Origin: Phytophthora colocasiae
Taxonomy: Eukaryota > Oomycota > Peronosporomycetes > Peronosporales > Peronosporaceae
NCBI GenBank assembly: GCA_018806915.1
Contig: JAGKQI010000103.1
Location: forward strand, 1,054,001 to 1,118,000
Length of the DNA: 64,000 nucleotides
Direction of reading: 5' to 3'
The notes under the pieces are model-generated. The model was not told the origin of the DNA and did not search any database. It worked only from the letters and a program-made list of their open reading frames with translations. The translations under genes and the position numbers were made by a program. Of the stretch, positions 1 to 64,000 are shown piece by piece. Each line of letters begins with the position of its first letter. The first letter of the stretch is position 1.

Positions 1-1459
1 GCGTTTTTGCATAATCGACGCCATCTAAGGCTTAGACGTTGGTGCTAGCCGATGTGACCGATCTGCTATGAGTCGGCAATTTGTACAGAAATAACAGGCG
101 TTTCCTAAACTTTCTTACAGATCCCAATTTGTGTAGTACTTCAGTAAAATGTCGGAAGGCTTTATAGTCACATGCACACGGGAAATCGTGCTTGCAACCT
201 CAAACACCTTACAGTCGATATGGCAATGCTTTATGTTTTATGAGCGGCTTCACGTCCACGAGGAGGGACCGAACACCGAGCGAGCTTGCGAGTGTGTGCG
301 TTGGAACGTGAAGAAAAAGGAATCAGCGTTCTCTCAGTGGTGTTTGAATACATTTTTGCTTCCACATCTGTCAGGTGAAGACCGAAGGCCTTCCTGGCTT
401 TCAGTATTAGCATGGAAATTTTTTACATCAATGAGAACGAAGCTAATAACCACTTGAGCACTGTCGGATGGAAAAGCAGAATGACCTCAGTTTCAGTTGA
501 TGTGGTGGCCTGAAAATGATTTGACTGGACCAGCTTCGCCTAGATATTTACTTGAATTGAGTATGAAAATGATTGACCAATCACATGTCGTTATAGGATA
601 TCCTCAGGATGTTCACATTCGTCCCACTCGAGACGCCGGAAACATTGACCGCGGTTGTCGATATGATGGCTCCTAACCTCACGGTGTTGCATGTACCTCG
701 ACTAAAGATTAAAGTGACGGTGAATGACATAGCGGCGTGGACACTCGGTAGCACCGCAGTTTGCGGGTGGAGGACTTGTGGATATGACCACGTATTGCAC
801 AAGGAAGACCCGCAGACTGCTAGAACAGTGGTAGTTGACGTAGGCTAGCGCACAATTCATCGATCAACTCCGCACCTCCCTCAAGCAAGACCTATGGAGA
901 CGAATACTGTGCTATAGACTACAGTATGAACAAGCCACGGAGTGTCAGCGCGGCGTCGTTCCTGTTCCTGTTTCTTTGGGACTATCGCCTCAACCAACAG
1001 GCGATCTATTGCTGTCTTCGGCGTCATTTATGGGTCTGCTGAGAATGACGCCAGGCATGTCTACGGATGCAAAAGGGGCGATCGGCGGGCAAATCATCAA
1101 AGCGGCACTGCAGATGCCGAAAGAGAGGTTGAGAACTTTCAGCATTGCTCGCTCCTCAACGGCATGGACACTGGGAATCCTGCACAACGAGCGCAGGACG
1201 CTGTCACCAAAGCGTCCCCAAGCGGTCAAGGCTTGACAGGTGTGGCTTTCCAGAGCACGTTTTCTGCGCATCACTGGTCCCACCTTTAAAATGCCAAAAC
1301 AGGGTGCTTAAACTTACGAATTGTATGTGGGAGTGGATTAAGCGATGACGTTGAAGCCCAGGAGCACTTCTGATTGGTGCTGCCCAATAAGTCGGTCTTG
1401 CGCCAGCTTCCGCGCGCCTTCCGTCTCCGCACGTACGAGTACACTGTAGTGTTGGGAAA
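1..1459. other. No supported gene
   Basis: I see only short open frames here, none with a recognisable domain, a convincing start or exon-like structure. The longest, at 149-457 and 942-1289 on plus, have no family resemblance I can name. It is probably intergenic or decayed repeat sequence. Confidence 0.4.
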
Positions 1460-1790
1460 AAATTGTCCTGGATTTGTCCTGGACATCGCCATCCTGGACA
1501 AAGCCTGGATATCCAGGACAAAAGTGGCGAAAAGTGTCACAAGACCCACAATCGACAACAGCTACTTCAAAGTACGTTTTAGTAATTCTGTACCTCGTAT
1601 CCATAAATTTATCCACTCGAGCAGCCGAAATCGCTTAACCCCTGAGCGTGTCGCGAAACTCGTCTTCGTCTACAGCAATATGGTCGGGTGTGACAGAGTC
1701 AACACACTCCTGTATGAGCTGTTCCCCGAGGCCACTGAAGAACAACTTCGACGTCTGACCTCACCCGCTTCCGTAGATTGTAGCGTTTGA
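1460..1790 (+). pseudogene. hAT transposase C-terminal remnant
   Basis: The reading frame ending at 1790 contains SSRNRLTPERVAKLVFVYSN followed by an acidic stretch. This matches the C-terminal dimerisation segment of hAT-superfamily transposases, where an arginine-leucine-proline motif precedes a K-L-V-x-x-Y-x-N helix. Only about 90 residues are left. The BED zinc finger and the catalytic core are missing and there is no ATG that would give a full protein. The first 60 bp contain several tandem copies of TCCTGGA-type sequence. A dead, truncated hAT copy is the simplest reading. Recognition rests on one motif. Confidence 0.5.
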
Positions 1791-2153
1791 GCTTTGGGAG
1801 TTCCACCAATATCGAGTTCTTGCACTGCACCATATTCGCATACAATTCCAAACACCAGACTATTGTTCCTCTGCTCGTTATTACTGTAGGATAAGCAATT
1901 ATTTTCCAAACACAGGAAGACCCCTTTCCTAACCCTTTCGAATTCGAGACGGAACTCACCAATCAAATCTGGCCAAAGTTTGTTTTGACCAATCACAGGC
2001 CATCCATAAAAATTCTTAAGGTGTTCCCAATTATCTTGGGAAAATCTGCGCATTACCCAATAATGGTACATACAAATATCAAGTCAAAATGTGCATTATT
2101 AGAATAACTACGACTCTCCCAAATTCACCCCACGCCCCCCGCCATTCAAAAAG
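1791..2153. other. Spacer without gene
   Basis: AT-rich spacer between the hAT remnant and the Crypton frame. I see no coding exon or terminal repeat I can support. The left end of the Crypton may lie here, but I cannot define it. Confidence 0.4.
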
Positions 2154-4329
2154 ATGCAGCGCAGTGCGAGAGGGCTCGATGTCCCGCAAGGAACGGCAGG
2201 GCAAGAAGCAGCAGCAATGAAATGCTTTGGAGAGTTTCTATCACTCGGAAACATGGATGAGAACTCCATCGCTAGCATAGCGAAGTCTCTCTCGGGTTCT
2301 GATGCTCTACCTAGCCAAAACTTTTACTCATTGCTAACTGCCTTTTCCATTTTCCTGCAAACCAAACAAAGCTCTCGCGGTAGCCACCTCGCCAAGGCAA
2401 CCGCTGTTGGCTATATGTCGCAGGTGGTCAACCTGCTACGAGCGGTATCCGCAGTTTATGTCAGACAGCAAGCGAATTGGAAAAATTCGGGATAAAATGG
2501 CTGCTGCTATTGAAGAGCGGAATTTACTAACCGGTGTGCGAACAGGAGAGGCCCCTGGCTGCACGCTAGGCGATTTGCGTCTGCTTGTACAAGAAACTAG
2601 TATTAGGGGGGTTGGAAATGGCTACAAGAGTCTACATGATGCTGCGGTACTAATACTGATGTGGCACACCTTCGGTCGTGCCATTGATACATGCTTTGCT
2701 AGAAAGACTCAACTCTCTATGTCTGCGTCGGGAGAGCTGTTCATGCGTATATCAAGAATCAAGACGTCGGTAGTGCAAGGCATTTCGATCTACAAAGCTG
2801 CAGTGCATTGGGAGCAGTGCATGCTACATGCACTTGGTATGCTTTTTGTTGGAGCTTCCGAGCCTTCAAGTTATGTGTTTCCATTGGTACCGCACGCGGC
2901 TGCGTCAGATTTGCCTGGAGAAAAGACGTACAGTCAAGACGAAGCGATTCTGTATTGGGAGAGTCTTGAAGAAAAGCAGGACTCAAAGGAGCCCGCAGCC
3001 AAACGCATAAGAGGAAGACCAAGTGTAGCCAAGTACATCAACGACATCATCGCGTTGATCACGGAGCGTCTCTCAAAATCCGCTGCCCCACTGCCTTCTA
3101 AACTCACACCCGGGCTAAGCAGTCACTCCTTGAGACGAGGTGCTGCTGCCTACGCGAATGCTTCGCCGAAACTCGCGATCCAGTGGATCTCGACAAGAGG
3201 GGCATGGCTGTTGGACTCGCTAACCAAGGCGTTCGCTTACGTCGGCACCACCACACGAGAGGACCAAAGCGTTGGTAAGGTGCTCGCTGGGTACCAGGAT
3301 CCGCATCTACCTTGCATCACGCCGTCGATTGTGTCGTTGAAGGCGCAACTGCCTGATCTCGAGTACGCTCGGCTGCTAGCACTGCGGGCTCAGCTGTTCA
3401 AGAACGTGTCTGGCTTCGCTGACGTAAACCTCAACGTTGATGGTGCTGTCTTGGATGCTGCAATGGCAGCGCTGCTCATACATCTCGAGGAAGTCGCAGC
3501 AGCAGTGGAGGAAGAGCAGAGCGTGTCTGGCTTCACGTCGCACTACCTATACCGTTTTCATGAAGCTCTAGATGTCACCAACTCAACGCTGGGTGCTCGA
3601 TTGACACTAGAGTCTTGTATCCAATGGGGTCGTCAATTGCGGGTGCTGTGGGAGACAGAGAATCACGCCCAGCTTGGAAATCGTAGTGGCGGTGACACAG
3701 CGGCTCTTGGTGCGGCGATAACTCAAATGCTGGTATCCATCGGGACGATGCAGCAAACGCTGCATAAGCTTGTTGCTATGCATGAAACGCAGACAAGTAA
3801 CGCACCACAGCCGTCACCATGCACTTGCGGTTCTTCTAATGTTAGCACCCCAGTTGCCCCAGGGCAGAATGACGTCGTTGTGGAAGCTCACACGTTAGCT
3901 GGTTGCTTCTTCAACTGGTACACGATGGAGCTGTGGCATACTGCGACGCAGAAGAAACAACAATTTGTGCGCGCCGATCTGAAGGCATGCATTAACATAA
4001 TGATAATCGCCGGAGGTCGCGACGTGAACATACCTGCATCGCCTGTAGAACGCAACGGCGTATCTTACCGAATGTGGAAGCAGACCCTCTGGACGCTGGC
4101 AGAAGACTTGGACCAGAAAACCAATGCGAAGCTGAGCCAAATCGATGGGAAAAACACGTCGAAGACAGCCGGATCTTTGCGAAAACGCTGGAGGAAGCTG
4201 AGACTTGAGCATCGACTGGAGTTTAATGCGCTGTGCTCCGCGTACATCACTCGTAGAGCAAGCAACGGTATCATCGACCTGTGCACACCTGACACGCATA
4301 TATGGAAGCAGAAAGACTTGGAATTGTAG
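2154..4329 (+). pseudogene. Crypton tyrosine recombinase, frameshifted
   Basis: This is the transposase of a Crypton DNA transposon, a tyrosine recombinase that cuts and rejoins DNA through a covalent phosphotyrosine. An ATG at 2154 opens a frame of about 95 useful residues (SAM-like N-terminal helices). The homologous reading moves to a second frame at about 2435-2445, then runs uninterrupted to 4329. The second frame carries the catalytic set: an arginine in TFGRAIDTC near 2675, H-S-L-R-R (the H-x-x-R motif) near 3124, and a tyrosine in FAYVG near 3240. About 300 C-terminal residues follow, ending in a basic, tryptophan-containing region that may bind DNA. One frameshift makes this copy probably inactive, although a sequencing indel would give the same picture. 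The rest of the frame is well preserved, so the copy is young. Confidence 0.8.
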
Positions 4330-5001
4330 GCTCAGGTCATGCATTCACTTTAACGTTGTAATGGTACGCTTACATATCTAAATGACAGCAAACACAGCAT
4401 ACATACAACAGCCTCGCGGTGAGCGTCCACAAACAAGGTCAATAAATAGTCTACCACACAGCACAACCACTCACGCACCCTATATCAGCAAAAACCCCAG
4501 TCAAAAGCATCTAGGGACGCTGCCAGCACGCAAAACGGGCAGCATTCCGCCAGCCCTGCCGGGTTTTAGAAGTTGCGAGCGCTAACTCCCACAGGAGGGG
4601 CAGCGTGACTTGCTTTATGTGATGACACGTCCGCTGGGGTCTGCAGGCCAATGCTGTGGTCCATTGGAGCTCTTCGTGTCGCTCTCCCTCTCTGCTAAAG
4701 CGCTGATATCGGAGGAGGGGAGAATGAACCGCTGTGGCGGATCGAGAAAAAAACCTCGCAAGGTTTTTGCATTTTGGAGCCGATAATATCAGCATAGTTA
4801 TTTCAAGTGTATTGGGAATGCCACGCCGATTGGCTGATGTCATTTGGGACCGAGGTTGGGAACTCGTCGATTAGTGACTGCCTGAAGGCCCTTCAGGCAT
4901 CATCGTTCTGGGTGCCTTGGGAAGGAGGTGTATTGCTTTTGACGGAAACTCAGCTTGGCCTGGCGTGGAGTGCAGGATCAGTGCCTCATGTGTCCGCTTA
5001 G
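4330..5001. other. LINE leader or spacer with a perfect palindrome
   Basis: No gene is supported. The last 195 bases before 5002 are open in the same frame as the LINE protein, from 4807 to a TAG at 4999-5001, and may be the tail of a LINE ORF1 or leader. A palindrome with 10-bp arms around one central base lies at 4879-4899. Confidence 0.4.
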
Positions 5002-8000
5002 GTGGGCCCAACGTGGAACGAGGCTTCGGTGCTGTCGGTAAACACCAACGGCATCAAGCAGAACGGAAAGAAATTCATCGAAAAGGTGGTTTCACAATAC
5101 CATATCGTTGGTGTCCAAGAGACCAAGTTTCGAGACACTCATCATTTGTCCAAGTTTAATTTTCATCTATCGTCCATATCCCGACAACGACTATTTGTTA
5201 GTGACCGCAACAGCTCCTGTCCGGTTCCGATCGGTCCTCGCAGCTGTGGTGTCGGGACGTTACTTCATCCTGAGCTACCTGGTGTTGAATCAGCACAGGA
5301 AGTTGCTTCAGTGACTATTCCAGGCCGCTACATTCTCGTACGACTCGTACAAGAGAATCGAACGGTGTACATTCATAATATTTACGCGCCGGTTCACTCT
5401 ACAGAGCGTGCAGCTTTCTACCAAGATCTGCCCACGCAATTTGATCCAGATGCGCGCCACATCGTCCTAGGGGATTTCAATGTGGCTGTTGATCCAGTTC
5501 TGGATTCTCGAGGCATATCGAGCGCTTTGGACGCATCCAGAGGTTTCCTACTCGGGTGGCTAGCCACACTACAAGTCACGGACCCTTGGCGGCTAAGGTA
5601 TCCTCGTCAGCGTACATTTCCCGGTCCTCGACCACGGGTCAACCGCCTTGACTATATATTTGTGAGCGACGAGTGGATCGACTCGTCTTTCGAGGCCACA
5701 AAATACTTTCAGGCTCCTCACACGGGTGATCATCTGGCGATTAAAGTTCTCTTGGGTCCCCCTCGTCGTCGACCGTCGCCTGGATACTGGCGCTTGCAGC
5801 CCAAGACGCTAGAGATTCATCAAGTCCATCAGTTTCTTCTTCGGGACATCAAGCTTCTTCAATCTACGATTGGGCAAGCCCGTAATCCAGGCCGTGTCTG
5901 GGAGGGCTGGAAGCGGCGTATCCGTGCACACCTTCAACTCGCTCAATCCCAACAAACGACCCAGGACAACGATCTAATACGCGGTTATCGCTTGAAAATG
6001 GCAGCAGCACAACAATCCTACTTGACAGACCCTTCACCGGAAACAGCGGAGTCGGTGGATACAATGATTTCAGCGGTGGAAGCGCTGGAGCTTGACAATC
6101 TCCACAGACAACAGGAGGAGGGCTTTGACTTTCACGCTACTCAGATGGAGACATCGAAATCTGCCTTCTTTCGCCCTCCCGATGTATCTCTCCGGTCAAC
6201 CGCTGTACCAAGCGTTGTTCTGGCCAACGGGTGCGAGTCAGATGATCCCTTCGATATTAGTGAGAAATTTCGAGGCCACTGGGGAAATATCTTTGGTGAT
6301 CCACGCTACTGCATGAATGAGGTTGCTCCCAACGAGGACGCTACCACGGCGCTGCTCAACTCTATCCATCGAAGCCTATCTGCGGAGGACGCGATCACGC
6401 TTGACGAACCTCTCACAGGAGCCGATATGGCTGCAACCATACGACACCTCAAGCGCAACTCGGCTCCTGGGCTAGATGGCCTAGGTTCGGCACTTTATCA
6501 GATAGATCCGGAAGCGTTTGGTGAGGTACTCGCCGTCGTATTCGCTTACCAGTTGAGGGTGGGTGCTCTACTCCCCTCACAGCGTAAATCCTCCGTTGCA
6601 TTGCTCTACAAGAAAGGAGATCGTCGTGATCCCGGGAACTACCGCCCCATTTCGCTCATGCAGGTGGATGTGAAGATTCTATCGAAGACTTTGGCATATC
6701 GACTCCAACGGTATCTCTGCCAGTTAATTAACCCTGAGCAGAAGGGCTTTGTCCGTGGAAGATCGCTTCATCACCACGTCCGATTCCTCCATGATCTACA
6801 AGAATTACTTAAACGGCGAAACCAGGATGGTTATGCATTGTTTTTGGACTTCGCGAAGGCGTACGACCGCGTCAATTGGAATTATCTGTTCAGAGTGCTG
6901 GAACGCGTTGGATGCGAACCGACATTCAGAAACTGGGTAAAATTGTTATACTCCAACACAGAAGCGACTTTGGCGGTAAAAGGCGTGCCTCAAGAGGTGC
7001 TACGACCGTCGCGAGGCGTCAAACAAGGTGACCCCCTCTCTTCTCTATTGTTTGTCCTTTCCATCGAGCCACTCGGAAATCTGCTGCGTGCTCTACCGGA
7101 GGTTGGTATTCGAATTGGACCTAACTGCGTTGGCACTGGACTCTATTTTGCTGATGATTCTACGCTCCTCTCAAGTTCGGTCGCAGGATTACTGCGCCAA
7201 GTTGAGCTCGTCCAGCTATACTGCTCTGGCTCTGGAGCTCTATTGAATCTCAACAAGTCCCAGCTCGTTGCTTTTAATGGAGCCACGATCTGTGCGGATT
7301 CAACGCCGCTCGGTGTTGGAACGTCGCCTTCTGTGGTGTATCTGGGTGTTCCTGTTGGTCCAGCAGTCAACTCAACTGAAGTGTGCAGCTCTCTTGAGAC
7401 TAAAGTCTGTAATCGCCTGGCACGATGGGGATGTCGTGCACGCACCCTCCGTGGTCGTCTGCTCATTTTGAACGCCATGGTATTCTCGGTTTTGTGGCAC
7501 TTTACTCCTCACTTCTCGATTCCGGGACCTGTGGTCCGACGTCTACAATTTCTTGCCGAAAAGTATTTACTTACGCGGAAATGGGATCCTGGTGGGCGAT
7601 TTTTCAAACTGGCGAAAGCTAGTATCTGTCAAGCTTCGTTCAGACAAGGTGGCCTGCAAATTCCAAGCCTTTCGGACACTATCCAGACCCAGCGTGTGAT
7701 TGTGCTACAACAACTATTCTGGTTGGACCCAGGTGACCTATGGAAAGCAACGAGCACAGAGCTTCTTCGATGTGTCCTTCCCTCTGAATTGCTCCTCTCT
7801 CCATTTGATTTCCTAGCCTGCCCCTTTTCGAGGCAGTCTACTGTAATACCGTTCAAAACCATTCCAAGTTGGTGGGCCGCATCGTGGTATGTGGCGTCCA
7901 AACTACCGCAGCTCTCAGCTCAGTTTCAAGACGGTGTCGAACACCAAACCAGATTTCTCAACGCAAACGTGTGGCACAATTCCTGCCTTCGGATACAGAT

Positions 8001-9190
8001 TTACCCGGACAAGTGGTGCTCCTTGATGGTACGGGCCGGCGCGGTACGAGACTTCCGCGCAGCTTTTGCTAAGGCTTCTGGCTGTCGCTGTTTGATGGAT
8101 TTTTTTTCACGGGGAGAGTGGCCCATGGTTACGCAGTTTTTGGCTCGTTTTGTCCTAACTCTTCCGACTATTAACCTTCGCACTCGTATCCGGCAACTTG
8201 TCCGACTTTACGACGACTTAACCACACTGGTGGGCCAAGTTTTACGTCCCGATGGTTTACTACAAGGGCCGGTCATGCTAGGTGCTTATGCTCCGCCGTT
8301 TGGGGTATTTCAAAACGGTGGGCTCAGTGCTTTTCCGTCTCTAACCAAGCGCAATATCCGCCGGATCTTCATGGATGGTACGCAGGAGCTGCAAAACCAC
8401 CCCCTTGTTTATCATTTTGCTGGATTTACTCGAGAGAAGTTGGTGGATACCCTTCTGGCGCTCAAAGACCTTCGTCAGGTGGTCCTTCCTGTGTACGCTG
8501 ATCTACAATTCCGCTTGTGTTGGAAGCTTTTGCCAACACGCTCTCGGTTTTGGTTTCTTCAACATACGTCAGAAACTTTCTTGCAGTGCGGGTACCCTGA
8601 CTGCACGTCTGTTGAGACCGAGAAGCACTTGTTTTTCGAGTGTGCTCGTGTCGCCGTGCTATGGGGCATTGTTGCCGATGACTGGAGACTCTTCTTACCT
8701 GCACTTACTTGGGAAATAGTTTGTGTTCCGCTAGAACCCACCTGGCTGCGCTCACAGATTTCTTACGCGCCTGAACTCAAGATTCTCTGGACGATTCTCC
8801 GCAGTGTCACACTCCACTGCGTTTGGACAGCCCGCAACAAGCACCACTTTGAAAATCGGCCGCCTTTGGAAGCGCGGAATGCAATCTATCAAGTTTACTC
8901 GATTTTCAGCAGCCACTTTCGGGCTATACTACGTTCTTCTACTGCGAACGAGCGATCTCGTTTTCAAAGGTGTCTTCATCAGTTCCCGCCCGGCTCCCGG
9001 TTCCATCGTTTCACTACAGCTCACCCACGACTATTCTCACTTCGACGGAAGGTACTCTGTGCTGACGAAAATGGTTGCCTCCAAGCCCCACCCTGTTCCC
9101 GCACCACTGACTAACACTACTACCCGCCGTAGTCAGTAGCCGCTAGCTTTTTGAGAAGTCCGGTTGCTAACCCCGTTGGCAACTGATAAA
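4807..9190 (+). mobile_element. Non-LTR retrotransposon (LINE, Tx1/L1-like)
   Basis: The element encodes an apurinic-type endonuclease followed by a reverse transcriptase and a C-terminal zinc motif, the order found in L1/Tx1-group LINEs. Its 3' end can be placed because two truncated copies at 58.9 and 61.2 kb share sequence up to about 9190 (GTTGGCAACT and slightly beyond). The 5' boundary is uncertain. No poly(A) tail is visible. Confidence 0.75.
5002..9114 (+). CDS. LINE ORF2-like endonuclease/reverse transcriptase
   Basis: This 1370-codon open frame makes the protein that nicks target DNA and copies the LINE RNA there. Residues about 8-240 are an endonuclease/exonuclease/phosphatase fold with NTNGI, the metal-binding E of VQETKF, LGDFNV, RLDYIF and the final GDH. 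Residues about 470-760 are a reverse transcriptase with NSAPGLDGL, a D in FLDFAKAYDRV, SRGVKQGDPLS and the catalytic FADD. A C-x4-C-x7-H-x4-C motif lies near residue 1200, as in many L1/Tx1 proteins. The frame is uninterrupted over 4.1 kb, so the copy is recent. It opens directly after a TAG stop and has no ATG before the endonuclease; the first codon is GTG and the first in-frame ATG is about 330 codons in. The start is therefore lost, or made by reinitiation or an upstream splice. Confidence 0.85.
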   Translation: MGPTWNEASVLSVNTNGIKQNGKKFIEKVVSQYHIVGVQETKFRDTHHLSKFNFHLSSISRQRLFVSDRNSSCPVPIGPRSCGVGTLLHPELPGVESAQEVASVTIPGRYILVRLVQENRTVYIHNIYAPVHSTERAAFYQDLPTQFDPDARHIVLGDFNVAVDPVLDSRGISSALDASRGFLLGWLATLQVTDPWRLRYPRQRTFPGPRPRVNRLDYIFVSDEWIDSSFEATKYFQAPHTGDHLAIKVLLGPPRRRPSPGYWRLQPKTLEIHQVHQFLLRDIKLLQSTIGQARNPGRVWEGWKRRIRAHLQLAQSQQTTQDNDLIRGYRLKMAAAQQSYLTDPSPETAESVDTMISAVEALELDNLHRQQEEGFDFHATQMETSKSAFFRPPDVSLRSTAVPSVVLANGCESDDPFDISEKFRGHWGNIFGDPRYCMNEVAPNEDATTALLNSIHRSLSAEDAITLDEPLTGADMAATIRHLKRNSAPGLDGLGSALYQIDPEAFGEVLAVVFAYQLRVGALLPSQRKSSVALLYKKGDRRDPGNYRPISLMQVDVKILSKTLAYRLQRYLCQLINPEQKGFVRGRSLHHHVRFLHDLQELLKRRNQDGYALFLDFAKAYDRVNWNYLFRVLERVGCEPTFRNWVKLLYSNTEATLAVKGVPQEVLRPSRGVKQGDPLSSLLFVLSIEPLGNLLRALPEVGIRIGPNCVGTGLYFADDSTLLSSSVAGLLRQVELVQLYCSGSGALLNLNKSQLVAFNGATICADSTPLGVGTSPSVVYLGVPVGPAVNSTEVCSSLETKVCNRLARWGCRARTLRGRLLILNAMVFSVLWHFTPHFSIPGPVVRRLQFLAEKYLLTRKWDPGGRFFKLAKASICQASFRQGGLQIPSLSDTIQTQRVIVLQQLFWLDPGDLWKATSTELLRCVLPSELLLSPFDFLACPFSRQSTVIPFKTIPSWWAASWYVASKLPQLSAQFQDGVEHQTRFLNANVWHNSCLRIQIYPDKWCSLMVRAGAVRDFRAAFAKASGCRCLMDFFSRGEWPMVTQFLARFVLTLPTINLRTRIRQLVRLYDDLTTLVGQVLRPDGLLQGPVMLGAYAPPFGVFQNGGLSAFPSLTKRNIRRIFMDGTQELQNHPLVYHFAGFTREKLVDTLLALKDLRQVVLPVYADLQFRLCWKLLPTRSRFWFLQHTSETFLQCGYPDCTSVETEKHLFFECARVAVLWGIVADDWRLFLPALTWEIVCVPLEPTWLRSQISYAPELKILWTILRSVTLHCVWTARNKHHFENRPPLEARNAIYQVYSIFSSHFRAILRSSTANERSRFQRCLHQFPPGSRFHRFTTAHPRLFSLRRKVLCADENGCLQAPPCSRTTD

Positions 9191-9332
9191 CATTCAACAC
9201 GAATAGTTCTCCCCCCCCAGCACATTTGACTTGAAGTATCCAAGCGCCTTGAACTTGCGCAGTAATCATTATGAATGAAGAGCGAAGCAAGTGGCTATTG
9301 CCACAAGCTGTGGGTCAGTGCTGTCGTATTAA

Positions 9333-9376
9333 CCCTTTCACTACCGGCAGTCTTAGAGATACCCAGCGGTCCTCTA
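9333..9376 (+). repeat. piggyBac left end and subterminal repeat
   Basis: The first 15 bases pair with the right end (12037-12051), with two mismatches. The motif AGCGGTCCTCTAA starts near 9362 and recurs near the right end; related GAGGACCTCTAA copies lie around 9450. These are likely transposase binding sites. Confidence 0.8.
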
Positions 9377-9567
9377 ACTCGATTACAAGACGCCTCCGAT
9401 TGGCTCAAAATGGGGCGTTGAGGGTAGGTTCATGAGCTCACTAAGGCTTAGAGGAACTCAGAGGACCTCTAACAGCCCATCCCATCCATCCCGCTGTGTG
9501 ATCAGAGGTTCGTAAGTTCAGTTGTACACTCATTTTTCCCTACTTATTGTCAATTTCTGCAGAAGGA

Positions 9568-11639
9568 ATGGAAATCGTCCATTTGCTGAACGCAGACGGA
9601 GAGGACTGGGCGTTCGAGCCCTCTGACACAGAGGAGGAGGAGGAAGGATCAGGCGTCTTGGCCGCAGATGATGAGGGGGGACGAAACGAGACACAGACGG
9701 CACCACAGCCTTTGCCCACTGGTAATGCATACATCGACGGTATTATGCGCGATAGCGGGCTGCATGTAGTGCGCGAGGGAGAAGTTAGAGCTGCTTACAA
9801 GGAGCGGGGGGAATTGGGTCTCTTTTCTCTCTTCTTCACGCGAGACTTTCGTGACTCGTTGCGGACATGGACAAATCAAATTCTCAAAGAAAAAGGAAAA
9901 CCCGAGGCTACAGTGTATGAACTGGACGCTTACATGGGTTTGGAGATTGCAATGAGCTTCAACCCTGTCACAGAAATGAAAGAGCTCTGGTCCCAAAAGG
10001 TCTTTATGGGCCAATCTGATTTTGCAGCGACGATGGCTAGAAATCGCTTCGAGACAATCCGAGCTGCCTTTCAAATTCACGCTCCTGATAGTGTCTCTGC
10101 TGAGCGGTGCGATCAAGATCCGCTGTGGCACAGTCGCCGCCTAATGGCCCAGATCCAGAAGAAGTTCGCAGCGATTGCTGTACCTGTAGGTGCTATTAGT
10201 CTCGATGAGAACACCGTACGCACAAAGGCGCGGTCGTCAGCGAGGACGTACCTACCGTCGAAGCCTGACAAGTATGGGGTGCGGTTCTACGCGGTGGTGG
10301 GCTGGAAGAGCCTGTATGCTTACTCTATTTGGGATAATGGCTCCGGGAATCGGACGAGAGCGACACCTGCAGAGAGGTATGTAGGCGTATTCCCCGCTCT
10401 GCGAACAGCACTTTTAGGACGTTGGAGCGTTCAGATGTCGCGATCAAACGGAAAGATGCTAGTGCTTTATGGGTTGCTATGAGTGGCCACCTTACAAAGA
10501 TCCACGCGGCGCCTAACTGTCACCGCCTTCTTGTGTGTGATAATTTTTACACACGACACAACCTGGCGAAGGCGCTGCTAACTTTCACGGATGGGGAAAT
10601 GCGCATGCTGGGCACTGTACGTATACCGTTGCAAGGAAAGTGGAATGCTATTGGTCTGGATGCAGCTAAAGCGCGTGTAGCTGCTGCAGAGCGTGGAAGC
10701 TGGGAGCTCATCGCAGCAATAGATGTACCAGTCGGATGGGAGAAACTTCAAGAGAAGCATAACCGCGAGCAACAGAAGCTTCCAGCGCACCTGAGAACGT
10801 CATACAAGCCGCCGATGTCGTTTGCTGAGAACGCGGGCTACGTCGTCTATCGGGACAAGAACACTGTGGTCTTCTATACTATTGACCTCGCTGGTACAAT
10901 GACTGAACCCATGTTGCCGGGCACATCTACGGAAGCCGTCCGACTTTGTCGTAGTCTTGCCCCCCTTCGGCGCTGGACAGGCGACCAAGTAATGCACCGC
11001 AAAACCTTCCAGGCTCCGGCTACAGTTGTAGCATACAACATCTTTATGAATGGTGTGGATAGAGTCGACCAGTTGAGAAGTACCAACCCGATCCGCCGCA
11101 AGGAGAAGCGGCTGTCAATGAGCTTGCTGACATGGGCTCTGGACCTTGCCTTGATCAATGCCTTCGCGCTATTCAAAAAGGTGGCTGGATCAGCCGTAGA
11201 ATGTGTCACTTTGCGCGAATTCAAACAACGTGTTGCTGAAAAACTTACCGCCGTTCAGCGTACTCGGCGGAAGAAGGAACGCTGCCGTCGTCAACCCCAA
11301 CCTAACGAGCCGCTTGAAGATTTAGTGGGGCAGATCCAAGATTTACATGCAATTACACCAAACTCAAAGAAGCATTCAAGCGGTAAACTGGCTTGTTACC
11401 TGTGCACGCTGCGCGGCTTCTCGAAAAAAGCGGTCTATGGCTGCACTGGTTGTCAGCGGGGATTCCACGTAGTGTGCTTTACCGCCTTCCACTACCGCGA
11501 CGCCCTCACATCCAACTCACTTGGGGTCCGCTCCGCGTTAGACGCTGTCTGTGCTGAGGCGTCAGGCGATGGGCTTGTGCACACACGACTAAAGAAAAAC
11601 AGAACCATCACACATCTTAGTGAGCTAGAGTTACCATAA
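9568..11639 (+). pseudogene. piggyBac transposase, single frameshift
   Basis: This is the cut-and-paste transposase of the surrounding element (DDE family Tnp_1_7). The first frame runs from the ATG at 9568 to 10482 and includes the block DPLWHSR, the first catalytic aspartate in ISLDEN, and YLPSKPDKYGVRFYA. The second frame takes over at about 10410-10440 and runs to 11639 with CDNFYT (second aspartate) and NGVDRVDQ (third aspartate). It ends in a cysteine-rich zinc domain (CYLC...CTGC...H...C near 11395-11475) typical of piggyBac C termini. An acidic N terminus precedes the core. The frames overlap by 60 bp and differ by one base step, so one indel inactivates an otherwise intact enzyme. 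Confidence 0.85.
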
Positions 11640-11987
11640 CAGTAGCGTAATAAAGATCATTGTGTACCTGACAGTGTCGTTGAGATGTCGGATGCCATTC
11701 TCCACACAATGTGGCAGGTAAATCAGTGACGGCTTGCTCAAGCGGCCGTTCCTCTTATAGTAGTACAACTGGGAGAGCGTCGCCTTCACGCGCCGAGCGG
11801 TAAGACCCTTGTAGCCGCGGGCTACCATTCGCAGTCTGCTCCCAATGATATCGTTCCTGTATTGCACCCACTCGCACGGAGCCTCTCCGCAGTAATTACA
11901 CGCGATCATCTTGGCCTTGGCTTGAATTTGCAGAGTGACCGTACCGTAACTGGCGTCCAAATTTTGAATTTGTAACAGACCTGTCAT
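11631..11987 (-). CDS. Small Cys-containing ORF inside the piggyBac element
   Basis: An ORF of about 118 residues starts at an ATG at 11985-11987 and ends at 11631, overlapping the transposase stop tail to tail by 9 bp. It contains CNYCGEAPCEW, a basic middle, and IPHCVENGIRHL. I recall this CxxC...PCxW...IPxCVxxxIR pattern from short proteins common in Phytophthora genomes, often near transposons. The biochemical role is unknown; a zinc-binding accessory or DNA-binding factor is possible. It lies fully within the terminal repeats, so it travels with the element. The open frame extends further upstream but without another ATG. Confidence 0.55.
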   Translation of the reverse strand: MTGLLQIQNLDASYGTVTLQIQAKAKMIACNYCGEAPCEWVQYRNDIIGSRLRMVARGYKGLTARRVKATLSQLYYYKRNGRLSKPSLIYLPHCVENGIRHLNDTVRYTMIFITLLLW

Positions 11988-12013
11988 TGGCGGAATTTTA
12001 TGTTGCTCGGGTA

Positions 12014-12051
12014 CTGAGCGGTCCTCTAAAAAACCTCTGGTAGTAAAAGGG
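12014..12051 (-). repeat. piggyBac right end and subterminal repeat
   Basis: Inverted counterpart of the left end, directly followed by TTAA. The subterminal GAGCGGTCCTCTAA is in the same orientation as on the left, so it is a direct and not an inverted copy. Confidence 0.8.
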
Positions 12052-12401
12052 TTAAATTGCAACAGGCAGCACACACTGCTGCGCAATGGACTCGCTAAGG
12101 TACATGTATTCTAGAAATGAACGGCATGTGTATTCTTGCCGTTCATTTCCATTTTCGGCGATCGACAATTTTATCGGGAACTTCTCTGTGTAATTTGTAT
12201 TTTCATACCCAGCTGTCTGAAGCATCTCTCGCACTGACGTGGCTGCTGGACTTGAATGGAGAGGCAAGATAGCACCTCAGGATGCGTGCAGTCTGGACCA
12301 ACCAAGGCATGGCAACACTGGCGCTGGCTTGCTTCCACTCGTGAAATCTCAGCAATTGAAACAAGTGCAAGTACAGTATTGAACTCAGCAAAGTCTTTGC
12401 A

Positions 12402-14003
12402 ATGTCTGACGAACAAGTGCCTCCATTCTCGCTCGGTAAGAAAACTATTCATCCAACACTTGCTGTGCTTGTAATATAACAATATTCTGCTTTTGATCGA
12501 TTCTACTAGACAAACCTCGATACGACACCTCAACGTACGTCGGTCGGTGGCGCAAGTTTGCAGAACTCGTTTCGCCAAAGTACGTCATGTTGTCTGCAAA
12601 GTTTTGCAGACAACATATTCTTACAAAAATGGCATGTTGCAGGTGGCTCTTCCTGACTTCTGAGCAGATTCAGCACGCAACACAGACTCTAGAGGACTTC
12701 CGCAACGGCAAGCTTGCTCCTGGTCAAATCAATGATGCAGAACTGTGGAATCTTCGTCAAGGTAGAGATCATTCCGATTGCAACAAGGACCTTTTTGAAC
12801 TGAAATTGTGTTGTGATGATTGTAGCGTATGAGGCTGCAGTCCACCCTCAGACTGGCGAAACGGTCTCCGCTGCGTTTCGTTTGTCGGCTTTTGTGCCTG
12901 TGAATATTCCTATCTGCGTTGGCATGCTGCTTGCCCCTCCTACGGTATATTGTTCGCTGGAACTGAATTGCAAAAGTATTAGATTCACGTATTCATAATC
13001 TATTGCTTTTGATTGCAGTTGGGAAACACGATCTTCTGGCAGTGGGTAAACCAGAGCTACAGTGCCGGCTTCAACTATGCCAACCGTAACGCTAGCAGTG
13101 ACCAGGACAACTCGACCATCTTCAGTACGTAAATAAGCTGCAAGTTGCGCTGTTCGAGAGCTAACAGTCTTGATTTTCCATCGTAGAGTCGTACGCGACT
13201 GCGACACTGGTGTCTTGCACGACCGCTGTTGGACTGGGTAAGATGGTGGGGAAGGCCAAGAGACTTTCTCCTAGCACCCGCTCGTTCCTTGGGAAGGTGG
13301 GCTCACAGCATTTAGTGTCACAATTTTTTGTCAAAATTCTAACTGTGGTGTGTGTTCTGTTTTCGTAGATGGTTCCTTTCGTTGCTGTTGCCAGTGCGGG
13401 TGCTTTCAACGCCGTGTCAATGCGCTTTAACGAATTCCAGTACGTTTAGAGCACTTGACAGGCCAACGATACATTTCATGTGCTAATTTGATTGTGCTGG
13501 TGCTTCATAGGGAAGGAATTGACATCATGGATGAGCACGGAGACGTGCACGGGCGTTCTGTAGCTGCTGGGCGCCAGTCGCTTGGCCAGGTGGCGCTCAC
13601 GCGCGTTGCGCTTCCCATGCCTAGTACGTTGTCACTTCAATTGTTGCATATTGCTCAAATACTTACTCGAATGAAACAGTTTTACTGCTTCCGCCGTACC
13701 TGTATGAAGTCATGAAGAAAACCAACATCATGCCCAAGGCCAAGTACCCGAAACTGGCTGCAGAACTTGGTATATGCTATATCTTTTAAATTTCGCGTAA
13801 GAGCTGAATCGACTGACCCGTTCGTTGTTCTTGTTCACACAGTGGTGTTGACGCTGTGCTTGTGGGGCGCCATGCCCAGTGCCGTCGCGCTCTTCCCGCA
13901 AATGGGTACAATCTCAGCTGACAGTGTGGAGGAAGAGTTTCGGTCTCGTGTGGACCGCAATGGTCAACCTGTTCGCCACTTCATCTACAACAAGGGGATT
14001 TGA
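12402..14003 (+). CDS. Sideroflexin, mitochondrial amino-acid transporter
   Basis: Sideroflexins are multi-pass proteins of the inner mitochondrial membrane; animal SFXN1 carries serine for one-carbon metabolism. Ten exons read as 12402-12435, 12510-12579, 12643-12761, 12826-12944, 13019-13124, 13187-13296, 13369-13439, 13511-13623, 13680-13769 and 13843-14003. All introns are GT-AG, 55-75 bp, and the phases agree. The total is 993 nt, or 330 residues, the usual family length. Family motifs present are HPQTGE, FWQWVNQSYSAGFNYANRNA, and the hydrophobic segment VPFVAVASAGAFNAVSMRFN. The C-terminal part keeps GAMPSAVALFPQ. The start ATG gives a short N terminus followed by PRYDTSTYVGRWRKF, as expected. 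The nine introns show an ordinary host gene, in contrast to the surrounding transposons. Confidence 0.92.
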
Positions 14004-14286
14004 GGCATCAACTCACTACGCTGGGTTATATCCATCGTAACCCGGGTTACATACTGTAATTGCTCTAATGTTTTTGAATGGAGCAACGATGCTTGCACGT
14101 GTAGGAAGTTGTTGGTAGTGTCCCCGAGGATTAAACAACTAACCGGGGTGCATTAGAGCCCCTCCTCTCATACTTTCCCTGCGTAGGGAGGCAGTGACAC
14201 GACCATTTATTTGGATGAGGGGATCATATACTGTTCATTGTTCCTAAGCTGGCTGGGGCTGTGATTCTTTCCTGGGAAGGTCAGCT

Positions 14287-15940
14287 TTACTCTAGTGTTG
14301 ACTCGAGACTGGTGTCGACCGTAGGCTCAACTCCACGGGCGAAGTGGCGCTTGCCTTTATGAGCCTCAATGTACAAGAGCATATTTCTTCGACTCTCCTC
14401 CTTCTTAGCACCCTTCACCCGCCAGAGATCGCGCTGGTAAAATGCGCACAAAAAGTTACAAGTGTAGTATAAGGACTAACATCACAATAAGCTTACCTCC
14501 TTGGTATGACTGGTATTTGTAGCTTCATGCAGCCGCCCTTCAAGCTCCCAGCAATATCGTTGCCATTTTTCTTTTTCAGCTATTTGACTGTGACAACGCG
14601 AACAATGTTAGCGGTAGTTTGATCCGTCCAAGATGGGGCTTACTCATCAACTAGCGCTCTCAAGTCCAACAGTGCATGTTTTGCTAATGATGATTCGCGT
14701 TTTGCTTTCGATAGACTTGTGGCATGTGCTGCAGCTAGAGGTCATGAAAGATATTAGCTTCAAGTGAAATGCGTAGGTGGTCTCAGTCGCATACCTTTTT
14801 CTTCAGCTACACGAAGATGATGCTCATTCTCGGTCTCCTTTTGCTGTAATCGAAGAACGTCACGAGCTTTGTCTTCTAGGGACTGCTTTGATGTAGCAAA
14901 GACTTCTCGTAAGCGCGTTTTCGCTCTCTGTTGGACCCACCAATAGCTTGTTAGTACTTGAATTGAACACCATACCAAACATTTACAACTTTCCTGGCTT
15001 TCTTCAACTTCCTTCTGAAAATTGTCACGCTCCTTTTGAAGTTGCTAGGAAATAAATACCAACACAGAACCCAAGTGAATTGTCATTCGCCATCTCTTTG
15101 AGCTATTGCTGTACCTGGGCCTCCATCGTTATACGTGTAAGTGCTACATCACAAGCTGAGAGCGACTCAGCAATAGATTCCGACAAACCTTTAAGGACAA
15201 GTTAGGTGCAATTACACATTTGCATTTACAGTGTCAGCTTTTTACCGCATAAAATGCCGAGATCGCGGAGATCGTCAGACAACTTAGCACTTTCACCACA
15301 CTCGTAAAGCTTGAGAAAATGCCGAGGTGCTAGCGGTTCGGGGGGATAGTCTGGGAGAATATCATCAACGTTTTCGTGATTCTTTCGAAGTTGGTTCTAT
15401 GGTTAATGAAGAAAGATATTAGTAACAAGATCTCGAACACCTTACTTGTTGGCTAACCTTGAGTTGACGCAGCTCCTCACAAGTCAAATTGCCATCTTGG
15501 TCGCCGTCGAATTGCCGCCAGACCATTTTGGCAGCAATGAGTGACCACGATGGTAAACCAATTGGAATCGATGTTAGGTTGTCGGACGACTGCATTGGGT
15601 AAAAGTTTGGGAGCGTTTTTACTTGGTTGACAAGGAACTCCAAACTCTCTTGCTTCTCTTTCTTCATCCCAGCAAAACTGAATACTAGTTTTAAGAAAAT
15701 ACACACAGTGAAAGACGCACCATCTGAAGCTCATACTCGCGGAATCGAGTTTCTTGCTCGTAGATGGTAGCGTGCAGCATGTTCAGCTCCTGCTGGATCG
15801 ACTTGGTTTCGGTGTAAAAGGTCTGTAGAGTCAGCAAATGCAAGAGATCAACATTCAGTGAGCAGTGCTTCTTTCTCATAGACACCGGGAAACGGCACGC
15901 GCTCGCTCACCTTGATGTTTTGCACGTGCCGACAACCTTT
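14287..15940 (-). CDS. EF-hand and coiled-coil protein (5' end not resolved)
   Basis: A multi-exon minus-strand gene of unknown function. Exons I can join with consistent phases are about 15396-15246, 15188-15115, 15044-14990, 14923-14795, 14734-14644, 14587-14497 and 14433-14287 (stop TAA). Upstream are an EF-hand exon ending at 15458, a coiled-coil exon ending near 15722, and an exon starting at 15940. The calcium loop is DGDQDGNLTCEE, with acidic residues at positions 1, 3, 5 and 12. The rest is heptad-rich helix (for example QLQKERDNFQKEVEESQE), suggesting a Ca2+-responsive structural or cytoskeletal protein. The intron between the coiled-coil and EF-hand exons is very short (about 40 bp) and its exact borders are unclear. 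The initiator ATG was not found; the first exon may lie near 16.0-16.1 kb. Confidence 0.7.
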
Positions 15941-17082
15941 CTGCAACCCGAAAGCAAAACACCATCACCAGTTAAACTCATTCAATTTATCGAGAACGCG
16001 ACATCAGTTACAACCCCTCAGCTGCACTACTAACCCAGCAGTACAGATACAGCTCAGACCCTCCACAATTGCTGCAGCAATATCGCGATAACTTCTTGAC
16101 CGCCGCACTGAATTAGTCGAGTCAGGCAGTTAGCAAAGCTATGGCGTTCTACTTGGGCAGAAATCTCGCTTCAACGTACACAGTCATGTCGATAAGGTTG
16201 GCCTTCACACAGAAGACCCCGGTGACAGCAAAGCTTGTGCAGCGAAACCACCTTTGAGGTGGTCGACAAGAATAGAACCTTCCCAGGACCAGCAGGTTGA
16301 AGTCCACCGCACTCGTGCACCCCATCGTCGGATTTTGCGTGTTTCTCGCTAGCATGAACAAAATGACAAGGCAGCAAGGAAACGAGAACAATCTACTTTG
16401 TCTGTGCCTGGTAGCGTTCATTGCACTGCCATTATCTGGTCCAGACTCTGGATGACATACAGTGTGGTGACGGCGGGCACGCGGCAACAACGGCGCGAAT
16501 GCAATTGCACGAGAGTGTCGCTGCGTCCGACGAGAGATACGTGGCCGAAGGTTCCGTGCCGCTTCGTCGCTGTACTTTCGAGGGACACTTCAACAATTGG
16601 CTTCGACGTTGAGACGGTCTCCTACTTCCATGACGGTGCTTCCAGGAGAGAAATTTTCGCCGCGATGTTCTCCATGAAACGCTGGCCTCGTGCACTTAAC
16701 CGCCGATTGATGCGTGCACCCGTGCTCGTTCCTGCTTCGTTGGTCAAAGGCCGATAAGAACTCCAAAAAATCAGCTCGTTGGAAATGGTCAAAAATTGAA
16801 GGTCTCCTCCTCGTATCTTTTTGCCAGCCGGGGATCATCCGCGAAAATCAGACCAGCCATTCGACTATGTCCGCAGTAATCAGAATTGATTTGAGAGAAA
16901 ACATCTAAATCAAAGGGTGACAGTAAATTTGTTAAAGAAACGATCTTAGGCCGTTGCGGCTCATTGCACCAGACTCTGCGACTTGCAGTGCAAGTGGCCC
17001 ATAACGGAATTTGCCTTCCACCCCTCAAGCCCCCGCAATTACTCAGGAAAACCCTCAAGCAAGCGCCAACCTTATCCCGTTC
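15941..17082. other. No firmly supported gene
   Basis: This stretch holds the promoter regions of the divergent EF-hand and MAPEG genes. A 38-codon ORF at 16141-16257 plus (MAFYLGRNLASTYT...) resembles a mitochondrial presequence but has no continuation I can trace. Longer open frames at 16149-16490 (minus) and 16398-16757 (plus) overlap each other and show no family features. Confidence 0.35.
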
Positions 17083-17664
17083 ATGTCGGTATCGGCTGTG
17101 CGAATCTCGCTCCAGCCGGCGCATGGCTACATCCCGCTCGTAGTCATCGGCGCCGGTCTTGTTGGCACGTGGGCTGGCTTCAAAGTCGGTATGGCTCGCA
17201 AGCAATACAACGTCCCGTACCCGCAGATGTACGCCGAGAAGAAGGACAAGAACGCCAGCGAGTTCAACTGCGTGCAACGTGCGCACCAAAATGTGCTCGA
17301 GAACCTCCCGCTCTTCTACGCGATGCTCGCCACCTCCTCGTACGTAGCAGCATGTGTATTTAAAAGAAATGAACGCATGGAAGCTGATAGATATTTTGGG
17401 TTGATGCAGAATCTACCGCCCTAAAATTGCAGCAGCAGCAGGTGCTGTGCGTATCGCTGGCTTCATCATGTACGTCAAGGGTTACTCAAGTGGAGACCCA
17501 GGGAAAAGGAGAAAAGGCACATTTGGTGAGTTCGTCGTCGACTTTGCGCATGTGACGTAGATCACTAACACGTATGCTGTTGCTATTTGACAGGCCATTT
17601 GGGGACGCTTATTATGCTAGGACTCTCTGTGGAAGCATCATTGCGTCTTTTTGGATTCCTATAG
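17083..17664 (+). CDS. MAPEG-family protein 1 (microsomal GST3-like)
   Basis: MAPEG proteins are four-helix membrane enzymes that use glutathione, acting as transferases or peroxidases in the endoplasmic reticulum or outer mitochondrial membrane. Exons 17083-17339, 17410-17525 and 17594-17664 give 147 residues, the family size. The glutathione-binding signature appears as FNCVQRAHQNVLENLP (R-x-x-x-N-x-x-E-x-x-P). Hydrophobic helices flank it, and YRPKIAAAAGAVRIAGFIMY is the third helix region. ATG 17083 gives the same N terminus (LQPAHGYIPLV) as the paralogue at 56359. That paralogue has an extra intron after PQ, which this gene lacks. Confidence 0.9.
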
Positions 17665-18139
17665 CGATTTCCTCGACAGTGTCGAGGAAGTCGAGTCGAC
17701 ACCAAGAGTGATAACGACACACTTGAGAAGAGAAGAATTGTCAGAGAAGAGAAGTATCGACAAAGATGAAACGTCGGCAAGCAACACTCGTGAAGCCTCC
17801 AATTCGAAGGTAATGTGAGGCAAACGTATCATGAAGTGCTGCAATCCCCGCTGACATTCGCGAGCACCAGAGGGAAAGTGCTGCGACAGGCGCAGTAGCA
17901 ACGACTGGAAGTTGCTGCTGAAATGCCTACAACAATCAACAGCGCGGAAGCAGGGGATCGAGTAGAGTTCTACTCGCCACACGATAGAAGGCCCCACGTC
18001 TTCCGCGCCTTTCATATCTATCTAAATGTAATAGTACACAACAAAATAAAAACATGGTTTGTATGTGTGGAAACACTGCGTACATACTTCCAGAAGTTGA
18101 TCTCTGGACCGAACTATAGAACGAGCTACTCGTTCAAAT
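17665..18139. other. MAPEG1 3' flank and first half of spacer copy A
   Basis: No gene. A 38-bp block at 18015-18052, including AATAAA-like sequence, is repeated exactly at 55997-56034 downstream of the Fanzor gene. The last four bases (AAAT, 18136-18139) are the LTR element target duplication. Confidence 0.6.
18015..18052 (+). repeat. 38-bp spacer repeat, copy A
   Basis: Identical over 38 bp to 55997-56034. It starts TATCTATCTAAATG and ends in ATAAAAA. It marks homologous spacers on either side of the Fanzor locus. Confidence 0.85.
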
Positions 18140-18624
18140 TGTCACGCACCTCCCTTGTCGGGGTCGGTACCTGTGGCTGTTAGATGAGTACGGTCCTGAG
18201 TGGGGTCTAGAAGTAGAGTAGAGAAGAGTAAGTCCTTGAATAAATGCAATATACGTTGATTCTTGTTCTTGTTCACTTGACTAGGGAAATTCGTAACTAA
18301 ATAGAAAAAAATGAAGAGCGCAGCATAGTACCACGCCCTTGGGGGTGACACCTCACCTTTCGCACTCACCGAGCACCGTCGACCTGCCATCCGTCCTTGC
18401 AGTCTCCCCTTTCACCAGAGACTCGGTCTCACTTGCCTTCAGCTCCCTCCTGTCTTGGACCTCCACGTCGCCACCTAGCGCCACTAATTGCGGGAAGGTC
18501 CCTTACTGATACTGTACCACTGGTACGGTACTCCGGCTTGAGCCACCCAGACGCCGAGGCCGCGTGGGTCTTTCGGGAGCCCGAACACTGCTGGAACGCC
18601 ACCCTCGATCCCGGATACGGGACA
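18140..18624 (-). repeat. Left LTR (3' LTR in the minus sense)
   Basis: 485 bp from TGTCACGCACC to ATACGGGACA, nearly identical to the right LTR. It lacks a 10-bp segment that the right copy has at about 53631 and differs slightly near 18484. A plus-strand AATAAA occurs near 18240. Confidence 0.95.
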
Positions 18625-18632
18625 TTCCCCCC
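18625..18632 (-). promoter_or_regulatory. Polypurine tract
   Basis: On minus the bases immediately before the left LTR read GGGGGGAA. This is the plus-strand primer site of reverse transcription and marks the left LTR as the 3' LTR. Confidence 0.7.
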
Positions 18633-19085
18633 GACTTGAAGTCCGCCGTCCTCGGAGGACACTGTGTTGGACCTCGTCGGCCAGTCCTCTTAAGCGTTCC
18701 GCCATACCCAAGTCGGCGTCTGAAGCGTCCTCGTACGCCAAGGGTTGTCGAGCCCTAGTACGGTCTCCCGCACGAGAGTCCTCGTCAAGTTCTTCGTCCG
18801 ACGAAGGAGTTTCAACTTCCTCTTCCACCAGCGTTTTCACTCGATTACGGGCCGCGGGCCTCTTTAGGCGTAGGATGCTATCTTCCTCGGCACGGTAACG
18901 CTCCGAAGCGTTCCGTTGTACGCTGTCCAAGGCGTCCTCAAGGATTCCCCGAGGAGCAATCTTTCGCAACCGGCCATCTCGATCTCCGAGACGACCCTGG
19001 GAGAAAGAAGAAGCACCGAAGGTCACATAAGCGTGAAAAGGCTAGAGCGAAGAAGTTTGCGAAGTCCAAGGAGGAGGCAGACCCC

Positions 19086-22000
19086 GTGACGATTCTCGAC
19101 AACATTGGACTTCCCCTGGTGAATCGAAAGCCTAGAGAAATTACGGAACGGTTATCAAGCGTTCCAGAGAAGGCCCGCCGAAGCGTTCGACATCAGCGGA
19201 GGGGGCTTATTCGACGGATCGTTCACCAGCTAGTGTTCGAGGAGGAGACGTTAGACCCTCGACCGTGTGGCACCTGCCAGATGAAATTGAGTGACCGGAG
19301 GGATCCCCGCGAGAAGTATAGTCGGGAGTTCCTTCTGAAGGAGAAGGAGCTTGAAATGCGAGCAAGGGCGTACTTGGAGCGTTCCGTGGATCACTTGGAG
19401 AAGAGTATCGTGGACATTTTGATACAAGGAATTAAGTACCGATACGTGCTGGACTCAGACGGGATTCGTAGGAAGCTAACGGATCGTACTCCTACGTGTG
19501 AACTGTGTCGCATTTTATCTAAGCGTTCCTCGCGAAGAGGCCGCGTCTGCAACGTCCGCTTTGACCATTCTGCGTTACTCGCTAACCGTTCCGAAGCGTT
19601 GGGAACGCTTAGCTCAAGTGAAGATCAGCCGGGGGGCATATATGAGTACGCCCACGCCGTGTCGGATGCGACGGCCAAGGATCCTGATCAAAAAGAACTA
19701 AGCGAGGTGTCCGGCTCCGAAGTGCTCAGTGAGGATGAAGGCGACGCAGTCGTTCCAGAAGGCAAACGTGTTATCGGTTCTGTGGGTGGGGTGGAGGCCG
19801 TCTCTACGGGCTATATCGACTGTCTACCTACCGCTATGCTCATCGACTCGGGAGCTGTTGCCAGTCTAATTGACAATCGCGTACTGAAGAGGTTGGGAAT
19901 GACGGACGCTCCCTTGGAACCGTACCCTCAGGAACTGAAAGGCGTGTCGGGTCAAGCGTTACGAGTTAAGGGAATCGTCCGCCTACCCATGCGGCTGGGG
20001 TCGAAGGAGCTAATCCGGCCTTTTGTGGTGATTGAGAAGCTGCATGTTGATGTAATCCTCGGAACGGACACGCTTAGAGCGTACCGAGCAGTAGTCGACC
20101 TGGATGAAAGTACGGTAACGCTTAAGGATACTGGAGAAGCGTTCGCCATCGGGTCGCCTCGGGTGGAGGAAATGTACACCACTCGTATTAGCTCTACGGT
20201 ACGGTTATGTCCTGGAGGGCAAGCGTTGGTGGTGACCGATGAGCAAGGAAAAGCGGCCGATGACTCTACTGTGCTCGTCGAAGGATATGTGGACCTGGAC
20301 GACACGGTGAAAGTGGCTCGAACCCTGTGTACTGTGAAGGAAGGCAAGGTCGTGGTGGAAGTGTGTAACGCTTCAGAAGAGGACGTGATCATTAAAAAGG
20401 GAACGCTTATCGCCGCGGCTACGGTAGTGCCGGCGACCGCCTTTGCTTACGAGAAGGACAATGTGGATGACCGGAACGCTTCCGCAAATGGAACGGATTG
20501 GGTAAGTTCCGTGCTGGGAACGGTTAGTTCGCGTTCTGAACCGTCCCGAGACCCCATGCCTGCCTTGGACGAAGCGTTACGACAAGAGTTTAAGGTGGAC
20601 TTTACGGGATCGAAGTTGAGCTCTGAGCAGCAAGGGCTGTTCTCTTCTCTATTGGAGTCTTTCGCTGACATGTTCGTGGAAACCTCGATGAAGCCGGGTC
20701 GGACCAACCTTCTAGAGTTCTCTATAGATACGGGAGACAATGCTCCAATCAAGCAGAGACCGTACCGGGTTTCTAAGGCCGAAGGTAATGTAATGGAAGC
20801 CGAGATCCAACAATACCTCGATTTGGGGATAATACAACCGTCCTCGAGCCCATGGGCGAGCCCAGTGCTTATGATACGGAAGCCTGATGGGGGCATACGC
20901 TTCTGCATTGACTACCGGAGACTGAACGCTGTTACTATTAAGGACTGCTACCCGATGCCGCTCATTGATGACATCTTGGACGTTCTGGGGAATGCTAAAC
21001 TGTTCTCTACTATGGACATCGCCTCCGGGTATTGGAACGTTCCGATGGCAAAAGGAAGCGTGGAGAAAACAGCATTCACCTGCAAGTACGGGCTGTTCGA
21101 ATGGTTAGTGATGCCTTTGGCTTATGCAACGCGGTGCCGGCTTTCGAGCGACTAATGGAGAACGTACTAGTGGATCTTAAGTGGCGAACTTGCTTGGTGT
21201 ATCTCGATGATTGTGTGGTGTTCAGTGAGGACTTTCCTACCCACTTGGTACGGTTAAAACAAGTTCTGGAACGGTTCCGAGCGGCTGGATTCAAACTCAA
21301 AATGAAGAAATGCAAGTGGGGACGCGACCAGGTAGCGTTCCTGGGACATATAGTAACGCCTTCAGGGATACTGCCTAACCCGGAGAAGGTGAAGTCGGTG
21401 ATGACCTTGAAGAACCCGCACGACTTGCATACCGTTCGAGCGTTCCTAGGACTGACGAGTTATTTCCGACGATACATTCCGGGGTACGCTGCGATCACCG
21501 CTCCCATAGAACGCTTAAAGGGAAAAGGCGTTCCGTTCGAGTGGTCCGAAGACTGTGAGTCAGCGTTCCGACAATTGAAGCGGAGGCTGGTGGAGCCCCC
21601 AATCCTAGTGTACCCGGATTTCTCGAAGCGCTTCAAATTGTATGTGGACTCTTCCACGATGGCTATTGGAGCGTGCCTAATGCAGACAGTGGACGGACGG
21701 GAGCGAGTGGTAGCGTATGCGAGCAAATTGCTCGTTGGATCCGAGAAGAATTGGGTCAACAAGACCAACGGAACCTCCGAGATCGAATGTTGGGGAATCG
21801 TATGGGCTACGAGGAAGTTCCGCTGCTACTTGGATCGTCGTGAGTTCGACTTATACACGGACCACAAAGCGTTGACTTGGGTATTTGACGAGAAGAACCG
21901 TACCAGTAACGCTAAACTGGCACGCTGGGCTATGGAACTCTCGCAGCTACGCTTCAAAGTGTTCCATAAACCTGGGACCGCTATGGGTCACGTGGATGGA

Positions 22001-23990
22001 CTTTCACGGCTGCACGTCGACACCATTAACGCCGTGACAATGGCAGACCTACTGAACGACGCGCGTTCCGATGGGAACGGTTCTGAAGAAGAAAGAGAAG
22101 TTGGGAACGCTGATCCGGGAACGGTTCCGGAAGTCGGAACGGTTCCAGTCGAGGGAACGCTTCTTGCTAGAGGCTCGGAAGCCACGCGAGAGAGACATGG
22201 TTCCACTGAAGTCGGGGGGTCGCCTCGGCGCTCCCACACGAACGCTCCCGAGGAACAGCTGATGGTTTCGCCAGTGGACTTATTTGGACTTCAGCAGGAA
22301 CGCTTCGTTGAGGAACAGAAGCGTACTCTTTGGATCATGGCGATGATTGCATATTTGAAGGACGGTGCCTTGGCCCTCGATCCGCAGTTGAGGGCGCGAA
22401 CGCTTCTTATGGCGCCTAATTATGAGGTGAAGAACGGCGTGCTGATGAGAAAGTGTACCTCAAGGCTCGAGCCGGGCCTGCTAGCTCTATCGAAGTTCCG
22501 GTTATACCGTTACCGTTCATTTCTACCGTTCTACACCACTGTCATACCGACGTGCTTGCGGCGCACGTAGGCGTTACGAAAACGCTGGACAAGGTTAGGA
22601 AGCATGCGTTCTGGCACGGATGGAAGAGTGACGTGGCTGAGTACGTCAGGGAGTGCACGGTGTGTGGAAGTGGAAAAGGGTACCGTCCCTGGAAGAACGG
22701 TTTGATGCAGAGGATGCCGGTCCAAGAACTGTCGGGACCGTTCTCTCTACTGGTGGTGGACGCTATTGGACCGTTGGTCACCACGCCTCGTGGAAACAAG
22801 TTTATTCTAGTGTTCGCTGACTATTTCACTCGGTGGGTGGAAGCGTTCGCTATCGGAGCTTTGGACACGGTGACGTTCGTGGAAACTATGGTGAACGAGG
22901 TCATTTCGAGACACGGAGTCCCGGAACGGTTGTTGAGCGACCAAGGATCCAATTTTATCTCTGAGTTAGCGAGATCCTTCTACGAGACGCTTGGTATTAA
23001 GAAGTTGTTCGGGGCAGCGTACCATCCGCAGACCCAAGGACTTGTGGAACGCTTCAATGGAACGCTTATTGGAATGCTGAAAATGTTTGTGAACGAAGCA
23101 CAGACGGATTGGGATCTGTATCTGCCTCGGGTTCTATTTGCGTACCGGACTTCCTATCATGAGTCGCTGAAGGATTCACCGTTCTTTAGCCTTTATGGCC
23201 GAGACCCCGTGCTCCCGCTGGACCTAGCGTTCCTGAACACGGATAACAAGTGGAAGAGTAACGAAGTCGCCGCGTACCGTCGGCGCCTGTATCTCTCTCT
23301 CTGAGGGATACTCGGAGGATGGTCGAGCGACAGTTACTAAAGGCCCAAGACCGGTATGTCCTCCGACCGGGCCGAGTGGAGACTAAGTTTGAAGTTGGGG
23401 ACCCGGTGTGGGTGTACCAGTACTTTCGAGCTCGGCGAGGTGAACGCACAACCAAGAAATTAGCGTTCTCTTGGCACGGTCCGTACCGTGTCGTGAGTAC
23501 GGTGGGGGAGAACACTTACCGAATTGCGATCCCTTCGCACCCCAATCGCGTGGTGAGCATCAATGTGAATCGCCTGAAGCGTTTCCAAGGACGGTGGAGC
23601 AGACCGTTCCCTACGGAAGTACCGGATGGGATCGTCAGCCAGCCGGGTGTCGACGATGAAGGTCCACTCGAGGAAGACGACCTCCCTTCCACGAGTTATG
23701 TGGAACGCTTGGTGATTGGGGGTGAGGAGACGGCACTGTCGGGAGCCGACACGCCGGTAGTGGATATTCTGGCTAGGAGGAAGGAGAAGGGCGTCACGCA
23801 ATACTTGGTGCTACTAGCCACCTACGAGGTCGCGTGGAGGCCTGCTGGAACGCTTCTCCCGAACTACGACGTTCTTATCAAAGCGTTCGAGAACGCTCGG
23901 CGCAAGGAGAAGGGGCTCCCCGAACTTCGTCGCAGTGCACGTTTAGCAGAGGCTAACGTCGCTGTTGATGAGGATAGCATGCTCTTCTAA
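19086..23990 (+). pseudogene. Ty3/gypsy chromovirus-like pol, three frameshifts, antisense to gag
   Basis: This is the polyprotein with protease, reverse transcriptase, RNase H and integrase. The frame is open from about 18901 without an ATG and begins with a basic and Cys-containing region. Protease: AMLIDSGAVASLID near 19837. Reverse transcriptase: FCIDYRRLNAV near 20902, FSTMDIASGYW, and YLDD near 21200. RNase H: FKLYVDSS, EIECWG, TDHKALTWV (21640-21890). Integrase: an HHCC zinc region near 22540-22670, then D in VVDAIGP, D in LLSDQGSNF and E in VERFNGT. A C-terminal SH3-like and degenerate chromodomain region ends at 23990. Frame changes lie near 21115 (one T missing in CCTTTGG), near 22470-22500, and in a CT repeat near 23293-23303. 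The copy cannot make full pol. It is coded on the strand opposite to gag in the same element. Confidence 0.85.
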
Positions 23991-24289
23991 AAGGAGCGTG
24001 GCTAGTCTTGCCTGGTGAAGAGTAAGTGGGGGCAAGACTTGAGAAGGGAGATGGAAGGAACGGTTGTTGTCGGTGGAGAACTTTGAATTTGATTTACATT
24101 TACTACGTGCACGGTTGGAGACCGTGCTTATATTTTGGGAAATTATGTGTTACGGAACGGTATGGATGGAACGCTTAGTGGATATGGAATTTACGGTTAT
24201 TACGCTTAAGGTTGTGAACGCTAAGCTACCGTTCCTGAATATGAAAGAATGAAAGGGCGGACCAAAAGAAGAGGCTCCTAAGAAGTCGA

Positions 24290-25733
24290 CTAGTTCCGGA
24301 CCTTGGGCTTCTTGGCAGGCGGCTTCTCCTCCTCCGAGTCCGAGTGGGGTTCGTGGTCGCTCTGGGACACCTCATCTTCGTTGTCGCTCGCGTCGCTGTC
24401 ACTTTCGTCGCTGGCTTCGGACTCCAGGCTTTCTGGATTGAGGGGAGGCCGATTTCTTGCTGGAGCCGGACGTCTCGCTCTTAGGCTTGGACTTGGGCGG
24501 CGAACTGGGTGAAGTCGCGGAGGTGCCGGATGAATCCGCTGGCGACGTGCTGCTCGACGACGGCTTCGACTTGGAGTCGCTGACCGAAGCGCTCTTCTCG
24601 TTAGGGTCGCCCTTCGAAGCGTCCTGGGTCTTGGTGTCGTTCGTGACTTGTTGTGCATCAGCTTCGGAGCTGGAAGCGTTCCCAGGAACGGTCTTAGTCG
24701 GGATGGTCGGCGTAGACTTGGACGAGGTGGGCTTGGAATTCGTAGAAGGGGTGACCACCGTACCCGCTGAAAGATCTGGAACCACACTAAGGTCGTTCGA
24801 CCTGGTCCTGGCCGCCTTGGGCTTAGAGGCCTTGTGAAACGTGGGGACCCGCTTGCTTGCGTCGACACGGCCGCTCCCGTACGCCGACGGACGACCCTTG
24901 TGCTCGAACGGATCATACGAAGACTTGACTTCCTTAGAATCGAAGGCCTTGACCACTGGTGTCTGGTAGGTGCCGTCCTGGAGCTGTTTAACAAGAACCC
25001 TGGCCAGATCCACGATGTGAGTACACTTCCGGAGCAACGCCCACACCCCCTCCTTGTTGTGATTCGCCCATCCGGGACGCGGCTGACGGTCGGACTGGAG
25101 ATCGATCAGGACGAGAGCAAGGGCTCGATCGTCTAGGCGACTCTCGGAGCGACGGTGGTAGGGATCCAGAGCATCTGTCCACAGCAGCATCTCGGTAACG
25201 CTTGAGAACCCTCCCGCGTTCAGGCTGAACGGTACCAAAGCGTTCTTCATCTTGGTGTCGTACTCATTCACGTCGCGACGGCGGAGGAAAGTTAAGCTTT
25301 CGATAACTGGACCGTGGTAGCCGGGCCCTCGAGACTGGTTACGTCCTGGCTGACCTCCCCACCACATCAAGATTGACGGGTCGTCGCAGTCCTCCATAAG
25401 CTCCAAGAAGTTGTAGAAGCCCCACGTCTTGATGCAAATGGAGAGAAACGTCACGCGGTGCGCCGTCGCCTCCATTTTCTGCTTTCGACGACGGGTCTGA
25501 GCGGCCTGGGTCTTGAGAGGAACGTGAAGCTGCCAATCGAAGAAGACGTGACGGTCCCGATTCCACCATCGCCAGTGTGCCAGGTACACCTGTGGGTACT
25601 CCACGGGGTCGTACCAGAGACGAGAACCCTTCCAGGGGAACGCTGACTGGAAAGCGGAACGGTTCATGTGGGCCACTCGGCGATACAGGTCCTCCAAGTC
25701 GTCGCGTATTTCCTGGGGTGTCGAATCGGCCAA
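24290..25733 (-). CDS. Unknown ORF of the LTR element, about 444 residues or more
   Basis: I do not recognise this protein. The open frame has no ATG at its start (TTG at 25733; the first ATG is 23 codons in). The N-terminal half is rich in tryptophan and arginine (HWRWWNRDRH, SILMWWGGQPGRN). The middle has LLRKCTHIVDLARVLVKQLQ. The C-terminal third is Ser/Thr/Lys-rich low complexity. The frame stops at 24399, but a neighbouring frame continues with an acidic, serine-rich tail and a basic end (PPAKKPKVRN, possible nuclear signal) to 24290, so a late frameshift is likely. It shares the GAACGCT-type motif bias of its element and lies in the sense orientation of gag. Confidence 0.5.
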
Positions 25734-26555
25734 CGCTTCCGTGAAGTAAAGTGTCTTCTGAGGCTGCTATTTAAAATCTGTTATTATTGCACTACTTTGC
25801 TGTCGTAGCATTATTACTCCCTTATCGCCTGTCATAACTACTGTTTATCTGTTTAAAACATTTTTTGCACTATTTTTACACCGATTTTCCAACAGTAATT
25901 CGTAGTGATGCTGAAAATTTCTGTGACTCCGGCAAACAAAACAGGAGAAGCCGAGGTGTCTGGTAGCGCGTTTCGTGGATGTGTTCGTCACGTTCATACA
26001 TGTTGTTGCGAGCTGCCGTGAACGTATACAGTACTCCAACAAGAACGAAATCTCGCCCCTCTATATTTTGTCCTCGTTATGGACGTTATTAGATGGAGGG
26101 GACATCGAACTCGAAATCCATCTCAGAGATCTCCGAGTTGAATGCATCAGAATCGTCGTTATCGGGAGCATATGAGCTGTCTGAGCTGTATGTTGTCCCC
26201 GCAGCAATGCCCATTGCACTGGGCTGAATGTTTTATGAGGAGTTTTGCCTAAAAGAGAGACCGATATTAGCACTGACCTCCAAGCCGTTTTACAACTGCT
26301 ATGCAGAAACAGTCTCAGCAACCTCTTCGAAGTAAGGTTTTATCTGTAATCCTAGCAGTACCTCGTGCGCATTAGCGACTAACAGGAACGTAGTACGTGT
26401 AACAGGTCATTAGTACTTGAGATTAGAGCGGATCCGAGTAACAGGCTCTAGGCTGCAATCCTGTTGTCGACTAACAGGATCGTAGTGGTTGTAACAGGTC
26501 ATTAGTATTTGAGACTAGAGCAACAGGTATGTAGTGCCTACGCAACAGCTTTTAA
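25734..26555. other. Noncoding part of the LTR element with a 55-bp tandem repeat
   Basis: AT-richer sequence. On minus, about 26215-26085, a short open end (YSSDSSYAPDNDDSD...) looks like the tail of an acidic protein, but no start or upstream exon is clear. Two 55-bp repeats lie at 26375-26429 and 26467-26521. Confidence 0.4.
26375..26521 (+). repeat. Two 55-bp direct repeats
   Basis: Units 26375-26429 and 26467-26521 share the frame CGACTAACAGGA...TAACAGGTCATTAGTA...AGAGC with about seven differences. TAACAGG itself recurs more often across the region. Confidence 0.7.
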
Positions 26556-27014
26556 TTATTTCCCCGTCTTCTGAGGCGAAGGTTGCGGCGTTGAAGATTC
26601 ACCAGAGGACCGTCCTTTTCGCTTCTTGGTCGGCGTTATCTTGGAGTCCGGAGCGTTCTTGGGAGAAGACTCGGAGGACGAAGAGTTCTTGGGACTGCTG
26701 GAAATGAACCGTGGGTGGATTTCAGCACGCCGGCTGGCCTTCTGACGCGTGGGCTTCGGAAGGATGAAAATAGGGCCGCCGAAGGCGTCCGACGCTGCGC
26801 CAGTCTTGTCGATCACGGCCTCGGCAATGTCGTCCAAGATGTCCAGACCCGCCGAGCTCTCGTTTACGCTCAGCACCTCCCGCATGTCTGACCAGAACGC
26901 TACTTGTGCACTGACGACGGCGGAGTCTTCTTCTTCGGAGTCTTCCTCGGCGTAGCGAGCAACGAGTCGCTTGAGCAGCTTGTGCTCGTCGTCCTGGAGG
27001 CGGGACTTGCCCAT
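26556..27014 (-). CDS. Unknown 152-residue ORF of the LTR element
   Basis: It has a real ATG at 27014 and a TAA at 26556. The N terminus is charged and helical (DDEHKLLKRLVARYAEEDSE), the middle is acidic, and the C terminus is Ser/Pro/Lys-rich with KKRKGRSS, a possible nuclear signal. No family is recognised. It lies in the sense orientation of gag. A small nucleic-acid-binding or accessory protein is possible, but nothing shows it directly. Confidence 0.5.
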   Translation of the reverse strand: MGKSRLQDDEHKLLKRLVARYAEEDSEEEDSAVVSAQVAFWSDMREVLSVNESSAGLDILDDIAEAVIDKTGAASDAFGGPIFILPKPTRQKASRRAEIHPRFISSSPKNSSSSESSPKNAPDSKITPTKKRKGRSSGESSTPQPSPQKTGK

Positions 27015-27319
27015 GCTGGAGAACTGCGCGTCTTGGAGAAAGTCTCAAAATGGGGTAAGTGAGGGTGGTTCCTTCTGGGACCTGGCGCATCCGATTTCGG
27101 GGAAAAGAAACCTCACAGGACCGATGGATTGGACGACTTTAAGGCCGCCTGTTGAAGTTTACGTAAGCTGAAACCTTGCTTCCAAGCGGCGTACCTCTGA
27201 TGACACCAGATTGCCGTCGCCGAATCTGGGGAGCTACTGGACGAGCTGAGATCATGTGCTGAATACGGAGTTCATTTCTCTTTTTACGGTGCGGGGACCG
27301 CACTGGAAATCGAACGGTT

Positions 27320-28087
27320 ATGGAAGCGTGGACTAGCTACGTGTGGTCGGAATATGCACGGTTCGAGCTCCTGCCCGTATATATTGGAACGGTTGTCGCG
27401 TGGATTGTGACCACGCCTTTACGAGATGTGGTGTGGACGTTTGGCGTCGAAGTTTGGAGAGTTACGAGGCTAAATGGAGGCATGTGGCTGGACTACACCT
27501 CGCGCTATCAGGAAGTACTAAGGAACCCATCCCTTCGGCAGCTGCACGGACTCGCCTATGGCTACGCGCTATGGAGTACGTTCTTCGCCGTCCCCGTGCA
27601 GGTACTTGAACAGAACGCTTTGGAGTACGGCAGGTATGGGAGAATGCACAGAAGCTGGTGGATTGCGTTCCAGACGACGTTCGGCGAGTACGGTCCTGAC
27701 CTTGTGCTCGAGACTTGCGCTTCGATGGAACGCTACTGTTTAGCGTGGAAGGAAGGTTGCGCCAACGCCTGGAAGCGTGTCTACGGGGGCGTCCAGGGTC
27801 TATGTTGGGCCACGCTCCTTACATTATCCATGATTATCCACATACCCATGTTGCTGTTCGACGTCCTCGAGTTTGTACTGTGTGGAGCAATGGGGGTCGT
27901 CGTTGCACTGGTCGCTCTGAACGCTGCGAGTTACTATTGGGGCTGGACGTCCCTGGGGCTTCAGGTGACGCAGATCGTCGGGGTGGTCGGCTTGATTACA
28001 CACGGTTGGAGTCCTTCGCGTCCAAGTACCCATCAGCGTTATAAAGAACGCTTGCCACAGCGTTCCCTTCGGTCGGAGTTTCACTAA
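27320..28087 (+). CDS. Multi-pass membrane protein ORF of the LTR element
   Basis: An ATG at 27320 opens 255 codons. Hydrophobic segments lie at about residues 17-43 (VYIGTVVAWIVTTPL), 75-95 (YGYALWSTFFAVPVQVL), 155-200 (LLTLSMIIHIPMLLF, then GAMGVVVALVALNAASYYW) and 208-228. A Cys-containing loop (ETCASMERYCLAWKEGC) precedes the third. It is tryptophan-rich and has no recognised family. It lies on the pol strand, and its last 92 bp overlap the minus ORF that follows gag. An envelope-like role is one idea, but an envelope protein normally has a signal peptide and one C-terminal anchor, not this layout. Confidence 0.55.
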   Translation: MEAWTSYVWSEYARFELLPVYIGTVVAWIVTTPLRDVVWTFGVEVWRVTRLNGGMWLDYTSRYQEVLRNPSLRQLHGLAYGYALWSTFFAVPVQVLEQNALEYGRYGRMHRSWWIAFQTTFGEYGPDLVLETCASMERYCLAWKEGCANAWKRVYGGVQGLCWATLLTLSMIIHIPMLLFDVLEFVLCGAMGVVVALVALNAASYYWGWTSLGLQVTQIVGVVGLITHGWSPSRPSTHQRYKERLPQRSLRSEFH

Positions 28088-28614
28088 AGTTTCGGTTCGC
28101 ACGCTTGGCAGCTTCGGACGACGCTAGCGTAGAAGCGTACCATCGAATCCAGTACTCCGGGGTGGACAGTTCTCCAGGCGAAGAATCTCGCGTCTTCTCA
28201 AGGGTTTCTTCTGGTATGTTGAGAATACAACTCAGCTCCTTCAACGACAGCTCCTTCTTCTGTTCAGCGCTGGCCTTCACGCGCCTCTTCAGTTCGACTT
28301 CGTCCAGGAGGAATAAGCGTTCCTCCAACTCCTTCTCGTATTCTTCTTTCTCTTCGTCGACGGGCGTCTCGGCTCCATCTTCCAGGGCGTCCAGTTCTTC
28401 AGCCGTGAAGAGCCTAGTAGTGGGGCGCCCTTCCACAGCAGGTGTCTCTTCGGGCGGCGGTTCGGGTTCGATAACCGCAGGCGTTACATGGCGACCTTTA
28501 GTTGAGTCCTCTGACTCGGGAACGGTTCCAACCGTTCCGCCAACAGCGTTCTCTTTTTCAGGCAGGTCTATTCCAGCCAGTCCGCCAGCGTCCTCCGAAG
28601 AGATAGTTTCTTCC
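27996..28614 (-). pseudogene. Downstream half of the ORF following gag, split by the TTAA insertion
   Basis: This is the 3' part of the acidic ORF whose 5' part is at 49583-50627. The frame is open from 28614 to the stop at 27996 (about 206 residues) and is in register with the other half when the insertion and one TTAA are removed. It is Glu/Lys-rich and helical (EEKEEYEKELEERLFLLDEV). Function unknown. The end overlaps the membrane ORF on the other strand. Confidence 0.65.
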
Positions 28615-28618
28615 TTAA

Positions 28619-28659
28619 CCCACCGGCGACCGCTGTTATCCCAGCTTTGCTGGGATAAG
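28619..28659 (+). repeat. Left inverted repeat of the TTAA element
   Basis: Inverted match to 49541-49578 apart from a 3-bp CTG difference. Its inner half, 28636-28658, is a palindrome with 10-bp arms (TTATCCCAGC) around TTT. Confidence 0.9.
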
Positions 28660-29037
28660 TTTTATATAGAAATTTGTATGCTATGGGGGTAGGGAAATCA
28701 ATGTTCCCATCGGTCTGGAGTGTCACCACCTGCTTTCGCTTACTTTTTGCCTATTGGTCAGTAGTATCCAATCAGAGTTGAGATAAGGTTCTAATAGTGA
28801 GGTCTGTCAATGGACTTGGCGAAAAAACCTTGTCGTAATTCGGAGTAGCCGCCCAAAATCACGAAAATAATCTCTACTTTTAGACTATCTATTACAAAAA
28901 ATTTAGGAACGAAATCATTCCTCGGCATCTATCCCCGCCCAGTATGAGCACGCTGAGGAACATCTTCTCGGAACTGCAGCTGGAAAAGCGCAAGAAAATA
29001 CGGCTGAGCCCGCGCAGAGCAAAATGTTCGCCAGTTC

Positions 29038-29364
29038 GTGAACAACCCGTCAACGTCCGCTTGGGGCGATGACAGCGACAACGAGATTCAGGCGCCCGTG
29101 GAGGAGGCTGTTGTCGAGGAGGAAGAGGGAGAAGAAAAGGACAGTGAGAGTGAGAGCAAAGAGGAGGAAGAGGAAGGGACGGAGACGCCTACTGTTGCGG
29201 CTCCCAAGAAGGCGGCGGTTCCGGCTTGCACACTCTCCAAAAAGGAGAAGAAGGAGCTGGAGATGAAGCAGCTCTGGTCGATCTCGGCATCAAGGCTATA
29301 CAGCGGGTACGTTAGCAGCTTTATCCCCAGTTCAGTATCCTTATCTAACGTTATCTCGTCTTGA
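29038..29364 (+). pseudogene. Acidic, lysine-rich protein fragment
   Basis: The frame reads SAWGDDSDNEIQAP, then a long Glu-rich run, then LSKKEKKELEMKQL. This acidic-then-KKEKKE layout recalls translation-factor or ribosome-associated proteins, but I cannot assign it. No ATG opens the frame. Near 29275 a shifted frame (DLGIKAIQR, then a GTACGT donor) looks more exon-like than the annotated one, suggesting a frameshift. It is likely a captured gene piece within the TTAA element. Confidence 0.35.
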
Positions 29365-29649
29365 TTCCAGACTAGCCACGCAGACGGTGAAGATACTCTG
29401 CTACGACTGCTGACGGCTGTAATTGGTGGCACTACTGCAGCTCTGGCCCTTGCTGCATTGGATAGAGCCCTTTGTGTGTCGGATGTGGAGCCTGCCAAGC
29501 AGCAGGAGGACAGCGCCCACAGGAAAGAGCACCAATGCATCTACCTTCGCGGTCGATTCACAGTGTTTCGAGCAGTGGTGGCGCCCCAGATCGCTATCGT
29601 CGGGTACAATCCTCGACGCTATTTGTCGTGTCAAGCTGGAGCGACGGTG

Positions 29650-29993
29650 AACATCTCTACAGTAGTCTCTGCTTAAGAGCGAACAGACAAAGAAAATAAG
29701 AGAGGACGAACGCTTTTACGTCCTGCTCGAGCGAAAAAAGCCACTACATCAACGTTGACAAGGAAGCGTTGGCTCGGAGTGGAGAAACTAATGCTGCACC
29801 GGTTTCCTGTGGGGAGTGCAGTAGTAACGAGAAAATTTTGCTGTCAAGGGGTGGAGAATATGGCAGATCTATCTTAAAGCACAGCGCTCTTTCATTGAGA
29901 GAAGACCCGGATAAGGAGGCTTTATCGAAGGCACGATTGAAAGCCTTAGTGTTGGATATCTCGCTGGAGTTTCTCAAGGAAAGAGTCAGATAG
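29650..29993 (+). pseudogene. Fragment of unknown protein
   Basis: Two adjacent frames carry exon-like sequence: IREDERFYVLLERKKP, then after a shift near 29745 INVDKEALARSGETN, running to a stop at 29993. The change of frame and missing start point to a decayed fragment. No family is recognised. Confidence 0.3.
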
Positions 29994-30000
29994 ATGCTCA

Positions 30001-30435
30001 TCAGAGCTACCTCTGTTGCTGGATCTCAAGCAGCAACGCAACCTGACAGCGAGGTTCTTGCATGCGAGCGCGTCTCTCTTCACAATTTAAGCTTTTGAGT
30101 CGAGGTCGTACTTGCTCGAGTTGGAGATCGTAGAGGAATGTAGAGCGCAGTCGGAGATAGACCTATAGCGACGGAGCAGCAGAGAAAAACATATAAAAAA
30201 GCGAAACACAACGACCTGCTTATTTATCCTTTAACTTTGAGATGACACGAACGTTGAGCATTAATCTACATGTATTTCTACTATCCTAGGTAAGTATATT
30301 GCACGAGATCAGTTCACTATACTCGAGTCGGTAAACGCCAACCATAACACGTGCGTAGTACATCGTACGTCTCCACATATTCTTCCGTGACCTATTGTCT
30401 TAAATCTCACGTGACCTCAACTGTCGCAGGGTGCA
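30001..30435. other. No gene seen
   Basis: Noncoding by my reading. It contains an ATATAAAA-like stretch near 30190 and no supported exon. Confidence 0.4.
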
Positions 30436-30777
30436 TCAGGTAGCTGTACTCGTCCATCGGCAACGGAATGGGATGCCAAGGCGTACCCGCCGCAGGTGCT
30501 CGTCGACTGCACCAGTTTGCCAATTTACCGAAAAGCGATGGAGGCTCCACTTGTGAAATTGCCCTTGCTGAGTGACAGCAACGCCTACCACAACTCCAGC
30601 CAATAATCCAGCCACAAACTGCATCGGCCCGAAGAAATATCCGTCTTTATAATTCCAGAGTGAATAGTGAAGTGTAGGCAACGTCAATTGCTCAACGTAG
30701 CGCTTGTGACGATTCATAGCAGCGTTGAAGTTGTTCACCACATCTTTAGTCTTCCAGACTAGAATTGGAAGCCACAT
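30436..30777 (-). CDS. Hypothetical small protein with one membrane segment
   Basis: An ATG at 30777 opens 113 codons. The N terminus has helical basic sequence (NNFNAAMNRHKRYVEQL), followed by a glycine-rich hydrophobic segment FVAGLLAGVVVGVAV at about residues 57-71. A short single-pass inner-membrane protein is conceivable. No family is recognised, and the C terminus after the segment looks less natural, so the true end may be a splice site. Confidence 0.35.
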   Translation of the reverse strand: MWLPILVWKTKDVVNNFNAAMNRHKRYVEQLTLPTLHYSLWNYKDGYFFGPMQFVAGLLAGVVVGVAVTQQGQFHKWSLHRFSVNWQTGAVDEHLRRVRLGIPFRCRWTSTAT

Positions 30778-31051
30778 AAGAGCTTACAGACGTAGAATCA
30801 TCCAAGCCATTGGACTCCACTGCGATCTAGTGACAAAAATCTGTATAAGTATAATTTTAAATGATAAAAGACAACTTGACTTCAAAACTAGTACAGTAGG
30901 ATAAACGGTATTTCTGAGAATTGGCCGAGACGTTTGAGAGACTTTGAGAGACCTCCGAGAATTATCTATAAGGAAAGAACATGACTACGTCTGAAAGAAT
31001 TGGGGATGCCACTTTCATTTTTTCCTGCATTGGTCCAACTACAACCGAGGT

Positions 31052-31615
31052 ATGGATTGGAGCTGGCGCGTGGAGGACGTGGCATTGTCCATCGTTCACG
31101 ACTTTATTGACAACAAAACATGGTCCTATGGGTCGTGTGTTGTCGTGCTACGTGGGTTGCCTGGAAGCAGGAAGACAAAGTTCGCCGAGATGCTTCGACG
31201 TGCGTTTGTAAATGCATTCGCAGAGGACACCGTGAGCAATGCACGGATCGTGCGTATATTCACCCCTCAGCAAGATGAATGGGGTGCATGGTGGTGTGAT
31301 AGGAACATGCACGGCGTATTTAGAGCTGAGCTTCAAAGCGCCGAAGTGGTGATCGTTGACAGTTCGCACATTTCTCAAGTGGAATGGGAGTTCGTGGAGA
31401 GAATGGCAAATTCGTGTTGGAGCGATTGTGGACTTGAAGGGAAGACTTACGTGGTGAGTTTTCTTTGCGATGATTTCGAGCACGCGAAAAAATTAAATCA
31501 ACGCGCGGATGACCCGCTACCAGATGAGTTGTTGTGCAACCTTTACCGTGATTTTCAAGCGGCGGAACCTGAGGTGGCTGAAGTAGCACATTTCTACACT
31601 GTTGTTCCTCAATAG
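31052..31615 (+). CDS. P-loop kinase/ATPase-like protein (AAA_33 / N4BP2-like)
   Basis: The ATG at 31052 gives 187 residues in one exon. A Walker A motif, VVLRGLPGSRKTKFAEML, lies at residues 30-47. A hydrophobic strand ending in aspartate (VVIVDSSHIS) near residue 108 fits Walker B or the substrate aspartate. This order resembles small P-loop kinases of the AAA_33/zeta-like or NEDD4-binding-protein-2 type, which phosphorylate small molecules or nucleic-acid ends. The usual final part (R-x-x-x-R lid) is not obvious. It lies in the TTAA composite, so it may be a captured host gene. The open frame is undamaged. Confidence 0.5.
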   Translation: MDWSWRVEDVALSIVHDFIDNKTWSYGSCVVVLRGLPGSRKTKFAEMLRRAFVNAFAEDTVSNARIVRIFTPQQDEWGAWWCDRNMHGVFRAELQSAEVVIVDSSHISQVEWEFVERMANSCWSDCGLEGKTYVVSFLCDDFEHAKKLNQRADDPLPDELLCNLYRDFQAAEPEVAEVAHFYTVVPQ

Positions 31616-32296
31616 CGTTGGAGACACGCAGTGCAACAATCTCCGGAAGTACGGCAATGTACTGGCTATCAAAGGTTTTTTACGTTTTATTGTTAGCAAT
31701 ACAGTTGACAACATTAATTTACATCGATGGCAGAACAACATTGACATTAAAAGACGTATTTATATTGAGTTTAGTAATGACGATGTCAACTCTTCACATA
31801 GCTTATTTGCATACAAGACTTTATACTCTAACGCGTAGAGATATAGGCGTGAGCACACCACGTCAACTTGGTACGTCTATATGCCAGATTTAGTGCATGA
31901 CGACTTGTGCTTGGATGACTTCTTCGCATGCCTCAACCTTGGTCTGACCAGCCATCGTGGACGCCACTATGTTGTGCCTTTGGACGATGCGCCCTCGGCC
32001 CTGCAGGTATCGTCGCCATCTCGAATGACACCGTTGTCTTGCTGTTGACAGTTTGAAGCACAAAAAGTAGCATAAAATTCTAAAACCTACCTTGCGAAAG
32101 TAAACACAGCATAAAATCTGCTTAAAAGGACGCGTTTAGTGACGATGTTGATCCGCCATCGATTCAAATATTTTTGTTGTCGTGCCGAAAGAAAGTAGAT
32201 CCTTTCAACGCTCGCCATTGAATGACTGCCCGATCTAAATGTTTTGCCTGTACATCTACGATTTATCTTTGGACCTTCCAACACCATGTCGATGAT
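31616..32296. other. No gene seen
   Basis: AT-rich. Open frames here start only at non-ATG codons and lack recognisable features. Confidence 0.4.
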
Positions 32297-32349
32297 GTTT
32301 TACCATTGACCTATCCAATACTACAGTAGTACTAAACTCGAGATATATA

Positions 32350-32949
32350 ATAAGCACTGACGCCGTCACGCGGTGTTCTTCCCTGAGCTTCTCCTTCTCC
32401 AGATCGAGCAGGTGGCTCATGGCTTGTCGTAGCTGCTTCTCTTCTTCGTTCTTGGCCTCCAGCCCAATAGCAATGCGGTGCAAACGCACATCTTGCTCGA
32501 ACCGACAAAACCGAATCTTGTCGACGTTTGCCACATGCTCCCCAGACTTGTACGCACGTTCCAAGTGCTGTCGCTGAGAGGTCTCTCGCTGGCGTAGTTC
32601 CAGTAAGTGATTCTTCAGTGAGAGTTTATACCGGAGATACTGAGCTTGAGCCTTCGATGTTGCCTCGTGCTGCCTCGTTTTGGGAAGTAGAGGATAGAGA
32701 GACTTGGATGTATCACGTCGGGTGGTACGAGAAAAGGATGCTCGCTCAGGAGCGTGAGGATCCTCTCGTGCAACCTTCTTTTTTACTGGGTGTCAATTCA
32801 TTGTCTTCTTCAGCCCCCTGGTGGTTGGCACTCTTTCGAGGAGTAACAGGCTTCTGGGCGGGAATGTTCTCGCTTGGTCGAGAATTCTCGCGATCTCCGA
32901 CATCTTCAGCCGCAGCTTCGTCTTCTTTGTGCTCGGGAACAACTTATCA
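32350..32949 (-). pseudogene. Captured coiled-coil gene fragment between direct repeats
   Basis: On minus, two exon-like stretches appear. One starts near 32945 (VPEHKEDEAAAEDVGDREN) and ends in SKKEGCTRG near 32755. The other, at about 32590-32350, is strongly helical (GLEAKNEEEKQLRQAM, LDLEKEKLREEHRV). Between them the frame is broken. The fragment lies exactly between two copies of a 45-bp repeat (32304-32348 and 32949-32993), as if taken up by the element. The parent gene was not identified. Confidence 0.45.
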
Positions 32950-33054
32950 TTGACCTCTCAAATACTACTACTGTAGTACTAAACTCAAGGTAAGCACTAC
33001 ACCTCGAGCTGATCAGCTGACAGGGAATCGAAGCCGTCAGCAGCCACAAAAACT

Positions 33055-33475
33055 TTCCCTAGCGCAACTACACAGCAGAACGCCGGGCAGCGTAGCAGGC
33101 TAAAGCAGCATTGTGATGGTGTAGCGTAAGGGTTGCGTAGCAGAACGTCGAGCAGCGTACCAGGTAGAACAGCCTAGTACGTAGGGCAGCGTAGCAGGTT
33201 ATAGCAGCATTGTGACCAGTAGGGCTCCAGCAACGTAACGGGTAGCGTAGCAGATCGTCGACCAGCGTACCAGGTAGAACAGCCTAGTAGGTAGGGCAGC
33301 GTAGCAGGTTATAGCAGCATTGCGACCAGGTTCGAGTAGCGTAGCAGGTTATAGCAGCATTGTGACCAGTAGGGCTCAAGCAGCGTAACGGGTAGCGTAG
33401 CAGCCAGTAGAACGTCGAGTAGCGTAGCAGCCAGCAAAGGTCGAGCAGCGTAGTCAGCAATTTCGTGTAGTGCAC
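33055..33475 (+). repeat. Degenerate minisatellite
   Basis: Units built on GCAGCGTAGCAGGTTATAGC and CAGCATTGTGACCAGTAGGG repeat with variation, about 100 bp apart. Part of the array belongs to the left inverted arm. Confidence 0.75.
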
Positions 33476-34182
33476 GTCGAGCAGGGCGTCAGGACATTGG
33501 GTAATGGGGGACTTGAGGGGGGCTTGGTGAAATTGAAAATGAGGCTCCGCTTTGCGATTCTTACCGCGAGGATCGCGCACATGAGGTAGGCTAGAGCTTC
33601 AACTTGCTGCCCAATTAGCACTCGTCATTTTTACGCTAGCGCCTCTTATTGGCGGAATCGTCAGAGCGAACCCGCCGGGGAAAAGCTTGGCTTGGAAAAG
33701 CGCGCGGAAACACGTATAGTGGGCCTTGCGACCGCGTAGGAATCATGTTGGCTTCAAGTTCAACCTCAACATATGATTACTATAATACTCACACTATACT
33801 ATTGATATTACTATACGTGGCGAAGAGTGCGTTTGTACTTGCGATAGTATGAACCCTGACAATAAAATGTCAACTGCGAAGAAACGTCGACTTGAGATTT
33901 CAATTATCAGCGATGGTCTGCATTTCACTCACTTTCTGTAGTCCGCCATGGGGACGATGATTAAACGCAGTTGCAGTAGTTAGTGGTAGTTCACGGGTGG
34001 CACGACCGTGCAGAAGCCGCCCGGAAAAATTGACCGTTTTGAAGTTGTTGCTAGAACTTCACAGCCGGCTACGAAAGCGCATTCAGGGACGTGGGCACCC
34101 ACGTAGTGTCATAGACCTCTATCGATGATACCGCAGCCAAGACTGCTGCCTCATGTTGTGAGGATGTTTAACTTTATCGATG
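33219..34182 (+). repeat. Long inverted repeat, left arm
   Basis: Pairs with 37568-38554 on the opposite strand. Encoded shadow peptides of 98 and 67 residues are identical in both arms, so divergence is very low. The right arm has about 31 extra bases near 37650. Confidence 0.95.
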
Positions 34183-37100
34183 TTCATACACAGTCGCCTT
34201 GCACCTATGCTACTACGTTTGTATCAATTCTAACTTCGCGGAAATCCATATGCGTTGTCTTCGAAGGTTTGCGTTCGGGCTCAAAACCCAAACACGTAAG
34301 CACTTGATTAACCGCTTCGCCGTCAATGTTCCAATCCGATGAGTGTCGAAACAAGACATGATAATGGCTTCAAAAGGAAGCCTGCATATTCGGGATACTT
34401 GGCGCCACCGCTTGTTTCGCCGAAGTAAATGTCGTTGTGCAGCCACCACGTTGCGTGGTCGCAGTGTGTATTTTTCCAGTGTATCAACAAGATCTCGTGA
34501 TCTTCTCTCCGGCCTCTGGAAATATCGCTGTTGCCACAGAGAATACCACAGAGAATAGAGGCGCAATTCAACTACGACATCGACTAAGACAAAGACAATT
34601 CGCAATGTGACACAACGACAGCGTTATGACCATGGCAACACCTAGACGTGATGAGGTATATTAAGTTACTTCCAAAGAGTCCTACAGACCTAGACTGGTC
34701 TAAGGACCGGTACAAGTCCAACCTTGGATGGCCGAGCCGTCTAATTTCCGACCGGGGAGATCCAGGACAAACTCTACAACGAAATAGCGACAGCGACTAC
34801 GACTACGACTACGACGATACGGACCTTCGTGCATTCGCCGAAGGCTTAAGATGGCCGGAGGATCTGCTGCGCTGTTACCAAAGCCTCTCGGACGTCTCAG
34901 TGTATCAGATGATGACCCGGCGGCCTTCGGCGTCGCTTGCGTACGCTGTCTGTGTTCGCTGACCTTCAGTGTCAGTACTCGCAATTTGAACGTATGCTCT
35001 GTGTCATTATCGTTCGTTTGGGTATCGAAAGCCCTAGCACTGCGAGAGGTTGGCTCTGGAACCATTTTCGACGTGGTTCCATGAAACCCAACACTGGTAT
35101 AAATACAGTCCCGGACCTAGTGGAGCTAGGCGGTTTTTTTTTAAGGACGTAAGCTCGGAGAGCTAGTACTCGGTGGCTGACGCAGGACTTGCGGGTAACA
35201 TGACATGATGTAACTTCAGATTTTCTGGCGTCATGCTGCTGTTACCCAGTGATGTACCTGGTTACATTTGGTTTTGGAGAGGGAGTATGTTGGACGTTGG
35301 CTGCACCCGTGTGATATCTGTGGAAGATTGTGGATAAACCTTCGCCTGACTGTAAAGGGGCCCAAAGGACCAGAAGTGTACTTCAGAGTGTGCACAACTC
35401 TGAAGGTCAACTACACTCTGTCTGGTCACCGGACTTTCCCCGACGATGAGTGCCTAAGTTCTGGCGGAAAGTCTCTCAGAAGAACGTATCTCTGAGAGAC
35501 CTCATCCCGTTACCGTCCAGCGCGACGATGGATGGTTCAAGTATTCACATATATACCCGCAGAGACCAAGTATCGCGCGCCGGACGCCGCGCACCCGCAC
35601 AACCCTCACGATCTTCATACTCTGAAAACCAAGTGATATCAGACTCTGAAAACCAGGATACCAGACCCTGAAACCACCGAAGATCCAAGACCATACTGAA
35701 ACCAAGTGAACCCAAGTTCAAGTCACGCATTCAAGTGATTACTGACCTGCACATCCCCCATAATGACGTCTCTACCTGTCAACCCATCGAGATCGGCTGC
35801 ACAGACTGCATACTGAGACCAAGTCAAATTACCAGATGTATACAAAGACCAAGAGTACCTGAGATATGAAGACTGACTGCATAAAGGACGCAAAAGACGA
35901 CAAGAAGAAGAGAGTTACCAGAGATATATGATAGTTATGAGGAAGATAAACGATAAACAGAGTTCAATTTGCCGTGTAACCCAGAAGTCGTTGTATTTCT
36001 GTCTGCATGGCCACGTCAAGGTAGTTGCTGTGTGATCTCTCACCAAATTCAATCCCCTTAGGTGGAGATCAGGTAACGTAGAGACCTGAAAGGACCCGCC
36101 TATTCCATATCCTAGTTGGGTCGTTTGTTTTGTCTCTAGCGGTAGCCCATTTCATATTGCTCGTTTGGACAGGCTCTGGAAACTAGACAGTCGTTTTCAG
36201 AGTGCAAGGTAGACTGTTGTATATAGCCGATTGTATTGGTTTATATTTTCCCTCTATATAAGAGGGTGGTGCGCGAACGTAAAGGGATACCAGACAGACC
36301 AGGTGTCTGGTAGAAAGTCCCTAGTTGACCTGGAGTGTTAGCCCACCGTTCAAGGGCCTAGAAAGAATAAGAACGGCTGTATATATTTGTATATTTTCGA
36401 ACTCTGTATATTGGTTGTTTATCTCTGAAAGTCAGGTATCTCGGTTCTGGATCTGTGATATTCAGACACCGATTTCAGACTTTCTCTGGTACATTAACCC
36501 CTTTTCGACCGCCGACTTCCTGGAAACCACCTTGGTTCCCAGAGATTCCGACTCCCGAACGCTCCTGGAAGGATTTCCTGAATACCGACACCAGACTCCA
36601 CGGGAACCCCAACTTCTCTTCACAACACATTCTCAGACTCCGGCGAGGGTCATATTTCTGAAGACAACGAACCCACGAGGATACCGCAAGGTACCACACG
36701 CCAACCTACCGTTGTACGGCTCTGAAAACCCCTTTTCAGTAGTCGTATAACTAGGGTTCACTATACGCCCCCTGCTCCGCGACCAAAGTTTCACCGACTT
36801 CGCGACAAACATGCTGCTACCAAGCCAGCTTCCACTTCCACTGGTAAGGATGCGTCTAGTGACAAGATGTCGTCCTCGACTCTTAAGATCAAGAGTAGTT
36901 CGGTAACCCCAAATACTCAGTTGTGACAGTCTAGTCTTATATTTCTCCAAGAACACAAAGCCTTACAAAAACATTTGACGCAACTACAACCTCCAGCAGG
37001 CTCGCAATCTGCCTCGCTGAGTGACCGGCTACATTCTACTCATCATATCCCTGAATCTACCACTGGTTCGCGAGCCGTTGCTGAAAAAAATGAAACGACA

Positions 37101-37567
37101 TTTCCAACACTAGCGCGTTAGATAGATGAATGCGCATCCAAAGTCATATTGGGACATTGGGCATCGAAAACCCAACGCTGTAAGCCTAAAACTGCATGCA
37201 CGTGGCGAACCCTCGTTATCATAGTTGTTTGGGCCAGCGTGCAGTTTAGTCATTGACCCACAGCACAGCATCAAAACCTTTCACCATCTTTAGCATACAC
37301 ATCCACTTACAAATTTTGTATTCTCGTGAACGTCACGAGAATACACAAACCTTGATTCAACGTGGAGAACGCGACTAAAACGCAAGGATGATTACGTCCC
37401 CGCAAAAGTTAATCAACTTCTCTTCTTCTCTGTGGTAGATTCCGGACTATGATTAATATGGTATAAGCTGGTTTAAAAGCAGAAGATCTTCAGCGGCATG
37501 TTGTCTTTCTGTACCAGCACTACTAATGAAATTCATACGACGCACTCTGCAGACTGGACAGGGCGTC
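34183..37567. other. Centre of the foldback element, LTR-like noncoding sequence
   Basis: No intact gene. A TATA box (CTATATAAG, 36253-36262) followed by a 9-bp-arm hairpin (36288-36312) looks like a retroelement promoter. The stretch 36325-36900 has proline-rich open segments (RPKFHRLRDK near 36780) that could be a degraded gag start. Repeated CTGAAAACCA-type units lie at 35620-35700. Confidence 0.35.
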
Positions 37568-38554
37568 CATCGATAAAGTTAAACATCCTCACAACATGAG
37601 GCAGCAGTCTTGGCTGCGGTATCATCGATAGAGGTCTATGACACTAAAGCCACGCCGAGCCGGACTGGGAGCTTCAACGTGGGTGCCCACGTCCCTGAAT
37701 GCGCTTTCGTAGCCGGCTGTGAAGTTCTAGCAACAACTTCAAAACGGTCAATTTTTCCGGGCGGCTTCTGCACGGTCGTGCCACCCGTGAACTACCACTA
37801 ACTACTGCAACTGCGTTTAATCATCGTCCCCATGGCGGACTACAGAAAGTGAGTGAAATGCAGACCATCGCTGATAATTGAAATCTCAAGTCGACGTTTC
37901 TTCGCAGTTGACATTTTATTGTCAGGGTTCATACTATCGCAAGTACAAACGCACTCTTCGCCACGTATAGTAATATCAATAGTATAGTGTGAGTATTATA
38001 GTAATCATATGTTGAGGTTGAACTTGAAGCCAACATGATTCCTACGCGGTCGCAAGGCCCACTATACGTGTTTCCGCGCGCTTTTCCAAGCCAAGCTTTT
38101 CCCCGGCGGGTTCGCTCTGACGATTCCGCCAATAAGAGGCGCTAGCGTAAAAATGACGAGTGCTAATTGGCCAGCAAGTTGAAGCTCTAGCCTACCTCAT
38201 GTGCGCGATCCTCGCGGTAAGAATCGCAAAGCGGAGCCTCATTTTCAATTTCACCAAGCCCCCCTCAAGTCCCCCATTACCCAATGTCCTGACGCCCTGC
38301 TCGACGTGCACTACACGAAATTGCTGACTACGCTGCTCGACCTTTGCTGGCTGCTACGCTACTCGACGTTCTACTGGCTGCTACGCTACCCGTTACGCTG
38401 CTTGAGCCCTACTGGTCACAATGCTGCTATAACCTGCTACGCTACTCGAACCTGGTCGCAATGCTGCTATAACCTGCTACGCTGCCCTACCTACTAGGCT
38501 GTTCTACCTGGTACGCTGCGACGATCTGCTACGCTACCCTTGCTGGAGCCCTAC
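37568..38554 (-). repeat. Long inverted repeat, right arm
   Basis: Inverted copy of 33219-34182. Beyond its outer end about 240 bp of unrelated sequence (38555-38795) is followed by more array-like sequence, suggesting a later insertion in this arm. Confidence 0.95.
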
Positions 38555-39175
38555 TTGGTGCCGGATCAAACGCCACAAGAAAAGTTCTTCCAGACTTTCG
38601 TCGATGGGGATTTGAGGATTCTGTACCCCAAGCCGAACCTTCAGTTTTTCTTGGGTTTTAAGAGCTTTGGACGTTAGAATTGGTGGAGGAAGTTGTACTC
38701 TTGGAGTGCAGAGGAACAGGAGGTTTTGGACGAGGAGCAAGTCGATGGAACTTCTGAGGAATGGAAATACACTCACAGTCTTGTGTCTTTTCAGTACAAC
38801 GCTACCCGTTACGCCGCTTGAGCCCTACTGGTCACAACGCTGATATTACCTGCTATGCTGCTCGACGTTAGCAGTGGTAACTTTTCCTTGTCAGCGACTG
38901 GTAACTGTTGTGTTTACCTTGAGTTTAGTATTTTACAGGTTAATGATAAACTTTCTTGAGTACTGAGTATTGGCCAGGTCAATGGTAAACCATCGTTGAC
39001 ATTTGTAGTTGGTAGAGGCGTTAGCACAGACAGTACTGACACAGGCTGCGTCTGACTTGTGCCTGACGGTGAGCCCACGGTCAGTATCTTTCGAAAAAGT
39101 TAGTGGCACTTCGAGCAGCTGCCAAAATCTTTAGCATGGGACGCCTTTCATTCTTCGTTTTGCTGTTGAGGAGCC

Positions 39176-40183
39176 ATGCGTGACTTTCGGCCGAAAGCAG
39201 AGCAGTTTGAAGTATGCACTCACTTCAATTTGCATAATCTGCAATTGGGTAACCCTGGTATCATTTGTTGCTGTCGACAGATAGAAGACCCATCAAGATC
39301 CTTTGCTTCTGATGGCAAGCGCCTGTACAACTTCCGCGAAAGGACGAGTTTAGAACCGAGGTAAATTGTACATATTCAGCTTTTAAAGCATTTATCTAAC
39401 TTGTTTGAAACGATAGGCTCTTTCGTTCTTTAGTAGCACCGACGAGATCTCGTTCGACGCGTTGTATCCTGTTTACTTCAAGGAACCTGCCGAAGGACGT
39501 GTACGTGCATGATTGGAGACGTTAATGTTATCGCTGTTTTTGGTAACGCTTTGTCTGATAAATAGGCACAAAACTCCAGCGACATCGACGACTTCGTTAC
39601 TTCATTGCCCGTCAAGCAAATGTATGATGTGTATGTTGGGGTATGGAACTTGTACGCATTCGACGAGCATGATTACCTTTGGATGCTGCAGTGGTTGGAC
39701 ACATCAATGAGTTTGTCGAAGGTATTCCCTGTATGTTCTTACAATTTGACGGTTTACTAACTACTGACTGAAAAAAATAGATAACTCGAGAGCAGATTAA
39801 AAACTCGGTTGAGGTTTCTAAACGACTATATCGACCAAGAAAGACAGGAACTCGACGCTCATGTCGAGCATTATATTCGCATGCAGGCAGACATTTTCGT
39901 GGATGCAGAAGAGATTGATGAACATCGCCGGGAGGGACGTCAGCTGGAGAGAGAACACAATTTGATTTGTTTCTTGATGGAAGCTATGAACGTTGTGGAT
40001 ATCATCGCATACGAGCTATCAAAAGCCGAGTTCCAAGGGCTGTGCAAATGCGAAAAGTGCAAGAACTTCCCAACGCAAGATTACCCGACGGAGTCAGTGT
40101 GGCACGAATTGCCTCCCAAGACCTTTTATTGCGAGGACAGTGGCGAGATTTGCATCGGGGAGAACTATAGGCGCTATGACTAG
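39176..40183 (+). CDS. Unknown four-exon protein, about 260 residues
   Basis: The ATG at 39176 opens an exon ending at the GTAAAT donor near 39359. A second exon (STDEISFDALYPVYFKEPAE) lies near 39434-39500. A third runs about 39566-39720 (AQNSSDIDDFVTSLPVKQMY...LDTSMSLSK), then a final exon from about 39790 to the stop at 40183. The last exon is helical and then Cys-containing (CKCEKCKNF, FYCEDSGEICIG), which may bind a metal. No family is recognised. Exon phases are compatible, except that the last acceptor must be placed at CTCGAG/AGC. It looks like an undamaged spliced gene carried inside the TTAA composite, between the foldback element and the chromodomain transposase. Confidence 0.5.
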
Positions 40184-40303
40184 TTACAGGTAGTCGCTTG
40201 AATCGTACTAGTATCGCACATGGATTGCAGCTACGTAGTAGTTTTATTGTTGCAGATTGTAGCCGACATATAAACTTTTACATTTATGGACGGCCACGAC
40301 CTA

Positions 40304-40413
40304 TAGTGAAACTAGTATATTCACCTCTCTCAAAGAGTCCACGTCGATAGAGGTAAATATACTAGTTTCACTATTGGATTGTTTTCTTTAGTGAAACTAG
40401 TATATTTGCCTCT
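40304..40413 (+). repeat. Three copies of a 25-bp motif (direct, inverted, direct)
   Basis: TAGTGAAACTAGTATAT plus CCTCT occurs at 40304-40328, inverted at 40349-40373, and again at 40389-40413, with only one or two differences. The first two can form a 25-bp stem. They lie 140-250 bp upstream of the chromodomain transposase ATG. A partial match (TAGTGAAAAC) follows the transposase stop near 44230. Confidence 0.85.
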
Positions 40414-40553
40414 AATGCTGACGTCGATTACTGGTATACCAGTATAGTTACGTCGTATCCGGATATTTCGGATCTCATTACGTGATTGTAAGTGTAAGTG
40501 CAAAAAAACTGTCCGGATACCACTTGCATTCAATTCAGGATTCTAAGGTGGTC

Positions 40554-43500
40554 ATGCCGCGCAAGCGCAAGGAGAGAGAAGATCCCCAGTCATCTCGCAC
40601 GAGCCGGCGGAGAGCTACTCGGCCCGATGAAATATCTGGTACGCAGACACAACTCTTGCGTCGTTGGCAGTTCTAATCGAATGCTTGTTCGTAGATGAAG
40701 AGTACGAAGTGGAACGTATTATCGATATGAAAATCGTGTCGGGAAAGCCAAAGTATCATGTAAAATGGAAGGGTTACAATGACACTACATGGGAGCCGGA
40801 ATCCAATCTTACGTGCCCCAGGCTTCTGCAACAATTTAACGAAGAGCAGCTAAAACGTGCCCGTGCTTCGAAGAAGAAAGCTGCGAGCCCGAAAGCGACA
40901 GCAAGCTCCGAGAGCTCCGTGAAACGGAAAGCGTCAAAAGGTAGCTAATGATATTGTCTTCGAGTGCATTATTCTCTGACTGAACTGTTGGTCATCGGTG
41001 ATAATGTACAGGTACTTCTCAGGAGAAAGAGTACGAAGTGGAAGCAATCCTTCGAGAGAGATTTCGTTTTGGATTACCTCATTACCTAGTCAAATGGAAA
41101 GGGTATACGGAGTCCAGTTGGATCGCTGGATCAAACATGAACTGTCCCGAAGTCCTGGCGGCATTCCGACGTCGTCAACAGAAAGCTCATCCAGCGGCAA
41201 GTATACAGGTTTCTGTTGCCAATGTCACAGAAAACCACAGTACAACCAATTCTACAACTGTCCCGGTGGCCACCCCAACTGATATAAACCAAGACGCACG
41301 GACATTAGATCCCTCTCCAAACAGAATCGACAGATCTCAACGGATTGTCAGCAATGCAGACGAATTACGGGGAGTTCAAGAAAACTCGAACCCCAATTAT
41401 GAATTTGATTTTCCTGATTATCGGGAGGAAAACACCAACGACGAGGAGACCAAGGTAGACGAAGAAGCGAGGAGTGAAACTAATTCGAGCAACCTTTTTC
41501 GGAAGAAAAGACCAACGGTCAGCCACAGTAGGCCGAAATCGCTGTTGAAGGCGCCACGGACCCGTCCATTTCGTATCGATGTAGAAAATGAAGGCCTTGA
41601 CGACGATTATGAGTTTTTAGCCTCTGATTATTGCGCTAGTGAGAGTGATGACGGTTCTGACGAAGAAACCACAGAAAATATCATCGTCAACGAGGAAGAT
41701 GACGAAGATGAATTTTCTGTTGAGACTGCTGAGGAAATTCGTGCTGTCGCAGGACCTCAAGATTATATAACAGATGAAATGCTGCGGTCTATGTCTATAA
41801 ACGGTTGGGAGGAGCTGAATGTCGGCGATGGTGTGGACGATACCAATACGGATGGCATGTGTGATGTTATAAACGATCCTCCCCATTTACAACAATCAGC
41901 AATTGATGCAGCTCGAACGATGAAGCCAACGGATTTATTTTTTTATTTTATGCCGAAACGCCTCTGGAGAGATATCGCGCATGAAACCAATTTGTACGAG
42001 CGCCAAACACGCGCTCAACGGTTACAAGCCGCGTCGCTGGTCATAAATGCCAAGACGAATGATCAAGCTTTGCGAAGCAAGTTGTACCGAGAGAAAGAAC
42101 GAGCCCTGGATTCGTTCAAGGAGATTTCCGCAGCGGAAATAACGCATTTCTTGGCGTTGATCATTTCGAGAGCTGTTTGCCCTATTAAAGCCCGTATGGA
42201 AGATTATTGGAAAACCCAGGCGCGTGGGGCAATTCCCGCCGGGACATGGTCACCATTCATGCCTCGACTGCGTTTTAAGGAGATTAACAGGTACGAACGT
42301 GCGCTCAGAACTGGATTATGAATTGCCGGTATAAAATGATGAGACAACGTTGACATTTTACCTGGTACTGTACTAATAGAGACGTGTTGGTAGGTTCATC
42401 CACTTCACAGACAACGAGGACCCACGAGCAAAATCCGATCGGGCATGGAAAATTAGAAGTGTAATTGATACTCTCCAAGATACGTTTAAGGGTGCGATGG
42501 AGCTAGGGCGTTGGGTTGCGTTCGATGAAATGGTTATCCTGTCAAGGAGTTCGCGGAATACAATTCGTGTTTTTCTGAAGAATAAGCCGCACAAGTACGG
42601 GACAAAGCTGTTCGCAGTTTGCTGTGGCGAAACCCACTACTGCTCCAGGTACATAATGATACTGTTTAGGTGTATGTCAAGCAGATGTCATTTACTTAGA
42701 TCTTTTGTGCGTCTTTATCACAGATTCGAAGTCTATTGTGGCAAGAAGCAAGATAGTCAATTTGTTGACACGAGAAGTGGGCCAATGGCTGTCGTCCGTA
42801 ACTTGAAGGCCCTGTGGGAACAGCGTCGAGTAGATCGCTCGAAGAAAAGAATCGTTGTTACGGACCGAGAATACTCATCAGTATCGCTTAGTTTTCGCCT
42901 GATGGACATGGGGTATTACAATATTGGAACAGTGTCCACGAGTCGGCTTGGTTTTGTGGAGAATTTCAAGACAAAAAAAAGAGCCAATCACGCAATATGC
43001 CTCGAGGGTCCTACAAGCTTGCAAGAAACACCACAAACGGAGTATTGTACGCATCAAGGTGGGTAGACTCAAAAATTTGTTATTTTCTGGCCACTGGAGT
43101 CTCGGCGAAAAGGTCGTCTGTACAACGAAAGCAAAGGGACGGTACGTACGCTACTATTCCGTGTCCGGAGTTTGTTGTGAATTACAACAAGTACATGGGT
43201 GGCGTTGATAATCACGACCAATTACGCCTGCAACGGTGAGTTTAATGTAGAGCAGTGCTTATTTCATTTTTACTGACATGAGGTACTGTATGTGGTTGGT
43301 TTAGTTACTCTGTTCAAATGGTCATGCGCGCCAAAGTACTACAAGAATCTTTTACGGGCTTCTTGACATTGCGATCATCAACGCATTCATTGTACACCGT
43401 CTATACGCAAAGTCCATCGAAGAGAAACCGCTTTCACACTCGAACTTCCTGATCCAACTCCACGAGGAGCTCCTAGGTCTCCAAGACCAAGATTTCTTGA

Positions 43501-44227
43501 AACTGAACACATTACTGAAGAAGTTGTTGCAGTGGATGACTCAAGGGACCGGTCGGCTTCGATTGCTACTGCCTACGCTATTGCTAGCTCGAGTCATCGA
43601 GTGTTGGTGTCAACAGATAAAACTGCGGGTGGGAAATTCAAGTTTCGCGTCTGCAAAGTTTGTTCCATCATGTGCCGTACAACTTCAGATGGAAGGCGTC
43701 GATTGGCAGGAACAACGCGCCATTACTGTCAGCAGTGTTCCTCCGATCGCGGGAGACTGTTTTTATGTTCAAAAGCACGGCATGTGACTGATGGAAATTC
43801 GGTGTCTTGCTTTAATATTTGGCATTCGAACTGGAAGAATGGAAGGAATATTCCGCAACTGGAGACGAGAGGGGGTATTCGAATTCGCCGTTCGACAGAG
43901 GAGTTACCAAACGATTCAATTGCTGCCACGGTTGAGCCACCCGAGGTAAGCTCGCGACGGAGGAATTTGAGCTTTCAGGAGCTTCTCTTGGGTGAGACTC
44001 CAGTTGTTGGAAGTCCAGCCCATTTTCAAAGTACAGAGGCACAGCAAATTCAAGTTTCATCAAGTCACGATGATCAGCTCGGAGCCGATAGGGACGGCCT
44101 GGTTGGTAGGAGTCACGATGCCCAGAAGGAGCTGACGGGGGTCCTGACAATTACGATCAAGAATTTTACGACAATGATGGGGCGCAAGCTCCAGAAGGCG
44201 TGGGGGCTGACAACATGGACAACCTAG
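40554..44227 (+). pseudogene. Chromodomain piggyBac transposase, spliced, frameshifted
   Basis: A piggyBac-type transposase with two N-terminal chromodomains, modules that bind methylated histone tails. Exons: 40554-40638, 40695-40940, 41012-42290, 42394-42648, 42724-43235, and 43305 onward, with GT-AG introns. Chromodomain 1 is [11 protein letters not shown]...[19 protein letters not shown]. Chromodomain 2 is EYEVEAIL...YLVKWKGYTESSWIAGSNM, which has lost the usual WEP. The transposase core includes the first aspartate in AFDEMVIL, FLKNKPHKYGTKLF, the second in VVTDREYSS, and YMGGVDNHDQL. A C-terminal Cys/His zinc region lies near 43640-43760. Frame breaks occur at an A8 run (about 42969-42976), again after 43305, and near 43490. 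It is therefore decayed. An acidic linker of about 250 residues separates chromodomains and core. Confidence 0.8.
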
Positions 44228-44341
44228 CTAGTGAAAACAACTAGTTGCCATTGCATGGAATATCCGCGTGCTCGACCTCGATCATTTAGGATTTTTCTCC
44301 GTTTCGCTGAAGACTCTTAAAGTCTCCCCCCTTACCTCAAG

Positions 44342-44719
44342 ATGAGCGCCCTGACCCAGTCGCCACTTCGGAGAAGAAGAGCGGCGCCGTTTCGTTCTTC
44401 ATGGACCTGGCTGCCGGCGGTATCTCCAAGACCGTCGTGGCCTCCATCGAGCGTGTCAAGCTGCTTCTGCAGTGCTTCGTCGCAGATTAACCGAACAAGG
44501 GCATCGTGGACTGCTTCGTGCGTGTGTCCAAGGAGCAGGACTCCCAGGCCCTGAACTTTGCCTTAAAGGACAAGTTCATAAGCTCTTCATTACGGTGTAA
44601 CCAAGGACCAGTTCTGGCGTTTCTTCAAGGGCAACCTGGCTTCGGGCGGTGCCCGCTCGCCGCTCTTCGTGTACCCGCTTGACTTTGCCCGTACCCGTCT
44701 CGTAGCTCTTGAGGTTTAG
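44342..44719 (+). pseudogene. Truncated ADP/ATP carrier retropseudogene
   Basis: Segments of the mitochondrial adenine-nucleotide translocase are readable in more than one frame: [47 protein letters not shown] and PLDFARTRL (the P-x-D-x-x-R carrier signature). An in-frame stop and small indels break it, and it ends after the first repeat at about 44719. No introns are visible, which fits a retroposed copy. The remaining two carrier repeats are missing. Confidence 0.75.
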
Positions 44720-44829
44720 TCAATGGTGGCGCAATATTGAGTTGTGAGATAATAATTCGTACTTAGTGAGTAAATGATGTCAAATTCTTTGGTATGTTTT
44801 TTGTTGCGTGTGATTTCCATTGAAAGACG

Positions 44830-46329
44830 ATGGTGAAGACGCGTGCGGGGAAAAGGAAAACCAAGGTCGCTCTGGTTACGCGGGTGAAGGATGGGCAAAC
44901 CGAGAGAACTGCGCATACGAGGCAGTTACTGTCGGTGGCAGCACAAACGAATTCGTTAGTCGTCCCGGCCAAACCGCAGGAGAATCAGTCGGCCAAGAGC
45001 AAGTCGTCAACCAAGGGCAAGCCTTCATCTAAGAAACGAAAGGGGAATATTACTGAGTCCTCGGATGGATCTAGCAAGCGACCAAAACCGACAGGCCAAG
45101 ATACTGAAGTTTCTGTACAGGATGTTGATGCTGCTGAACCGGAGGAGGCAGAAGGCCAAGAGGTTCCCATCAAATTCCTGAAGGAAGCTTGCGATGAAAT
45201 GAGGAGAGCTTGCAACGAGGAGTACCAAGGAGATAAGCGGCAATGCGAGCGGCGCACGAAAGCGCAGCCGTACACTTTGGCAAACTATCAGAAGCGCTTG
45301 TGGGTAGAACGGTATCTCGCCGCACGAAATAGATGCGAAAAGGTGGATTACAATGATTTAGCGACCAAAATTCAGTTCAAGGCCTTCAAGAGCGAACCAG
45401 CAGAGCTCCAGAAGCACCACCAGTCTCTGCTCAAGGACGTATATGCAGGGTATCTCAAGGTGTTGGAAAATAAGAAAAACAAGGCTAATGCAGATCCCAG
45501 CGCAGGCCTAAGAGAACTCGTGGCGTCAAGCAATGCCTCGTTGATCACGAAGATACAGGAGCTTTTGAGCGAGGGCCACGAAGAAACTAAGAAAGAGCTG
45601 AGACGTGCAATTCGGGAGGAAAGAGAGATAAGCCAAGCAGCGAAGCCACTTGCTACTGGAAAGATAGGGAAGGAGTCGAGTTTAGACCAAGTTCAAGCAG
45701 TAGCGGCGACTTTACCGACTCTCGTGTGTGACACTGAAGAGGAGAAGCAGACTTTACGGGCGGAGTTTGATTTGATCTACCGCAAGATCTCCGTCTCGCT
45801 GTCTGCTGCATCCGACAGGAAGTTGAAGGACTTGGAGACAAGCCACGTATCCAAGTTGGAGGATCTCAAGGCGAGACACTTGGAAGCTGAGGAAAAAATT
45901 CAAGAACTAGTGCGGGAACTGGATGAGGAGAAGTTGAACTCCACTACGCTTCGAGAAGAACTAGAGGCTCAGCGCAAGGCTTCCACTGGTCGACGAGGTG
46001 ACAAAGGTAAGCAGAAAAAATTGGAGGAGGCACTCAGAAACAAAACAGCCGAATTAGCAGGAGAGAAGGCGATATCAAGCGGCTATCAGAAGAAAGTAAA
46101 ATATCTGGAGACAGCACTGAATGCGGCGAGAGCGAAGATTGAAGAGCAAGACGAAGAGCTGGAAGCGGCCGTACGGCAAATCAACACGAAAGGCAAGGAA
46201 GTGAAATCTGTCAGCAGTACGATAAGAAAGAAGGACAAGAAAGGCAGAGGAAGCATGGGTGAAGTCAAAAGAACTAATGCTAAAGGGGGGGTAACGAAGA
46301 AGTTGCAGGGAACAACTTGTGAAATTTAA
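44830..46329 (+). CDS. Unknown 499-residue coiled-coil protein
   Basis: The ATG at 44830 opens one uninterrupted exon. Residues 1-90 are basic and Ser/Lys-rich (KTRAGKRKTK, KPSSKKRKGN: likely nuclear signals). Residues about 105-210 are a helical region with paired Trp/Tyr positions (YQKRLWVERYLAARNRCEKV). From about residue 310 to 460 long heptad repeats form coiled coil (LEELRARH-like, EKIQELVRELDEEKLN). The end is again basic. I do not know the family. The intact single exon inside a transposon composite suggests an element-encoded or recently captured gene; a structural nuclear protein is a guess. Confidence 0.6.
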   Translation: MVKTRAGKRKTKVALVTRVKDGQTERTAHTRQLLSVAAQTNSLVVPAKPQENQSAKSKSSTKGKPSSKKRKGNITESSDGSSKRPKPTGQDTEVSVQDVDAAEPEEAEGQEVPIKFLKEACDEMRRACNEEYQGDKRQCERRTKAQPYTLANYQKRLWVERYLAARNRCEKVDYNDLATKIQFKAFKSEPAELQKHHQSLLKDVYAGYLKVLENKKNKANADPSAGLRELVASSNASLITKIQELLSEGHEETKKELRRAIREEREISQAAKPLATGKIGKESSLDQVQAVAATLPTLVCDTEEEKQTLRAEFDLIYRKISVSLSAASDRKLKDLETSHVSKLEDLKARHLEAEEKIQELVRELDEEKLNSTTLREELEAQRKASTGRRGDKGKQKKLEEALRNKTAELAGEKAISSGYQKKVKYLETALNAARAKIEEQDEELEAAVRQINTKGKEVKSVSSTIRKKDKKGRGSMGEVKRTNAKGGVTKKLQGTTCEI

Positions 46330-46571
46330 AGGAAGAGAGTAACGAACAGTCAAACGACTTCAACAACCGTGTTTCATTATGTGTTGAAGTAAACTGTGGT
46401 GCAATGTTGGTATGTGTCGGGTGTTCTGGAATTGAGCTCGGGAAGTTTAAGTCCTTGCTAGCTAGCCGCTCTAAGCACTCTTGCACCAGCACCTATTTGT
46501 CCTACTGACCCGTTATCGACAGCACGATGCAGCCCTCATTGCCATTGTCGCGAAGTTGCCTCTCCATCTTG

Positions 46572-47583
46572 TCATGCTTCCACTCGAAGTCCTTGTGGCT
46601 TTAAGTTTCTTCTGACTGCGACTGGTCTCGCTCGTCTAATGTACAAGTGTAGCTCTCGGAGTGAATTCCCGAATGTCATTTGAACATGAAGTGTTTTCAG
46701 AAGCTCCCATCGAATACAAAAAGGGCTAGAGCATGAATGTCGATGGCGTGGACATACCAGCGTCGTTAATCCCACCAGGCGAAGATGAGGTAATACCACA
46801 CACATGTTGATAACCGCCAACACGGCATCTTCTTCAAACACGGTGTCATGACAGTACAAAACAGTAGCGGAGTTGATTAGCGAGCCAGGTCGACTTGACG
46901 ATAATTTTTTCCAGCGCACACAACAGCTTTGTTGCTTTCCTTAAACTCCACGGATGTCTCCGGCGACAACACAGATCTTTGCAAATGCGGAAGGTCCACA
47001 ACTGCTGACGCGATTAGTTTCATCCCTTTTGCTACCAAGTTGTCTTGAATCTCAATGCCCACCACGCAAGACGCCCGAGTTTGTAACGCAATCTGGACGA
47101 GAACGTTCCCGATACCAGATCCAGCGTCGAGAAACACATCGCCCTCTTGAAAGGCTGCTTCAGTTATAAAACTGGATACTGCTACCATCGTGATCTCCCA
47201 GCATTTAGCTGACGCTTATTGGCACGTACATCGCGCCTAGTCAACACACGAAAAAGCCTTTCTGTGGCGTTGTACGTGTCTTCGGGAGACAACGGTACCA
47301 TCAATTGCTCTGTAATTCCGGGCGTACTATCCGCTTGTTGGACTCGTTGGCTCTTGCTATTTTGTTGGAGTGACTTCCGAAAGAATCGCGGCGGAAATTG
47401 CAACACGTCAGTTCCTAGTCGTCGCTTGAGCGTCTTGATACGTTGCTGAAGCTTCTCTGGACTCCATTTCTGTGGTCTCATCTTTTCTGCCACTAACGAC
47501 CACTTGACGCGGCGTCCAGCTTTCACGTACGTCGCTGCTAGCTGGACGAGCTGGCGATGTTCTTCATCAGAAAAATCTGCCAT
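46572..47583 (-). pseudogene. SANT-domain plus DOT1-like methyltransferase, frameshifted
   Basis: DOT1 enzymes methylate lysine 79 of histone H3 with S-adenosylmethionine. The ATG at 47583 begins a SANT/Myb-like domain (SDEEHRQLVQLAATYVKAGR...WSLVAEKM). The frame ends at 47182, and a shifted frame from about 47188 carries the AdoMet-binding core FLDAGSGIGNVLVQIALQT and VVGIEIQDNLV, ending at 46877. A third, poorer frame (46919-46572) keeps VFEEDAVLAV and LPHLR-like remains of the C-terminal part. At least two frame breaks make it non-functional. DOT1-like genes are multicopy in oomycetes, so this is a decayed copy within the composite. Confidence 0.65.
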
Positions 47584-47744
47584 TCTCTTTCACAAGTTCA
47601 CAAGGCCCCGTTTGACTAGAATTTGTATACCATACGATCTGTAGTCATTACTGGCACTTAAGCCAAGGTTTCGCCACAGTTGACCCATTCCATTTCTACA
47701 TGTATGCTCACTGATGAACCAATATGTATTGAGCCGTTTATCCG

Positions 47745-48240
47745 TCACTTTGAGCCAGGGAAACTAACCTCGCTGGCGACTAACGCCAGACCTCCAGTAG
47801 TCTTGCCACCGGTTGCCCACTTTCTCCTACACGAAACCGCTTTTATAGCTATCGACTTTGTGTCGCGGCTCAGCAGGGGGTCTCGGATTTGGCTTCCGTA
47901 CTCAAGAAGTACTCGATCAACGGTTTCTACCTCCATAAAATCCTTGATCTGCTGGCAAAACAAGGCAGCATTTGTCTGCAGGTTGCTCATTGCAACTGGT
48001 GTCGATACAAATATCTTGGCTCGTACACGCGGCCCTGAACGGTACATCCTTCGGATTGCAGTCCAGCCCGAAGTAGACGTGTGCATCTCGTTCCACTTGC
48101 TCCAAGTAAACGTTCCGTAGTCAATTGACACAGCAATTGTCGGGAAAGTGATAATTCCAAACAGCAGAACCGAAAAGATCCAGGATATCGAGCCATTGGA
48201 CGCCACCTCCGAGTGTATTGACTACGAGCCGAGTCATTCT
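47745..48240 (-). pseudogene. Unknown ORF, probably frameshifted
   Basis: On minus, an ATG near 48235 begins LVVNTLGGGVQWLDILDLFG. The reading then fits better in a second frame (DYGTFTWSKWNEMHTS, VRAKIFVSTPVAMSNLQTN) that ends at 47745. Neither part resembles a family I know. Confidence 0.3.
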
Positions 48241-48367
48241 GTTCGTCTAACTGCCGTCGACGGCTTCAGATGCCGAAGAACGGCTGTCTTGTACGTGATG
48301 CCATCGCAAGATTGGGTATCTGCGTCGTTTCAAAGCTTGTAGATCCCTTTGCCGGGGGCTCTTCACT

Positions 48368-49201
48368 CTACGCTACACTTGGATTGAGGAGTCGGTCGAA
48401 CTTTGCCTCTAGCTGCTGCTCAGGAGACAGAATACCCTGCTTCTCAAGCTCTTTTTTGCGTTCCTTCTCCTTGGCATTGAGTGCTGCAATACGCCGTTTG
48501 TTACGAGTGCTGAGGTCGTCACGCACTACCCGCTTCATGCGCTTGAAAATCTCTGGCACTGAGTGGGAATGGAGAAAGCGCAGTAGATCACTCTTAGGAG
48601 CGTAGTGTTCTCCCAGTACGTTGCGTCCTACATGACAATCAACCATCAATTCAATTCACACAGTACACTCACACGTAGACGTACCCCATAATTGAGCGAT
48701 ACCATGAGTATCGCGACGGAATTCCAGTGGATCTTCTTCCAGCGCTGTGATCTGCAGATGTCGAGGCTGGAAAACACCAGTAGTTTCAATAATTTGCTGG
48801 ACTCGGAGGCTTTCAAGCTGGTCTTCCAGTCTCCTTTTAGTGACAGCGCTTGATGTCGACGATAGAAGCCGCAGTAGATCTGCCTGGACACGAACTGAAC
48901 TCGTTTGGAGCTTTGACTCTCCATCTTCGTGCGCTTTCTGTCTGCGTTTCAGCGTGAGCTTCTTCCGTGTAGAGTTCGTATGCATACCGAAATCGTCTGA
49001 CGCTTGTAGAAGGCGCTCGAAAGGACTGACATCTCGTTCGTACTGGTATATCTCCCATACATCCTCTGATACTTCGTCAGCCTTCTCCACCGCTACAACC
49101 ATACACAGCAACGTGTACGGAGCTTCTCGCCTGCCTCCATCACTTGGAATTGCAGCATCTTCCAGATACAAATCCAGGGAGGGAGTGTCCTTGCCAGTCA
49201 C
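48368..49201 (-). CDS. Unknown two-exon protein, start missing
   Basis: Exon one is open from about 49216 to 48685 and exon two is 48627-48368, joined by a GT-AG intron of 57 bp with matching phase. Exon one has TGKDTPSLDLYLEDAAIP, a hydrophobic strand (TLLCMVVAVE), and charged helices. Exon two is helical and basic (RMKRVVRDDLSTRNKRR, EKERKKELEKQG). There is no ATG in the frame, and a neighbouring frame just upstream looks continuous with it, so the 5' end is broken. No family is recognised. Confidence 0.4.
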
Positions 49202-49540
49202 CAGCCAACGGATGCCTTCTGCTTACTGCTCTTGCCCTTGATAGCTAGTAGTAGAGAACTGTATTATCTAGTTAAGACAGCACGCAAAACGCTTCCGGAA
49301 GCATATTTCACAAATTTACCTTGCAATAAAAGGTCGTCAAGCCACTAAAATGTGCCCTGCCAGTTGCACTCCGCTCTAGTAAATCAACGCTTGGCGACCA
49401 ATGGCGGCAAGGAAGACCTCCCGCCATGCTCATCACCGTTCCAGGGGAGAAATCCGCAAACGACACCTATTGGCTAAAACGACGTGAATATCACTTTAAA
49501 GACGAAAGGGCTTCTAACAAGGTTTTTCTCTGAGGTTTTT

Positions 49541-49578
49541 CTTATCCCAGCAAAGCTGGGATAACGGTCGCCGGTGGG
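49541..49578 (-). repeat. Right inverted repeat of the TTAA element
   Basis: Pairs with the left end and keeps the same internal palindrome. TTAA follows at 49579. Confidence 0.9.
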
Positions 49579-49582
49579 TTAA

Positions 49583-50627
49583 TTCCTGCCGCGTTGTCGC
49601 CTTCACCGGGATCGGGAGGCGGCATTTCTTGCTCTTCCGAGGCTTCTTCTCTTCGGGAGTCCTCATCCTTGGGAGCGTTCTCCGTTCCCTTTCCACTCGA
49701 ATCCATGAACTGCACGTGCACAACTTTACGCTTCCCCGTAGGTTTGTAGGGTGGCCATTGGAACAACACTCGTACCGCGCTTACATCACTCTCGAACCGT
49801 TCCTCTAAAGCTCTAATAACCTCTGGCTTCAGGGACCCCCGTTCGACCTCTGTGGGGTACTGTTCCTCCGTTCCACCGTTCCTACTTTCCTCAATTTCCG
49901 TCGTTGACCGTTCTCCGTGCTCTTCTTTCCGTTCTTCACCGTTCATGGTTTCTTCCTCATGCGGCTCCCTATCTTCCGTGCAAACGCTGCTCGCCACCCT
50001 AGCGGACGCCGTCACCTCGACAGGCTGTCCCTCTTCCAGGCTGGCCATCTCCTTGTAGTCAGCATAGTAATCGCAAAAATAGTCCTCCTCTTCAGTGGTA
50101 GCCTCTGCTACTCGACTCTCCAATGGCAATAACGCTTCAGCCATCATTTTCTCCTCTTCCCGTGTATTCTCCGCGCGGTAATCGTAGATAAATTCCCTCC
50201 TGGGAACACTCTTTCTCTCAGCACCAGACGAGCTCTCGCGCTTGTCTTCTTCAGCGGAACGCTCCGTCCCGTTCTCTTCTCCAATATCCGTCATCTTTAC
50301 ATCCGTTTCAGTCCGTTCACGCACGCCCCTCAAAGCGCTAACCGTTCTCTTCGCATCCAGGCACGCTTCAGCCCTTCCAAAGTTACGCGAGTCCTCACGC
50401 TCGCCATCTTCCACGGAACACTCCGTCCCGCACTTCTCTCCTTCAATATCCGTCTTGTTCACAGCAAATTCAATCCCTTCATCTACGCTTTCCACAGCGT
50501 TAACCGTTCCCATTTCATCCTGGTACGCTCCAACTTCTCCCAGATCTTGCACGGAAGCGTTCCCAGGTGTGTCATCTCCTAGACAAGAAGAAGGGTCGAC
50601 ACTCCCTTCCCCTTCCTCCTGCCCCCA
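49583..50627 (-). pseudogene. Upstream half of the ORF following gag, after an in-frame TGA
   Basis: The frame opens directly after the gag stop TGA (50628-50630), in the same register, and runs to the TTAA insertion at 49582. It continues at 28614-27996 for a total of about 555 residues. The sequence is very acidic with repeated Glu/Ser/Thr and no enzyme motif I can see. The first ATG is about 36 codons in, so readthrough of the gag TGA is a possible mode of expression. In this copy it is interrupted by the 20.96-kb insertion. Confidence 0.6.
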
Positions 50628-52904
50628 TCATTGGCGACCCGCAGTAGTGTCCCCTCCGGTCGTGGCTGCGGTCTTCTCCTGGACGGAGAGTCGAGAGAGA
50701 AGTAGCTTCGTAGGGCAGTTAGCCACTCGGTGGTCAGGACTATCGCACAGGAAACAGGTACGCTTATAACCGTTCTGGGTACGGTTCGCAGACTGTTGGC
50801 TAGAACGGTTCGATTGACTTTGCCCGCGGGGCTGCTCGCATTCCACGTAGACATGTCCCTTTGTCTGACAATTCGAGCAGACAGCATTACCACGACGGCA
50901 ACTAAGCCGGTTGCATCCCAGAGTGTGGCAACGACCACACACGACCTGGCCCTCCTGGGTATGCATGTCGGGGCCTTGGCGGATTCCTCTAACAGGGGTC
51001 TCAGGCGCCACCGCCGCCACGGTCGTCGAAGCGTGCCCAAACGCAGGGTCTTCGTAATGGGCCACTGCAATCGTCGGAGTAGCGTTCTGAGGAACGCTTG
51101 TCTGAGCGTACTGCTGCTGCTGCTGCTGCGCCAACATGTGCTGCGTCTGTTGCATTAGCGTGAGCATTTGTTGCATCATAGCGTTCTCAGAGTTCTTCGA
51201 CTGTGGGGTGTCTTCAAAGTCAGCGTCATTTTCCACGGGAATGTGCATATTCTTGTAGAGCAGAACCGTTACCGCTTGCGGAATCGAGTCGACCATAGCG
51301 TTCGATAGCGTAGCCTTCCATTCGCGATTGCGCAGACCCGACAAGAAATATTGATACCTCATATCTGAGTCGTAACACCGAGCGTCGTCGCACAGTCTCG
51401 AAATTAAGTCCCCCCAGACCTCGGCGGACATTCCACGCGACCGCGTCGTCTTCTTGAGCAGCTCAATACGTTGCTGGGGAGTTTGGCAGATGAACTGGTT
51501 GTAGAACCGGGTTTTTAAAGTATCAAAATCGTCAATGCGCGAATGCACCCACCACTGTTCTCCTGTCTTGCCTTTCAAGCATTCACGGAACGCACTCAGC
51601 CGAAGCGTGTCATCCAAACCCTCCGTGGCACGCTCGAACGCTTCCCAAAAGCTTCCCGCTCGCTCTGCCGTAGAATCATCCGAGTAGAACGGTTGTAGCA
51701 TCCTTATAGCGTTCCGGATACTAGTTGGCATCCCCAACGGCGCTTGTTGTGGTCGTCCCGCGGGCATGGGGTGCTCATACCGAGGTGAAGCTTGTCCATA
51801 AGCGTTCCTAGCCCAACTCCCGCGTTGCGACGCGGAGATGGGAACGCTTCCTGGTCCGAACGGTTGGGTTGGGTACGGCGTAGCGGCGCTCGTCGCTGTA
51901 GGCTGAGGCCTGGGTCGTTCTCCACTGACATGACTCCGTAGCATTGGCGCCTCTTCTCGACGTAGTTGCCCAACCGACGAGGCAGCGGGGGCTCCAGGAG
52001 GCAAACCGGCCGACTGCGTCTGAGTCACAGGGAACGGTCGCGAGACCGTTAAGAACGGTTGCGAATCCACGGCTGGATAATGCAGCGGGAGCGTTCTCGG
52101 AACGCTAGTCGACACGGGAGTCTGGACGGCATAAGCGGGGGTCGTCATATACGAAGCCGGCGGCGTCCGAACGTGAGTCGAAAATAAGCCCTTCAGCCCG
52201 TAGTCCGCCGGACTGGAAAGGTCCTTCATCGTAACATTGCGGTAACTCGCTATAGCCCCTCTCGTTTGAGGCGTTCTCGTCGAGTGCGGAGCGTTCTCCA
52301 CATACTCACTTGTTCCAGTCCAGGCCGGGATGGATGGTCGGAACGCTCCTCCAGGGAACGCTTGCGTCGGGGGATTAGCGTACCCCTGGGTCCATGGGGC
52401 AGGAACGGTTTGCTCCTCTCTTGGGGCGGCCCACGTCAGAGGAGGTCTCGAAACAGTTTGCTCCGAGGGCAGATATCCCATCATCTCGTAGTAGCTTCTT
52501 GGCGAGGGAACCGTACGTTGGGGCCTACTCCCAGCAGGGCCCTCCGTCATCTGCGTAGCAGGGGGCTTCATCTCGAACGGGTCGTCTCGACGGGGTGGAA
52601 CGCTTCGTGAAGCGTTCCCGGCTTGGGGCGTTCCAGTCCTGGACGAAGCCGTACTCGCACCTCCACTTGGGCGCCTTCGAGCCGCTTCCCCTTGGTCACC
52701 TCCGGCTCCAGCAGCCCACTGTAGCACGTTCGTCCTCACGGCGCTGAGACCTGCCGCGGTCGTCACGTCTGGAGAGCCACTCTGTCCTTCCCTAACGCTC
52801 CTTTGGGACGTCGGTGTATTGGCACCCCAGGAACGCTCTTCACTTCCGTTCCCGGCTCCAGCAGGGAACGCCTGACTCGCCTCTCCTGGCTCTAGCGACT
52901 CCAT
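50628..52904 (-). CDS. Gag of the LTR element
   Basis: Gag forms the particle that packages the element RNA. ATG at 52904 (the frame extends upstream to 52997 without another ATG) gives about 758 residues. The first 420 are Pro/Ser/Arg-rich and disordered. A retrotransposon-gag domain spans about residues 435-570 (GEQWWVHSRIDDFDTLKTRF, MSAEVWGDLISRLCDD). Zinc knuckles follow near the C terminus: CSNCQTKGHVYVEC and CFLCDSPDHRVANC, both C-x2-C-x4-H-x4-C, preceded by a variant CGRCHTLGCNRLSC. A glutamine run lies before them. The frame is intact and ends in a single TGA. It is sense relative to the polypurine tract. Confidence 0.85.
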   Translation of the reverse strand: MESLEPGEASQAFPAGAGNGSEERSWGANTPTSQRSVREGQSGSPDVTTAAGLSAVRTNVLQWAAGAGGDQGEAARRRPSGGASTASSRTGTPQAGNASRSVPPRRDDPFEMKPPATQMTEGPAGSRPQRTVPSPRSYYEMMGYLPSEQTVSRPPLTWAAPREEQTVPAPWTQGYANPPTQAFPGGAFRPSIPAWTGTSEYVENAPHSTRTPQTRGAIASYRNVTMKDLSSPADYGLKGLFSTHVRTPPASYMTTPAYAVQTPVSTSVPRTLPLHYPAVDSQPFLTVSRPFPVTQTQSAGLPPGAPAASSVGQLRREEAPMLRSHVSGERPRPQPTATSAATPYPTQPFGPGSVPISASQRGSWARNAYGQASPRYEHPMPAGRPQQAPLGMPTSIRNAIRMLQPFYSDDSTAERAGSFWEAFERATEGLDDTLRLSAFRECLKGKTGEQWWVHSRIDDFDTLKTRFYNQFICQTPQQRIELLKKTTRSRGMSAEVWGDLISRLCDDARCYDSDMRYQYFLSGLRNREWKATLSNAMVDSIPQAVTVLLYKNMHIPVENDADFEDTPQSKNSENAMMQQMLTLMQQTQHMLAQQQQQQYAQTSVPQNATPTIAVAHYEDPAFGHASTTVAAVAPETPVRGIRQGPDMHTQEGQVVCGRCHTLGCNRLSCRRGNAVCSNCQTKGHVYVECEQPRGQSQSNRSSQQSANRTQNGYKRTCFLCDSPDHRVANCPTKLLLSRLSVQEKTAATTGGDTTAGRQ

Positions 52905-53167
52905 CTTCACTTCGGCGATGTAGTCCTCCTTGAGCTTTTCTTCTTCCTTGTAGAGCCTAGATCCCACCCAGGGGATATACTCCAAAATATAGCGCACAGC
53001 ACTTGGTTGTTAGTAGCCTCTGCTACCGTTCCTTGAGACCAGTCTCCTCTGAGAGTCCTCGTTCGTCCGTAACCCGGCGGAACCGTTCCGCACCCTTGGG
53101 TTTCCTCTTTTCTAGTGCACCTTCGGACTCTCCCTTGCCCCAATAGAGACCTTCTCCAGCAAACAGG

Positions 53168-53185
53168 TACACTGCTTCTCCACCA
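53168..53185 (-). promoter_or_regulatory. Candidate primer-binding site
   Basis: On minus, two bases after the LTR, the sequence reads TGGTGGAGAAGCAGTG. It begins with TGG, complementary to a tRNA CCA end. The tRNA was not identified. Confidence 0.5.
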
Positions 53186-53187
53186 AA

Positions 53188-53681
53188 TGTCACGCACCTC
53201 CCTTGTCGGGGTCGGTACCTGTGGCTGTTAGATGAGTACGGTCCTGAGTGGGGTCTAGAAGTAGAGTAGAGAAGAGTAAGTCCTTGAATAAATGCAATAT
53301 ACGTTGATTCTTGTTCTTGTTCACTTGACTAGGGAAATTCGTAACTAAATAGAAAAAAATGAAGAGCGCAGCATAGTACCACGCCCTTGGGGGTGACACC
53401 TCACCTTTCGCACTCACCGAGCACCGTCGACCTGCCATCCGTCCTTGCAGTCTCCCCTTTCACCAGAGACTCGGTCTCACTTGCCTTCAGCTCCCTCCTG
53501 TCTTGGACCTCCACGTCGCCACCTAGCGCCATCATTGCGGGAAGGTCCCTTACTGATACTGTACCACTGGTACGGTACTCCGGCTTGAGCCACCCAGACG
53601 CCGAGGCCGCGTGGGTCTTTCGGGAGCCCGACCTGGGTCCAACACTGCTGGAACGCCACCCTCGATCCCGGATACGGGACA
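53188..53681 (-). repeat. Right LTR (5' LTR in the minus sense)
   Basis: 494 bp, direct copy of the left LTR. It is followed by AAAT, the target duplication. Confidence 0.95.
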
Positions 53682-53801
53682 AAATCGCTACAGCTACTGT
53701 ATTTCTCTTCACCAGCTGTACTCGATAAAGTGCTCTTCAATTAAAGGGTGCGCTTTTGCTCTATGTACTCAAAAACAGTTTACCTTCATTCCTCTAAATT
53801 G

Positions 53802-53875
53802 GTCACCTCACTTCACGGATTGTGGCAACCGCATCTTGCCATAACCACAAAGCGCCTAGAATGTTGGTCGTAAAG
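53802..53875 (+). repeat. 74-bp spacer repeat, copy A (upstream of Fanzor)
   Basis: Matches 56137-56210 upstream of MAPEG2 with two mismatches over 74 bp. A shorter match (TACCTTCATTCCTCTAA) lies just before it in both places. It may hold shared promoter sequence. Confidence 0.9.
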
Positions 53876-53936
53876 GACAAACCGAGGACAACTTGCACTA
53901 CCGTACTTGGTTCATGTGAACGCTTGTGAGCAAATT

Positions 53937-55850
53937 ATGTTGAAATTCATCATGAACCTAGTATCTATGGAAGCCTTGAAGGCTGCCAAAGGAAGGTGGG
54001 TTGCGCTTCATCACGCCTTTAAACGATGGTTGATCCAAGCTCTTCTCACTTCCGGATTTGCCAATCCCCCAAGAAGCCGACCAAGCGCACCGAGAGAGAT
54101 GGCTTTGGCGCGGCCTCGTTCACGGCCGCGCGAGGACCTCGTACACTCCAGCGAGTGGTTCCAGCGAGCCATCGCAGACGACCTCTGGATGCCTGAAGTC
54201 ACTGAGAGTGCGGGAAGGAGACGGCAGAGACGGAGATACCGTCGGGTACGCCCGAAGAAGCTCAAGAGGCGCAAGCGACATAAGAGAGGTTTTTATCCGA
54301 AGCGACCGCCGACTTTCGTCCGTGACCCCATTCAGGAGCACTTGCGTGTGGTGGAGTCACTACTTACTTCCTGGTTCGACATCGGGAACTTCGCTAACGA
54401 CGATGTCCATGGAGACTGGAGAACGAACAACATGCCGCCTCCTGCTGACATCGTCGAACCGGACGAAGAAATGGCCGACACCGATGACGAAGACGAAGAA
54501 GACAGTACGCCCGTGAACAGCATACTCAAGCTGCGGTTATTCCCGACCTCGAGTCAGAAGGAGAAGCTGGGCCAAATGTTCGCTTCGAATCGTGCGATCT
54601 ACAACAAGCTGGTCGCGTGCTCCAAAGACGACAGGCTCGGGATTACAACAGGGAAGAGGATGTCTTTGTCAGCCTTGTGCAAAAAGTACCGGCCGATCGC
54701 TGTCTTGATGAGCATGTCCAAGCACTTCAAGAACAACAAGAAAGCTCTTGTGAGACATCGCCTGGTCCAAGATGATGTACGCGACTCGGCGTACCGTGAT
54801 TTTAAGAAAGCAGTGAAGTCGTCTCGAGCATTGTTCTTTGCGTTGAAGGCGAAGGGCGAGGAGACCAAGTACCCGGACATGAAGTTCAAGAGTAAGTTCG
54901 CTCCGTCCAACACGATCGAGATCAGGAGTCGACATGTTAGAACAATTGATCAGGACGGAAAGCAGCTTGTGCGATTCCACACAAAGTCCTTCGGGTTTAA
55001 GAAGAACGAAGGCATCATGTTGCATGAGACGCTTCCCGAGCTGACGACGTCCGTTCGGCTGCAGCGCCTTCGAGAAGGAGAGTTCTACATCATCGTCCCT
55101 AGGTTGCGTGAGTTCCCCCAGCCGGAGTGCACGAGATCATGTGCGATCGATCCCGGCGTGCGTAACTTCATCACGGTGTATGATCCGAACGGCCGGACGT
55201 TCAGCGTGAAGGACTCAAGCAATGTCTTGAAGAAGAAGTTCGCAGCGGTGGACGAGATGAAATCCATGCTGCAGGTGATGGACAACGAATGCAAGGCGAG
55301 GCACCCGACGAAAGTTCGAACGAAGGCAAAGAAGGGGGCAAAGAGCGGCAAGACAGCTAAGCATCGATTACGGTATCGTATGCGCAGACGTATCCGCTAT
55401 ACGTCTCGTAAGGCAACTCGCGTGGTGAACGACATGCATCACAAGCTCTCCAGTTGGCTGGCCTCAAATTATCAAAATGTCCTCCTGCCGTCGTTCCAGA
55501 CATCTGAGATGGTGCGCAGATATGAACTGGAGGTGGCATCAGACGCCACCCCAGAGACCCCCGCCACCACCAAAAGAAGAAAAATCAGAAGCCCCACCGC
55601 CAGATCAATGCTGGCACAGGCACACTTCAAGTTTAAGATGCTGCTGAAATACAAGATGGAACGAGCTGGCGGGCGCCTAATCATTTGTGAGGAAGAGTAC
55701 ACTTCAAAGATTTGCTCCAGCTGCGGCGAGATCAAAGAAAACCTTGGTGGAAGCGACGTGTTTCGGTGTTCACACTGCCACGCGAGACACGATCGGGACG
55801 TGAACGCCGCGAGGAACATCTTCCACAAGAATGTGGCATTGCTTCCATAG
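53937..55850 (+). CDS. Fanzor: eukaryotic TnpB-like predicted RNA-guided nuclease
   Basis: Fanzors are eukaryotic relatives of transposon TnpB and Cas12; characterised members cut DNA guided by an RNA from the element's 3' end. ATG 53937 gives 637 residues in one uninterrupted exon. Residues 94-118 are an Arg/Lys-rich nuclear signal and 174-189 an acidic linker. The TnpB-like N-terminal domain starts at about 196 (ILKLRLFPTSSQKEKL, NRAIYNKLV). RuvC-I is SCAIDPGVRNFITVYDP with D405. RuvC-II candidates are E524 (LLPSFQTSEMV) and the glutamates 585-587 (IICEEEYTSKICSSCG). The zinc ribbon uses C593, C596, C611 and C614. RuvC-III is HDRDVNAARN with D621. All catalytic landmarks are present, so the gene may be active. 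It lies between two MAPEG genes, next to the LTR block. Confidence 0.92.
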   Translation: MLKFIMNLVSMEALKAAKGRWVALHHAFKRWLIQALLTSGFANPPRSRPSAPREMALARPRSRPREDLVHSSEWFQRAIADDLWMPEVTESAGRRRQRRRYRRVRPKKLKRRKRHKRGFYPKRPPTFVRDPIQEHLRVVESLLTSWFDIGNFANDDVHGDWRTNNMPPPADIVEPDEEMADTDDEDEEDSTPVNSILKLRLFPTSSQKEKLGQMFASNRAIYNKLVACSKDDRLGITTGKRMSLSALCKKYRPIAVLMSMSKHFKNNKKALVRHRLVQDDVRDSAYRDFKKAVKSSRALFFALKAKGEETKYPDMKFKSKFAPSNTIEIRSRHVRTIDQDGKQLVRFHTKSFGFKKNEGIMLHETLPELTTSVRLQRLREGEFYIIVPRLREFPQPECTRSCAIDPGVRNFITVYDPNGRTFSVKDSSNVLKKKFAAVDEMKSMLQVMDNECKARHPTKVRTKAKKGAKSGKTAKHRLRYRMRRRIRYTSRKATRVVNDMHHKLSSWLASNYQNVLLPSFQTSEMVRRYELEVASDATPETPATTKRRKIRSPTARSMLAQAHFKFKMLLKYKMERAGGRLIICEEEYTSKICSSCGEIKENLGGSDVFRCSHCHARHDRDVNAARNIFHKNVALLP

Positions 55851-55859
55851 TGCCCCACG

Positions 55860-55925
55860 AACTCATTTACCGGCGAAGCCTTCGTCGCGGAGACCTGTCC
55901 ACCTTCTGGTGGATGTTACAGGCCC
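55860..55925 (+). ncRNA. Candidate Fanzor guide (omega-type) RNA scaffold
   Basis: Ten to 75 bases after the Fanzor stop, two stem-loops are readable. The second is strong: CCACC/GGTGG (55899-55903 with 55908-55912) closed by a TTCT loop, extended by CCTGT/ACAGG (55894-55898 with 55918-55922) across a 5-base bulge. The first is GCGA/TCGC at 55873-55888. TnpB and Fanzor guide RNAs are transcribed from this position, overlapping the 3' end of the gene, and end in the guide at the element border. The 3' end here is not defined; the flanking repeat begins at 55997. Confidence 0.45.
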
Positions 55926-55996
55926 AAGAGTACCTTCTATCTGTAGCTGTAGCTGTAGCTATAGTTGTAAGACAGGTAGACTCCTAAGGCGAAACG

Positions 55997-56034
55997 TATC
56001 TATCTAAATGTAATAGTACACAACAAAATAAAAA
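55997..56034 (+). repeat. 38-bp spacer repeat, copy B
   Basis: Exact copy of 18015-18052. It begins 147 bp after the Fanzor stop and gives an outer limit for the Fanzor insertion on the right. Confidence 0.9.
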
Positions 56035-56136
56035 GTCATGATGTGTGTAGAAGCACTCAGCGTTTTAAGCACAAGGTTTGTGTCTTGACTCAAAACTTAC
56101 CTTCATTCCTCTAAGTTTGTCAGGACTTAACTTGAC

Positions 56137-56210
56137 GTCACCTCACTTCACAGATTGTGGCAACCGCATCTTGCCATAACCACAAAGCGCCTGGAATGTT
56201 GGTCGTAAAG
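56137..56210 (+). repeat. 74-bp spacer repeat, copy B (upstream of MAPEG2)
   Basis: Lies 149-222 bp upstream of the MAPEG2 ATG. Two mismatches to 53802-53875. Confidence 0.9.
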
Positions 56211-56358
56211 TACAGGTTTAACATAGGAGAGCTTCACAGCAATAAAATCTCACGCAATCGCCTAACGCAATCGGATCGCTTCAAATAGAGGACCTTTCCC
56301 GCCGTTGGAGTCCCACACAATCCAATTCGACCTGCCTGCCAACCGCACAAGTGACATC

Positions 56359-57009
56359 ATGTCTGGAATTCAAGTGGAGCTGCAGCCAGCTCACGGCTTT
56401 GTGCCTCTGCTCGTGGTGGTATTATTGTTTGTGAACTTCTGGGCTGGCATCAAGGTGGGCAAGGCGCGCAAGCTTTACGGCGTCGACTACCCGCAGGTAC
56501 GTCCAGTATCATCGCAATGATCCGTGAGTGTAACATTCACCGTTCCTGTATATCTTAGATGTACGCGGAGCAGAGCGATAAGAACGCCAAGGCCTTCAAC
56601 TGCGTACAGCGCGGCCACCAGAACATCATGGAGAATATCCCGATTTTCCTCGCGCTGCTCTTCACGTCATCGTACGTTGTTTTTATCTTGGTAACATGCT
56701 GACACATATGATCTAACGTGCGTGCTTGTCCATGGATTCAATGCAGAATCTACCGGCCTCAGATTGCTGCTATTGTGAGCTTCGTGCGCATTCTTGGGTT
56801 TATTGCTTACATGCGTGGCTATTCATCGGGCGACCCGAAGAAGAGACTGCAGGGCACTTTCGGTTTGTGTAGCTTCTCTTATTTTGGTGGTATTTTCCTG
56901 GAAGGTCTAACATTGTGTTGTGCATCATATTGTAATAGGCTACCTCGGTCTGCTTGGAAATCTGGTCTTGACTGTTGAGGCTTCTCTTCGCATGTTTGGC
57001 ATCCTGTAA
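56359..57009 (+). CDS. MAPEG-family protein 2 (microsomal GST3-like)
   Basis: Four exons, 56359-56496, 56559-56671, 56747-56862 and 56939-57009, give 145 residues. The glutathione-site signature is FNCVQRGHQNIMENIP. The N terminus (ELQPAHGFVPLLVV) aligns with MAPEG1, and exons 3 and 4 (116 and 71 nt) have exactly the same lengths as exons 2 and 3 there. The first intron, after DYPQ, is absent from MAPEG1. The donor of the third intron is GTTTGT, unusual but in the conserved place. Function as in MAPEG1: a membrane glutathione-dependent enzyme, predicted. Confidence 0.9.
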
Positions 57010-57743
57010 AAGGATCGGAAGTTGGTACTGTTGGTTGCAGCAGCTATAGCGCGGAGACAACAGAAGAATGCTCACTTTTTCACAACAAAGATCACTCTAC
57101 ATGTAGCGCTGCTTTGTGATTTTCACTATCTCAATTAAAAATTCTATTAGGGATTCTCTAAAGGAATACTAACTGCCCCGACCTTTAGAGATGGTGCATG
57201 AATGCTAGGGAGCTTTATGAGCTACTAGAAAAATAAGTTATAGCTCATGAAACTCTACTTCCACATGCGTCAGGCTATCTCTCATTCTCGACGGCTCTTT
57301 CTTCTCTCGACCAGAGTCCATTCTGAATGCATTGCTACGCTATACGACCCTCTCCCCCCTGCTTAGCATTTCATCTCAGACGTAGGCACTTCGAATCAAA
57401 ACATTTGACAGCATTCTAAGGCTACTGGTACTGAATATGGACCAAGTTCCCTACGAATTCCCGTGTGCAACGCCCTGTTCAAATAATTCATACAGTTCGT
57501 CGCATTTGATAACGACCGAGGCTATCGAGTACATGTACAAAACTCGATTTCTACAGCATATGCGAAGTACGTTTACGACCGAAAAATGTTGTTGCTCACG
57601 GAGCACATACACGTACATGTAACTGTAGACGACCAGCAAACGAACGCTGAATGACTTACCGATTTCACTGCGTCGGATATTCATCGCATCATTCCACATT
57701 TTGCCCTGCAACCAACAATCCTCTTACCAAACACCTCTTCGTC
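57010..57743. other. Intergenic
   Basis: MAPEG2 3' flank and promoter side of the hydrolase array. The last 120 bp resemble the segments just upstream of the other two hydrolase copies. I see no additional gene. Confidence 0.5.
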
Positions 57744-58553
57744 ATGCCGTCGACATCCTTCCAGTCCACCGTCAGCGTCACGCACATCACGACCGCCACA
57801 GCCATCTTGTCCATCGACGACGTCAATTTCCTGCTGGATCCTATCTTTGACAAGAAGGGCGACTTTCAGCAAGAGGGTGGATTTGTCCTCACCAAGACGG
57901 ACGACCCAGCTCTTGGACTCGAGGATTTACCAGTCATTCATGCCGTTCTACTCAGCCACGAAGATCACTTGGACAACCTGGACACATCCGGCCGCACGAT
58001 GTTGAACGGCAGACACGTCCTTACCACTCTCGACGGTGCCAAGAACCTCGCTCCTCGTCCGGGCGTTCGCGGACTCGCACCGTGGGAATCTGTGACGCTC
58101 AAGCTGAACGGGAAGGAGTTCAAGATTACGGGAACTCCCACGCAGCACCTCCCAGGCGGAGAATGCACTGGTTTCGTACTCGAGTCGTCTTCGTTCGGCG
58201 TGAACGAGGCGGATGGTCTTCCAAACGTTGTGTACGTTTCAGGCGACACGGTGCACATTCCGGAGCTGGCGACAGAGCTGCCGAAGAGATACCATATCGT
58301 CGTGGCGCTCATGAACCTCGGCAAGGCTATCGCCCCGCTACCGACAGGTCCTCTTCAGATCACCATGGGCGGCGCACAGGCAGCTCAGTTAACCCGTGAC
58401 ATTGGAGCTGAAAAGATGGTCCCGCTGCACTTTGAGTCGTGGAAGCACTTCACTGAATCCGATGAAGACGTGCGTGCCGAGCTGGCTGCGGATCCGGCAG
58501 TAAAGGATAAGGTGGTGTGGGTGGTCCCTGGAGAGAAGACCACCATCGTTTAG
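57744..58553 (+). CDS. Metallo-beta-lactamase-fold hydrolase, copy 1
   Basis: A metal-dependent hydrolase of the Lactamase_B_2 type with unknown substrate. ATG 57744 gives 269 residues and matches the start of the other copies; an in-frame ATG at 57651 would add 31 residues, but its frame is not conserved upstream of them. The metal motif is VLLSHEDHLDNLD near residue 70, the variant of H-x-H-x-D-H seen in one branch of this family. Further metal ligands are expected in PTQHLPGGE, VYVSGDT and VPLHFESW, all present. No introns. Copy 1 differs from copy 3 at the N terminus (PIFDKKGDFQQ) and the C terminus (FTESDEDVRAEL). Confidence 0.85.
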   Translation: MPSTSFQSTVSVTHITTATAILSIDDVNFLLDPIFDKKGDFQQEGGFVLTKTDDPALGLEDLPVIHAVLLSHEDHLDNLDTSGRTMLNGRHVLTTLDGAKNLAPRPGVRGLAPWESVTLKLNGKEFKITGTPTQHLPGGECTGFVLESSSFGVNEADGLPNVVYVSGDTVHIPELATELPKRYHIVVALMNLGKAIAPLPTGPLQITMGGAQAAQLTRDIGAEKMVPLHFESWKHFTESDEDVRAELAADPAVKDKVVWVVPGEKTTIV

Positions 58554-58931
58554 GTAGTACTACCCTATGTGCAATGTAGTAGGAGACTGAAATACTGGAA
58601 TGCACGTGCACCTATGCTCCTCGTTTTGCGCTGTTTAGCGTTTTATCTCTTTCATCTGCTGCTCCCGTTAATACTGAGCTTGTTTCTCCCCCACGATGCT
58701 CGCAATGCCGATGTGGGTTGCAACACTTCATACTACGTTTCGAATAGGAGGCTTAACACAGTGCGCTTCTCGGCTCTTGTCGCTGCCTGTTCCTATTTCT
58801 CTAAAGCCTCGCTTGCTCTGCCTCTGTCGAGGAATCATTATCGTGTAGAATGCTATGGTGTCTACCAAACGGGGCAAAATTGCAAGGATGAGCTAAGATA
58901 TAATAAACGATCGAGTCTCATTGCTGGTTGA
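58554..58931. other. 3' flank of hydrolase copy 1
   Basis: No gene supported. Contains an ATAATAAA-like polyadenylation sequence near 58900. Repeated almost exactly at 60872-61249. Confidence 0.5.
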
Positions 58932-59904
58932 ATGCTTGTTAGTTGCCAACTGAGTTAGCAACCGGACCTCTCAAAAAAGCTAGCGGCTACTGACGGCGGG
59001 TAGCAGCGTTAGTCGGTGGTGCGGGGACAGGGTGGGGCTTGGAGGCAACCATTTTCGTCAGCACAGAGCACTTGCCTTCGAAGTGAGAATAGTCGTGGGT
59101 GAGCTGTAGAGAAACGATGGAACCGGGAGTCAGGCGGAAAGTGATGAAGACACTTTTGAAAACGAGATCGCTCGCTCGCAGTTGAAGAACGTAGTATAGC
59201 CCGAAAATGGCTGCTGAAAGTCGAGTAAACTTGATAGATTGCATTCCGCGCTTCCAAAGGCGGCCGATTTCAAAGTGGCGTTTGTTGCGGGCCAAACGCA
59301 GTGGAGTGTGACGCTGCGGATAATCGTCCAGAGAATCTTGAGTTCAGGCGCGTAAGAAAGCTGTGAGCGCGGCCAGGTGGGTACTAGCGGAACACAAACT
59401 ATTTTCCAAGTAATTGCAGGTAAGAAAAGTCTGGCAACAATGCCCCATAGCACGGCGACACGAGCACATCGAAAAACAAGTGCTTCTCGGTTTCAACAGA
59501 AGTGCAGTCAGGGTACCCGCGCTGCAAGACATTCTCCGACGTATGTTGGAGAAACCACAACCGAGAGCGTGTTGGCAAATGCTTCCAACACAAGCGGAAT
59601 TGCAGATCAGCGTAGACAGGAAGGACCACCTGACGAAGGTCTTTGAGCGCCAGGATGGTATCCACCAAACTCTCACGAGTAAATTCAGCAAATGGTAAAC
59701 AAGGGGGTGGCTACGCAGCTCCAGCGTATGACCCATGAAGATCCGGTGGATATTGCGCTTTGGTTAGAGACGGAAAAGCACTGAGCACACCGTTTTGAAA
59801 TACCCCAAACGGTAGAGCAAAAACATCTAGCGTGACCGGTCCTCGTAATAAATCATCAGGACGTACAACTTGGCCTACCAGTGCGGTTAAGTCGTCGTAA
59901 AATA
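58932..59904 (-). mobile_element. 5'-truncated LINE copy 1
   Basis: Matches the last 980 bp of the LINE at 8211-9190, reversed. The peptide EARNAIYQVYSTFSSHFRAI is the LINE C terminus. An 11-base deletion and other small changes break the frame. The cut point at the 5' side falls at the LINE sequence TTTACGACGACTT. 5' truncation is typical of target-primed reverse transcription. Confidence 0.9.
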
Positions 59905-60061
59905 CGACCGCGCATTGCTGTACACAAGGGAGAACAGAATTGTAGACGACCAGCAAAATGAAAGCTGCATGACTCACGGACTTCGTTGAGTCATACCTCC
60001 ACAACATCATTCCACATTTTGCCCTGCAACCAACAATCCTCTTACCAAACACCTCTTCGTC

Positions 60062-60871
60062 ATGCCGTCGACATCCTTCCAGTCCACCGTCAGCGTCACG
60101 CACATTACAACGGCTGCAGCCATCTTGTCCATCGACGACGTCAATTTCCTGCTGGATCCTACTTTTGACAAGAAGGGCGACTTCGAGCAAGAGGGTGGAT
60201 TTGTCCTCACCAAGACGGACGACCCAGCTCTTGGACTCGAGGATTTACCAGTCATTCATGCCGTTCTACTCAGCCACGAAGATCACTTGGACAACCTGGA
60301 CACATCCGGCCGCACGATGTTGAACGGCAGACACGTCCTTACCACTCTCGACGGTGCCAAGAACCTCGCTCCTCGTCCGGGCGTTCGCGGACTCGCACCG
60401 TGGGAATCTGTGACGCTCAAGCTGAACGGGAAGGAGTTCAAGATTACGGGAACTCCCACGCAGCACCTCCCAGGCGGAGAATGCACTGGTTTCGTACTCG
60501 AGTCGTCTTCGTTCGGCGTGAACGAGGCGGATGGTCTTCCAAACGTTGTGTACGTTTCAGGCGACACGGTGCACATTCCGGAGCTGGCGACAGAGCTGCC
60601 GAAGAGATACCATATCGTCGTGGCGCTCATGAACCTCGGCAAGGCTATCGCCCCGCTACCGACAGGTCCTCTTCAGATCACCATGGGCGGCGCACAGGCA
60701 GCTCAGTAAACCCGTGACATTGGAGCTGAAAAGATGGTCCCGCTGCACTTTGAGTCGTGGAAGCACTTCACTGAATCCGATGAAGACGTGCGTGCCGAGC
60801 TGGCTGCGGATCCGGCAGTAAAGGATAAGGTGGTGTGGGTGGTCCCTGGAGAGAAGACCACCATCGTTTAG
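60062..60871 (+). pseudogene. Metallo-beta-lactamase-fold hydrolase, copy 2, chimeric, nonsense mutation
   Basis: Full-length homologue, but a T-to-A change at 60708 turns a leucine codon into TAA (60707-60709) after 215 residues. It removes the conserved VPLHFESW metal-ligand region, so the product should be inactive. The first part (to about 60185) is identical to copy 3, while everything from about 60232 on follows copy 1, including FTESDEDVRAEL after the stop. The switch lies within 60186-60231. It is the expected product of unequal crossing over between copies 1 and 3. Confidence 0.9.
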
Positions 60872-61249
60872 GTAGTACTACCCTATGTGCAATGTAGTAG
60901 GAGACTGAAATACTGGAATGCACGTGCACCTATGCTCCTTGTTTTGCGCTGTTTAGCGTTTTATCTCTTTCATCTGCTGCTCCCGTTAATACTGAGCTTG
61001 TTTCTCCCCCACGATGCTCGCAATGCCGATGTGGGTTGCAACACTTCATGCTACGTTTCGAATAGGAGGCTTAACACAGTGCGCTTCTCGGCTCTTGTCG
61101 CTGCCTGTTCCTATTTCTCTAAAGCCTCGCTTGCTCTGCCTCTGTCGAGGAATCATTATCGTGTAGAATGCTATGGTGTCTACCAAACGGGGCAAAATTG
61201 CAAGGATGAGCTAAGATATAATAAACGATCGAGTCTCATTGCTGGTTGA
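60872..61249. other. 3' flank of hydrolase copy 2
   Basis: Near-exact duplicate of 58554-58931. No gene. Confidence 0.5.
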
Positions 61250-62223
61250 ATGCTTGTTAGTTGCCAACTGAGTTAGCAACCGGACCTCTCAAAAAAGCTA
61301 GCGGCTACTGACGGCGGGTAGCAGCGTTAGTCGGTGGTGCGGGGACAGGGTGGGGCTTGGAGGCAACCATTTTCGTCAGCACAGAGCACTTGCCTTCGAA
61401 GTGAGAATAGTCGTGGGTGAGCTGTAGAGAAACGATGGAACCGGGAGTCAGGCGGAAAGTGATGAAGACACTTTTGAAAACGAGATCGCTCGCTCGCAGT
61501 TGAAGAACGTAGTATAGCCCGAAAATGGCTGCTGAAAGTCGAGTAAACTTGATAGATTGCATTCCGCGCTTCCAAAGGCGGCCGATTTCAAAGTGGCGTT
61601 TGTTGCGGGCCAAACGCAGTGGAGTGTGACGCTGCGGATAATCGTCCAGAGAATCTTGAGTTCAGGCGCGTAAGAAAGCTGTGAGCGCGGCCAGGTGGGT
61701 ACTAGCGGAACACAAACTATTTTCCAAGTAATTGCAGGTAAGAAAAGTCTGGCAACAATGCCCCATAGCACGGCGACACGAGCACATCGAAAAACAAGTG
61801 CTTCTCGGTTTCAACAGAAGTGCAGTCAGGGTACCCGCGCTGCAAGACATTCTCCGACGTATGTTGGAGAAACCACAACCGAGAGCGTGTTGGCAAATGC
61901 TTCCAACACAAGCGGAATTGCAGATCAGCGTAGACAGGAAGGACCACCTGACGAAGGTCTTTGAGCGCCAGGATGGTATCCACCAAACTCTCACGAGTAA
62001 ATTCAGCAAATGGTAAACAAGGGGGTGGCTACGCAGCTCCAGCGTATGACCCATGAAGATCCGGTGGATATTGCGCTTTGGTTAGAGACGGAAAAGCACT
62101 GAGCACACCGTTTTGAAATACCCCCAAACGGTAGAGCAAAAACATCTAGCGTGACCGGTCCTCGTAATAAATCATCAGGACGTACAACTTGGCCTACCAG
62201 TGCGGTTAAGTCGTCGTAAAATA
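61250..62223 (-). mobile_element. 5'-truncated LINE copy 2 (duplicated with its locus)
   Basis: Same truncation point, same internal deletion and same flanks as the copy at 58932-59904, with one extra C in a C-run. It is therefore a duplicate and not a second insertion. Confidence 0.9.
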
Positions 62224-62380
62224 CGACCGCGCATTGCTGTACACAAGGGAGAACAGAATTGTAGACGACCAGCAAAATGAAAGCTGCATGACTCACGGAC
62301 TTCGTTGAGTCATACCTCCACAACATCATTCCACATTTTGCCCTGCAACCAACAATCCTCTTACCAAACACCTCTTCGTC

Positions 62381-63190
62381 ATGCCGTCGACATCCTTCCA
62401 GTCCACCGTCAGCGTCACGCACATTACAACGGCTGCAGCCATCTTGTCCATCGACGACGTCAATTTCCTGCTGGATCCTACTTTTGACAAGAAGGGCGAC
62501 TTCGAGCAAGAGGGTGGATTTGTCCTCACCAAGACGGACGACCCAGCTCTCGGACTCGAGGATTTACCAGTCATTCATGCCGTTCTACTCAGCCACGAAG
62601 ATCACTTGGACAACCTGGACACATCCGGCCGCACGATGTTGAACGGCAGACACGTCCTTACCACTATCGACGGTGCCAAGAACCTCGCTCCTCGTCCGGG
62701 CGTTCGTGGACTCGCGCCGTGGGAATCTGTGACGCTCAAGCTGAACGGGAAGGAGTTCAAGATTACGGGAACTCCCACGCAGCACCTCCCAGGCGGAGAA
62801 TGCACTGGTTTCGTACTCGAGTCGTCTTCGTTCGGCGTGAACGAGGCGGATGGTCTTCCAAACGTTGTGTACGTTTCAGGCGACACGGTGCACATTCCGG
62901 AGCTGGCGACAGAGCTGCCGAAGAGATACCATATCGTCGTGGCGCTCATGAACCTCGGCAAGGCTATCGCCCCGCTACCGACAGGTCCTCTTCAGATCAC
63001 CATGGGCGGCGTACAGGCAGCTCAATTGACCCGTGACATTGGAGCTGAAAAGATGGTCCCGCTGCACTTTGAGTCGTGGAAGCACTTCGCGGAACCCGTC
63101 GACGATGCACGTGCCGAATTGGCTGCGGATCCAGAGGTGAAGGACAAGGTGATGTGGCTTGTCCCTGGAGTGAAAACCACCATCGTGTAG
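62381..63190 (+). CDS. Metallo-beta-lactamase-fold hydrolase, copy 3
   Basis: Intact 269-residue paralogue of copy 1 with the same metal-site motifs (LLSHEDHLDNLD, TQHLPGGE, YVSGDT, VPLHFESW). It has its own N-terminal variants (PTFDKKGDFEQ) and C-terminal variants (FAEPVDDARAELAADPEV, VMWLVPGVK). Its 3' flank is unique, unlike copies 1 and 2. It is probably the original second gene of the pair. No introns. Confidence 0.9.
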   Translation: MPSTSFQSTVSVTHITTAAAILSIDDVNFLLDPTFDKKGDFEQEGGFVLTKTDDPALGLEDLPVIHAVLLSHEDHLDNLDTSGRTMLNGRHVLTTIDGAKNLAPRPGVRGLAPWESVTLKLNGKEFKITGTPTQHLPGGECTGFVLESSSFGVNEADGLPNVVYVSGDTVHIPELATELPKRYHIVVALMNLGKAIAPLPTGPLQITMGGVQAAQLTRDIGAEKMVPLHFESWKHFAEPVDDARAELAADPEVKDKVMWLVPGVKTTIV

Positions 63191-63463
63191 AGAGCTCTAC
63201 AGTGCTGTCTGTAGCTTATCCTACAGTTGCAAAATGGAACTGAAGTTGAAGTGGTCAGTTTCCCGCAACATTGCGTAATGTTGCGTAATATCAGCCATAT
63301 CATTCGCTGAAAAGCTCTGTCTCCATCCAATCATATTTCTCTATATCATGTCTCTTTATTCTCCAATCACATGTCACTCGTTGTCCACCCCACCTTCCAC
63401 ATCCGAAAAGCTAACGCACAGCTGGCACAAGTCGATCCTCTCCTTTCCCTACAGATCACCGCA

Positions 63464-64000
63464 ATGGCAGGCGAAGTCACGACGTCCTTGGCCGTCGCCA
63501 TCTCCGCCGCTGCAGCTGCCGCGTATATTGTGCAGCGCCAGCAAAAAAAGACCAAAAAGAACAAGGCGTTGCCCTTCCCCATGACACGCACTCCACTTGA
63601 CCGCGTACCGTTGGATCAGCTTCCCAAGCTCAAGAACGACCTACTACTTCGCGCATTGCGGGGTGACCGCACAGAGCGTGTCCCTGTGTGGTGTATGCGC
63701 CAGGCTGGTCGACACCTGCCGGAGTTCCGCGAGCTGAGAGACATGGGTTACGACTTTTTTACCATGTGCGGTGTGCCTGAACTCGCGGTAGAAGTGAGTT
63801 TGCAGCCTCTACGCCGCTATCACATGGATGCAGTTATTATCTTCTCGGATATTCTAGTGATTCCTCAAGCTATGGGCATGGAAGTCACCATGGTTCCTAA
63901 GGTGGGGCCTGTACTACCCGATCCGATCCGTACACCTGAGGATATTGACAAGTTGGATCTGAACCCCAACATCGAGGAGACACTCGGCTACATGCTGGAC
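63464..64000 (+). CDS. hemE/UROD: Uroporphyrinogen decarboxylase, 5' part (runs off the window)
   Basis: This enzyme removes four carboxyl groups from uroporphyrinogen III to make coproporphyrinogen III in haem synthesis. The ATG at 63464 starts an Ala-rich hydrophobic segment (LAVAISAAAAAAYIVQ) followed by a lysine-rich stretch, which could be a membrane anchor or organelle-targeting leader. The enzyme proper begins at about residue 45. RVPVWCMRQAGRHLPEFREL is the substrate-site signature with its conserved arginines, and VIIFSDILVIPQAMGMEV and GPVLPDPIRTPEDIDKL follow in the expected order. The frame is open to the last base. No intron is seen in the 537 bp present. Confidence 0.9.
   Translation, partial: MAGEVTTSLAVAISAAAAAAYIVQRQQKKTKKNKALPFPMTRTPLDRVPLDQLPKLKNDLLLRALRGDRTERVPVWCMRQAGRHLPEFRELRDMGYDFFTMCGVPELAVEVSLQPLRRYHMDAVIIFSDILVIPQAMGMEVTMVPKVGPVLPDPIRTPEDIDKLDLNPNIEETLGYMLD

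Follow-up and report, generated by a model that had tools for sequence, protein, structure and literature searches.

A Fanzor2-type gene on a probable non-IS607 mobile element in Phytophthora colocasiae

The window, which is the whole 64,000-nt stretch of Phytophthora colocasiae DNA analysed here, contains an unbroken Fanzor2-type gene in a single frame of 637 codons plus stop on the + strand (53937..55850). We propose, with a probability of about 0.75, that it encodes an RNA-guided nuclease carried by a mobile element of a type other than IS607, with the right end of the element as guide scaffold and the flank as guide. The proposal draws on the open frame, the family and fold matches, the catalytic residues, past selection on the protein, the right end, target duplications at some copies and a hairpin with compensatory changes. 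The right end would be transcribed as guide-RNA scaffold and bound by the Fanzor2 protein, with the adjoining flank as guide; the guided enzyme would then cut an empty copy of the element's site. Such cutting would help the element to persist, and the copies lacking the ORF could be used in trans.

Coding frame, protein family and RuvC residues

The 637 stop-free codons have a naive probability of 5e-14, which is far beyond chance; the unbroken 637-residue ORF claimed in an earlier note on this DNA is present in full. The probable coding sequence is shorter (54099-55850, 583 aa): M55 at 54099 is the likelier start because P0001, the closest relative, begins at this residue and because the DNA of 53937-54077 is also found, with indels, in short copies too small for the ORF. 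In aa 1-54 there are 3 synonymous vs 7 nonsynonymous differences, a count which favours neither start. Counter to this start, the paralogue L034 is likewise open from the upstream ATG. The strong nuclear signal of the earlier note corresponds to a basic stretch at aa 93-125 (54213..54311, + strand; K or R at 20 of the 33 residues), a possible nuclear localisation signal with a putative role in import.

Concerning the conserved domains, the ORF contains a Cas12f1-like TNB zinc ribbon (Pfam, 6.6e-21) and an N-terminal OrfB HTH (PF12323; 24.7 bits against a cut-off of 21, E 1.7e-5), and it matches the NCBIfam model guided_TnpB with 134.9 bits (cut-off 100). The best PDB match by sequence is the mimivirus Fanzor2 L79 (ApmFz2, 9b0l), at 3.7e-15 with the single sequence and 2.6e-22 with a profile. 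A TnpB-like fold is present in the structure predicted by AlphaFold2 from a 73-row alignment (pLDDT 85), in which 433 residues align to the solved Fanzor2; this model replaced an earlier, poor one made from 10 rows (pLDDT 52). The profile searches and the structure comparison which the earlier note had proposed both bear out its Fanzor identification, and neither of the outcomes it had named as refuting came up. 9b0l ranks first by sequence and by fold, whereas the Fanzor1 protein SpuFz1 reaches just 6.1e-5 by Foldseek; its absence from the 50 structural alignments listed carries no weight. Judged from these best sequence and predicted-fold matches, the protein is nearer to Fanzor2 and IS607 TnpB than to Fanzor1. 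A TDG motif in the WED domain is described as a mark of Fanzor1 (PMC10711439), and no TDG is found anywhere in the protein. L79 and the window protein have the HTH, RuvC and TNB zinc ribbon in common, and the relocated glutamate of L79 aligns with E586; however, the identity is 19% over the aligned part and the basic N-terminal region is longer in the window protein. The nearest proteins come from Phytophthora and Nothophytophthora. Among them P0001 of P. citrophthora ('putative transposase L79') covers 92% of the query at 90% identity and has the same residues.

Conservation of the residues was assessed in alignment A4, which consists of the window protein and 72 of 120 related proteins, fragments and near-identical rows having been left out. 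The RuvC-I aspartate D405 of the DPG motif (55149..55151) is kept in 73/73 rows and the RuvC-III aspartate D621 of the RD motif (55797..55799) in 72/72. Between them is the relocated RuvC-II glutamate E586 (55692..55694), which is present in 71/73 rows; the two without it, P0017 and P0022, are distant matches (E 1.6e-5 and 5e-4). The C4 zinc finger (55713..55778) is formed by C593, C596, C611 and C614, conserved in 72/73, 72/73, 71/72 and 69/71 rows, respectively, and is followed by R620-D621; these are the four zinc cysteines of the earlier note. The published Fanzor fingerprint consists of DPG and a glutamate separated by six residues from the first CxxC, and the search expression given with it spans 120-160 residues from DPG to the glutamate (PMC10711439). 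D405-P-G and the position of E586 fit this fingerprint apart from the spacing, which is 178 residues here and exceeds the strict range; with loosened spacings the fingerprint holds in 65/73 rows.

D405, E524, E585-587 and D621 had all been placed correctly in the earlier note, which saw two RuvC-II candidates in E524 and the EEE run. We rejected E524 as the catalytic glutamate, since it is conserved in just 18/72 rows. In the run only the middle residue stands, E585 being kept in 14/73 and E587 in 21/73 rows, so that the idea of a relocated glutamate holds when restricted to E586. D405, E586 and D621 are predicted to make up a complete RuvC site of the relocated-glutamate kind. The same genome contains a second Fanzor2-like lineage of about 29% identity (L087, L088 and L089, on contigs C93, C42 and C100), with several open frames of 475-597 aa. 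Its proteins have DPG and, before the zinc ribbon, E-M-Y-T; where the window protein has E-E-E they have S-E-M, the middle glutamate alone being kept.

Based on a search of the genome (92.5 Mb, 105 contigs), 72 stretches match the protein, and many of these are fragments or contain stops. This agrees with the earlier view of mostly decayed copies, among which the window copy is indeed unbroken, but not uniquely so: the copy at C84:750849-752765 is also intact and is 92% identical to it. Between the two, dS is 0.151, dN 0.039 and dN/dS 0.256 (Fisher p 3.6e-12), and over aa 401-637 dN/dS is 0.12-0.14. The ratio of 0.256 indicates that the protein was selected for function while both copies diverged; it is evidence of past purifying selection along the lineages, the end of which is undatable for either copy.

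Element ends, target duplications and neighbourhood

The left-end region (53914..54077, + strand) is common to the short copies without ORF; compared with L038, which has the longest left end seen, it lacks ~24 nt on the outer side. The conserved right end (55854..55990, + strand, 137 nt) has a sharp border over many copies and is the candidate guide-RNA scaffold. In the window it closes at the element border, 55990, in ...CTCCTAAGGC, and the form common to the copies is ...GTAGACTCCTAAGGY. A search for the terminal 17-mer gives 39 places in the genome (at most one mismatch), and for the reversed pattern it gives none. At 12 places the left and right ends are within about 700 bp of each other, which leaves no room for the ORF; scraps resembling its 3' part remain in the short copies, which we therefore read as deletion derivatives.

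For the survey of right ends, loci with at most two substitutions were taken (42 in total), including L056 (+ strand), a probable chance match without right-end homology. Most of these (35/42) match the 126-nt probe back to a point no more than 20 nt from its start. The other seven stop early, L056 among them, as well as L091 and L103, which extend over roughly 18-29 nt. No pairs of inverted repeats of at least 25 nt are present in 49000-60000, and none were seen by eye between the left and right ends, although very short ones could escape. The right ends of L102 and L065 (C97:691833 and C97:694042) face outward ~2.2 kb apart and their flanks contain the same word, GTTGGAATTCG, in inverted orientation.

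With the border set after AAGGY, the next 11 bases recur upstream in 9 of the 42 right ends (six exactly, three with one mismatch). When the tags were swapped among copies, 20 trials gave a mean of 0.95 duplications and a maximum of two. In the full-length-tag control, the two boundary offsets, -1 and 0, yield 9/42 and 10/42, scores are also seen across offsets -2 to 3 owing to overlap of the matches, and at each offset from 13 to 22 a single exact match among 32 remains. Since the neighbouring offset reaches 10, the duplication is 11 bases long or slightly longer. Two bases before the duplication there is a C in 9/9; no preference is claimed at the first base of the duplication, which the search motif biases to G. 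The nine copies with a duplication include the unbroken paralogue L034; the window copy has none at up to two mismatches. In several copies the left duplication is separated from the recognisable left end by extra, unrelated DNA. In L034 this piece has a 94% match at C84:480548-480735, a site without a listed Fanzor match.

A fixed 3' end, a truncated or variable 5' end and a short target duplication are the marks that target-primed reverse transcription would leave, and between this and one-ended, Helitron-like movement we make no choice. Helitron proteins are abundant in the genome (150 matches scored). Next to the right-end copies we saw no reverse transcriptase, several of these copies being viewed over just ~290 nt upstream. 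The sole LINE in the window (5002-9114) has an open, LINE-like frame of 1370 aa in which endonuclease and reverse transcriptase domains are recognised; it was rejected as the carrier, its 3' region being without the right-end motif and its longest shared flank word being 10 nt.

The window also contains an LTR-retrotransposon-like ORF (19086-21155; aspartyl protease and reverse transcriptase domains) and a DDE_Tnp_1_7 transposase-like ORF (9547-10482, PF13843). Downstream of the element, a MAPEG-like first exon is located at 56359 (PF01124, 17.8 bits, under the cut-off of 23.4), and three metallo-beta-lactamase-fold genes (PF12706) are found in tandem at 57651-58553, 60062-60709 and 62381-63190, the middle ORF being shorter. 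A direct repeat of ~155-165 bp, with indels, is located before the Fanzor element (53744-53899) and before the MAPEG-like exon (56073-56238), and its core is found at these two places alone in the genome. It was rejected as a target duplication because the second repeat starts 82 bp past the right end.

The right end as RNA and alternative explanations

The 137-nt right end folds at -46.7 kcal/mol compared with a shuffle mean of -37.35, a modest z of -2.18 (5/200 shuffles are as good). Two hairpins are found in it. P1 (55871..55887) is nearly invariant in alignment A3 and for this reason gives no evidence of covariation. P2 (55894..55922; core CCACC-TTCT-GGTGG) has arms which vary yet pair, two pairs being changed on both sides. 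Among 32 right ends the arms are TCCACC/GGTGGA in 12, TCAG/CTGA in seven, CTAG/CTAG in two and extended forms in five; P2 has just 3 bp in L049 and is missing in L019, the survey counting four right ends without it and having misread L068 in scoring. RNAalifold finds two-sided changes in 3 of 22 pairs, with a small covariation term (-0.79), in the 25 copies of A3; of the 32 right ends, four without recognisable P1 as well as L062, L068 and L092 were left out of it. The sequence variation supports P2 as a selected hairpin, and it fits RNA and single-stranded DNA alike. The right end matches no Rfam family at threshold (sub-threshold E 0.42 and 0.49 in 53700-56300).

Where TnpB and Fanzor elements have been characterised, their right end is the guide scaffold. 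Fanzor1 guide RNAs are reported to extend past the target duplication (PMC10711439). By analogy with TnpB and Fanzor, the right end is most likely a scaffold that closes at the element border and takes the flank as its guide, and the 20 bases past it (55991..56010, + strand) would be the candidate guide; they have no further match in the 64,000-nt window at up to three mismatches. The right-end hairpins could instead act in the DNA or RNA of whatever moves the element, be it a one-ended transposase or a reverse transcriptase. The right end is kept in copies without ORF, as would be expected of an element that depends on its ends; this fits such a role, as do the compensatory change, which single-stranded DNA would explain as well as RNA, and the 3'-anchored, 5'-truncated copies. 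Given the role of the right end in the characterised elements, and since both uses can coexist, we consider a movement role in place of the scaffold unlikely. Concerning the type of movement, IS607 transposition by a serine recombinase is the usual way for Fanzor2, which is known from IS607-like elements (PMC3627910), and the right end closes in GG plus a nearly fixed base, as IS607 elements fix the right-flanking base. However, 11-bp duplications are found at 9/42 right ends and IS607-like elements are described as being free of them (PMC3627910), and the six-frame search for PF00239 gives 0 matches in the genome (intron-split genes could escape it) vs matches in 10/14 control genomes. The carrier is most probably a non-IS607 mobile element, IS607 movement being disfavoured and, in our estimate, highly improbable.

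The gene may also be a silent passenger, left unbroken by recent spread but unexpressed and without present function. The many decayed relatives and the absence of the outermost left end and of a target duplication from the window copy are consistent with this, and after an insertion it may take a while before chance mutation breaks a frame; against it, the window copy and that at C84:750849 are both unbroken at dS 0.15 with a dN/dS of 0.26, a selection whose end is undatable, and we regard the passenger explanation as somewhat unlikely. The host could also have taken over the gene at this locus and kept it as a single, stable one, with expression perhaps under the upstream region that it shares by duplication with the MAPEG-like gene; the direct repeat before both and the selection on the protein would fit this. 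We consider it improbable: another contig contains an unbroken copy which has a target duplication, so that the selection may be that of a mobile family. A distinctly speculative extension of the RNA-guided nuclease reading is that the one-ended, 3'-anchored element spreads like a short retroelement, giving rise to dozens of copies of which many have no ORF; each copy without ORF would keep the scaffold, with its own flank, starting with the 11-bp duplication, as guide, the few unbroken genes would act in trans on many sites, and the C two bases before the duplication would be part of the target motif.

Comparison with known elements and biological meaning

Fanzor2 itself is not new to the genus. 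In the table of Bao and Jurka 2013 (PMC3627910) the second count column contains one for each of P. sojae, P. capsici and P. ramorum, so that, with this column read as Fanzor2 after the other rows, families of both kinds are already listed for three Phytophthora species. Their Fanzor2 families (PSo, PCa and PRa) and the one studied here belong to the same genus-level group according to the table listing. The element around the gene is the less ordinary part of the finding. ISvMimi elements differ from it in carrying a serine recombinase (PMC3627910), none of which was found in this genome. The non-IS607 Fanzor2 transposons of Chloropicon and molluscs likewise make target duplications, but these are described as cut-and-paste transposons bounded by terminal inverted repeats (PMC10711439); no such repeats were found here. 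Based on PMC3627910, the element resembles MCi-2 of Mucor and, in part, CRe-1/2/3 of Chlamydomonas. In these families the 3' end is fixed while the 5' end varies or is truncated, and the target duplications measure 11 or 12 bp for MCi-2 and about 7 to 19 bp for CRe; MCi-2 is also without inverted repeats. Both differ from it in carrying Fanzor1, and their duplications follow ATAATTNNNN(N) in MCi-2 and T-rich tetranucleotides in CRe, neither of which is seen here. One-ended, Helitron-like movement is proposed there for CRe, and MCi-2 is left unclassified.

In the open-licence literature searched, we found no description of a one-ended Fanzor2 element with 11-bp duplications, and the element thus adds to the Fanzor2 papers of that literature a kind of carrier not described among them. 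The natural targeting of Fanzors is directly testable here, because one genome contains unbroken genes, a candidate scaffold with a sharp border at ~40 places, empty sites defined by the duplications and a base preference beside them.
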